This document shows positions 1-37,651 of a stretch of 37,651 nt of DNA, piece by piece. The stretch comes from an uncultured Bacteroidia bacterium (GTDB lineage Bacteria; Bacteroidota; Bacteroidia; Bacteroidales; UBA932). The translations under genes and the position numbers were made by a program. Below the pieces are notes generated by a model. It searched no databases, had not been told where the DNA came from, and saw only the letters and a program-made list of their open reading frames with translations. The DNA is taken from positions 1 through 37,651 of the forward strand of contig CADBMD010000016.1 in the NCBI GenBank assembly GCA_902795735.1, written 5' to 3'. The first letter of the stretch is position 1. Each line of letters begins with the position of its first letter.

Positions 1-2
1 AT

Positions 3-56
3 CTGGCAGAGAAACATGGGAAATCGATGATTGAACTCCTCAAATCAAGCTATTGA
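3..56 (+). CDS. 3' end of an unidentified upstream gene
   Basis: The left edge holds the last 17 codons of a reading frame that ends with TGA at 54-56 (C-terminus LAEKHGKSMIELLKSSY). The other two plus frames close earlier, at 28-30 and 32-34. The spacing of Ala, Gly and Leu-Leu vaguely recalls the end of an ankyrin-type helical repeat, but 17 residues are too few to assign a family. The stop overlaps the TTG start proposed for the next gene, which suggests translational coupling. Confidence 0.45.
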   Translation: MAEKHGKSMIELLKSSY

Positions 57-553
57 CGGTGAAAGATTTTGCAGCGATAGACTTCGAGACAGCGAATGAG
101 TGCCCTAGCAGCGTCTGCAGCGTAGGCGTAGTCGTCGTGCGTGACGGGATGATCGTGGACCGGTTCTACAGCCTGATCCATCCGGAACCGGATTACTACC
201 AGTGGTTCTGCCGGCAGGTGCATGGGCTGGGGCCCGAGGACACGGATGACGCTCCCGTATTCCCGTTTGTCTGGGAGAAGATAGAACCCCTTATTGAGGG
301 GCTGCCTCTGGTCGCCCACAATGCAAGGTTTGATTCGGGCTGCTTGAAAGCGGTGATGCAAGTATATCGGATGGACTATCCAGACTATGAGTTCTACGAC
401 ACTCTATGGGCTTCAAGGAAGCATTTCGGGCACAGTCTGCCGAACCACCAGCTCCAGACTGTCGCGGCCGCCTGCGGGTACGACCTCACGAACCACCATC
501 ATGCCCTTGCCGATGCCGAAGCCTGCGCTTACATCGCGATGGAACTACTCTGA
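53..553 (+). CDS. DEDDh-family 3'-5' exonuclease (DNA pol III epsilon-like)
   Basis: The 166-residue protein is essentially one RNase T/DnaQ-type exonuclease domain. Visible motifs are Exo I with D10 and E12 (IDFETAN), Exo II around HNARFD with D94, and Exo III HHALADAEA with H149 and D154, the full DEDDh metal-binding set. The family removes nucleotides from the 3' ends of DNA or RNA with two divalent metal ions. There is no polymerase, helicase or UvrC-like part, so it is a stand-alone exonuclease of repair or RNA processing and not necessarily the replicative proofreader. The start is TTG at 53, overlapping the preceding stop; GTG at 59 is an alternative losing only two residues. Its 3' end overlaps the convergent dinB by 9 bp. 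Confidence 0.85.
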   Translation: MTVKDFAAIDFETANECPSSVCSVGVVVVRDGMIVDRFYSLIHPEPDYYQWFCRQVHGLGPEDTDDAPVFPFVWEKIEPLIEGLPLVAHNARFDSGCLKAVMQVYRMDYPDYEFYDTLWASRKHFGHSLPNHQLQTVAAACGYDLTNHHHALADAEACAYIAMELL

Positions 554-1744
554 TCCGGAAGAAGGCTTCCTGCGCTCATATGCGAGCATGCGGGTGTCTT
601 CTGCCTCGGCCTTCTTCTCGTCATACCGGCGGTCCCATTCACGATAGTATTCCATCTTCGGGTCCTCGAAGAGGGACATCTGTTCATAGCTGTCATGGGT
701 AAGCTTGGTGACACCCAAGCCCACCTGCCGGATAGGAGAAGACCCGTCCCAGACTTCTGAAAGCATCCTCCTGGCCTCGTTAAGGATAACTGCGGTCACA
801 TCGGTCGGCTGAGGAAGCTGGCATTGTTTCTGGGCGACGGAAAAGTCAGTGTATTTAACGAACATCGAGACGGTCGAAGCCCTGAAACGGTCTCTGCGGA
901 TCCTATGAGCAACAATACATGCAACATTGAAAAGAGCCCTGTCAACATCCTTCGGATCACTCAAGTCTTTTGAGAATGTGCGCTCGGCACTATAGCTTTT
1001 CGCCTCTGCAACTTCAGTCTCTACAGGGGAATAATCCCTTCCGTTGGCATATTCATGAAGCTGGGTTGCGGCATTCCTGCCCACCAGCCTCGACAGGAAG
1101 CCAATGTCGATGGCAGCCAGTTCACCTATGGTACGAATGCCATAGGATGTGAGCCTTTCTTCCGTCTTCTTACCTACCCAGAGCAAGTCACGTACTCCAA
1201 GCGGCCACATTTTCTCCTCCACTTCACTATCCCACAACGTGTGGACCTTGTCCGGCTTCTCGAAATCCGAAGCCATCTTCGCTAGCAGTTTGTTCGACCC
1301 GACCCCCACATTGACTGTGAAGCCAAGGCGAGACTTCACCTCGTCCTTCAGGCGGGTTGCGACTTCGACGGGATCTTTCCCATAGCACCGGAAACTCATG
1401 TCCAGGAAACATTCATCGATGGAGAATTGCTGGAGTACAGGGGAATAATCCTTGCAGATGGAGATGAAGCCTTTCGAGCACTCCTTGTACCACTCCCAAT
1501 CGCCTCCCACTATGACAAGCGACGGGCAGAGACGGAGCGCCATTGAGACAGGCTGGGCCGCCCGGATACCAAGCTTCTTGGCCGGAATCGAAGCGGCAGT
1601 GATGATGCTGCGGCGGTCTGAAGGATCACCGGAAACAACTGAAGGAACGAGCCGGAGGTCAGGATGGCCTTCACGAACCATCTTGACTGCTATCCAGCTG
1701 AGGAAAGCTGAGTTGACATCAATATGGAAAATGATCCTCTTCAA
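545..1744 (-). CDS. dinB: Y-family DNA polymerase (DinB/Pol IV-like)
   Basis: A 399-residue translesion polymerase. The N-terminus FHIDVNSAFLSW carries metal-binding D9, and SIDECFLDMS carries the catalytic D110/E111 pair. A helix-hairpin-helix region follows near residues 190-215 (LLWVGKKTEERLTSYGIRTI), then the little-finger domain. Such enzymes copy past damaged bases with low fidelity. The length is slightly above E. coli Pol IV (about 350) because of a C-terminal extension of about 40 charged residues. No clear clamp-binding peptide was found. It lies 3 bp downstream of dtd and is probably cotranscribed with it. It could also be called the ImpB/MucB/SamB family; the polymerase assignment itself is firm. 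Confidence 0.9.
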   Translation of the reverse strand: MKRIIFHIDVNSAFLSWIAVKMVREGHPDLRLVPSVVSGDPSDRRSIITAASIPAKKLGIRAAQPVSMALRLCPSLVIVGGDWEWYKECSKGFISICKDYSPVLQQFSIDECFLDMSFRCYGKDPVEVATRLKDEVKSRLGFTVNVGVGSNKLLAKMASDFEKPDKVHTLWDSEVEEKMWPLGVRDLLWVGKKTEERLTSYGIRTIGELAAIDIGFLSRLVGRNAATQLHEYANGRDYSPVETEVAEAKSYSAERTFSKDLSDPKDVDRALFNVACIVAHRIRRDRFRASTVSMFVKYTDFSVAQKQCQLPQPTDVTAVILNEARRMLSEVWDGSSPIRQVGLGVTKLTHDSYEQMSLFEDPKMEYYREWDRRYDEKKAEAEDTRMLAYERRKPSSGSE

Positions 1745-1747
1745 GCT

Positions 1748-2200
1748 TTATTCCCTGTTCTTCGTGTCGATGCAGATAGTGACCGGGCCGTCATTCACAA
1801 GGGAGACCTGCATGTACGCTCCAAACTCCCCCGTGCCTACAGGTTTCCCGACAGCCTCGGACAAAGAGGAGCAGAAAGCCTCGTAAAGAGGCACAGCCAG
1901 CTCATGTCCGGCTGCTCGGATATACGAGGGCCTGTTGCCCTTCTTGGTGGAAGCCATCAAGGTGAATTGGCTGACCACGATGGCTTCACCTCCAACCTCC
2001 ACGATGCTTTTGTTCATGACTCCGTCCTCATCGTCAAAGACACGCAGCCCGGAAATCTTCCTGACAAGCCAATCTATGTCTTCCTGACCATCCTCATGGC
2101 CGACTCCGAGAAGGATCAGAAAGCCCTTCCCTGCCGAGGATTTCACCTTGCCGTCTATCGAGACACTTGCCGAGGATACTCTCTGAATCACAGCTCTCAT
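1748..2200 (-). CDS. dtd: D-aminoacyl-tRNA deacylase
   Basis: A 150-residue DTD enzyme, which hydrolyses D-amino acids (and misattached glycine) from tRNA in the cytoplasm. It starts with the family hallmark MRAVIQRVSSASV and has both active-site signatures, SQFT at residues 77-80 and the cross-subunit NDGPVT at 136-141. The frame is open a further 39 codons upstream, but that part has no DTD homology and enters the DUF418 remnant, so I place the start at 2200. The length equals the family norm (about 145-150). dinB follows after 3 bp. Confidence 0.93.
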   Translation of the reverse strand: MRAVIQRVSSASVSIDGKVKSSAGKGFLILLGVGHEDGQEDIDWLVRKISGLRVFDDEDGVMNKSIVEVGGEAIVVSQFTLMASTKKGNRPSYIRAAGHELAVPLYEAFCSSLSEAVGKPVGTGEFGAYMQVSLVNDGPVTICIDTKNRE

Positions 2201-2232
2201 TGGAAAAACATTGAAAAATATGATGAATGTAG

Positions 2233-2495
2233 TTATTTCTTCAACTGTAGTCTCTGGCCATAGGTAAGCATTCTCCAGACCCATTCCACAGGACCAAAGC
2301 GGAGGTACTTTAACCACAGCGTACTGACTGCAATCTCAAGGGCATAGACCCCAAGCGCGTCACCTTGTCCGAAGCGGTCCAAAGAGACTGGTCCGAAAAG
2401 GTCCACAAAGAGAATTCCGGATAGTTTGCCAGGCAAATCCCCAATATGGCGAATCCGCGCAGGGCATCCAGGATGACGTAGCGTTTCTTTTCCAT
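2233..2495 (-). pseudogene. DUF418 (YeiB-like) membrane protein remnant, internally deleted and frameshifted
   Basis: Starting at ATG 2495, one minus frame reads a DUF418 N-terminus (ILDALRGFAILGICLANYP, first membrane helix). In a second minus frame, shifted by one base and ending at 2233, is a typical DUF418 C-terminus (STLWLKYLRFGPVEWVWR, then LTYG). Family members have about 390 residues with eight or so membrane helices; only about 45 N-terminal and 35-45 C-terminal residues remain. A large internal deletion plus a frameshift, with the junction somewhere around 2340-2430, explains this. No function is expected. Confidence 0.75.
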
Positions 2496-2523
2496 TACAG
2501 CTGCGAATTTCGTGATAATTTGC

Positions 2524-2531
2524 TATTTTTG
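2524..2531 (+). promoter_or_regulatory. Putative -7 promoter element for the sugar kinase gene
   Basis: TATTTTTG matches the Bacteroidetes -7 consensus TAnnTTTG and lies 38 bp before the ATG at 2570, in an AT-rich stretch. I see no good -33 TTTG at the expected spacing. The position suggests a transcript starting near 2538. Confidence 0.45.
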
Positions 2532-2569
2532 AAAGATAAAAAGCAATAACCAAATCACAAAAAGGAATA

Positions 2570-3667
2570 ATGGAAAATCTGGAAAAGATCGTCGGGCTTT
2601 TTGCCGTCGAAGGGGCCGTCAAGGAAATCTCTCCGCTCGGTAACGGACTTATCAATGACACTTATAAGGTTTCGACCGAAGGTAATTCACCCGACTACGT
2701 GCTGCAAAGGATCAACAATGCGGTGTTCAAGGATGTCGAACTGCTCCAGAACAACATCGAGGCAGCCACAAGGCATATCCGCAAGAAGCTGGAAGAGGCC
2801 GGAGAAAACGACATTGACAGGAAGGTCCTGAGATTCATACCTTTGAAGGACAGCCCCAAGACATACTGCGAAGCAGACGGGAAATTCTGGAGGATCTCGG
2901 TGTTCATAGATGGAGCCAGGACTTACGAGACTGTCAATCCGAAGTTTTCCGAATATGCCGGCGAGGCTTTCGGCCATTTCGAGGCGATGCTCGCAGACAT
3001 TCCTGACACCCTTGGAGAGACGATTCCCGACTTCCACAACATGGAGTTGAGGCTGAGGCAACTTGTGGAGGCTGTTAAAGAGGACAAGGCCGGCCGCCTG
3101 GCTGCCGACCCCAAGGATGGAGAGTTGCACAGGATCCTTGAAGATATAGATGCCTACGGTGTTGAAATGTGCAAGGCTGAACGGTTGCATAGGGAAGGTA
3201 AGCTTCCCAAGAGGATATGCCACTGTGACACCAAGGTCAACAACATGATGTTTGACGAGAATGGCAATGTGCTCTGCGTCATCGACCTTGACACCCTGAT
3301 GCCGAGCTTTGTCTTCTCTGACTTCGGCGATTTCCTCCGCACCGGAGCGAATCCTGTGGCAGAAGACTCGCCCGAGATTGACAAAGTCGATTTTGACATG
3401 GAGATATTCAAAGCCTTCTCAAAAGGTTACATCAGGGGCACGAAGTCTTTCCTCACCCCGATAGAGAAAGAGAATCTCCCTTACGCGGCCTGCCTCTTCC
3501 CCTTCATGCAGGCAGTGCGTTTCTTCGCCGACTACATCAACGGAGACACCTACTACAAGATCAAGTATCCCGAGCACAACCTGGTCCGTACCCGCAACCA
3601 GATGGCCCTATTCCATTCGGCCATGGCCAAGGTGCCCCAGATGAAGGCTTGGCTTGAATCATTATAG
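2570..3667 (+). CDS. APH-fold phosphotransferase, N-acetylhexosamine 1-kinase-like
   Basis: A 365-residue kinase of the aminoglycoside phosphotransferase/choline kinase fold. An N-lobe glycine-containing loop (LGNGLINDTYKV, residues 23-34) is followed by the catalytic loop HCDTKVNN (H218, D220, N225) and the metal-binding VIDLDT (D239). Overall layout, length and the FSDFGDFLRTGAN segment resemble NahK-type anomeric kinases and the proteins often labelled 'mucin desulfatase' in Bacteroides. Such enzymes make a hexosamine 1-phosphate from the free sugar and ATP in the cytoplasm. The substrate cannot be read from the sequence; an antibiotic-resistance role is unlikely. The next gene starts 15 bp later on the same strand. 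Confidence 0.75.
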   Translation: MENLEKIVGLFAVEGAVKEISPLGNGLINDTYKVSTEGNSPDYVLQRINNAVFKDVELLQNNIEAATRHIRKKLEEAGENDIDRKVLRFIPLKDSPKTYCEADGKFWRISVFIDGARTYETVNPKFSEYAGEAFGHFEAMLADIPDTLGETIPDFHNMELRLRQLVEAVKEDKAGRLAADPKDGELHRILEDIDAYGVEMCKAERLHREGKLPKRICHCDTKVNNMMFDENGNVLCVIDLDTLMPSFVFSDFGDFLRTGANPVAEDSPEIDKVDFDMEIFKAFSKGYIRGTKSFLTPIEKENLPYAACLFPFMQAVRFFADYINGDTYYKIKYPEHNLVRTRNQMALFHSAMAKVPQMKAWLESL

Positions 3668-3682
3668 AATCTTTCACACATC

Positions 3683-4873
3683 ATGGCTATAAAACGCAGG
3701 GAATTCATCAAGACGGCGGGCAGCACCATCGCCGGCATGGCCGTCGGCTCGGCAGTTTCGTTCGGAGTCGCCGAGGCCAGGAAAAGGGCCCTCGGAAACA
3801 CCGTCCAGTCTTATCATGTGAACACCTCCGGGCCTGCGAGGATGAAACTCAGTTTCGAGCCTTACGAACTGCAGCTCCGGCACACGTTCACGGTCGCCTC
3901 ATATTCAAGGACGACCACCCCGGACGTGCAGGTCAAGATTGAATATGACGGCTTCACCGGTTACGGAGAAGCTTCCATGCCCCCCTATCTCGGTCAGACC
4001 GTGGAAAGCGTCACAAGTTTCCTCCGGAAGGTGGACCTCGGACAGTTCAAGGACCCCTTCATGATGGAAGACATCCTCTCCTATGTCGATAGCCTGAGCG
4101 AAGGAGATACTGCCGCCAAGGCCGCCGTGGACATAGCCCTCCACGACCTTGTCGGGAAGATGATGGGCCAGCCTTGGTTCAGGATCTGGGGGCTGGACCC
4201 GGCCAAGGCTCCGGACACCACTTTCACCATAGGAATCGACACCCCGGAAGTTGTCAGGGAAAAGACCAGGGAATGCGCCGGAAAGTTCAACATCCTGAAA
4301 GTAAAGGTCGGGCTCGACAATGACAAGGAGATGATCGAAACCATACGGGAGATTACCGACCTGCCGATTGCCGTCGATGCCAACCAAGGCTGGAAAGACA
4401 AGCACAAGGCTCTGGAGATGATCAACTGGCTCGCTGAACATGGTGTCGTGATGGTCGAGCAGCCCATGCCGAAGGAAATGCTTGACGACAATGCCTGGAT
4501 AACCGAGAACAGTCCCCTGCCGGTCTTTGCAGACGAAGCTATCCAGAGACTTGCCGACATCCCCGCCATCAAGGGAGCATATTCAGGAATCAACATCAAG
4601 CTGATGAAATGCACTGGCATGAGGGAAGCTTGGAGGATGGCTTCTTATGCCAGGAGCGAAGGAATGAAAGTCATGGTAGGCTGCATGACTGAGACCTCCT
4701 GCGCAGTCTCCGCCGCGGCGCAGCTCTCCCCGATCGTGGATTTTGCAGACCTGGACGGCAACCTTTTGATCAGCAACGACCGGTTTGAAGGAATGACAGT
4801 AGTGAAAGGAAAGATAACCCTCCCAGACCGTCCCGGAATAGGAATAACACCAATCGGACACAATCTGATATGA
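3683..4873 (+). CDS. Tat-exported dipeptide (L-Ala-D/L-Glu-type) epimerase, enolase superfamily
   Basis: A 396-residue enolase-superfamily enzyme of the muconate-lactonizing/dipeptide epimerase group. Metal ligands are D232 (AVDANQGW), E259 (VEQPMP) and D284 (FADEAI). The general acid/base lysines are K208 (in the KVK motif) and K306 (INIKLMK). A C-terminal DxD-like motif, FADLDGN, fits the dipeptide epimerases. The family interconverts L-Ala-D-Glu, released from peptidoglycan, and L-Ala-L-Glu. The N-terminus has a twin-arginine signal (KRREFIK plus a hydrophobic Gly/Ala stretch), so the folded enzyme is probably exported, unlike the cytoplasmic E. coli YcjG. The stop overlaps the next start (ATGA), coupling it to the transglutaminase-like gene. 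Exact dipeptide specificity is inferred. Confidence 0.82.
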   Translation: MAIKRREFIKTAGSTIAGMAVGSAVSFGVAEARKRALGNTVQSYHVNTSGPARMKLSFEPYELQLRHTFTVASYSRTTTPDVQVKIEYDGFTGYGEASMPPYLGQTVESVTSFLRKVDLGQFKDPFMMEDILSYVDSLSEGDTAAKAAVDIALHDLVGKMMGQPWFRIWGLDPAKAPDTTFTIGIDTPEVVREKTRECAGKFNILKVKVGLDNDKEMIETIREITDLPIAVDANQGWKDKHKALEMINWLAEHGVVMVEQPMPKEMLDDNAWITENSPLPVFADEAIQRLADIPAIKGAYSGINIKLMKCTGMREAWRMASYARSEGMKVMVGCMTETSCAVSAAAQLSPIVDFADLDGNLLISNDRFEGMTVVKGKITLPDRPGIGITPIGHNLI

Positions 4874-6306
4874 AACGCAGCGAGAAAATACTCTGGACAA
4901 TGGTAGCCATCGCCCTGGTGGCCAACATCTGGCTCCCGCGCCATCTGCGCCAGAAATATTCCTGGGACAGGGACCTTAGCCAGCGTCTGGCATCGGATTT
5001 CTGCGTATCTCGCCAGGAAGTCAAGGACTACATCCGCAAGTACGATCCTTATGTCACTGACGAGCAGATCGATGAATGGACAAAGTCGGGGAAGCTAGAG
5101 TCGAGGACTGTCGGGAAATCCACGATGTACTTCCGGAACGCCGCACCGAATCTTTTCAGGCTCGTTCCTGAAATGAAAGCCAAGAAAGATTTCATCGAAG
5201 GGGCCGAACCGGGCGTCCTGACAGGACACAGTGCAATTGATGCTGTAACTGTCCCCGCTATCATGCAGGAGGTAGAGTCACAGTTGGGCGGCATGGCACC
5301 GTCTCCTGGCCGAGTCCATTCTCGCTCCGCTGCGGCTGAGTACGGCCAGGGGGCGGTGCCATTGCCGGAATACACAGCCCTTCCGAAGAAGATGCGGGTG
5401 CGGTTTTCCCTGACGGTGCCGGTCAACACCCTCCGCCCTGGAAAGACACTCCGCTGCTGGCTCCCATTCCCGAGGCAGGACGTCGTCCGCCAGCAGGATA
5501 TCAGGTTCATCGAAGCAGGAGTAGACAGCACGGCTTATCCTTCCGACAAGATCGTTTTTTCGGATCCGTCCTGTGCACACGGAAGCCTCTACATGGAAGC
5601 AAAAACCAACCGTTACCGGGACGTTACTTTCTACGAGGTCTTTGAATACACTTCCTACGGCGAATGGCATCCGGTCGATCCCGCCGCCGTCAAGGACTAC
5701 GACAAGTCATCGGAAGATTACAAAACATACACTTCCCAAAGGGAAAAACATGTAATCTTCACTGACAGGATAAAAGCCACCGCAGATTCCCTCACACAAG
5801 GCATCGAGAATCCCTATCTGCAAGCCAGGGCCATCTACGGCTGGATCGACGCGAACTTTCCATGGGCCTCGGCAAGGGAATATTCGACCATAGAGAACAT
5901 CCCTGAATATGTCCTCGCGAACGGCCACGGAGACTGCGGTCAGAAGACCCTCCTGTTCATGACGCTCTGCCGCTGCAAGGGAATCCCCGTCCGGTGGCAA
6001 AGCGGTCTCATGATGCACCCTGGGGACAAGAACCTGCATGACTGGGCTGAAATCTACTTCGAAGGCTACGGATGGATGCCGGTCGACCAGAGTTTCGGTA
6101 TCACGCCCTATGGCGGCTGGTTCTTCCTTGGAGGAATCGACCCCTACCGGATGGTCGTCAACAATGATTTCGGCAGGTCGCTTTCACCTGAAAAGACCTA
6201 TCCACGGAGCGATGATGTCGATTTCCAGCGGGGAGAAGTAGAATGGGAAGGCGGCAACCTTTACTTCACTCAATGGGATTATCACTTCGACATAGAATAT
6301 TTATAA
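4870..6306 (+). CDS. Membrane-anchored transglutaminase-like cysteine hydrolase
   Basis: A 478-residue protein with an N-terminal hydrophobic segment (about residues 8-23, uncleaved anchor or signal), a helical region, and a C-terminal transglutaminase-like core. The triad is C356 (GDCGQK), H390 (LHDWAEIYF) and D406 (WMPVDQS). Bacterial members of this fold usually act as peptidases or amidases rather than cross-linkers. Coupling by ATGA to the exported epimerase suggests joint work on peptides, perhaps murein-derived, outside the cytoplasm; that is inference. A linker around residues 147-160 (GRVHSRSAAAEYGQ) is encoded by a dispersed repeat also present at 30007-30070. The final codon is followed by an AT-rich gap before the hut operon. 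Confidence 0.75.
   Translation: MKRSEKILWTMVAIALVANIWLPRHLRQKYSWDRDLSQRLASDFCVSRQEVKDYIRKYDPYVTDEQIDEWTKSGKLESRTVGKSTMYFRNAAPNLFRLVPEMKAKKDFIEGAEPGVLTGHSAIDAVTVPAIMQEVESQLGGMAPSPGRVHSRSAAAEYGQGAVPLPEYTALPKKMRVRFSLTVPVNTLRPGKTLRCWLPFPRQDVVRQQDIRFIEAGVDSTAYPSDKIVFSDPSCAHGSLYMEAKTNRYRDVTFYEVFEYTSYGEWHPVDPAAVKDYDKSSEDYKTYTSQREKHVIFTDRIKATADSLTQGIENPYLQARAIYGWIDANFPWASAREYSTIENIPEYVLANGHGDCGQKTLLFMTLCRCKGIPVRWQSGLMMHPGDKNLHDWAEIYFEGYGWMPVDQSFGITPYGGWFFLGGIDPYRMVVNNDFGRSLSPEKTYPRSDDVDFQRGEVEWEGGNLYFTQWDYHFDIEYL
5308..5347 (+). repeat. Dispersed palindrome-like element inside the transglutaminase gene
   Basis: This 40-bp stretch is the outer part of the 64-bp element at 30007-30070. The first 19 bases and the last 20 are identical between the two loci, and 25 internal bases are reduced to one here. 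The ends are GGCCG and CGGCC. It is read in frame as part of a linker between domains (residues 147-160). It looks like a small repeat that inserted into a coding sequence and was tolerated. Confidence 0.7.
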
Positions 6307-6317
6307 GAAATAATTAG

Positions 6318-6354
6318 ACTTTTAAACTAAAAACAATGTCTTTCGTTTAAAAGT
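6318..6354. promoter_or_regulatory. Inverted repeat in the hut operon leader, possible operator
   Basis: ACTTTTAAAC at 6318-6327 and GTTTAAAAGT at 6345-6354 form a perfect 10-bp inverted repeat with a 17-bp spacer, in the 98-bp AT-rich gap between the transglutaminase gene and ftcD. It has no GC stem, so a strong terminator is unlikely; a binding site for a regulator of histidine use is plausible. A weak -7-like TAAATTTA lies downstream at 6379-6386. Confidence 0.4.
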
Positions 6355-6404
6355 ATAATGGAATTACAAAAATTATTCTAAATTTATAGCATAATATCAT
6401 ATCC

Positions 6405-8120
6405 ATGCAGATGAAACCGATTGTCGAATGCGTGCCTAATTTCAGCGAAGGACGCGACAAGAATGTAATAGACCAGATAGTAAACGCCATAGCCTCCGTC
6501 GAAGGGATCAAGGTCCTCAACGTTGACCCCGGAGAGGCGACCAACAGGACGGTAGTCACTTTCGTGGGAGGTCCCGACGAAGTACTGGAAGCCGCTTTCC
6601 AAGGCGTCAAGTGCGCCGGTGAGGTCATCGACATGCGTCGTCACCATGGGGCCCATCCCCGTTCCGGAGCATGCGACGTCCTTCCTCTGGTCCCTGTCTC
6701 CGGAATCACCCTGGAAGAGTGCGCCACCCTTGCCAGAGGCCTGGCCAGGAGGATCTTCGAAGAACTCGGAATCCCCTGCTACTGCTATGAAGCGGCAGCA
6801 TTCAAGCCGGAAAGGAAGAACCTTGCCGTCTGCAGGGCCGGTGAATATGAAGCCCTCCCCGAAAAGATTTCAGACCCCGCACGCAGGCCTGATTTCAGCC
6901 CTGAGGAATACAACGAAACAGTGGCCAGGAGCGGAGCAGTCAACGTCGGAGCCAGGAACTTCCTTGTAGCAGTCAACTACAACCTCAACACGACATCCAC
7001 CCGCCGGGCCATGGCGATAGCTTTCGACGTACGCGAAAAGGGGCGCAAGAAACGTGAAGGCGGGAGCCTCACCGGAAAGGTGCTCAAGGACGCTGAAGGG
7101 AAGGACATCTGGGAGCCGGGTACCCTCAAGGGATGCAAGGCCATCGGATGGTATATCGATGAATATGGCATCGCACAAGTCTCGATGAACATCACAGACA
7201 TCATCGCGACCCCGCTCCACGTTGCTTACGAAGAAGTTTCCAGGGCAGCGGCTGCCCGCGGACTCAGGGTTACCGGCGCCGAGATCGTGGGACTGGTACC
7301 CAAGAGTGTCCTGATGGATGCAGGCCGCTTCTACCTCGAAAAGCAGGGAAGGTCCCTGGGAATATCCGACGATGAAATAATGAAGATCGCCGTCAAATCC
7401 ATGAGCCTTGATGACCTGAGGCCTTTCGACCCGCACGAGAAAGTCATTGAATACCTCATGGAAGACCCGGCCGAAGCAGCCCGCAGGGAGAGGCTTGTCA
7501 GGATGAGCCTCAAGGGCTTTGCAGATGAAACCGCATCCGAATCACCGGCCCCCGGAGGAGGTTCCATCTCCGCCTACATGGGTGCCATGGGAGCCGCCCT
7601 AGGCACCATGGTAGCCAACCTTTCAGCCCACAAGAGAGGCTGGGACGACCGTTGGAAAGAATTCTCTGACTGGGCTGAAGAAGGCCAGGCCGTGATGAAA
7701 GAACTCGTAAGTCTCGTTGATGAAGACACTGCCGCTTTCGACAGGATCATGGCCTCATTCGGCTTGCCGAAAGGCACGGAAGAAGAAAAGGCTGCAAGGG
7801 CCAAGGCTATCGAAGAAGCCACCCTTTACGCCACACAGGTCCCCCTGCGCACCATGAAGGCTTCCTTCAAGGTGTTCAGGATCGCCAGGGCAATGGCATT
7901 GGAAGGCAACCCGAATTCAGTTTCCGATGCCGGAGTGGGAGCCCTGGCCGCCAGAAGCGCCGTCCTCGGAGCCAGGCTGAACGTCAGGATCAATGCCAGA
8001 GGCCTTTCAGACAAGGCATTGGCGGCCGGACTCATGGCAGAAGCCGATGAGATAGCAAGGAAGGCAATTGCAGAAGAAACAGACATCCTCGAAACAGTAA
8101 ACCGCAAGATAGATGAATAG
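6405..8120 (+). CDS. ftcD: Bifunctional glutamate formimidoyltransferase / formiminotetrahydrofolate cyclodeaminase
   Basis: A 571-residue protein with the three FTCD domains. The N-terminal formiminotransferase (about 5-180) has the RHHGAHPRSGA active-site segment at about 79-88. The C-terminal formiminotransferase subdomain spans about 180-325. The cyclodeaminase domain (about 366-571) starts with FADETASESPAPGGGS. The enzyme moves the formimino group of N-formimino-L-glutamate to tetrahydrofolate, giving glutamate. It then deaminates the product to 5,10-methenyl-THF and ammonia. It closes histidine degradation without a formiminoglutamate hydrolase. ATG at 6411 is a second possible start, two codons in. 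It is the first gene of the hut operon and overlaps hutU by 8 bp. The domain order equals that of animal FTCD. Confidence 0.95.
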   Translation: MQMKPIVECVPNFSEGRDKNVIDQIVNAIASVEGIKVLNVDPGEATNRTVVTFVGGPDEVLEAAFQGVKCAGEVIDMRRHHGAHPRSGACDVLPLVPVSGITLEECATLARGLARRIFEELGIPCYCYEAAAFKPERKNLAVCRAGEYEALPEKISDPARRPDFSPEEYNETVARSGAVNVGARNFLVAVNYNLNTTSTRRAMAIAFDVREKGRKKREGGSLTGKVLKDAEGKDIWEPGTLKGCKAIGWYIDEYGIAQVSMNITDIIATPLHVAYEEVSRAAAARGLRVTGAEIVGLVPKSVLMDAGRFYLEKQGRSLGISDDEIMKIAVKSMSLDDLRPFDPHEKVIEYLMEDPAEAARRERLVRMSLKGFADETASESPAPGGGSISAYMGAMGAALGTMVANLSAHKRGWDDRWKEFSDWAEEGQAVMKELVSLVDEDTAAFDRIMASFGLPKGTEEEKAARAKAIEEATLYATQVPLRTMKASFKVFRIARAMALEGNPNSVSDAGVGALAARSAVLGARLNVRINARGLSDKALAAGLMAEADEIARKAIAEETDILETVNRKIDE

Positions 8121-10143
8121 CTTTCAGGAAGAGATACTTTCGGGCATTCCTCAAGACAGGTTGCCCGAGCCTAAACCTTATGTTACCAACCTTAATCACG
8201 CCCCTAAGCGCAAGGACATACTGACTGAAGAACAGAAAGTCCTTGCGCTGAGGAACGCTCTCAGGTATTTCCCCGCTAAGTTCCATGCCGAACTGGCTCC
8301 GGAATTCGCAAGGGAACTCAAGGATTACGGCAGGATCTACATGTACAGGTTCCGTCCTTCCTACGACATCTACGCCAGGCCCATCGACGAATATCCCTGC
8401 AAATCAAGGCAGGCCGCCGCTATCATGGCAATGATCCAGAACAACCTGGACCCGAGGGTCGCACAGCACCCCCATGAACTGATCATCTATGGCGGCAACG
8501 GAGCAATATTCCAGAACTGGGCGCAGTACCGTCTCACCATGCAGTACCTTGCTACCATGACTGACGAACAGACCCTGGCAATGTACTCCGGTCATCCCAT
8601 GGGTCTGTTTCCCAGCCACAAGGATGCTCCCAGGGTCGTAGTGACCAACGGAATGGTCATTCCCAACTATTCAAGCCAGGATGACTGGGAAAGATTCAAT
8701 GCCATGGGAGTCTCCCAGTACGGGCAGATGACAGCAGGTTCCTACATGTACATCGGTCCGCAGGGCATTGTCCACGGGACAACCATCACCGTCATGAACG
8801 CAGCCCGCAAGCAGTTGAAAGCCAAGGGAATCCCCGGAACGTCCGAAAACATGCACGGGATGTTGTTCGTAACCGCAGGGCTTGGAGGCATGTCGGGAGC
8901 CCAGCCAAAGGCCGGGAACATTGCCGGAGTCGTCAGCGTCACCGCCGAGATCAATCCCCTCGCTGCAAGGAAACGTTACGACCAGGGCTGGGTGGATGAA
9001 CTCCATGACAATCTAGACGAGTTGATTCCCCGGATCCGCAAGGCCGTCGGGAACAAGGAAACCGTCTCCCTGGCATTCGTCGGGAACATTGTCGACCTCT
9101 GGGAAAGGCTCGCCGACGATGGAATCAAGGTGGACCTTGGCTCCGACCAGACATCCCTGCACAACCCCTGGGCAGGAGGCTACTACCCTGCAGGCTTCTC
9201 CCTGGAAGAGTCCAAGAAGATGATGGCAGAAGAGCCGGACAGGTTCAAGGAAGCAGTAAAGGCATCCCTCCGCCGGCATGTTGCAGCCATCAACCGGCTT
9301 GCCGGCGAAGGCATGTATTTCTTTGACTATGGTAATGCCTTCCTCCTGGAATCATCCCGGGCGGGTGCCGACATCCTCAAGCCTGACGGCACTTTCCGCT
9401 ATCCTTCATACGTCCAGGACATCATGGGGCCACTTTATTTCGACTATGGATTCGGTCCTTTCCGTTGGGTCTGCATGAGCGAAAAGCCAGAAGACCTTGC
9501 CAGGACCGACGAACTCGCCGTGAAGGTCCTGTCAGAGGAAGCATCCTCTGCGCCCGATGACATCCGCGGCCAGCTGATGGACAACATCCATTGGATAGAG
9601 GAAGCAGGACGGAACCATCTGGTCGTAGGTTCCCAGGCAAGGATCCTTTATGCCGACTGTGAAGGCCGGACGAAGATCGCCCTGGCATTCAATGAAGCCA
9701 TAAGGAAGGGTGAGATCACCGCTCCCATAGTCCTTGGGCGCGACCATCACGATGTCTCCGGAACGGATTCTCCATTCCGCGAAACTTCCAACATCTACGA
9801 CGGATCCCGTTTCACTGCCGACATGGCCATCCAGAACGTCATCGGTGACGCATTCCGAGGTGCCACCTGGGTTTCGATCCACAACGGAGGCGGAGTAGGC
9901 TGGGGTGAAGTGATCAACGGAGGCTTCGGAATGGTGATCGACGGATCGGAAGATTCTTCAAGGCACATCCGCGAGATGCTCTTCTGGGATGTCAACAACG
10001 GTATAGCCCGGCGTTCCTGGGCAAGGAACGAAGGAGCAGGCAATGCCATCCTCCGCGAAATGGGCCGTACCCCTGGCCTCAAGGTAACCATCCCGAACCT
10101 GGCAGATGAAACATTGGTCAAAAACGCAATCGGAAATCTATGA
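8113..10143 (+). CDS. hutU: Urocanate hydratase (urocanase), long form
   Basis: A 676-residue urocanase, which adds water to urocanate to make 4-imidazolone-5-propanoate using tightly bound NAD+ as an electrophile. Recognisable family segments are YGGNGAIFQNWAQYRLTM, YIGPQGIVHGTT, LGSDQTSLHNPW, and the C-terminal RDHHDVSGTDSPFRET followed by HNGGGVGWGEVINGG. It is about 110-120 residues longer than the classic Pseudomonas or Bacillus enzymes (about 555) and close in length to animal UROC1-type urocanases, with extra sequence at the N-terminus and in the middle. It starts inside the end of ftcD and overlaps hutH by ATGA, so translation is probably coupled. Confidence 0.95.
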   Translation: MNSFQEEILSGIPQDRLPEPKPYVTNLNHAPKRKDILTEEQKVLALRNALRYFPAKFHAELAPEFARELKDYGRIYMYRFRPSYDIYARPIDEYPCKSRQAAAIMAMIQNNLDPRVAQHPHELIIYGGNGAIFQNWAQYRLTMQYLATMTDEQTLAMYSGHPMGLFPSHKDAPRVVVTNGMVIPNYSSQDDWERFNAMGVSQYGQMTAGSYMYIGPQGIVHGTTITVMNAARKQLKAKGIPGTSENMHGMLFVTAGLGGMSGAQPKAGNIAGVVSVTAEINPLAARKRYDQGWVDELHDNLDELIPRIRKAVGNKETVSLAFVGNIVDLWERLADDGIKVDLGSDQTSLHNPWAGGYYPAGFSLEESKKMMAEEPDRFKEAVKASLRRHVAAINRLAGEGMYFFDYGNAFLLESSRAGADILKPDGTFRYPSYVQDIMGPLYFDYGFGPFRWVCMSEKPEDLARTDELAVKVLSEEASSAPDDIRGQLMDNIHWIEEAGRNHLVVGSQARILYADCEGRTKIALAFNEAIRKGEITAPIVLGRDHHDVSGTDSPFRETSNIYDGSRFTADMAIQNVIGDAFRGATWVSIHNGGGVGWGEVINGGFGMVIDGSEDSSRHIREMLFWDVNNGIARRSWARNEGAGNAILREMGRTPGLKVTIPNLADETLVKNAIGNL

Positions 10144-11621
10144 CTCACATCATCTCTAAAGCGAACCTCAGCCTTGAAAGGCTGAAAGAAATACTCAAGA
10201 ACCACGAACGTCTGGAACTCGGAGCCGAGGCCAAGGCAGCCATCGGAAAGTGCCGCAACTATCTGGACAGCAAGATGGAAGACATCAGCCGACCGGTCTA
10301 CGGAATAACCACCGGATTCGGTTCTCTCTATAATGTCACAATCCCATCCGACCAGCTCTCCCAGCTGCAGTACAACCTGGTGGTCAGCCACGCATGCGGA
10401 ACCGGACCGACCGTCCGCCCCGACATCGTCAGGCTGATGCTCCTTCTGAAGGCCCAGTCGTTGTCCTACGGCCACTCCGGTGCCCAGGTCATAACAGTCC
10501 AGCGTCTCCTCGACATGTTCAACAACGACATCCTTCCGGTAGTGTATGAGCAAGGTTCGCTGGGAGCATCGGGAGACCTTGCCCCGCTGGCTCACCTGAG
10601 CCTCCCGCTCATCGGACTTGGTGAAGTCCTGTACAAGGGCAAGGTCCGGCCCAGCCGGGAAGTCTGGGAAGAAATGGGATGGGAGCCGATCACCCTGCAA
10701 TCCAAGGAAGGCCTCGCCCTGCTGAACGGGACCCAGTTCATGAGCGCCCACGCCATCTGGTCACTCATCCAATGCCACAGGCTTTCCGAATGGGCGGACA
10801 AGATAGGAGCCATGTCGCTCGAAGCCTACGACGGAAGGATAGAGCCGTTCCTTCCCCTCACTCACCTGCTCAGGCCCCACAAGGGACAGATCGACACTGC
10901 AGCCAGGTTCATCAGGCTCCTAGAAGGCAGCCAGTTGATGAGCAGGTACAAGGAGCATGTCCAGGATCCGTATTCTTTCCGCTGCATTCCACAGGTCCAC
11001 GGAGCAGTCAAGGACAACATCCGTTACGTAGAATCCGTCATAGAGAATGAGATCAATTCAGCCACGGACAACCCCAACATATTCCCAGACGAAGACATGA
11101 TCATCTCCGCCGGCAATTTCCACGGAGAGCCAATAGCCATTCCCATGGACACTTTGGCCATAGCCATGTCTGAACTGGCAAATATCTCTGAAAGAAGGAT
11201 CTACCGCTTGATTTCCGGACAAAGGGGGCTTCCTAAATTCTTGGTCGCGAACCCTGGGCTGAACAGTGGCTTCATGATTCCGCAGTACACAGCTGCATCC
11301 ATTGTCAGCCAGAACAAGGGGCTCTGCTCCCCCGCCTCGGTGGATTCCATTCCATCATCGCAAGGACAGGAAGACCATGTGAGCATGGGTTCGAACGCAG
11401 CCACGAAGCTCGTCAGGGTCGTGGAGAACTGTGAAAGGGTCCTGGCCATAGAGTTGTTCAATGCAGCCCAGGCCCTGGACTTCAGGCACAGGGAATCCGG
11501 GCAGAAATCTTCAGAAGCCATCGAAAGCATTTTCGAAGATTACCGGAAAGTCGTTCCTTTCATCGACAATGACCAGTACATGCATCCTCTCATCATGAAA
11601 TCAGTGGAATTCATAAGATGA
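10140..11621 (+). CDS. hutH: Histidine ammonia-lyase
   Basis: A 493-residue aromatic amino-acid lyase. The self-forming MIO cofactor comes from A143-S144-G145 in GSLGASGDLAPLAHLSLPLIG, almost the same position as in Pseudomonas HAL. Other family signatures are the YGITTGFG loop near residues 51-58 and the C-terminal QGQEDHVSMG. The enzyme releases ammonia from L-histidine to give urocanate, the entry step of this operon. The length is slightly below the usual 500-510. The histidine rather than tyrosine or phenylalanine assignment rests on the operon partners. It overlaps hutU and hutI by ATGA on either side. Confidence 0.95.
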   Translation: MTHIISKANLSLERLKEILKNHERLELGAEAKAAIGKCRNYLDSKMEDISRPVYGITTGFGSLYNVTIPSDQLSQLQYNLVVSHACGTGPTVRPDIVRLMLLLKAQSLSYGHSGAQVITVQRLLDMFNNDILPVVYEQGSLGASGDLAPLAHLSLPLIGLGEVLYKGKVRPSREVWEEMGWEPITLQSKEGLALLNGTQFMSAHAIWSLIQCHRLSEWADKIGAMSLEAYDGRIEPFLPLTHLLRPHKGQIDTAARFIRLLEGSQLMSRYKEHVQDPYSFRCIPQVHGAVKDNIRYVESVIENEINSATDNPNIFPDEDMIISAGNFHGEPIAIPMDTLAIAMSELANISERRIYRLISGQRGLPKFLVANPGLNSGFMIPQYTAASIVSQNKGLCSPASVDSIPSSQGQEDHVSMGSNAATKLVRVVENCERVLAIELFNAAQALDFRHRESGQKSSEAIESIFEDYRKVVPFIDNDQYMHPLIMKSVEFIR

Positions 11622-12838
11622 AACTGATAGTCAACATAAAGGAACTGGTCGGCATCCTGCCGGAAGGAGTAGTTCGGAAACAAGGTTCCGAAATGGACGA
11701 TGTCACATCTATCGGAAACGCGTTCCTGTCTTTTCAAGATGGCAAAATCACGGACTTCGGGACAATGGACGATTGCCCTGCAGAAGAAACTGCCGATGAA
11801 GTGATCGATGCGTCAGGAAGGCTTGTAATGCCCATGTTCTGCGACAGCCACACTCACATCTGCTATGCCGGTTCACGGGAACAAGAGTTCATAGACAAGA
11901 TCAATGGCCTGGACTACGCACAGATCGCAGCAAGGGGAGGCGGCATTCTCAATTCCGCCGACTTGCTCCATAGGACGAGCGAAGAAGACTTGTACGATCA
12001 GACAATGTCCCGCGTACGGGAAATGATAGGCAAAGGGAGTGGCGCCATAGAGATAAAGAGCGGCTACGGCCTTTCCACTGAAGACGAGCTGAAGATGCTG
12101 AGAGTCATCAAGAAGGTACGGGAAAACTCTCCAGCACTCATCAAGGCCACCTTCCTGGGCGCACACGCGATCGGAAGGGCATATTCCGGAAGACGTGATG
12201 AATATGTCGACCTGGTCTGCAAAGAGATGATACCGGCGGTCGCACTCGGAGGTTTGGCCGAATTCGTAGACGTCTTCTGCGATGAGGGTTTCTTCACTCC
12301 TGAGGAGACAGAAAGGATCCTTGAAGCAGGTTCAAGCCATGGGCTGGTTCCTAAAATCCACGCCAATGAACTCGCATGCTCTGGAGGCGTCCAGGTGGGA
12401 ACAGCTTTCAATGCCCTCTCCGTAGACCATCTTGAAAGGACGACGCAAGCTGAGATTGAAGCCCTTCAGGACAAGAAGACCATGCCCACAATGCTCCCAG
12501 GGTCTTCATTTTTCCTTGGAATGCCTTACGGGAAGGCTAAGGAATTCATCGCCGACGGTCTTGGGGTTGCCCTGGCTTCCGACTATAACCCCGGTTCATC
12601 CCCATCTGGAGACATGAGGTTCGTAATGGCTCTCGGCTGCATAAAGATGCGTCTGACACCTAACCAGGCATTCAATGCCTGCACTGTCAATTCCGCCTAT
12701 GCCATGGGTGTAAGCGATGTCGCCGGATCGATTACCAGAGGAAAAAGGGCCAGCCTGATCATCACCAAGCCGGTCCCTTCCCTTGCGTTTATACCATACT
12801 GTCATCAGACTCCTTTCATCGAAAGGATAATCATCTGA
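11618..12838 (+). CDS. hutI: Imidazolonepropionase
   Basis: A 406-residue amidohydrolase-superfamily enzyme that opens the imidazolone ring of 4-imidazolone-5-propanoate to give N-formimino-L-glutamate. Metal ligands H78 and H80 lie in DSHTHICYAGSREQEF. Also visible are the glycine-rich AARGGGI, the substrate-binding KSGYGL, KIHANEL, SVDHLE and SDYNPGSSPS motifs. All are typical of HutI. It is the last gene of the operon and its 3' end overlaps the convergent beta-barrel protein gene by 8 bp, leaving no room for an intergenic terminator. The product feeds back to FtcD, encoded by the first gene. Confidence 0.95.
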   Translation: MKLIVNIKELVGILPEGVVRKQGSEMDDVTSIGNAFLSFQDGKITDFGTMDDCPAEETADEVIDASGRLVMPMFCDSHTHICYAGSREQEFIDKINGLDYAQIAARGGGILNSADLLHRTSEEDLYDQTMSRVREMIGKGSGAIEIKSGYGLSTEDELKMLRVIKKVRENSPALIKATFLGAHAIGRAYSGRRDEYVDLVCKEMIPAVALGGLAEFVDVFCDEGFFTPEETERILEAGSSHGLVPKIHANELACSGGVQVGTAFNALSVDHLERTTQAEIEALQDKKTMPTMLPGSSFFLGMPYGKAKEFIADGLGVALASDYNPGSSPSGDMRFVMALGCIKMRLTPNQAFNACTVNSAYAMGVSDVAGSITRGKRASLIITKPVPSLAFIPYCHQTPFIERIII

Positions 12839-14078
12839 AAGAAATCCTTGCTCCGAAAGTAAGCACGAAATCCAATGGATGTTCGGTGTACACTGAACGT
12901 ACCTTGGAATTGTTGTCGAAATGATAGCTCAGGCCGGGCTCGACATATAGTCCAAGCCTGTCAGTAGCACTGAACTGAAGTCCCGCGGAAGCATTGAGCG
13001 ACCACATGAGGGGTTCTACGCTCAACCGGCGGACATCCGACCCTGTTTGTCTTCCGGAAACCATCGTAGTGGTTTTGGAAGAAGCCTGGAGGCACTTTTC
13101 TACGATACCACCGCCCAGGGCATAGAACGAGAGGTTGTCCTTAGAGATGATGTTCGCCCTGAGGTTCAAAGGGATTCCCAGATAACCCAGCGTCTGGACA
13201 TCCTCTGAGACCGTCTCTCCGGAAGTGGTCGAGAACTTGCTGTGAAGGAGAGAATAGGTCAAGCCGGATTCAATTGCGAAACGGTCATTGAGAGGATAGC
13301 TCAACGACAGTGACGCCCTGATGGGCCTGTTGTGCTTCTCTTCTTTCTTCACGGGCTCGGAAACCGCCCTGGTCAGGACAGACTCCTCATCATAGGCAAC
13401 GGCTGATGCCGATGAACCTTGGAAGAAAGATTTCGATTCCACTATGCTTACGTCATCACTGTTGGCGGAAGAGCCGGCAAAAGAAAGTCCTACCGAAATA
13501 GGTCTTTGCCTTGACCGCCTTCTGGCGGAACCGTCATCCATCTCTGGCCAGTCATCCATGTCAAGGACGTCCAGCGGTTTTCCCTCAGGACCCTTGTAAA
13601 CTTCGGGAGCTTGTTCAGGTTTCTGCTCAGGAACCTGTACAGAGACCGCTTCCTGGACCGTCGGTTCCTGGACAGGCTCGGCAGGTTCGGTTTTCTCCAC
13701 AGTTTCCATGGCAACCGCCACAAGGTCCCGATGTTCCCGGGGAATGACATCCACCGGGGAAGCAGAAGGAGCCGGGCCTCCAGCAATGTCAACTGAAGAA
13801 GAAGGATTTGTAGGGTTGGAAACCCGGTTCTCCTGATTTTCTGCCGTCCGGATGTTTTCAGTCTTGTCGTTGTCTGCGAGCCGTACGCCGATGAATACCC
13901 CGAATGCAACTGCGGCAGCCGCCGCGACGCTCCAGATCCAAGGCATGACAACCGCACGCCTTGCGGGCTTTTCCTTGCCAAGGACGGAGGTCTCGATGGC
14001 GTCCCACAGCCCGTCAGGAACAGACTCCTCATAGGAATCCATCCTGTCTTTTATGCTGTCAAACCATTTTTCTTTCAT
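12831..14078 (-). CDS. Anti-sigma-like N-terminus with membrane anchor fused to an outer-membrane beta-barrel-like domain
   Basis: The 415 residues fall into four parts. A cytoplasmic N-tail (1-42; DSIKDRMDSYEESVPDGLWDAIE) resembles the short helical tail of Bacteroidetes anti-sigma proteins. One membrane segment follows at about 43-66. A Pro/Glu/Val-rich linker covers about 70-175. From about 185 comes a beta-rich domain with alternating hydrophobic residues and a terminal aromatic/arginine strand (FVLTFGARISFR), as in porin-like OMP_b-brl_2 proteins. The start overlaps the end of the ECF sigma gene by 4 bp, so it is likely the partner and possibly negative regulator of that sigma factor. 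Whether the barrel domain really inserts in the outer membrane is unknown. Confidence 0.65.
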   Translation of the reverse strand: MKEKWFDSIKDRMDSYEESVPDGLWDAIETSVLGKEKPARRAVVMPWIWSVAAAAAVAFGVFIGVRLADNDKTENIRTAENQENRVSNPTNPSSSVDIAGGPAPSASPVDVIPREHRDLVAVAMETVEKTEPAEPVQEPTVQEAVSVQVPEQKPEQAPEVYKGPEGKPLDVLDMDDWPEMDDGSARRRSRQRPISVGLSFAGSSANSDDVSIVESKSFFQGSSASAVAYDEESVLTRAVSEPVKKEEKHNRPIRASLSLSYPLNDRFAIESGLTYSLLHSKFSTTSGETVSEDVQTLGYLGIPLNLRANIISKDNLSFYALGGGIVEKCLQASSKTTTMVSGRQTGSDVRRLSVEPLMWSLNASAGLQFSATDRLGLYVEPGLSYHFDNNSKVRSVYTEHPLDFVLTFGARISFR

Positions 14079-14662
14079 CGTTCTTTCTCCGTCTGTTCTT
14101 TGTACAACTTTATCTTATTTGCCAGTATCATCCTGGCCCTGTGCAGCTGCGACGCTGACGTACTTTCCGTTATGCCAAGGATCCCTGCGATCTCCTTGTG
14201 GTTTTTCTCTTCGAAGACATAGAGGTTGAAAACTGTCCTGTAGCCTTCTGGAAGAGATTTTATCATCTCCTGGATCACCTGTTGCGGGACCTCTCCCACA
14301 TCCGGTTCCTCTTCAACCTCATCCACCCTGTCGTCCGGCAGGTCCCAGGAGTAGCTGATAATCGTTTCCCGTCGTCGCTTCTTAAGCAACTTAAGAGCCT
14401 CGTTCACCGAGATCTGCCGCATCCAGGCCTTCAGCGATCCGCTCCCCCTGTACTCAAATTTCCCAAGGGACGAGAAGATCTTTATGAAGCTGTCCTGAAG
14501 GACATCCCTCAGATCCATCGGATCCGGCAGGAAACGGGAACAAATAGCTGTCAGATACTTCGAATAGTTATCGTAGATCTGCCTTATCGCTGTCCTGTCA
14601 CCGTTACGTGCCCTTTCGACGATCGTTCTCTCTATATCTTCACTCAACACTTTACTTCTCAA
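14075..14662 (-). CDS. ECF RNA polymerase sigma factor
   Basis: A 195-residue sigma-70-family protein with region 2 (about 21-90; AIRQIYDNYSKYLTAI, DVLQDSFIKIF, and LKAWMRQISVNEAL) and region 4 (about 128-180; LPEGYRTVFNLYVFEEKNHKEIAGILGITESTSASQLHRAR, with the helix-turn-helix). Regions 1.1 and 3 are absent, as in ECF factors. An acidic linker (DDRVDEVEEEPDVGE) joins the domains. It sits between a NigD-like lipoprotein gene (11-bp overlap upstream) and the anti-sigma-like fusion protein (4-bp overlap downstream), suggesting a three-gene operon that senses the cell envelope. Its regulon cannot be predicted. Confidence 0.92.
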   Translation of the reverse strand: MRSKVLSEDIERTIVERARNGDRTAIRQIYDNYSKYLTAICSRFLPDPMDLRDVLQDSFIKIFSSLGKFEYRGSGSLKAWMRQISVNEALKLLKKRRRETIISYSWDLPDDRVDEVEEEPDVGEVPQQVIQEMIKSLPEGYRTVFNLYVFEEKNHKEIAGILGITESTSASQLHRARMILANKIKLYKEQTEKER

Positions 14663-15476
14663 CTGCCCGTTGCCGGTACTTCAACTTTATCGTCTTTTCG
14701 CCATTGAATGACATCCAGTGAAGGACGACATAGTCAGGATTGGAATAACCATCCTTCCTTGAGGGGAAGAGATGGGCAATCTTGAAAGCGGCGAAACTCT
14801 CACCCCAGTCCTTCTGGATGTCCCCATTGTCCTTGTGGACAAAATAGAGATGGTTTGGGTGATAACGCGAAGAGTAGAGATTGACAGTGTGAGGCGTGAC
14901 ATCTCCCCAAAATGTCGCAAAGTGGACTGTAAGGTACCCGTCTTCGCAAAATGTCATCCAGTCCGGGACATCATTATCGCTGACAATGTCAACCGGATTA
15001 CTGGCCGCCATCAGCTCGGCAGTCGTCGAATAACCGACGTCTACTGCAAAGACAGGATAAGGAGAACCGTCTTCCATGCCGTCATCTACATCAATGTAAA
15101 GGGCATTGATGGTAGGCAGGGAGTCGATCTTTTCCACCTTGACGGATTTGGTGCAGAAGTCACTTTTTTCTTTCAACTCTGAATATGACAAAAGAGCCCT
15201 CACTTCCCTTGAATAAGGATTGACCCATCCCTTGGGATCCAGGGTAACGTCCTGGTCCAACTGGAAATAGGTCCTCCCTACCGAGGATCTCCGGACGGTT
15301 ACGATCTGCCCGGAGCCTATCGTCGTGTTGCTGGCCTGGGTCCCCTCGTTCACAAGACCCTCGTCAAGGTCATTGCAAGCCTGGGTGAGCATCAAAGGTA
15401 AAGCCATCACCGACAAGGCGAATATGCCGGCAAGGGACCTTTTTATCTCCTTCAGAGTTGTAATATTCATCTTCAT
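14652..15476 (-). CDS. NigD-like lipoprotein
   Basis: A 274-residue exported lipoprotein. Its signal peptide ends in the lipobox LTQAC, with lipidated C34, followed by an N-terminal small beta domain (about 50-100) and a larger C-terminal beta domain. The pattern fits NigD_N/NigD_C proteins, a Bacteroidales-specific family first named from a Prevotella bacteriocin (nigrescin) locus; their molecular role is unclear. No bacteriocin gene is seen here. It overlaps the following ECF sigma gene by 11 bp and is the first gene of that operon. ATG codons at residues 1 and 3 are both possible starts; position 15476 gives the longer signal. Confidence 0.7.
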   Translation of the reverse strand: MKMNITTLKEIKRSLAGIFALSVMALPLMLTQACNDLDEGLVNEGTQASNTTIGSGQIVTVRRSSVGRTYFQLDQDVTLDPKGWVNPYSREVRALLSYSELKEKSDFCTKSVKVEKIDSLPTINALYIDVDDGMEDGSPYPVFAVDVGYSTTAELMAASNPVDIVSDNDVPDWMTFCEDGYLTVHFATFWGDVTPHTVNLYSSRYHPNHLYFVHKDNGDIQKDWGESFAAFKIAHLFPSRKDGYSNPDYVVLHWMSFNGEKTIKLKYRQRAVEK

Positions 15477-15570
15477 AGCTCATTAACCAAATCCCTACAA
15501 TCGGAAATCTTGCATAAAAATGATAATTTTTTTTTTAACTTGCGCATTGTTTACGAACGAACCTGACACA

Positions 15571-17049
15571 ATGAAGAGAACAAACGCCTTCAAACTCGTT
15601 ATTTCCCTTATCCCCATCCTGGTTTTGATAGCCTTGCTGGCCCTTGACATAGGCATTTTCGGAAGTGATGCCATCATGGGAGCCAGCCAAGTCTCGCTCC
15701 TTTTTTCCGCCGGAATAGGCATGTGGCTGGCCATGTGGCTGTTCAAGGTCCCATGGCAGGATTTCGAAGATACAATCAAGAACAACATCGGCGATGTCAC
15801 TACTGCCATAGTGATCCTGTTCCTGATCGGAGCCATTTCAGGGACATGGACCATGAGCGGGATAGTTCCGACCTTCATCTACTATGGCGTCAAGATCATA
15901 AGTCCGAAGATATTCCTTTTCACTGCCTGCATAATCTGCGCGCTTGTCTCCCTGATGGTCGGAAGTTCCTGGACCACGATCGCCACTATCGGCGTCGCCC
16001 TCATGGGTATCGGAAAGGCAGAAGGATTCAGCGACGGAATCATTGCCGGAGCCATCATCTCGGGAGCTTATTTCGGGGACAAGATCTCGCCTCTGTCTGA
16101 CACTACGGTGATGGCTTCATCCATCAACAAGGTCCCTCTGTTCGAGCACATCCGCTACATGCTCTTCACGACCGTTCCTTCAATCACGGTAACCCTGCTG
16201 ATCTTCCTTGTCCTGGGGTTCTCCCACACTGGGACTGACTCTTCTTCCATAAATGAATACACACAAGCTCTCGGATCCCGTTTCATGATCAGTCCATGGC
16301 TGCTGACAGTCCCGCTCATCACCATGATAATGATAGCCAGGAGAATGCCGGCACTGATGGTACTTGCACTGTCGACGATGCTTGCAGCCTTGTTCGCCGT
16401 CATCTTCCAGCCAGGCAACATCCTCCAGATCGGATCCACGGTCACCGAAGGCGCTAAATGGAAGGTGATGTTCACCGGCGTAGTCGAAACGATCTACAAC
16501 ACAGTTTCACTACCTACAGGCAACCCTGAAGTGGACCAGCTGGTTACATCCAGGGGTATGATCGGAATGCTGAACACGGTCTACCTCATCATCAGCGCCA
16601 TGTGCTTCGGCGCTGCCATGAAAGCCAGCGGAATGCTAAGGAACATTGCATCCGTAATCACCCCACTCACCAAGAGAAGAGGCGGTCTCGTAGGCTCCAC
16701 CGTAGCGACCGGCACAATCCTCAACGGCATCGTTTCAGACCAGTACCTGTCCATAATCCTGACCTCGAACATATTCAAGGACATCTATGAAAAAGAAGGA
16801 TACGAACAAAAACTGCTGAGCCGGGCAGTGGAGGATTCTGCCACCGTCACATCCCCGCTCTATCCCTGGAGCAGCTGCGGAATGACGCAGGCCACGATCC
16901 TCAGCGTTCCCACGATAACTTATCTCCCCTACTGCTTCTTCAACATCATCAGTCCGTTCATGAGCATAATAATAGCCCTGACGGGTTACAAGATCGTCAG
17001 GGCCGTTAAAAAGACTCAGGAGAGTCCTTCTTCTAGTTCTGCTTCTTGA
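15571..17049 (+). CDS. nhaC: NhaC-type Na+/H+ antiporter
   Basis: A 492-residue inner-membrane protein with about 11-12 hydrophobic helices. Recognisable NhaC segments are GTWTMSGIVPTFIYYG, LVSLMVGSSWTTIATIGVALMGIG, GAYFGDKISPLSDTT and the C-terminal SPLYPWSSCGM. Members exchange Na+ (or swap malate for lactate) against protons, helping pH and salt homeostasis. The frame is open to an ATG at 15520, but that adds a 17-residue segment with no family similarity and lies in the probable promoter, so I choose ATG 15571 (MKRTNAFKLV). The gene is divergent from the NigD-like operon. It overlaps the convergent mscL by 17 bp. Confidence 0.85.
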   Translation: MKRTNAFKLVISLIPILVLIALLALDIGIFGSDAIMGASQVSLLFSAGIGMWLAMWLFKVPWQDFEDTIKNNIGDVTTAIVILFLIGAISGTWTMSGIVPTFIYYGVKIISPKIFLFTACIICALVSLMVGSSWTTIATIGVALMGIGKAEGFSDGIIAGAIISGAYFGDKISPLSDTTVMASSINKVPLFEHIRYMLFTTVPSITVTLLIFLVLGFSHTGTDSSSINEYTQALGSRFMISPWLLTVPLITMIMIARRMPALMVLALSTMLAALFAVIFQPGNILQIGSTVTEGAKWKVMFTGVVETIYNTVSLPTGNPEVDQLVTSRGMIGMLNTVYLIISAMCFGAAMKASGMLRNIASVITPLTKRRGGLVGSTVATGTILNGIVSDQYLSIILTSNIFKDIYEKEGYEQKLLSRAVEDSATVTSPLYPWSSCGMTQATILSVPTITYLPYCFFNIISPFMSIIIALTGYKIVRAVKKTQESPSSSSAS

Positions 17050-17479
17050 GAAGGTCGCGGATTTCTTCGAGAAGGACCACGTCGTCAGGCTTCGGAGCCG
17101 GTGCTTCGGGCTCGGCAGGAGCCTCTTCCTTCTTCTCGGTAAGAGCCTTTGCCTTGTTGATAGCCTTGATGACCAGGAAGATGCACAGGGCGATGATGAG
17201 GAAGTCGAAGACTACCTGGAGGAAATTACCCCATGTCAGGGCAACCTCGGGCTTCACGACTTCTCCACCTTCAGTGACGGCCTTGCTGATGACCCACTTC
17301 CAGTCTGTGAAGTTGAGGCCGCCGCACAGGGCGCCTACCAGAGGCATGATGATGTCGCTAACCAGAGACGTGACGATTTTGCCGAAGGCACCGCCGATGA
17401 CCACACCGACAGCCATGTCAATGACATTACCCTTCATGGCGAAGTCCTTGAACTCGGACCAGAATTTTGATTTTGCCAT
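17033..17479 (-). CDS. mscL: Large-conductance mechanosensitive channel
   Basis: A 148-residue channel subunit. The N-terminal helix FWSEFKDFAMKGNVIDMAVGVVIGGAFGKIVTSLVSDIIMP is the classic MscL TM1 with its Gly/Ala pore face; TM2 lies near 78-98; the end is a charged cytoplasmic helix (VVLLEEIRDLLKK). The pentamer opens when membrane tension rises and releases solutes in hypo-osmotic shock. The frame extends 40 codons upstream, but those residues overlap the end of murU and have no MscL similarity, so ATG 17479 is used. It follows murU by 8 bp and is the last gene of the long minus-strand run. An acidic Pro/Ala-rich insert lies before the C-terminal helix. Confidence 0.93.
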   Translation of the reverse strand: MAKSKFWSEFKDFAMKGNVIDMAVGVVIGGAFGKIVTSLVSDIIMPLVGALCGGLNFTDWKWVISKAVTEGGEVVKPEVALTWGNFLQVVFDFLIIALCIFLVIKAINKAKALTEKKEEAPAEPEAPAPKPDDVVLLEEIRDLLKKQN

Positions 17480-17487
17480 AATGTGTG

Positions 17488-18228
17488 TTATTTGAGTGAG
17501 GATAAGAATGATTCTGCTTCCTTCAATGTTTCGGCCTTTCCCACATCCATCATCTCCAGATGTTCCGGTTCCACTCCATAGATCGCGTGATTGGCGCATT
17601 CACGGATGTAGAAATCCATTATGGAGAACCTCTCTCCCCAGCCGTCCTCTTCAAATATAGTGAATATTCTGTCAGAAATCAAATGTACTCCGTCAAAAGC
17701 CAGCATCCTGCATTCCGAAGGATCCAGGCCAGGATAAGGCGACTTGACCTCGCCGGTGGCAATGTTGGTCCACCCGGCAAGCCTCATGTCCTGGTCGAAA
17801 AGCAGGTACCTTTGAGTCTTCCTTTCACTCACCAGAATGTTTGCAAGGGCATCTGGTCGGGCTTTGGAAAGGAACCAGCCAATGTCCAGGTCAGAAAGGA
17901 TGTCGACATTGTGGACCAGGAAAGGGCCGCCTTCAAGCAATTGACGGGCATGGCGTATCCCCCCTCCTGTCTCGCGGAGCAGGTCCCTTTCATCCGAAAA
18001 GGCGACTCTCATCCCAAATCCATCCTCCTCACGCACATAGTCCATGATCATGTCAGGAAAATGATGGACATTCACCACCAGCTCATCGAAACCGGCAGCC
18101 TTGAGTTTCGCCGCCACATGATAGATCAAAGGTTTGCCGCCAACCTTGACCAAAGCCTTAGGGATGCTGTCTGTCAGAGGCTTGAGCCTTGTGCCGAGAC
18201 CGGCAGCGAAAATCATCGCTTTCATCAC
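17488..18228 (-). CDS. murU: MurNAc-1-phosphate uridylyltransferase-like nucleotidyltransferase
   Basis: A 246-residue single-domain sugar-1-phosphate nucleotidyltransferase. The activating loop AAGLGTRLKPLTDSIPKAL (8-26) and the KPLIYH, NVHHFPDMI, RETGGGI and NVDILSDLD (metal-binding) motifs match the MurU type. MurU makes UDP-MurNAc from MurNAc-alpha-1-phosphate and UTP, bypassing de novo synthesis. It has no left-handed beta-helix as GlmU has, and lacks the longer C-terminal region of RmlA/GalU. The start overlaps the end of the AmgK-like kinase gene by 4 bp (ATGA), the kinase that would supply its substrate. The specificity is inferred mainly from this coupling. Confidence 0.82.
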   Translation of the reverse strand: MMKAMIFAAGLGTRLKPLTDSIPKALVKVGGKPLIYHVAAKLKAAGFDELVVNVHHFPDMIMDYVREEDGFGMRVAFSDERDLLRETGGGIRHARQLLEGGPFLVHNVDILSDLDIGWFLSKARPDALANILVSERKTQRYLLFDQDMRLAGWTNIATGEVKSPYPGLDPSECRMLAFDGVHLISDRIFTIFEEDGWGERFSIMDFYIRECANHAIYGVEPEHLEMMDVGKAETLKEAESFLSSLK

Positions 18229-19640
18229 AGGATCTTTTCTATGTCAAGTTCCCGATGCGTCACAGTGATCTTTATGTCGAACTTCTCGGACAAATGCGTG
18301 GCCAGATGTTCGGCGCAATAGACTGAGCGATGCTGTCCTCCAGTGCAGCCAAAGCACACCTGGAGATGGGAGAACTTCCTTTCGATGAAGCACTTGACAT
18401 GATTGTCCACAAGGAAGAAAACCCTGTCGAGGAAATGAGTCACTTCCCCATCATCTTCCAGGAACTTGATCACCTCGGGGTCCAGGCCCGTGAACTGGCG
18501 GTAATGTTCGTATTTACCGGGATTGTTGATGGAACGGCAGTCGAAGACATAACCTCCGCCGTTGCCAGAATTATCGACAGGGATCCCTTTCTTGTAAGCA
18601 AAGCTGAATATGCTGACCTCCAGCCTCTTGTCCTCTGCGATGTTGTTGAACTGCGCCATCGTGGTCAGGTTGGTCAGGACTTCATTAAGATAGGGATAAG
18701 CAGTGAATGGGGTCTGGAGAAGCCGCCTGAGGTTGCTGAGGGCGAAGGGCACGCTGGCCAGGAAATGCGGTTTCTTCTCGAAATAGCCACGGAAACCATA
18801 TGCTCCCAGGACCTGAAGCGTCCTGAACAGGACGAACAAACGAAGCCGCTCATTAAAATACGCCTCATCAACCTGCATGTACCCCTTGAGGGCCGTCAGG
18901 TAGGTCTGTACCATCTCCTTGCGGAGCTTTTCAGGATACCTCGACCGCGCCTGCCATATGAAGGATGCCACGTCGTAATAGACGGGTCCCCTGCGTCCTC
19001 CCTGGAAATCGATGAAATATGGTTCGCCATCCTTGATCATGACATTCCTGGCCTGGAAATCACGGTACATGAATGTATCCCCCATGTCTTCCATGAGGTC
19101 ATCCTTCAGTTTCTCGAAATCATCCTGCAGCCTTACCTCATTGAAATCCAGCCCTGTCGCCTTCAGGAAACAGTACTTGAAATAATTGAGGTCGAACATG
19201 ACCATCCTCTCATTGAATGCAGGTTCCGGATAACAAACCGACCAGTCAAGCCCGGAGGCTCCTTTGAACTGGATCTTCGGAAGCATTTCCATGGTCCTGC
19301 AAAGAAGGCGGCACTCATAGGAACTGTACTCGCCGCTCTCCCGGCCTTGGGAGACCATCTTGTAAAGTTGGTCATCGCCCAGGTCTTCCTGGATGTATCT
19401 CATCCCGTCCGAGGCAACAGCAAAGACCTTAGGAACGTTGATTCCCTTCTCCAGGAAATGGCGGCTCAACTGTACGAAGGCATTGTTTTCTTCACGGTTG
19501 GTACCTATTACACCAACAAGGGAGATATTCCCTCCCTTGAGGCGGAAATATCTCCTGTTGCTACCGGAAGAATTAAGCTCTTCCGCATCTGTCACTTTCT
19601 GGCCGGTGTAAGATTCAAATAAATCTTTTAGCTTGTCCAT
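18225..19640 (-). CDS. AmgK-like sugar kinase fused to a RapZ C-terminal domain
   Basis: Two domains in 471 residues. The N-terminal part (1-330) is an APH-fold kinase resembling AmgK, the anomeric MurNAc/GlcNAc kinase: catalytic loop YRDFQARN (192-199) and IDFQGGRRGP with D211. The first catalytic-loop position is Tyr, not the usual His. The C-terminal part (about 341-471) is a RapZ C-terminal domain: FSFAYKKGIP, YVFDCRSINNP, FTGLDPEVIKFL and GCTGGQHRSV (431-440). In E. coli this domain binds glucosamine-6-phosphate and lets RapZ steer GlmS synthesis; the N-terminal ATPase domain of RapZ is missing. A kinase controlled by amino-sugar phosphate levels is an attractive inference. It overlaps murU by ATGA, and the Ser/Arg-rich protein gene ends 5 bp upstream. 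Confidence 0.82.
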   Translation of the reverse strand: MDKLKDLFESYTGQKVTDAEELNSSGSNRRYFRLKGGNISLVGVIGTNREENNAFVQLSRHFLEKGINVPKVFAVASDGMRYIQEDLGDDQLYKMVSQGRESGEYSSYECRLLCRTMEMLPKIQFKGASGLDWSVCYPEPAFNERMVMFDLNYFKYCFLKATGLDFNEVRLQDDFEKLKDDLMEDMGDTFMYRDFQARNVMIKDGEPYFIDFQGGRRGPVYYDVASFIWQARSRYPEKLRKEMVQTYLTALKGYMQVDEAYFNERLRLFVLFRTLQVLGAYGFRGYFEKKPHFLASVPFALSNLRRLLQTPFTAYPYLNEVLTNLTTMAQFNNIAEDKRLEVSIFSFAYKKGIPVDNSGNGGGYVFDCRSINNPGKYEHYRQFTGLDPEVIKFLEDDGEVTHFLDRVFFLVDNHVKCFIERKFSHLQVCFGCTGGQHRSVYCAEHLATHLSEKFDIKITVTHRELDIEKIL

Positions 19641-19645
19641 TTAGT

Positions 19646-21115
19646 TTAGTAGAGATTGCTGTACTTAACTCCGTTGGAGTCGTAGTTGTACTTCTGGGCC
19701 ATCTTGCCGTACATCTGTCCGAGGACCTCGAGGTAAGGCTTGCCTTCTACGAGGGTCGTCCTGTACACGGTGTCGTCCACTTTGTAGTAGTTGACTCCGT
19801 CAAGGGTGATGGTGTCGTAGTCATCAGGAAGAGCTTCCACGAGAGCTCCTGCCGGAGGTACGATGACCTCATACTGGCCGTTGGAGTTGACGATGTAGAA
19901 GACGCCGTCCTGATAGTAGTAAGGCTGATTTGCGTAGGCATAGCTCTGTGCCAGTCCAAGCCGGTTGGCAAGGGAGTAGGCATCATCGGCCCTGGTCGTG
20001 TTCAGGGCGAGGGAACTGTTCTGCGCCGCGATGGTCGCATTATTCTGCGCTATGATCCTGTTCTGCTCGTCGATGATCCGGTTGTTGGCATCGATCGCAT
20101 TGTACATCCTGTAGGTGTTGTAGTAGTACGCAAAGCGCACCGTCGAGAACACAAGGTTGGAGACTGCGACGTCGATGCAAACTCCGAAAGGAGGCCTGCA
20201 GATTACCCAGAACCCGTTGTAGGGCCTGTAGTAGATTCCGTCATAGAAGCAGTAGTCGATTCCCCAGTAGGTCACCCTCCTGTAGCGAGGCGGCAGGTAG
20301 TTGACCCTGTAGCCGTAGTAGTGAGGATGGTGTCCCCAGAAATGTCCGGCACGGTCGTAGGGAAGGAAATCACGCTCTCTCGGAGGGATCCTATGGACAT
20401 TCCTGTCTTCGCCGATCCTCATGAAGTCGTTACGGTTTTCCTTCATCACGTCTGACCCATTGCGGGACATCGACTTGCTGTCGAAGGAGGTCAGTCCGCC
20501 GCGAGTAGCGTTCCCGACTCTCTGGGCTTCCCTGTCCCTGTTGCTGGCTGAAGAGCCTCTGGCAACATTGCTGCGGGATGCGGAAGAGCCAATCGGTTGT
20601 GCCACCCTTTCACGGGCGCTGCGGGAAGCAGAGGAAGACCTGCTCTGGGATGAACCCTCAGTAACCTGGGAGTTCCTGCGAGCAGCAGTACTTGAGCTGC
20701 GGGAGGCAGAGGAAGACCTGTTTTGGGAAGAGCTGCCGGAAACCTGGGAGCTGCTTCTGGAGGCAGAGCCTGAACTGCGGGATGCAGAAGATGACCTGTT
20801 CTGGGAGGAGCTACTGTAGGCCGGTGAGCTGCTGCGCGAGGAAGATCCTGAACTGCGTGATGCAGAAGATGACCTGTTCTGGGAGGAGCTGCTGTAGGCC
20901 GGTGAGCTGCTGCGCGAGGAAGATCCTGAACTGCGTGATGCAGATGAAGACCTGCTCTGGGAAGAAGAACTTCTTGCAGACATACTGCTATTTGAAGAGG
21001 TGCTGCTCCTCGAACCGCCCGAGGAACGCCTGGCCTGAGAGTATGAATCTACAGGGAATGCAACCATGGCAAGAGCCACTATCGATGCGATTGCAATGTT
21101 GATGATGTTTTTCAT
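19646..21115 (-). CDS. Exported Ser/Arg-rich repeat protein with DUF6515-like C-terminus
   Basis: The 489 residues start with a signal peptide (about 1-27, ending near SYSQA). A low-complexity region of Ser, Arg, Ala, Asn and Gln (about 28-190) is partly built from 26-residue tandem units. A basic, aromatic stretch (HFWGHHPHYYGYRVNYLPPRYRR) is followed by a Gly/Tyr-rich hydrophobic segment, an Asn/Gln-rich coiled segment (NNRIIDEQNRIIAQNNATIAAQ) and a C-terminal domain with YYYQDGVFYIVN, VIVPPAGALVEALP and GVNYYKVDDTVYR typical of DUF6515. The function of that family is unknown; a periplasmic or surface location is expected. It sits inside the cell-wall salvage gene run, 5 bp before the AmgK-like gene and 31 bp after namZ. 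Confidence 0.65.
   Translation of the reverse strand: MKNIINIAIASIVALAMVAFPVDSYSQARRSSGGSRSSTSSNSSMSARSSSSQSRSSSASRSSGSSSRSSSPAYSSSSQNRSSSASRSSGSSSRSSSPAYSSSSQNRSSSASRSSGSASRSSSQVSGSSSQNRSSSASRSSSTAARRNSQVTEGSSQSRSSSASRSARERVAQPIGSSASRSNVARGSSASNRDREAQRVGNATRGGLTSFDSKSMSRNGSDVMKENRNDFMRIGEDRNVHRIPPRERDFLPYDRAGHFWGHHPHYYGYRVNYLPPRYRRVTYWGIDYCFYDGIYYRPYNGFWVICRPPFGVCIDVAVSNLVFSTVRFAYYYNTYRMYNAIDANNRIIDEQNRIIAQNNATIAAQNSSLALNTTRADDAYSLANRLGLAQSYAYANQPYYYQDGVFYIVNSNGQYEVIVPPAGALVEALPDDYDTITLDGVNYYKVDDTVYRTTLVEGKPYLEVLGQMYGKMAQKYNYDSNGVKYSNLY
20665..20976 (-). repeat. Four 78-bp tandem units coding Ser-rich repeats
   Basis: Units begin at 20665, 20743, 20821 and 20899, with a period of exactly 78 bp (26 codons). 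The 20821 and 20899 units share a nearly identical first 46 bp; the outer units have diverged. Translated on the minus strand they give SSSPAYSSSSQNRSSSASRS-type units. The in-frame period means copy number can change without breaking the protein. Confidence 0.8.
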
Positions 21116-21146
21116 ATCTTGTGAGTTTTAGTAGTATTAATGTAAG

Positions 21147-22409
21147 TTAATCGTACAACAAGTATTTCTTGGAGAGTTTCTTGAAGTTTCCAACATCTTT
21201 CAACCAGTAGTCTTTGATGTCCTCGACTTTAAGCTGCTTCTCAAAATGCACTCTTACATAATCCGTACCACAAACTTTATCGAACATCTCATTGCGTCCT
21301 CCAGGCAGTTTGAAAGGGTTCCTGGAGGGGTATAGTTCACCGATTGCCTGCATCACATAGAACTGAGTCAAAGTACAGCAAGCCGCATCGAAATCGGTGT
21401 AATGGTATTGGACTCCATGGACCAGCTTGCCCTGCGAACTGCCGGAGAAAGGCTTGAAATGGATGGTCCGGAAAGCGACTCCGGGCAGGTTGTAGCTGTC
21501 CAGACGCTCCTTGAGTTTCTCCGCATCGATCCATTCGGCAGCAAAAACCTCGAATGGGAGGGTATAGCCTATGCCGATATTCAAGTATCCCTGGAACTCG
21601 CCGGCGATACCGGCCGAAGGATAGTTGATAGCTGACTGAGGATAAGGAATATTCGGGGAAGGCAGGACCCAGGGAAGGCCCGTGTCGGAATAAAGCATAT
21701 TCCTGTGCCATCCATCCATCGGAATAACGGAAAGCTTGCATTTCAAAGGTGCATCCTTTCCCCTCTCTCCACGATTGAGGCCTTCTTCATTGATGAGGAT
21801 TGCAAGTTCCCCTACGGTCAGTCCATAGATGTATGGAATCTTGAATTCGCTGACGAATGAATGGAAGCCATCCTCCACCAGGCAACCTTCGACCTTGTTG
21901 CCTCCGAGGGGATTCGGCCGGTCCAGGACCATTACTTCGATCCCTTGTTCCGCGCAGGCCCGCATCACAAGACCGAGAGTGCTGATGAACGTGTAGGAGC
22001 GGCTGCCCACGTCCTGTATGTCATAGACCACTACATCCAGTCCGGAAAGCATTTCAGCCGTAGGTTTCCTTGTGGAGCCATAGACTGAATAAACCGGAAG
22101 CCCTGTCTTCGGATCCTTCCCGTCCTCCACTCGTCCTCCTGCATAGACATCTCCGCGCACTCCATGTTCGGGAGCGAACAGTTTCCTGAGATCGACCTCG
22201 GGCGAGTCGTTAAGGATGTCTATGGTGGAACGGAGATGGCTGTCCACCCCGCTCGGATTGGTCACGAGGCCGACCTTCTTGCCTTTCAGCCCGTCGAAAT
22301 CACGGCCTTCAAGGACTTCGATGCCAGGACGTACTTGTGCGTGGACAGTTATCGCTGAGCAGATGGAAAGGACTGCCGCTGCCAGGAAATGGAGAGTCTT
22401 ATTGTTCAT
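21147..22409 (-). CDS. namZ: Exported exo-beta-N-acetylmuramidase (NamZ/DUF1343, GH171)
   Basis: A 420-residue protein with a signal peptide (about 1-25, ending TVHAQ) and a full DUF1343 domain. Motifs are GLVTNPSGVD, FAPEHGVRGD, PVYSVYG, YDIQDVGSRSYTFISTL, LDRPNPLGG, and PSPNIPYPQSAINYPS. NamZ enzymes of Bacillus and Tannerella remove MurNAc from the non-reducing ends of peptidoglycan-derived chains. Here the enzyme should act in the periplasm or at the surface and supply MurNAc or small muropeptides. No lipobox is visible. The start overlaps the end of the AmpG-like permease gene by 11 bp. With AmgK and MurU downstream it forms a MurNAc recovery pathway. Confidence 0.85.
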   Translation of the reverse strand: MNNKTLHFLAAAVLSICSAITVHAQVRPGIEVLEGRDFDGLKGKKVGLVTNPSGVDSHLRSTIDILNDSPEVDLRKLFAPEHGVRGDVYAGGRVEDGKDPKTGLPVYSVYGSTRKPTAEMLSGLDVVVYDIQDVGSRSYTFISTLGLVMRACAEQGIEVMVLDRPNPLGGNKVEGCLVEDGFHSFVSEFKIPYIYGLTVGELAILINEEGLNRGERGKDAPLKCKLSVIPMDGWHRNMLYSDTGLPWVLPSPNIPYPQSAINYPSAGIAGEFQGYLNIGIGYTLPFEVFAAEWIDAEKLKERLDSYNLPGVAFRTIHFKPFSGSSQGKLVHGVQYHYTDFDAACCTLTQFYVMQAIGELYPSRNPFKLPGGRNEMFDKVCGTDYVRVHFEKQLKVEDIKDYWLKDVGNFKKLSKKYLLYD

Positions 22410-23724
22410 TTTCGTTCGTTTTTTCTGTCTCTGAGGATTTGGCTGAGGACTTGCCGAAAGCCGGGTCTATCTTTATCAATGCAGTCACTGCGAAAGTTAT
22501 AAGGCAGAAAACCATGACCATGATGAAGAACTGGTGGTAGCCGAGCTTGTCTGCCAGGTAGCCTGAGACCATGCCGGGAAGCATAAGGCCAAGATAGGTG
22601 ATTCCGGTACAGATGGAATAGTGCGATGTCTTGAACTCACCCTGGCTGAAATAGAGCATGTAAAGGGTCAGTGCCGTAAAGCCGAAGCCATAGCCGAACT
22701 GTTCAATGAATATGCAGGCAGTCACGACCGCAAACCCAGGATTGTGTCCGGCACTGAGATAGACATAGACCAAGTCCGGGAGGGTCAGGGCCAGGACCAT
22801 GGGCCAGAGCCATTTCTTGACTCCGTCGCGACTGGCAAGGATTCCACCCAAGATTCCGCCCAGTATAAGTCCTATCACGCCGATGGTGCCATATGCAAGT
22901 CCATACTGCTCGGAACTAAGGCCAAGCCCTCCTTCGACGGCAGGCCTCAACAGGAAAGTGGGGCTCATCTTGGTAAGAAGCGCCTCGGGGAAACGGAAAA
23001 GCAGAAGGAACAGAAGGGCCACGATGATTTCCTTGGCGGGAAATTTCGTAAAGTAGGTTGTAAAACTCCTGCCAAGAGTTTTCCATGTTTCCTTGGCAGA
23101 GAGTTCCCTAGGCTGGTCATTGGGACTCTTCGGAAGATAAAACTTATGGTAGAGGGCGATTGCAAGGAACAATCCTGCAAGGCCGAAGAAGACCAGGCTC
23201 CATGAAAAGGCCACCTTGCCTCCGGATGCTTTCTGTATGATGCCGGCTACAGGCACCAGCACACCATTTCCGAATATTACGGCAAGACGATAGACCGTGT
23301 TCCTGATCCCGACGAAGAAAGACTGCTGGTGACCGTCCAGTTCTATCATGTAGTAGCCGTCAGCAGCGATGTCGTGTGTCGCGCTGGAGAAGCCCATGAG
23401 GAAAAGGAAGAACATTAAGCATTGGAACCAGAATGAAGTTCCAATCGTGAAAGCGACACCTGCGAAAGCAGCTCCGAGGAGCATCTGCATGGCGATCACC
23501 CACCAGCGCTTGGTCTTGAAGACATCGACGAAAGGGCTCCAGAGAGGCTTGATGATCCAGGGGAGCTGGAGCCAGCTGGTGTACAAGGCGATCTGGGTGT
23601 TGGTGAGGCCCATCTGAAGGAGTATGACCACCGAAACTCCGGTGACTATGATATTGGGCAGGCCTTCGGCTGCATAGACCGTCGGAATCCAATACCAGGG
23701 AGATCTCTTATCTTTCATCTGCAA
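22399..23724 (-). CDS. AmpG-like major facilitator permease
   Basis: A 441-residue membrane protein with about 12 helices. The N-terminal pattern YAAEGLPNIIVTGVSVVILLQMGLTNTQIALYTSWLQLPWIIKPLWSPFVD matches the AmpG/PAT branch, where the PW-KPLWSP-VD signature follows helix 2. FSSATHDIAADGYYMIEL also fits. AmpG imports GlcNAc-anhydro-MurNAc peptides into the cytoplasm; related permeases in Tannerella take up MurNAc. Its place directly before namZ supports an amino-sugar or muropeptide substrate, though the exact one cannot be read. It begins 4 bp after the DUF4922-SpoIID gene. Confidence 0.78.
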   Translation of the reverse strand: MQMKDKRSPWYWIPTVYAAEGLPNIIVTGVSVVILLQMGLTNTQIALYTSWLQLPWIIKPLWSPFVDVFKTKRWWVIAMQMLLGAAFAGVAFTIGTSFWFQCLMFFLFLMGFSSATHDIAADGYYMIELDGHQQSFFVGIRNTVYRLAVIFGNGVLVPVAGIIQKASGGKVAFSWSLVFFGLAGLFLAIALYHKFYLPKSPNDQPRELSAKETWKTLGRSFTTYFTKFPAKEIIVALLFLLLFRFPEALLTKMSPTFLLRPAVEGGLGLSSEQYGLAYGTIGVIGLILGGILGGILASRDGVKKWLWPMVLALTLPDLVYVYLSAGHNPGFAVVTACIFIEQFGYGFGFTALTLYMLYFSQGEFKTSHYSICTGITYLGLMLPGMVSGYLADKLGYHQFFIMVMVFCLITFAVTALIKIDPAFGKSSAKSSETEKTNENEQ

Positions 23725-23728
23725 GTGG

Positions 23729-25933
23729 TTATTGTTGTCTTGTCAATCCGGCTCCGGGATAGTAGTGATGCAATATCTCCTCGAAGGAATACCCGCGGCT
23801 TGCCATCACCGCCGCACCTATCTGGCACAAGCCCACGCCATGTCCCCAGCCGGAACCGTCGAGGGTCACTCTGTCTCCATCCCAGGAAACCTCGAAAGCG
23901 GAGCTCTTCAAGTGAGATTCAGAAAGCCATTTCCTGATCAGGAGTTCCTTCCCTATGACCAAAGTCTTCTTTTCTCCGACTATCCTCAGCTTCTTCAGCC
24001 TTCCGGAAGGCCCACGTTCTACAGGTTCCAAGTCCTTTATCATTCCAAAATCCATTCCTGACCGGCGGTTCACCAGTTCGGACAGTCCGGCACGGGTGAA
24101 TTCCACCTTCCAGCGGTAGAAATCCTTTGTCTCAAGGTCATAGTCATTAAGGACCTGGGAAAGGATCTGCTGGTCTGAGGTGTTGCAGAAAGGATCACCA
24201 CCCTCTTCCTCACCTGCGGTATCGGGCAAAGGACGAAGGTAGGGATATTCCTTATCCTCCCAACAAGTACTGAAAGACTCCATCCTGCCTCCGCAGCACT
24301 TTGAAAAGCGAGCATCACAGATCGCTCCGCCATAAGCCAGGACCAGCCCCCATGTCTGGTCGATGGCTTTCCTGACAGTATCCCCTACCGCCATGGACAG
24401 GCCTTGATAGCGCTGGCAATGGTCATCCGCACACACATCGAAAAGCGTATGGTCTTCGTGGTCGAACCATTTTATGTACTCCCCGGAAGGGTTCTCTTCC
24501 ACCCCGGATGCCCTGCCGGATATTCCCTGGTCTGGTCCATCTTTCCGGCGCAACATCTGCACCAGGACCCATGAACGGGAAATCACGGCATGCGCCTTGA
24601 GGAACTCCAGAGAAGCACTGGACTTCATTTCAGATGAAATGACGCTGAGCAGGTAATCTTCGACTCCGACCACATTCACGGCGGTCACTTTCCCTCCGTC
24701 GACAATGAACTTCAATGTTCCGGCAAACTTCTGCGTCTGCTCACGCTCCCAATGGAAACCGACCCCGATGGTCACCCTGTGCAAGATGAAAGAAGGCTCG
24801 GCGAACATCGTAGACTCAGTCTGGGCGTCGAACACCAGCTCGTCGAAAAGGACTCCGTTGTACGAGATCCGGCCATCCTCATAAGACACCTTCTGCGGGC
24901 CGGCACCGTCCGAAACTATCTCGAATTCAATTTCATCCGCAGACATGATCCCGACTTCGATCCTGGGCTGTTTCCTGGTCAGACGCCAGATTATCCCCTC
25001 TTCGTCCGCGGGAGAAACGCAGACTTCGTCAAGGACGCTCTCCAACAATGACGGATCGATCTTATCGAAATCCTCGGGACGGGTGGTGATGAAGGTCCCA
25101 CCCATGTCCGCACAACCGGGACTCATCGCCAGATGGTCCGAAGAGTCGGAAAAATAATGATGCGGCCGATGCTTTTCCCTGAATATCACTACGGAGCGGA
25201 ACTCATTCGCCGTACGCCATGTAATGATGTTTATCCTCGGTTCAGAGTCCCCTTCCTTTACCTGGGCACAGTCCAGGAGCCTGTAGAACAATTTCGCCTG
25301 GGACTTCGCTGTCATTGCCCTCAGGACGAAAACGCCCCTGACATATTCATCAAGATGATAAAGGTCAGCTTCCTTGACGCTCGTCATGTAGACAAGCGGC
25401 TTCCGCTCGAGTCCTCCATCCAGGAGGAAATCCACTCTCTTTTCCAACGGCATCAGACCCCTGGGGCAAGCTTGGAAATGCATGTGGTCAGGGGCAGAGG
25501 CTCCGCTTTTGGGACCGTTGTAGAAGCAAGTGAATGACTGATTGTCCCTGACGAAATCCAGCATGTCCTGATAGCGACGCCAGATCGACTGGGGAATATG
25601 GTCGAAACTCGACACGACCAGATGCCTGGGAAAAATAGGGAATGGATTCAGGGTAATCCTGTATTTCCTCCCCTTCCGACCTTCGAATTCGATATCATGC
25701 TGTTCCGCAGGGCGGTTTTCCGGGCAGAGAAAACATGGCCTGGCCTTTACCGATTCCGGATCCAAAGGGGCCTCGGAAGATATCTTCCTGGAAGGATTGT
25801 ATTGCACGACAACATCCAGGCCGCCGATCGTCAGGCTCTTGGCACGGACCTTCTTCAAGGCTCTATAGTTCTTTGCGGCCAAAGGCCAGACAGAAAGCTG
25901 GTCCTTTATGAATTTGTCGATTTCCTTATTCAT
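23729..25933 (-). CDS. DUF4922 (HIT/GalT-like) and SpoIID lytic transglycosylase fusion
   Basis: The 734 residues join two enzymes. The N-terminal half (1 to about 325) is DUF4922, related to Ap4A phosphorylase and GalT: CFLCPENRP, LNPFPIFPRHLVV, and the HxHxQ motif H150-M-H152-F-Q154. The C-terminal half (about 325-734) is a SpoIID/LytB domain. It has VEDYLLSVISSEM with the likely catalytic E435, FLKAHAVISRSWVL, VCADDHCQRYQG (C501, H505, C506, zinc-site type), CCGGRMES, and GSGWGHGVGLCQIGA near the end. SpoIID cuts denuded glycan strands to anhydroMurNAc ends. There is no signal peptide, so both halves should be cytoplasmic, which is odd for a wall enzyme. The start shares one base with the Nudix gene's stop (TAATG). 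Confidence 0.82.
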   Translation of the reverse strand: MNKEIDKFIKDQLSVWPLAAKNYRALKKVRAKSLTIGGLDVVVQYNPSRKISSEAPLDPESVKARPCFLCPENRPAEQHDIEFEGRKGRKYRITLNPFPIFPRHLVVSSFDHIPQSIWRRYQDMLDFVRDNQSFTCFYNGPKSGASAPDHMHFQACPRGLMPLEKRVDFLLDGGLERKPLVYMTSVKEADLYHLDEYVRGVFVLRAMTAKSQAKLFYRLLDCAQVKEGDSEPRINIITWRTANEFRSVVIFREKHRPHHYFSDSSDHLAMSPGCADMGGTFITTRPEDFDKIDPSLLESVLDEVCVSPADEEGIIWRLTRKQPRIEVGIMSADEIEFEIVSDGAGPQKVSYEDGRISYNGVLFDELVFDAQTESTMFAEPSFILHRVTIGVGFHWEREQTQKFAGTLKFIVDGGKVTAVNVVGVEDYLLSVISSEMKSSASLEFLKAHAVISRSWVLVQMLRRKDGPDQGISGRASGVEENPSGEYIKWFDHEDHTLFDVCADDHCQRYQGLSMAVGDTVRKAIDQTWGLVLAYGGAICDARFSKCCGGRMESFSTCWEDKEYPYLRPLPDTAGEEEGGDPFCNTSDQQILSQVLNDYDLETKDFYRWKVEFTRAGLSELVNRRSGMDFGMIKDLEPVERGPSGRLKKLRIVGEKKTLVIGKELLIRKWLSESHLKSSAFEVSWDGDRVTLDGSGWGHGVGLCQIGAAVMASRGYSFEEILHHYYPGAGLTRQQ

Positions 25934-26523
25934 TACAGAAGTGCAAGAAGTGAGTGCCTGGTCGTAGAGAACTCCTGTTCGAAATTAGGAGTGAATATTC
26001 CTTTACCTAGTCCTGCCTCAATCTCTTCCATGCTCCAGTAACGCCCCTCGGTGACTTCTTCATTGCACGGATCCAACTCAAAGTTGCCTACGGTAGCGAA
26101 GACATTTACGAGCTCTTTCTCTTCACTGCTCTCCCAGACATACGATTTCAGGTAGACCGGGTTGAATCCCTCGAACTGAAGCTCTTCGGAAGCCTCCCTG
26201 AAAAGCGCGGCTTCCAGGAGCTCTCCATAATCGACATGCCCTCCGACAGCAGTGTCCCACTTGCCAGGAAGGAGCTTTTTCTTCATGGATCTCTTCTGAA
26301 GGAAGAGTTCACCATTGCGGTTCACGATGTGAAGGTGCACAACAGGATGAAGAAGCTTTACCTCGCCATGGACGCTGTCCCTTGAGGCCTGGCCAATGAC
26401 AAGGCCGGTTTCTTCGACTACGGGAATCATCTCACCCTGCTGGACAGGATGTCCGCCGGGATTGTCAACCGTAGGAAATGGAAGCACAGGGGCCGGATCG
26501 ACCGGATAAATCAGTTCGAACAT
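25933..26523 (-). CDS. Nudix hydrolase
   Basis: A 196-residue protein with a Nudix domain from about residue 58. The Nudix box runs from G95 through E101, R109-E110 and E113-E114 (GGHVDYGELLEAALFREASEEL). The glycine expected near the end of the box is replaced by Gln. The N-terminal part (NPGGHPVQQGEMIPVVEETG) and the HPVVHLHIVNRNGELFLQKRS strand resemble isopentenyl-diphosphate isomerase-like Nudix proteins (YfcD-like). The substrate is unknown; a nucleoside-diphosphate derivative is likely. It lies 6 bp after the transporter gene and its stop overlaps the next start. Confidence 0.85.
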   Translation of the reverse strand: MFELIYPVDPAPVLPFPTVDNPGGHPVQQGEMIPVVEETGLVIGQASRDSVHGEVKLLHPVVHLHIVNRNGELFLQKRSMKKKLLPGKWDTAVGGHVDYGELLEAALFREASEELQFEGFNPVYLKSYVWESSEEKELVNVFATVGNFELDPCNEEVTEGRYWSMEEIEAGLGKGIFTPNFEQEFSTTRHSLLALL

Positions 26524-26529
26524 GTTGAT

Positions 26530-28215
26530 TTAAGCAAATGCCATCAGGATCAGCAGCTGGGCAACCAGGACCCTGAGGAACATGGACAAAGGATAGACAG
26601 TAGCATAATTGATGGAAGGATAATCCGTTCCGTATGCTCCCTGAGTGAATGCCAGGACAGCAGGGTCGGTCGTTCCTCCGGATATAAGGCCGCAGATCTG
26701 ATAGAAATTCAACTTACACAAGTAGCGTGCGATAAGACCGATGAGAAGGACTGGGATGAAAGTTATCAAGGCTCCGTAAAGGATCCACCAGTAACCTCCG
26801 CCGACGATGGAACTGATGAAATTCTGTCCTGCTCCCAGACCGACGGCGGCCATAAAGAATGAAATCCCTATCTCGCGGAGCATCATGTTGGCGCTCTTGG
26901 TCGTATATACGGTTATCTTCCACCTGGGACTGAAATAACCAAGCAGGATGGAAATGATAAGAGGTCCTCCGGCAAGGCCGAGTTTGACAGGCTGAGGGAT
27001 TCCGGGGAACTTGAGGGGCAATGTCCCAAGTATCACACCCAAGGCTATTCCGAAAAAGATAGGAATCAGATTCGGTTTATCAAGGCTGGTCATCCTGTTT
27101 CCGACAAGTTCGGAAACAGCATCGACACCAGATTCTGGTCCGACGATCTTAAGGTTGTCGCCCATCTGAAGGATCAGGTTAGGACGGGCTACGAGATCAA
27201 GTCCGGCCCTGGTAATCCTCGTCACGGACACACCATACTTGGCCCTTATGTTAAGATCCTTCAGTTTGATTCCCGTCAAGGATGGCTTGGTCACGATGAC
27301 CCGCTTTGAAGTGGTCTTTATGTCTATCTTCTGCCAGTCCTGCAGATGCATCGGGACCTCCTTCCCGAAAAGGATCCTGACATGGTCCACATTAGCCTGA
27401 TTGGTAACTACCAAAAGTTTGTCTCCCTGCATCAGGACGGTATCTGGACCAGGGATGGAAATGACGCCATCCCTGAGAATCCTCGAAACGACGAAGTCGC
27501 TGCCGCCATCCTTCTTCACCATGGACAGTTTTTGGCCGAAAATGGCAGGATTCTCCACTTCGCAGTGCATCCTGCGGGCATGGCCTTCAGAATCATCTTC
27601 CTTTTCCAGTTCTGCCTTCTCTTTGTCAAGGTCGACCTTGAATATGGCCTTGAAGAATATTATGAGGGCTATCACCAGGAGTACGCCCAAGGGATATGCT
27701 ACGGCATAGGCGGAGGCAAGTCCGGCTGTCGCCGAGGTCACTTCCGATGCCAGGACACCTTCTGAATTAAGCACTTCGCCCATGGTTTGCTGGGCAGCAC
27801 CAAGGCCGGGAGTGTTGGTTACAGCTCCGGACATCACACCCACCATTGTCTTGAGGTCCTCTCCAGAAATGAAATGGATTGCCACAGTGACTGCGACGGC
27901 GAGGAGCACCAGGCAAAGGGCAAGGCCGTTCATCAGAAGTCCTCCTTTCTTGAAGGAATGGAAGAAACCAGGGCCGACCTGGAGTCCGATAGAAAAGACG
28001 AACAGGATCAGGCCGAAATCTTTCATGAAATTCATTACTGTCGTATCAACCCTTACCCCGAAATGGGCAAGTACGATAGCCACGAACAGGATCCAGGTAG
28101 ATCCGATTGAAATTCCCTTTATCTTATAGCGGCCGAGCCAAAGCCCGAATGCAATCACGACGGCGAAAACAAGTATCGAGTGGGCTATTCCAGGCCCTAA
28201 TAGCAAATCTTTCAT
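26530..28215 (-). CDS. AspT/YidE-family transporter with paired RCK-C domains
   Basis: A 561-residue inner-membrane protein of the aspartate:alanine exchanger (AAE) family. Two membrane blocks (about 1-195 and 385-561, with the paired motifs TNTPGLGAAQQTMG and GTTDPAVLAFTQGA) surround a cytoplasmic section of two TrkA-C (RCK_C) domains (about 215-375; VLMQGDKLLVVTN and LILQMGDNLKIVG). Relatives such as YidE and YbjL are poorly characterised anion or amino-acid exchangers; AspT swaps aspartate for alanine. The substrate here is unknown. Alanine or glutamate traffic would suit the neighbouring wall-recycling genes, but that is speculation. It begins 4 bp after the HU-like gene. Confidence 0.85.
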   Translation of the reverse strand: MKDLLLGPGIAHSILVFAVVIAFGLWLGRYKIKGISIGSTWILFVAIVLAHFGVRVDTTVMNFMKDFGLILFVFSIGLQVGPGFFHSFKKGGLLMNGLALCLVLLAVAVTVAIHFISGEDLKTMVGVMSGAVTNTPGLGAAQQTMGEVLNSEGVLASEVTSATAGLASAYAVAYPLGVLLVIALIIFFKAIFKVDLDKEKAELEKEDDSEGHARRMHCEVENPAIFGQKLSMVKKDGGSDFVVSRILRDGVISIPGPDTVLMQGDKLLVVTNQANVDHVRILFGKEVPMHLQDWQKIDIKTTSKRVIVTKPSLTGIKLKDLNIRAKYGVSVTRITRAGLDLVARPNLILQMGDNLKIVGPESGVDAVSELVGNRMTSLDKPNLIPIFFGIALGVILGTLPLKFPGIPQPVKLGLAGGPLIISILLGYFSPRWKITVYTTKSANMMLREIGISFFMAAVGLGAGQNFISSIVGGGYWWILYGALITFIPVLLIGLIARYLCKLNFYQICGLISGGTTDPAVLAFTQGAYGTDYPSINYATVYPLSMFLRVLVAQLLILMAFA

Positions 28216-28219
28216 TACA

Positions 28220-29038
28220 TCAATAATTAATAATGCGCAGTTCTTCTTCCGTGTAGAGTAACGAGTCCGTGAAGTCCGGGGCGAACCTTGACATCAAGAT
28301 AAAGGCAACCAGGAAAAGGATAACCAGACCCAGGATCCACAACAGCGCTTTGAAAACCTTCGGCCAGACTGACCTCGACCTCTCCCCCGCAGGCACTTCC
28401 GCAGCTTGTGCCGCAGGCTGAGGTTCCGGCTGAGGTTTAGGCTGTTCGGTTGATTGCACTTCCGGCTGCACGGTCGGCTGAACCACGGGCTGCATGGCCG
28501 GTTGAACTCCCGACTGCACTTCCTGACGAGATGAAGAATGGTCTGGAGAAGGATCCTCAGTGACTATCTCCTTCAATTCCCTAACAGCCTCTGAGACTTC
28601 ATCAGCAGTCTCCTCATGGGTTTTAAGTGAAACCGGACGGAGACCGAAACCTTCAGGATGGATGTCAAGATCCTCATCAGCTATGAAAAAGAAAATATTT
28701 TCCTTCGTAGCCCTCAGCCTCCCGAGTCCCGGAAGCAAGACAAGCTTCTTAGATTGGAGAGTCTCCCTCAAACCAGAAATGAATCCAGAGATGATCCTTT
28801 CAGCATCACCGGAATCTATCCCATTGCTCTCCGAATAGAAATCGACAAGAAGGGTGTCGGACTCTTCCCAGCGCTGCCGGAAAGACAGTCGGCGGTAAGG
28901 AGGATTGATAGTGTAGCCTTTGTCAGAGAAAGTCGATGGCATGACCTCGGAGACGAATGTTCCTAGACCAGGTAACGTAACTTGATCATTGTCAAGAATC
29001 AAGTTCTTTACTATGTCCGAGAAAAGGTCTATATCCAT
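28220..29038 (-). CDS. Membrane-anchored HU/CCDC81-like protein
   Basis: The 272 residues begin MDIDLFSDIVKNLILDNDQV. Two HU-like modules follow, each marked by LPGLG (LPGLGTF at 22-28 and LPGLGRL at 102-108). Then come a Val-Gln-Pro repeat stretch (about 172-213), one membrane helix (about 229-249) and a short tail ending EEELRIINY. This fits Bacteroidetes CCDC81-type HU proteins, which often end in a SPOR domain; none is present here. Orientation would leave the HU modules in the cytoplasm. The frame is open for another 15 codons (to 29083), but those overlap the promoter; ATG 29038 has GGAG-like bases before it. First gene of the long minus-strand run. Confidence 0.7.
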   Translation of the reverse strand: MDIDLFSDIVKNLILDNDQVTLPGLGTFVSEVMPSTFSDKGYTINPPYRRLSFRQRWEESDTLLVDFYSESNGIDSGDAERIISGFISGLRETLQSKKLVLLPGLGRLRATKENIFFFIADEDLDIHPEGFGLRPVSLKTHEETADEVSEAVRELKEIVTEDPSPDHSSSRQEVQSGVQPAMQPVVQPTVQPEVQSTEQPKPQPEPQPAAQAAEVPAGERSRSVWPKVFKALLWILGLVILFLVAFILMSRFAPDFTDSLLYTEEELRIINY

Positions 29039-29060
29039 CTCCTGTGCTCCAAAAATCACA

Positions 29061-29068
29061 CAAAGGTA
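29061..29068 (-). promoter_or_regulatory. Putative -7 element for the HU-like/cell-wall gene run
   Basis: On the minus strand this reads TACCTTTG, an exact TAnnTTTG match, 22 bp before the ATG at 29038. AT-rich DNA with TTTG runs lies upstream of it, but no TTTG sits at the ideal 19-21 bp spacing. It would drive the probable 17.0-29.0 kb operon. Confidence 0.5.
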
Positions 29069-29090
29069 CACAAAAAAAAGCACAAAAAAA

Positions 29091-29121
29091 TTTGGATAAA
29101 TGTCTTTTTGTTGTACCTTTG
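29091..29121 (+). promoter_or_regulatory. Promoter of tRNA-Asn
   Basis: TTTG at 29091-29094, 19 bp, then TACCTTTG at 29114-29121: both elements and the spacing match the Bacteroides-type vegetative promoter. Transcription would start near 29128, just before the tRNA at 29135. Confidence 0.7.
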
Positions 29122-29134
29122 CAATCCCAAACCT

Positions 29135-29208
29135 TCCTCAATAGCTCAGTTGGTTAGAGCACCTGACTGTTAATCAGGGGGTCGCAGGTTCAAGTCCTGC
29201 TTGAGGAG
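29135..29208 (+). tRNA. tRNA-Asn (GTT anticodon)
   Basis: Complete cloverleaf: acceptor stem TCCTCAA with TTGAGGA, D arm GCTC-AGTTGGTTA-GAGC, anticodon stem CCTGA/TCAGG with loop CTGTTAA (anticodon GTT), variable loop GGGTC, T arm GCAGG-TTCAAGT-CCTGC, discriminator G. The 3' CCA is not encoded. A promoter and a terminator-like hairpin flank it. Confidence 0.96.
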
Positions 29209-29211
29209 CCC

Positions 29212-29256
29212 AAAAGGACAAATCTTCAAAATTGAGGGTTTGCCCTTTTTCTTTTT
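29212..29256 (+). terminator. Rho-independent terminator-like hairpin after tRNA-Asn
   Basis: AAAAGGACAAA (29212-29222) pairs with TTTGCCCTTTT (29239-29249), 10 of 11 positions, with a 16-nt loop and a T-rich tail. The stem is AU-rich, so strength is uncertain. Confidence 0.55.
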
Positions 29257-29281
29257 CGCCGTAATTCATTGGATTTAAGCA

Positions 29282-29480
29282 CCTAAACGCTCACGAACGT
29301 GCCTTGAGATTTAGTTCGGTGAGAAAACCGGCCTAAACGCTCACAGATCAGACATAAGATGACATTCATCATCCCAGTGAGAGGGTTTTTCGATCCCCTG
29401 TGCTACATAATCACTGGAAAGGTTAGGCAAAATTGTCTAGCCTTCCCACGAAGTCAGCCTTGCAGGGCGTTCTGAAAGGC
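29282..29480. other. Non-coding stretch with direct repeats and nested hairpins
   Basis: No gene was found here. A 13-bp direct repeat, CCTAAACGCTCAC, occurs at 29282 and 29332 (period 50). CCAGTGA (29374-29380) and TCACTGG (29411-29417) form a perfect 7-bp inverted repeat enclosing an inner AGGG/CCCT hairpin. GCCTT and AAGGC pair near 29457-29480. This could be a small structured RNA or simply the remains of mobile DNA. Confidence 0.3.
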
Positions 29481-29536
29481 CCGATCATCCAACGTCTGTC
29501 GGACCATTGGCGCTTATATTTCTGACTATCATTTAA

Positions 29537-29758
29537 TTACCCAAAAGAGGTCGTATCGAAATTATCATTAGTTCATCTGGTGTAAAGGTAAGTGGCAGAG
29601 CAATTACTGAGGCAGTGAAGGTCACACACATCCAACGGCAACAAGCAATATTGAAAGTAACATCTCCATATACGGGTCACACGTACACATTTATTGCTTA
29701 CGCCGATAGAAATAGTGTCATTTGCAGTGATGATAATACAATATATTTCGGGAAATAG
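29537..29758 (+). pseudogene. Open frame fragment, probably a gene remnant
   Basis: A stop-to-stop plus frame of 73 codons ends at TAG 29756-29758. It has no ATG and no convincing start. The translation looks protein-like rather than random (GRIEIIISSSGVKVSGRAITE, then SPYTGHTYTFIAYAD, IYFGK), with alternating beta-strand character. Its codons are more AT-rich than those of the genes around it. It is best read as the 3' end of a decayed gene, possibly acquired; the family is not recognised. Confidence 0.3.
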
Positions 29759-29826
29759 TAGATGACGATATAGTATTTGTTACGAAAAACTACGGCTCCC
29801 AGGGTAATTCCAGGAGCTGTTTTCAG

Positions 29827-29943
29827 CCCATACAGTTCCGTGCCGAACTGCAAAGTCATGTTTTCGTCAAATATCGACCCGTATAGTACCGTGCCGAACT
29901 GTAAAGTCATGTTTTCGACAAATATCTGCCCGCAGAGTTCCGC
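29827..29943. repeat. 117-bp element, copy 1 (two 51-bp units)
   Basis: Nearly identical to 30278-30394, with about three mismatches in 117 bp. Each copy contains two related 51-bp units with CAGTTC/GAACTG-type hairpins around the TCCGTGCC core and a shared AAAGTCATGTTTTCG block. On the minus strand the units read in frame as MTLQFGTELYGSIFDEN, a 17-residue period, though no convincing gene surrounds them. Confidence 0.85.
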
Positions 29944-30006
29944 AGCGAGTCCCCTCCATCCCGAGCCTGCCGAAGGACAGACAAAACAGAGCAGACATCC
30001 GGCCCC

Positions 30007-30070
30007 GGCCGAGTCCATTCTCGCTTCGCCCTTCGATAAATCTCAGGGCTCGCTGCGGCTGAGTACGGCC
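30007..30070. repeat. 64-bp REP-like element, full copy
   Basis: The ends GGCCGAGTCC and GAGTACGGCC match the element inside the transglutaminase gene (5308-5347). The centre (30029-30048) is the imperfect palindrome CCCTTCGATAAATCTCAGGG. A related sequence, CCCGAGCCTGCCGAAGG, lies in the opposite orientation at 29960-29976, giving an inverted pair typical of small dispersed repeats. Confidence 0.65.
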
Positions 30071-30153
30071 TAAGGCCGGAGTCTGCTCCTACCGCACCTT
30101 TTTTCAGCCAGTGCAGTTCCCTGGAGTCAGTCTTCGGTCCTTTTGTACCCTAG

Positions 30154-30272
30154 TAGGCACCCGAAGTGCTTTTCCGGTCACGGAAATCGAACATTTTGTA
30201 ATCGCATAGGCACCCGAAGCGCTTTTCCGGTCACGGAAACGGACCATTTTGTTATCGCATAGGCACCCGAAC
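30154..30272. repeat. 53-bp tandem repeat, two full units and a third start
   Basis: TAGGCACCCGAA begins at 30154, 30207 and 30260, an exact 53-bp period. Each full unit contains the hairpin TTCCG-GTCA-CGGAA and a conserved CATTTTGT block. The third unit is cut after about 13 bp and runs directly into the second 117-bp element. Confidence 0.85.
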
Positions 30273-30277
30273 AAGCA

Positions 30278-30394
30278 CCCATACAGTTCCGTGCCGAACT
30301 GCAAAGTCATGTTTTCGTCAAATATCGACCCGTAGAGTTCCGTGCTGAACTGTAAAGTCATGTTTTCGACAAATATCTGCCCGCAGAGTTCCGC
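30278..30394. repeat. 117-bp element, copy 2
   Basis: Second copy of the 29827-29943 element, same orientation, 451 bp downstream. It ends 8 bp before the 52-bp hairpin array. The two copies bracket the REP-like element and the 53-bp tandem repeat. Confidence 0.85.
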
Positions 30395-30402
30395 GTTTCG
30401 AC

Positions 30403-30750
30403 GTTGCAGCCACGTTTAAGGCGGGTTTTCGTGGCTGGAAGGTCGGATTGGGTAGTTGCAGCCACGCTTAGGGCGGGTTTTCGTGGCTGGAAGGTCGGAT
30501 TGGGTAGTTGCAGCCACGCTTAGTGCGGGTTTTCGTGGCTGGAAGGTCGGATTGGGTAGTTGCAGCCACGTTTAAGGCGGGTTTTCGTGGCTGGAAGGTC
30601 GGATCGGGTAGTTGCAGCCACGCTTAGGGCGGGTTTTCGTGGCTGGAAGGTCGGATCGGGTAGTTGTAGCCACGCTTAAGGCGGGTTTTCGTGGCTGGAT
30701 GGTCGGATTGGGTAGTTGCAGCCACGCTTAGGGCGGGTTTTCGTGGCTGG
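30403..30750. repeat. Array of 52-bp hairpin units (six full, one partial)
   Basis: Units start at 30403, 30455, 30507, 30559, 30611, 30663 and 30715; the last stops after 36 bp. Each has CAGCCACG (unit positions 5-12) and CGTGGCTG (28-35), a perfect 8-bp stem around a 15-nt loop, then a GAAGGTCGGATTGGGTA-type tail. Changes fall mostly in the loop (CTTAGGG, TTTAAGG, CTTAGTG, CTTAAGG). In unit 6 a C-to-T change in the stem still allows a G-T pair. There are no unique spacers, so this is not a CRISPR. The array ends 113 bp before the next gene. Confidence 0.92.
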
Positions 30751-30835
30751 TTAGCTTGAGGCCCGGCCTGTCGTTAGGATTTAAAAAGGTATGGCTGTGG
30801 GTGGGTGAAGCAGTGCATGTAATCAAAAAAAAACG

Positions 30836-30843
30836 TATTTTTG
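30836..30843 (+). promoter_or_regulatory. Putative -7 element for the exported carbohydrate-region protein
   Basis: TATTTTTG matches TAnnTTTG, 20 bp before ATG 30864, after a poly-A tract. No TTTG is seen at -33. The site argues for the start at 30864 rather than the upstream in-frame codon at 30756, which lies in the repeat boundary. Confidence 0.5.
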
Positions 30844-30863
30844 CAATAGGTGATCTTCTTATT

Positions 30864-32882
30864 ATGAATAATCGTAGACTTCTCCATCTTTTGTTGATGG
30901 CATTGCTGCCCGTTATGGCAGCCGCCCATGCCAACTCACAGGCAACCCAGAACCTCCCCGTCAAGTCATTCATCAGCATCAAGCAACCAGGCGACCCAGC
31001 CGTACGGTATGACTTGAAAGATCCTGCACAAGCTTCCCTACCAGTCACGGTGACCGAATCCACAAGGCAGATAAGCGACAAGGAGTTTGCTTTCACTGTT
31101 ATCATCAAGGCCTCCAGGAGGACTTATTTCAATTACCAGGCAGAGATCGGGACGGGCTTCCCTTCTGAAGATTCAGAGTACTACCTTCCCGGATTCTGGT
31201 ACCATCTCAATCTCCGGTCACCAGAAAAGGCACCTTCTTTCCACTCATCAAAAGCCTGGAACTTCAGGGAAGACCGCATGTCCATCCCGATGACGGCGGC
31301 CTTCAACAAGGTTGACGGCCGGTCGGTAAGCGTCATGAGGAAGCTGGACGAGGGTTGTGACGCCCTTACAACCAGCCTTGAAGGAGAAGTCATCCTGTCC
31401 GGCGAAAGCTCGATAGGTTTCCTGGGTATCGATTCTGAGAAACCTGTTTCCAGCCTCACTTTCGGCTATCCCTACATGGAGACCCCGACCAGCTACATCC
31501 GCAAGCTTACTCTTGCCCCGCCGATCCAGGCCTTCGCCAAGCTTGAGCCCGGAGAAGAAAAGACCCTGACATGGTACGTTCGCACCGACAGCAGCGAGGA
31601 CTACGGCACTTTCGTGAAAGAGGCCTGGGAATATTCCTTCGACAGGATGGCTCCGGAGCCGCTGGTACCGCTATACACCCCCGAGCAGATGAAGGCACAG
31701 CTGTCGAAATATTTCCGGATAGGATTGGTGGAAGGTTATCCGCTGAAGTTCTATACCAGTCTCGGGATGCGCATAGCAGAATGCAAGAATGTTCCCATCA
31801 TGGAGGTCGGCTTTTGCGGAAGGACGCTGCTGAACGCCTTCAATGCCGTTGAATATGGCTACCAGACCGGCCAGGAAGACATCGTCAGGATAGGCAACTC
31901 GATCTTCGATAGTTTCCTCGAGAACGGGTTCACTTCCAATGGCTACCTGCTCGACAAGATAGATTTCCGACGTGCCGTGCCTCCGGAGGAGGAAATGCCC
32001 CTCAGCATCCGCAGGGAGTCCGAAGGTGTCTATGCCCTGCTCCTTTACCTCAAGTACGAAAAGGAAAACGGCCGCATCCACAAGGAATGGGATGGACGCG
32101 TCCGCACCCTGCTGGACAACATGGTCTCACTCCTGAAAGAAGACGGAAGCTATCCACGGAAATTCCGCATGGACGGAACGGATGTCGACTCCAGCGGAGG
32201 ATCCACGCCTTCCGCGACATCTGCCCTGGTCATGGGCTACAAGTACTTCGGTGACAAAAAATATCTTGCGGCGGCCAAGCGTACCGTCGGCTACATAGAG
32301 GAAAACATCATATCCAAGAGTGATTATTATTCTTCCACCCTGGACAACAACTGCGAAGACAAGGAGGCTGCAATTGCAGCAGTGACCGCTACCTACTACC
32401 TTGCCAAAGTCACAAAAGGCAAGGAGAGGCAGCACTACCTCGAGCTTTGCCGCCAGGCCGCCTATTTCGCCCTGTCTTGGTACTATCTATGGGACATCCC
32501 CTATGCCCAGGGACAGATTTTCGGAGACCTGGACCTGAAGACCAGGGGCTGGGGCAACGTGTCAGTTGAGAACAACTGTGCCGATGTCTTCGTCTTCGAG
32601 CTTGCCCACATAGTCAAATGGCTAGGCGAGACCTTGGGCGAAGAAAGGTTCGTCAAGATGTACGAACTGATCAGTTCTTCGCTCGACCAGCTTCTTCCCG
32701 TGCCCGGCAGGATGTGCGGAGTCGGGAAGGAAGGCTTCTATCCCGAATTCATACAAAGCACTGCATGGGATTACGGCAAGAACGGCCGCGGATTCTACAA
32801 TGAATATTTTGCTCCGGGATGGGCCATAGCCTCTCTATGGGAGCTTTACTCTCCCACACGCACAAGCCACTTCCTTGAATAA
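30864..32882 (+). CDS. Exported protein, possible six-hairpin (alpha/alpha-toroid) carbohydrate enzyme
   Basis: The 672-residue protein has a signal peptide (about 1-26, HLLLMALLPVMAAAHANSQA). An N-terminal beta-rich half follows (about 30-255; it includes FWYHLNL and the predicted sandwich ending LTWYVRTDSSEDY). The helical C-terminal half (about 275-672) has repeated paired helices and Gly/aromatic turns such as SEGVYALLLYLKY, SGGSTPSATSALVMGYKYFGDKKYLAAAKR and YNEYFAPGWAIASLWELY. This plan is typical of alpha/alpha-toroid glycosidases and lyases. I do not recognise a specific family, and catalytic residues cannot be named. The neighbouring GH51 remnant and GH43 enzyme suggest arabinose- or xylose-containing plant glycans. 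The frame is open upstream to 30756, but promoter and signal peptide favour 30864. Confidence 0.6.
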   Translation: MNNRRLLHLLLMALLPVMAAAHANSQATQNLPVKSFISIKQPGDPAVRYDLKDPAQASLPVTVTESTRQISDKEFAFTVIIKASRRTYFNYQAEIGTGFPSEDSEYYLPGFWYHLNLRSPEKAPSFHSSKAWNFREDRMSIPMTAAFNKVDGRSVSVMRKLDEGCDALTTSLEGEVILSGESSIGFLGIDSEKPVSSLTFGYPYMETPTSYIRKLTLAPPIQAFAKLEPGEEKTLTWYVRTDSSEDYGTFVKEAWEYSFDRMAPEPLVPLYTPEQMKAQLSKYFRIGLVEGYPLKFYTSLGMRIAECKNVPIMEVGFCGRTLLNAFNAVEYGYQTGQEDIVRIGNSIFDSFLENGFTSNGYLLDKIDFRRAVPPEEEMPLSIRRESEGVYALLLYLKYEKENGRIHKEWDGRVRTLLDNMVSLLKEDGSYPRKFRMDGTDVDSSGGSTPSATSALVMGYKYFGDKKYLAAAKRTVGYIEENIISKSDYYSSTLDNNCEDKEAAIAAVTATYYLAKVTKGKERQHYLELCRQAAYFALSWYYLWDIPYAQGQIFGDLDLKTRGWGNVSVENNCADVFVFELAHIVKWLGETLGEERFVKMYELISSSLDQLLPVPGRMCGVGKEGFYPEFIQSTAWDYGKNGRGFYNEYFAPGWAIASLWELYSPTRTSHFLE

Positions 32883-32891
32883 GTCCGATTC

Positions 32892-33661
32892 ATGAAATAG
32901 TTTTTCCTTTCAATGGCTCTCGCAATCATCTGCGCAGCCAATACAAACGCCCAAAGGATTGACGTCGTCCAGAATGAGTATCTTTCCCCTTACGTCTTCG
33001 GGCACAACCTGGAACATACCCGCGCCGCAGTCCTGAGGAAACCAGGAAATCTTTCGAGGAAACCGTGGGCTCCCTCGGCGGAAACATCAACCAGGCCAGA
33101 CGGATGAGGGAAAGCCTTGACGCAACAGGCAAGGACCTCCACATCTCGTTCGACGAGTGGAACCAGTGGTACTCCTGGTACAGGCCTTCCTGCGTCACGG
33201 AAGGGATCTATGCAGCCAGGACGATGCACTTCTACATCAACGAGAGCGGACCTCTTGACATCCCGATAGTCTGCTACTTCCAGCCAGTAGGCGAAGGAGC
33301 GATACTCGTGACTCCGGAAGGAAGCCGGCTCACGGCGAACGGCCAGGTTTTCGCCTTGATGAAAGCCCATCAGGACGGAAGAGTCTGCAAGGTCGAAGGC
33401 AATGAAGACTTCTCGACAGCCGCCACCATCAAGGACGGAGTCCTGACCGTAACCCTGGTCAACTCCTCCTATGACTCTGACAGGACTTTCACATTCAGCC
33501 TGAAAGGAACCGTAGAAGAAGCAGTATTGCTATCCTCCTACGATGTAACCCCACACAGCTTCTTCGAGGAGTCTCAGCTTGATGTAACGGCAAGGAGGAA
33601 GGACTTTGCCACGGTCCTTCCCCCTCACAGCGTCGCCATGATAAAGTTCAAGCTACGTTAG
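32892..33661 (+). pseudogene. Decayed GH51 alpha-L-arabinofuranosidase
   Basis: Three lesions are visible. The original ATG (32892) is followed at codon 3 by TAG (32898-32900), in frame with the rest of a signal peptide (FFLSMALAIICAANTNAQ). After the mature N-terminus (NEYLSPYVFGHNLEHTRAAV) the family sequence stops abruptly near 33035. It resumes in another frame with the C-terminal part: HISFDEWNQWY, containing the nucleophile Glu, then the beta domain to FKLR at 33661. GH51 enzymes are normally 500-650 residues; about 300 residues, including the acid/base GNE region, are gone. A translated ORF from 33065 would be an inactive fragment. Confidence 0.85.
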
Positions 33662-33671
33662 TCTGTTTTTC

Positions 33672-33944
33672 TTACTTTGAGACGACAGCCTCGATAAAAT
33701 AGTGGTCGGTAAAATTGGCGTGGCCATCTCCGCTGACAGTATTCACAAAGTCTGCGGGAGTGCCATCCAGCACGTCGATGGAGCTCTGGAGGAGTTCGAG
33801 CATTTTGAACTTTCCTTCGGCATCCATCAATGCATCCTCAAGGGAGACATATTCTCCAAGGACTTCCTTCTCATTTTCGAGTTTGACAACTCCATACTGG
33901 CCGTTCTGGACCACTACCAACCGATACTTGCAATTCTTTTCCAT
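33672..33944 (-). CDS. Small protein of unknown function
   Basis: A 90-residue acidic protein starting MEKNCKYRLVVVQNGQYGVVKLENEKEVLGEYVSLEDALMDAEGK. It has no signal or membrane segment. The pattern of short strands followed by helices (MLELLQSSIDVL) looks like a compact alpha/beta domain; I do not recognise the family. The frame is open upstream, with ATG 33980 (12 residues longer) as an alternative start. It converges on the GH51 remnant with a 10-bp gap, and a TATATTTG promoter element lies about 105 bp upstream. Confidence 0.55.
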   Translation of the reverse strand: MEKNCKYRLVVVQNGQYGVVKLENEKEVLGEYVSLEDALMDAEGKFKMLELLQSSIDVLDGTPADFVNTVSGDGHANFTDHYFIEAVVSK

Positions 33945-34048
33945 GATACCATACTTTTTTTGATGTTGAACTATCCGCATCGCTTTGCCACCGTGGCTTC
34001 TGGCTGCTCGGTTGGCGCTCCTCAAAGGGAGACTCTTGATGCACTTTG

Positions 34049-34056
34049 CAAATATA
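34049..34056 (-). promoter_or_regulatory. Putative -7 element for the small protein gene
   Basis: On the minus strand this is TATATTTG, fitting TAnnTTTG. It would give a leader of roughly 60-100 nt before ATG 33980 or 33944. No clear -33 element is present. Confidence 0.4.
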
Positions 34057-34095
34057 AGCAAAGTATCGCTCATAAACGCAGTTGGGACAATGTAT

Positions 34096-36441
34096 TTATA
34101 AAACCCTCTCATAAACAAAGTCATCGAAGCAGGCCGTTCCTGAGGGCTGATTCACATTGAAGCTGAACAGGCCGGGCCGTGCGCCTTTCCAGAATCCGAA
34201 ATCCATCGGGAAAGGATTGCCTATCGGTGAATAGTCCTTGCCATCTTCACTCCAAAGGAACCGGAATGTATTGGAAGCTATGTCGAATTCAAGCTTGAAC
34301 CAGATTACCGGAGAAGGCAACGGCATGGTGGCAGACTCTTCCCCCTCAGAATCGACGCAGAGCGTTTTCACCCCGTCCTTCATCTTGACACCGACTTCAT
34401 GACAGATCCTTCCCATGCAGGCAAGACCTGCGAACTGGCCGTCAGCCATCTGGTCGGCATCCAACTTCACCGAATATGCTCCAGCCATACCCATCAGCTT
34501 CTGTGTCAAGGTATTTCTAGCAGAAGTAAAGGCAGGAGCCTGCAGGGCATCCAAGGTCAGGCATCCCTTGCGCTTTGAAAGCGACCAGGCAGCATCAACC
34601 GGGTTATGGTTGAACTGCCATTGCAGACCAAGTGTCTGCCCTGAGAAATCATCCGAGGTAGCAGGCAGGAAAGGTTTACGGACTTTCTTCCCATCCGGTT
34701 TCACACCTCCCGGCACTGGTTCACCTACGCCATTTCCATCGTAATCCTCCCCGATAACCGGCCATTCATCTTCCCAGCGCATAGGCTGAAGATGTACTAT
34801 GCGGCCTAGCGGGTCAAGCTGCTGGAAATGCAGGAACCACCATTCTCCCTTGGGCGTGTCGACTATGGCGCCCTGATGAGGACCGTTGATACCGGTAGAA
34901 CCTGTCTCAAGCACGATCTTCCTCTCATATGGGCCATAGATGTCCTTGGAACGAAGCACGGTCTGCCAACCTCCCCGGACTCCCCCTTCCGGAATACTCA
35001 GATAATACCATCCTCCCCACTTATGGATCTTGGTACCTTCTGCCACAGGTCCTTCATAGACAGTCACGCCCTCGTCCAGAAGAGTCCGTCCATCGGCTGA
35101 CATCTTGTGGATGATGATGGGACCGGCACCTCGGCGGCTATGGCCAAGGTACGCCGTTCCGTCTTCATCCCAGAACGGGCAAGGATCTTCCCAGCCCACG
35201 ACACTCTCCACACAATGAAGTGGAGACCAAGGGCCTGCAGGGTCGGTCGCCTCGCTCATGAACAAGCCTTCATCCGGAGTACAGAAATACACGAAGAACT
35301 TCCCGTCATGGTACCTTATGCTTGGGGCCCAGGATCCTCCCGCGTAACGGTTTACCTCCTCCCAGCCCGGAACATCGAACCTGTCATAAACCTGTGAAAC
35401 ATAACGCCAGTTCACCAGGTCATCTGATGAAAGGACTTGCATGCCCATGAAATGGAAGTCCGAGGCTACCATGTAGTAGGTGTTCCCTACCCTGATGGCA
35501 TCGGGATCCGAGAAATCAGCTGCAAGGACCGGATTCTTGTAATTACCATCTCCGGTATCCCCCCAGGCGAAGGAATTATCCTGACGCTGGCAAGAAAGGG
35601 ACACAGTGTTGAAATAATCGATGCACTTCTGGATGTCGGGAACAGAGTTGTCCCAGTTGTACTCATATTCAATGGCGAAATAACCCTTGAATCCTTGCTC
35701 TTTGAGGATTCCTAGCATTGCGGGCACATCCAGCACCCCGGTACCCCAGATCACATCATGAGGGCCTCCTTCAGCATCGTCTGGAGCGATATCCTTGAAA
35801 TGCAGGGAGATTATCCTTCCTTTGAGTTTGCGCAGGCATTCCAGATGGTCCAGTCCGCATCTTTTCCAGTGTCCTACATCCGAACAAGAACCCAGCCTTG
35901 AAGACCGGCCTGAAACGGCCATCAGAAGGCTGTCGGGAGTCCAGTAGGTCGAAGGACGAGGATGATTGTGGACAGAGACGGAGATCCCATACTTTTCAGA
36001 AAGCTCCTCCACGAGATCCCAGTCGCTCATGGCTGGTTCAGCGGAGATATATTCAAAGCCCATGGACTTGGCAAATTCAAATTCCTTCTCCCACTCCGAA
36101 GGATCGGAGGGGACGAAAACCCCTGAACCGACAATCCTGACTCCCTTGGAAGAAGCCAGGGCAAGGATTTCCTTGCGAGTGGCATCATCCATGCCATAGC
36201 CGAAAACCTGGTCGCCCCACTTGCCACCAAGGCGGTGTCCCGGGAAAGCTTCGATGTACTTTATGCCCAGCTGGGCCGTCTTGTCCAAAGCATCTTCGAA
36301 AGAGAACTTGTGGAAAGTGTAAGACTGGACTGCCAGTTTCCACCCAAGGGACTCGGCAGCATCCTTTTTCTGCGAACAAGCGCAAAAGGCCATCGCTGAA
36401 AGTACGATGGCCAATCCTATGAATATCCTGCTCCTAGTCAT
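34096..36441 (-). CDS. Lipoprotein fusing a sugar-isomerase TIM barrel to a GH43 glycosidase
   Basis: The 781 residues start with a lipoprotein signal ([19 protein letters not shown], lipidated Cys about 22). A xylose-isomerase-like TIM barrel follows (about 33-285; [51 protein letters not shown]). Next is a five-bladed GH43 domain (about 297-590; base Asp in [22 protein letters not shown], acid Glu in AEGTKIHK). A C-terminal lectin-like sandwich (about 597-781, from [18 protein letters not shown]) ends the protein. GH43 enzymes cut arabinose or xylose linkages; exported isomerase-like barrels often accompany Gfo/Idh/MocA oxidoreductases, as here. The linker is only about 12 residues. The frame is open to 36573, but those 44 codons lie over the neighbouring gene; ATG 36441 begins the signal peptide. 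Confidence 0.8.
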
Positions 36442-37651
36442 TCGGCATGTCCGGTAAAGAATAACCATTATGGTAAGTATGACGGATCCATTCACGGGCC
36501 ATGTCCTTTGCACCGAACTCGGCATATCGGCGGTCGAAACGAGGATCTCCGTCAATGACCTTGAAATCGTCATAATTGACTATCCTGATCTTGTCGGTAT
36601 CGGATATGTTGGTGAAGCACATGTTCTCACCGTCCCATTTCAGCTCGCGGTGAAGGCCTGTAGGGCCTGAAAGACGTACTGCAAGGACTCCCATGTCGAC
36701 CATCTCGGTGAAAGGACCGGAGACCTGGAAATTGGAAGAAGTCTCCACACGGTTTTCCGGAGATTCCTTGCATGCACGGATCCAGTCCTGCTCATGGGCA
36801 TCCGTACTCCAGATGTCACCGTTGCCACCAGGGACCCTTCGCAGGACCGGAGCCGGTTGCTTGTAGAGATCCATGGCCGAGGCAGGCAGCAAGGTCGGCT
36901 TCAGTCCATAGCAGCCGGCCATAATCTTGCCCTTCGTACCGACAAAGATCAAGCCGCCGTTCTCGTCCCCCATCATAGTCCCGTCAGGAAGTTCTTCCGG
37001 ACGGTCGGGAAGCAAGCCACCGTCGTACCAATAGACCTTCACCTCCGGCATGCGGACATTGCCCTTCGGTTCCCTGGCAGGGAAGGTGTAGGTTATCTTC
37101 TCGGCATGAGGCGGAGAATAAAGGTTGCTCAGCGTCGAACTGGCCATTACACTGGTCGGATATTTGATTCCCAGCGCCATCACGACAGGGTCCATGATAT
37201 GGCATGCCATGTCTCCCAGGGCACCAGTACCGAAATCGTAGAATCCCCGCCAGTTCCACGGCGTGTAGGCCGGATCATAAGGCCGCATCTCGGCAGGACC
37301 TATGAAAAGGTCCCAGTCCAGAGTCTTTGGCACCTTCACACCGCCTGCCGGCTGCATGAGGCCTTGAGGCCAGATAGGACGGTCAGTCCAGCAATGGACC
37401 TCCTTGACCTCGCCGATCACTCCAGACCAGATCCATTCTGAGAGCTGCCTGCAGTCATCGAATGAATTACCCTGGTTACCCATCTGAGTGGCTACCTTGT
37501 ACTTCTTGGCCAGCTTCGTGAGAAGGCGGGCCTCATAGACCGAATGGGTGAGAGGCTTCTGGACATAGACATGCTTCCCAAGCGTCATGGCATGGGCTGC
37601 AATCACCGCATGGGTATGGTCCGGAGTGGCGACCAGGACCGCGTCGATGTC
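36434..37651 (-). CDS. Gfo/Idh/MocA-family oxidoreductase, N-terminus beyond the window
   Basis: At least 405 residues, open to the right edge. The visible part starts in the Rossmann domain ([20 protein letters not shown]), has the conserved [15 protein letters not shown] lysine motif, then the large beta-sheet domain ([45 protein letters not shown]). It ends with [19 protein letters not shown]. This long subtype with [18 protein letters not shown] is common in Bacteroidetes and Planctomycetes, often exported; the signal would lie outside. These enzymes oxidise or reduce sugar hydroxyls with NAD(P). The stop overlaps the start of the TIM-barrel/GH43 gene by 8 bp, so the two are probably cotranslated. 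Confidence 0.88.

Follow-up and report, generated by a model that had tools for sequence, protein, structure and literature searches.

Pseudomonas-type cell-wall recycling proceeds through AnmK, MupP, AmgK and MurU. For Tannerella forsythia, we take lytB to encode a SpoIID protein and ybbC to encode NamZ. The lytB-ampG-ybbC genes of this species are reported to lie on one transcript, the RT-PCR-tested core of an operon (PMC5388701), and the organism is described as lacking MurA and MurB (PMC7670621). Its AmgK and MurU, when expressed in E. coli, led to labelling with a MurNAc probe according to PMC13041923. RapZ is known for sensing GlcN6P and acting as an RNA adapter, and its primordial role has been the subject of speculation (PMC7073468). 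The SpoIID-AmpG-NamZ core is known already; what had been overlooked at the locus described here is a RapZ C-terminal domain (RapZ_C) carried by an AmgK-like kinase. In the open-licence PMC literature we found no paper linking RapZ with AmgK and, under the stem Bacteroid-, none on a RapZ C-terminal domain fused to a kinase and none joining NamZ, AmgK, MurU and AmpG.

The window, that is the whole stretch of 37,651 nt analysed, comes from contig CADBMD010000016.1 (GCA_902795735.1) of an uncultured Bacteroidales bacterium (UBA932). Ten closely packed ORFs, all on the (-) strand, occupy positions 17033-29038. In order of transcription, the first encodes an HU-CCDC81 protein (28220..29038; PF18175 6.6e-12, PF18174 3e-10) with one hydrophobic segment, the hydropathy peak being at residue 235; it starts at ATG 29038, with GTG 29083 as a possible alternative. 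There follow an AspT/YidE-type exchanger (26530..28215; NF003007 1.3e-188, above the family cut-off), a Nudix hydrolase (25933..26523; PF00293 2.1e-14), a DUF4922-SpoIID/LytB fusion (23729..25933; PF16269 4.5e-54, PF08486 3.3e-21), an AmpG-like MFS permease (22399..23724), a NamZ exo-beta-N-acetylmuramidase with a hydrophobic N-terminus that is probably exported (21147..22409; PF07075 2.1e-84, PF20732 2.7e-38), and a Ser/Arg-rich exported protein with a hydrophobic N-terminus and a C-terminal DUF6515 (19646..21115; PF20125 4.2e-19). The run ends with the AmgK-like kinase bearing RapZ_C (18225..19640), a predicted MurU-like MurNAc-1-phosphate uridylyltransferase (17488..18228) and the MscL channel (17033..17479; PF01741 1.1e-45), which likely starts at ATG 17479 and not at the ORF start, 17599. 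The successive gaps from HU to MscL are +4, +6, -1, +4, -11, +31, +5, -4 and +8 bp, so that the coordinates bear out the one-strand run, with gaps of -11 to +31 bp, given in the preliminary description. What we take to be the Bacteroidetes promoter consensus, TTTG-N17..23-TAnnTTTG, matched twice in the window against 0.42 expected, two or more matches occurring in 7 of 100 shuffles. A weak, possible promoter of this type lies within murU, upstream of mscL (17652..17683, (-) strand). Scans for sigma-70 promoters and terminators found 7 and 15 candidates in the window (9.3 and 12.0 in shuffles), and an Rfam scan nothing beyond a tRNA and a distant riboswitch.

NamZ matches structure 4k05 (6.5e-140). 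The permease matches TIGR00901 at 1.3e-47 with 162 bits, below the cut-off of 350. In the fusion, the SpoIID part matches SpoIID_LytB (3.7e-52), and the DUF4922 part resembles Ap4A phosphorylases, with an HMHFQ motif and a match to the Ap4A phosphorylase 4i5t (6.9e-4). The N-terminus of this protein is not hydrophobic and no signal peptide is apparent; judged by hydropathy, the SpoIID/LytB protein appears to be cytosolic, the SpoIID of one other locus (L206) being borderline.

The AmgK-like kinase had been recognized before by homology, but its fused C-terminal domain had been missed. Residues ~1-325 form the kinase (PF01636 6.4e-13) and residues ~337-465 the RapZ domain (PF22740 1.6e-34, residues 341-465). 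The kinase matches AmgK NF045759 at 9.4e-16 with 57.8 bits, short of the equivalog cut-off of 550. Among structures, the whole protein matches E. coli RapZ (5e-16) and 3csv (4e-14), and 3csv is also the best fold match (E 1.4e-12). The kinase has an APH fold with an R-D...N and a D motif, presumably catalytic; R193, D194, N199 and D211 are invariant among 62 sequences. The predicted model of the fusion protein has a pLDDT of 93, and that of the RapZ domain (95.4) superimposes on 5o5s with a TM of 0.91. The pocket residues C432, T433, G434, H437 and R438 are likewise invariant among the 62 sequences, and the motif C-T-G-G-[QR]-H-R-S is present in 118 of 119 ORFs, the remaining one being truncated. 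Because H190 of E. coli RapZ aligns to G375, a Gly invariant across the 62 sequences, the ligand of RapZ_C may not be GlcN6P. The kinase domain takes the place of the N-terminal P-loop (Walker) domain, which is absent from the protein, and PF03668, the P-loop domain of RapZ, was not found in the window's genome (assembly 82% complete). On visual inspection, the end of the protein lacks the RNA-binding consensus of E. coli given in PMC7525490. The other APH kinase of the window (2570-3667) has no similarity to AmgK.

In a sample of 395 genomes of the phylum, RapZ_C is found only together with the AmgK kinase: all 49 genomes with RapZ_C have an AmgK above 100 bits (our threshold for a strong match), and only one of the 50 genomes with such an AmgK lacks RapZ_C. 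The two are in one frame in 37 of the 49 genomes, adjacent in 8 (G149 among them) and unlinked in 4. In family f19, 84 genomes have weak kinase matches (35.6-70.9 bits) and no RapZ_C; these matches were rejected as AmgK.

The genome of the window has matches to both MurA (6.7e-127) and MurQ (TIGR00274, E 1.4e-90; cut-off 302 bits), therefore salvage is not obligatory there. The preliminary description had found none of MurQ, AnmK and NagZ within the window and took this as fitting a route through free MurNAc. Indeed, MurQ has no match among the window ORFs scanned against NCBIfam and a search of the genome (82% complete) found no AnmK, but the MurQ elsewhere in the genome removes that support. 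Five GH3 matches, which may include a NagZ, are all on other contigs. Within the family, MurA is absent from 40 of 119 genomes, of which 38 carry AmgK-RapZ_C, out of 78 carriers in all. Completeness as estimated by the tool reaches 95% or more in 14 of these 38, and one (G003) is a single contig. The two MurA-less genomes without AmgK are 87% (G070) and 59% (G085) complete. An AmgK tree built from 40 of the 78 carriers requires only four changes of MurA state. Partial matches below the cut-off were counted as MurA present in G089, G063 and G112 (E 4e-88 or better) and in G044 (2.7e-84), while four genus g21 matches (107-116 bits) were rejected as true MurA. The absence of MurA from the 38 carriers thus points to MurNAc auxotrophy in these members of the family. 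With family f19 set aside, the phylum sample holds 309 genomes; 30 of them lack MurQ, and 29 of the 30 have AmgK, as do 21 of the 279 with MurQ (p 4e-26). This table leaves out all 86 f19 genomes, which have neither a strong MurQ nor a strong AmgK; with f19 included the counts are 21, 29, 258 and 87 (p = 8e-6). The Fisher values (4e-7, 4e-26 and 4e-62) ignore kinship.

From the domains, the fusion, the co-occurrence and adjacency of the genes and the MurA pattern we infer substrates, direction of flow, co-transcription and a role for the RapZ domain. It is probable that two separately recurring salvage modules are joined here, giving a bypass from MurNAc to UDP-MurNAc with a RapZ_C-bearing kinase that is gated or coupled to a phosphatase. 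Exported NamZ would remove MurNAc from peptidoglycan fragments, and the AmpG-like permease would take up fragments, to be processed inside by the SpoIID/LytB protein, with or without its nucleotide-phosphorylase-like DUF4922 domain. AmgK would then phosphorylate MurNAc at C1, and MurU would convert the product to UDP-MurNAc, bypassing MurA and MurB. The phosphate-binding loop of RapZ_C most likely binds an amino-sugar phosphate; the domain would either gate the kinase as a sensor or dephosphorylate MurNAc-6-phosphate and pass MurNAc to the kinase, the sensor role being somewhat more likely.

RapZ_C as a Cys-dependent sugar phosphatase, which would stand in for MupP and convert MurNAc-6-phosphate to MurNAc for the attached kinase, is a possible but rather unlikely alternative. 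A C(x)5R(S) motif is present in 118 of the 119 ORFs. The pocket of E. coli RapZ is said to resemble a tyrosine-phosphatase loop, GlcN6P hydrolysis having been suggested (Khan and Gorke, PMC7199280); C247A and C247S are reported to abolish RapZ activity, and the pocket density to resemble a product formed from GlcN6P by chemical conversion (PMC9841335). NTPase and phosphatase activities are reported for YvcJ (PMC7525490). Moreover, 16 phylum genomes have AnmK without a strong MurQ and therefore may need another outlet for MurNAc-6-phosphate; 15 of them have AmgK and RapZ_C. Against this, 18 of the 49 genomes with RapZ_C, among them that of the window, have no AnmK match. The domain has the C(x)5R[ST] loop of Cys-dependent tyrosine phosphatases and shows no match to their fold: all 17 Foldseek matches of the domain model at E<=0.001 are RapZ and none is a phosphatase, although a missing match is weak evidence.

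The predicted MurU matches NF045761 at 3.5e-38 with 131.7 bits (cut-off 250) and 8hhd, a named MurU, at 1.6e-18. Homologues of NamZ, AmgK, MurU and AmpG are thus present as first described, the last three under their curated cut-offs. In the window, amgK and murU overlap by 4 bp. Among 119 AmgK loci, which combine two partly overlapping sets, 80 have a same-strand MurU no more than 300 bp away and 15 have one farther downstream, again on the AmgK strand; MurU is otherwise oriented in 2 and absent from 20, and 2 leave no room for it. It is improbable that the AmgK homologue phosphorylates another amino sugar (GlcNAc, GalNAc) and, with its partner, supplies a donor for capsule or glycan synthesis. 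Such a role would agree with both homologues falling below equivalog cut-offs and with the likeness of the nucleotidyltransferase to mannose-1-phosphate guanylyltransferases. However, AmgK is linked to the absence of MurA and, outside f19, of MurQ, NamZ and AmpG adjoin AmgK in two genera, and the T. forsythia AmgK and MurU are reported to accept MurNAc probes (PMC13041923). The route from MurNAc to UDP-MurNAc proposed at the outset is supported by the recurring pairing and by a MurA absence nearly confined to AmgK carriers.

The survey of gene neighbourhoods covered 40 loci with AmgK or RapZ_C, some of them truncated at the end of a contig. SpoIID, AmpG and NamZ stand beside AmgK in two of them (G096 and G083), and also in five more loci of the genus of G083 (g22) and in MAG L107. 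Of 20 further NamZ loci, 18 conserve the SpoIID-AmpG-NamZ order on one strand and two are interrupted by contig ends. G096 has all ten genes in the window's order, with ~0.8 kb between the ORFs for HU and AspT; its SpoIID and AmpG are set apart by 2.6 kb that contain a minus-strand (opposite-strand) amidase-like gene. In G084, of the same genus, AmgK-MurU and NamZ are on different contigs. L107 has seven genes, Nudix to MurU, with a SpoIID lacking DUF4922; its contig begins at Nudix, and ~0.95 kb after MurU holds no MscL match. An orthologue of the DUF6515 protein follows NamZ in G096, G084 and L107. Nudix is upstream of SpoIID in five loci (L187, L193, L195, L196 and L107) and AspT upstream of Nudix in two (L187 and L195); both are companions of the SpoIID-AmpG-NamZ module in some same-genus genomes only. 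HU and MscL look like incidental neighbours; MscL directly follows MurU only in the window and G096, and was rejected as a functional part. One dedicated ten-gene operon with such a valve, as initially proposed, is very improbable: its tight gaps on one strand, the full order in G096 and the seven genes of L107 stand against the opposite-strand gene within the G096 run, the separate AmgK-MurU contig of G084, the missing MscL match in L107 and the possible promoter within murU, and the two modules recur apart.

The restriction of RapZ_C to genomes with a MurNAc kinase across 395 genomes offers a concrete test of the role of RapZ outside small-RNA regulation. As a tentative and rather doubtful extension, RapZ_C, whether fused to AmgK or accompanying it, may originally have been a murein-recycling amino-sugar-phosphate phosphatase channelling MurNAc from MurNAc-6-phosphate to the C1 phosphorylation by AmgK; enterobacterial RapZ, which regulates RNA, would have derived from it as a slow or stalled version that turned into a sensor, and MurA-less lineages would depend on the bifunctional enzyme. 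MurNAc dependence, known from an oral species, may be common in this Bacteroidales family (38 of 78 carriers being MurA-less), and could bear on why such Bacteroidales are known mostly from metagenomes.

Compared with RapZ/YvcJ, the window protein shares the fold of the C-terminal domain and the CTGGxHRS pocket motif, but it has no N-terminal P-loop domain, has Gly in place of H190 and is fused to a kinase of APH (aminoglycoside phosphotransferase) fold. The ampG-murTKQ operon of T. forsythia (Tanf_08345-08385), described as serving MurNAc salvage, has the lytB-ampG-ybbC order in common with the window (PMC5388701, PMC7670621); downstream it continues with murT-murK-murQ, whereas the window has the DUF6515 protein, AmgK-RapZ_C and MurU instead. 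With Pseudomonas-type recycling the window shares the AmgK and MurU steps. It differs in that no AnmK was found in its genome (82% complete), in that its AmgK bears RapZ_C, and in that free MurNAc would be supplied by NamZ.

The AmgK-like kinase named in the preliminary description is indeed a kinase homologue, but a second domain in the same ORF (18225-19640, minus strand) had been overlooked: in profile searches the frame runs on from the kinase into a RapZ C-terminal domain (RapZ_C, PF22740). Residues 337-465 of the protein match E. coli RapZ structures. The full-length fusion model has a pLDDT of 93 and a pTM of 0.70, and its best solved-structure matches, among 50 matches listed, are aminoglycoside-phosphotransferase-type kinases. 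RapZ_C alone, modelled from 39 sequences, gave values of 95.4 and 0.90, respectively; at E≤0.001 Foldseek matched it to 17 structures, every one of them RapZ, with a TM-score of 0.91 against 5o5s (normalised by the 5o5s chain). Across 62 aligned sequences the kinase residues R193, D194, N199 and D211 are invariant, as is the loop G431-C-T-G-G-x-H-R-S-V440 except at x, position 436. The E. coli RapZ pocket residues C247, T248, G249, H252 and R253, numbered from the chain positions printed in the structure alignment, are retained in the window protein, and H190 is replaced by Gly375. The motif C-T-G-G-[QR]-H-R-S is present in 118 of 119 RapZ_C ORFs (Q in 110, R in 8); the sole ORF without it, at locus L178, ends at a contig end.

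The window protein has matches in 78 of the 119 sampled family genomes and in 134 of the 395 sampled phylum genomes. Fifty of the latter exceed 100 bits; the remaining 84 are weak, kinase-only matches (35.6-70.9 bits), all in family f19. RapZ_C occurs in 49 of the 395 phylum genomes, every one of them among the 50 with a kinase above 100 bits, and genome G127 has the kinase without RapZ_C. Kinase and RapZ_C share one open frame in 37 of the 49, are adjacent without sharing one open frame in eight (G130, G149, G213, G328, G383, G395, G399 and G426, with one stop across the match in G149 and G213) and are unlinked in four (G298, G389, G424 and G449). Among the best 80 of 589 matches from a contig scan, named carriers include Bacteroides timonensis, Phocaeicola plebeius, Parabacteroides chinchillae, Hoylesella buccalis, Alloprevotella rava and Carboxylicivirga, together with MAGs labelled Ignavibacteriales and Calditrichia. 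In the AmgK tree, the AmgK-RapZ_C rows of genomes G465 (locus L087) and G348 (L088), from two other families of the order, nest beside the row of G020 from family f1, which suggests horizontal transfer.

The source assembly comprises 2.29 Mb in 186 contigs and is 82% complete, the window being contig 16. All ten minus-strand ORFs of the run at 17033-29038 were recovered in the ORF listing, and the reported intergenic distances, -11 to +31 bp, were confirmed. The family names hold in profile searches, but AmgK, MurU and AmpG score under the curated cut-offs and are therefore homologues, not confirmed equivalogs. The proposal that the run is one dedicated system was not supported by a neighbourhood survey of relatives, where SpoIID-AmpG-NamZ (module A) and AmgK-MurU (module B) recur separately. 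We compiled 119 AmgK loci, 39 from sampled genomes and 80 from the named scan (best 80 of 589), some records being shared. At 80 of these MurU is encoded at most 300 bp from AmgK and in the same direction, at 15 it lies further downstream and at two in another orientation; none was seen at 20, and two had no room for it. SpoIID, AmpG and NamZ keep strand and order at 18 of 20 further family NamZ loci, with kilobase gaps ahead of AmpG at L187 and L201 and about 1.2 kb ahead of NamZ at L195 and L197; the other two loci, L194 and L200, end at contig ends. DUF4922 is fused to SpoIID at seven of the 20 and is a separate gene just upstream at four. In same-genus genomes, Nudix lies upstream of module A at L187, L193, L195 and L196, and AspT at L187 and L195. 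Both modules occur together in the window, in genome G096, in MAG locus L107 and at six loci of genus g22 (L074, L188-L192), with a 4.7 kb gap between them at L191 and an intervening GH18 gene at L188. G096 carries a 2.6 kb insert (L067:4156-6700) with an opposite-strand N-acetylmuramoyl-L-alanine-amidase-like gene (PF07313) and a UbiA prenyltransferase gene. Genome G084 splits them: module A, accompanied by AspT and Nudix, lies on contig 5 and AmgK-MurU on contig 1. The neighbourhoods in relatives thus mark the run of ten genes as a local arrangement.

The N-terminus of NamZ is hydrophobic and signal-like (hydropathy 2.35); a second NamZ_N match lies elsewhere in the window's genome (L002, G000 contig 54). 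By hydropathy, SpoIID of the window and 11 orthologues have no clear signal peptide (L206 is borderline at 2.01), and SpoIID therefore probably works on imported fragments. Orthologues beside AmpG are found at L188-L191, L193, L195, L199 and L203-L206, several with DUF4922 attached or neighbouring. DUF4922 of the window's SpoIID fusion (23729-25933) weakly resembles Ap4A phosphorylase (6.9e-4) and keeps an HxHxQ motif. AmgK and MurU would lead to UDP-MurNAc by a route that bypasses MurA/B; extracts of PMC7670621 propose such a route in T. forsythia.

MurA (TIGR01072) is missing from 40 of the 119 family genomes, namely 38 of 78 AmgK carriers and two of 41 non-carriers. The 40 consist of 36 without a match at 1e-30 and four genomes of genus g21 scored absent, whose matches of 107-116 bits were not counted as MurA. 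Of the MurA-less AmgK carriers, fourteen reach a completeness of 95% or more according to the tool, and G003 consists of a single contig. On the AmgK tree (40 family rows), which has several long branches and in which two rows from other families nest inside the family rows, the MurA state changes at least four times. The Fisher value of 4e-7 for MurA against AmgK therefore overstates independence, and AmgK has likely moved horizontally. With strong MurQ set in this analysis at E<1e-40, 30 of the 309 phylum genomes that do not belong to f19 lack it, and AmgK is present in 29 of these 30 versus 21 of the 279 with MurQ. This link is weakened by f19, whose 86 genomes lack both strong MurQ and strong AmgK; when they are included, p for AmgK-MurQ is 8e-6. 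Of the 86, 84 have a weak kinase relative, and no AnmK rows were seen there. MurA and MurQ are both encoded in the window's genome. Searches of this 82% complete assembly for AnmK and for the N-terminal domain of RapZ gave no match.

RapZ_C is slightly more likely to be a sensor or gate than a phosphatase. Sensing is consistent with the binding of GlcN6P by the E. coli RapZ domain, as given in extracts of PMC7073468, and with the 18 RapZ_C genomes without AnmK. The slightly less likely phosphatase function is favoured by the resemblance of the loop to tyrosine phosphatases, with hydrolysis by RapZ suggested in PMC7199280, and by PMC9841335, where activity is lost in C247A/S and density was noted that likely belongs to a transformed product. 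It is also favoured by the genomes with AnmK and without strong MurQ, 15 of 16 of which carry AmgK and RapZ_C, the exception being G499.

Elsewhere in the window, consecutive genes at 2570-6306 (+) possibly form a second murein-peptide salvage cluster: they encode an APH kinase, a dipeptide epimerase-like member of the enolase superfamily (600 bits to 3iji) and a protein with a transglutaminase core. A SAM-I/IV riboswitch aptamer match (33946-34047, minus strand) and a GH43 beta-xylosidase-like protein with a fused xylose-isomerase-like TIM barrel (34096-36573, minus strand) were also found. Two ORFs, 30756-32882 (+) and 33065-33661 (+), gave no Pfam or NCBIfam match at 1e-5.

No published description of the AmgK-RapZ_C fusion was found in the open PMC literature. 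The SpoIID-AmpG-NamZ genes of the window are equivalent to the lytB-ampG-ybbC core of T. forsythia, which is co-transcribed in that organism according to extracts of PMC5388701, and AmgK-MurU corresponds to the Pseudomonas-type step.
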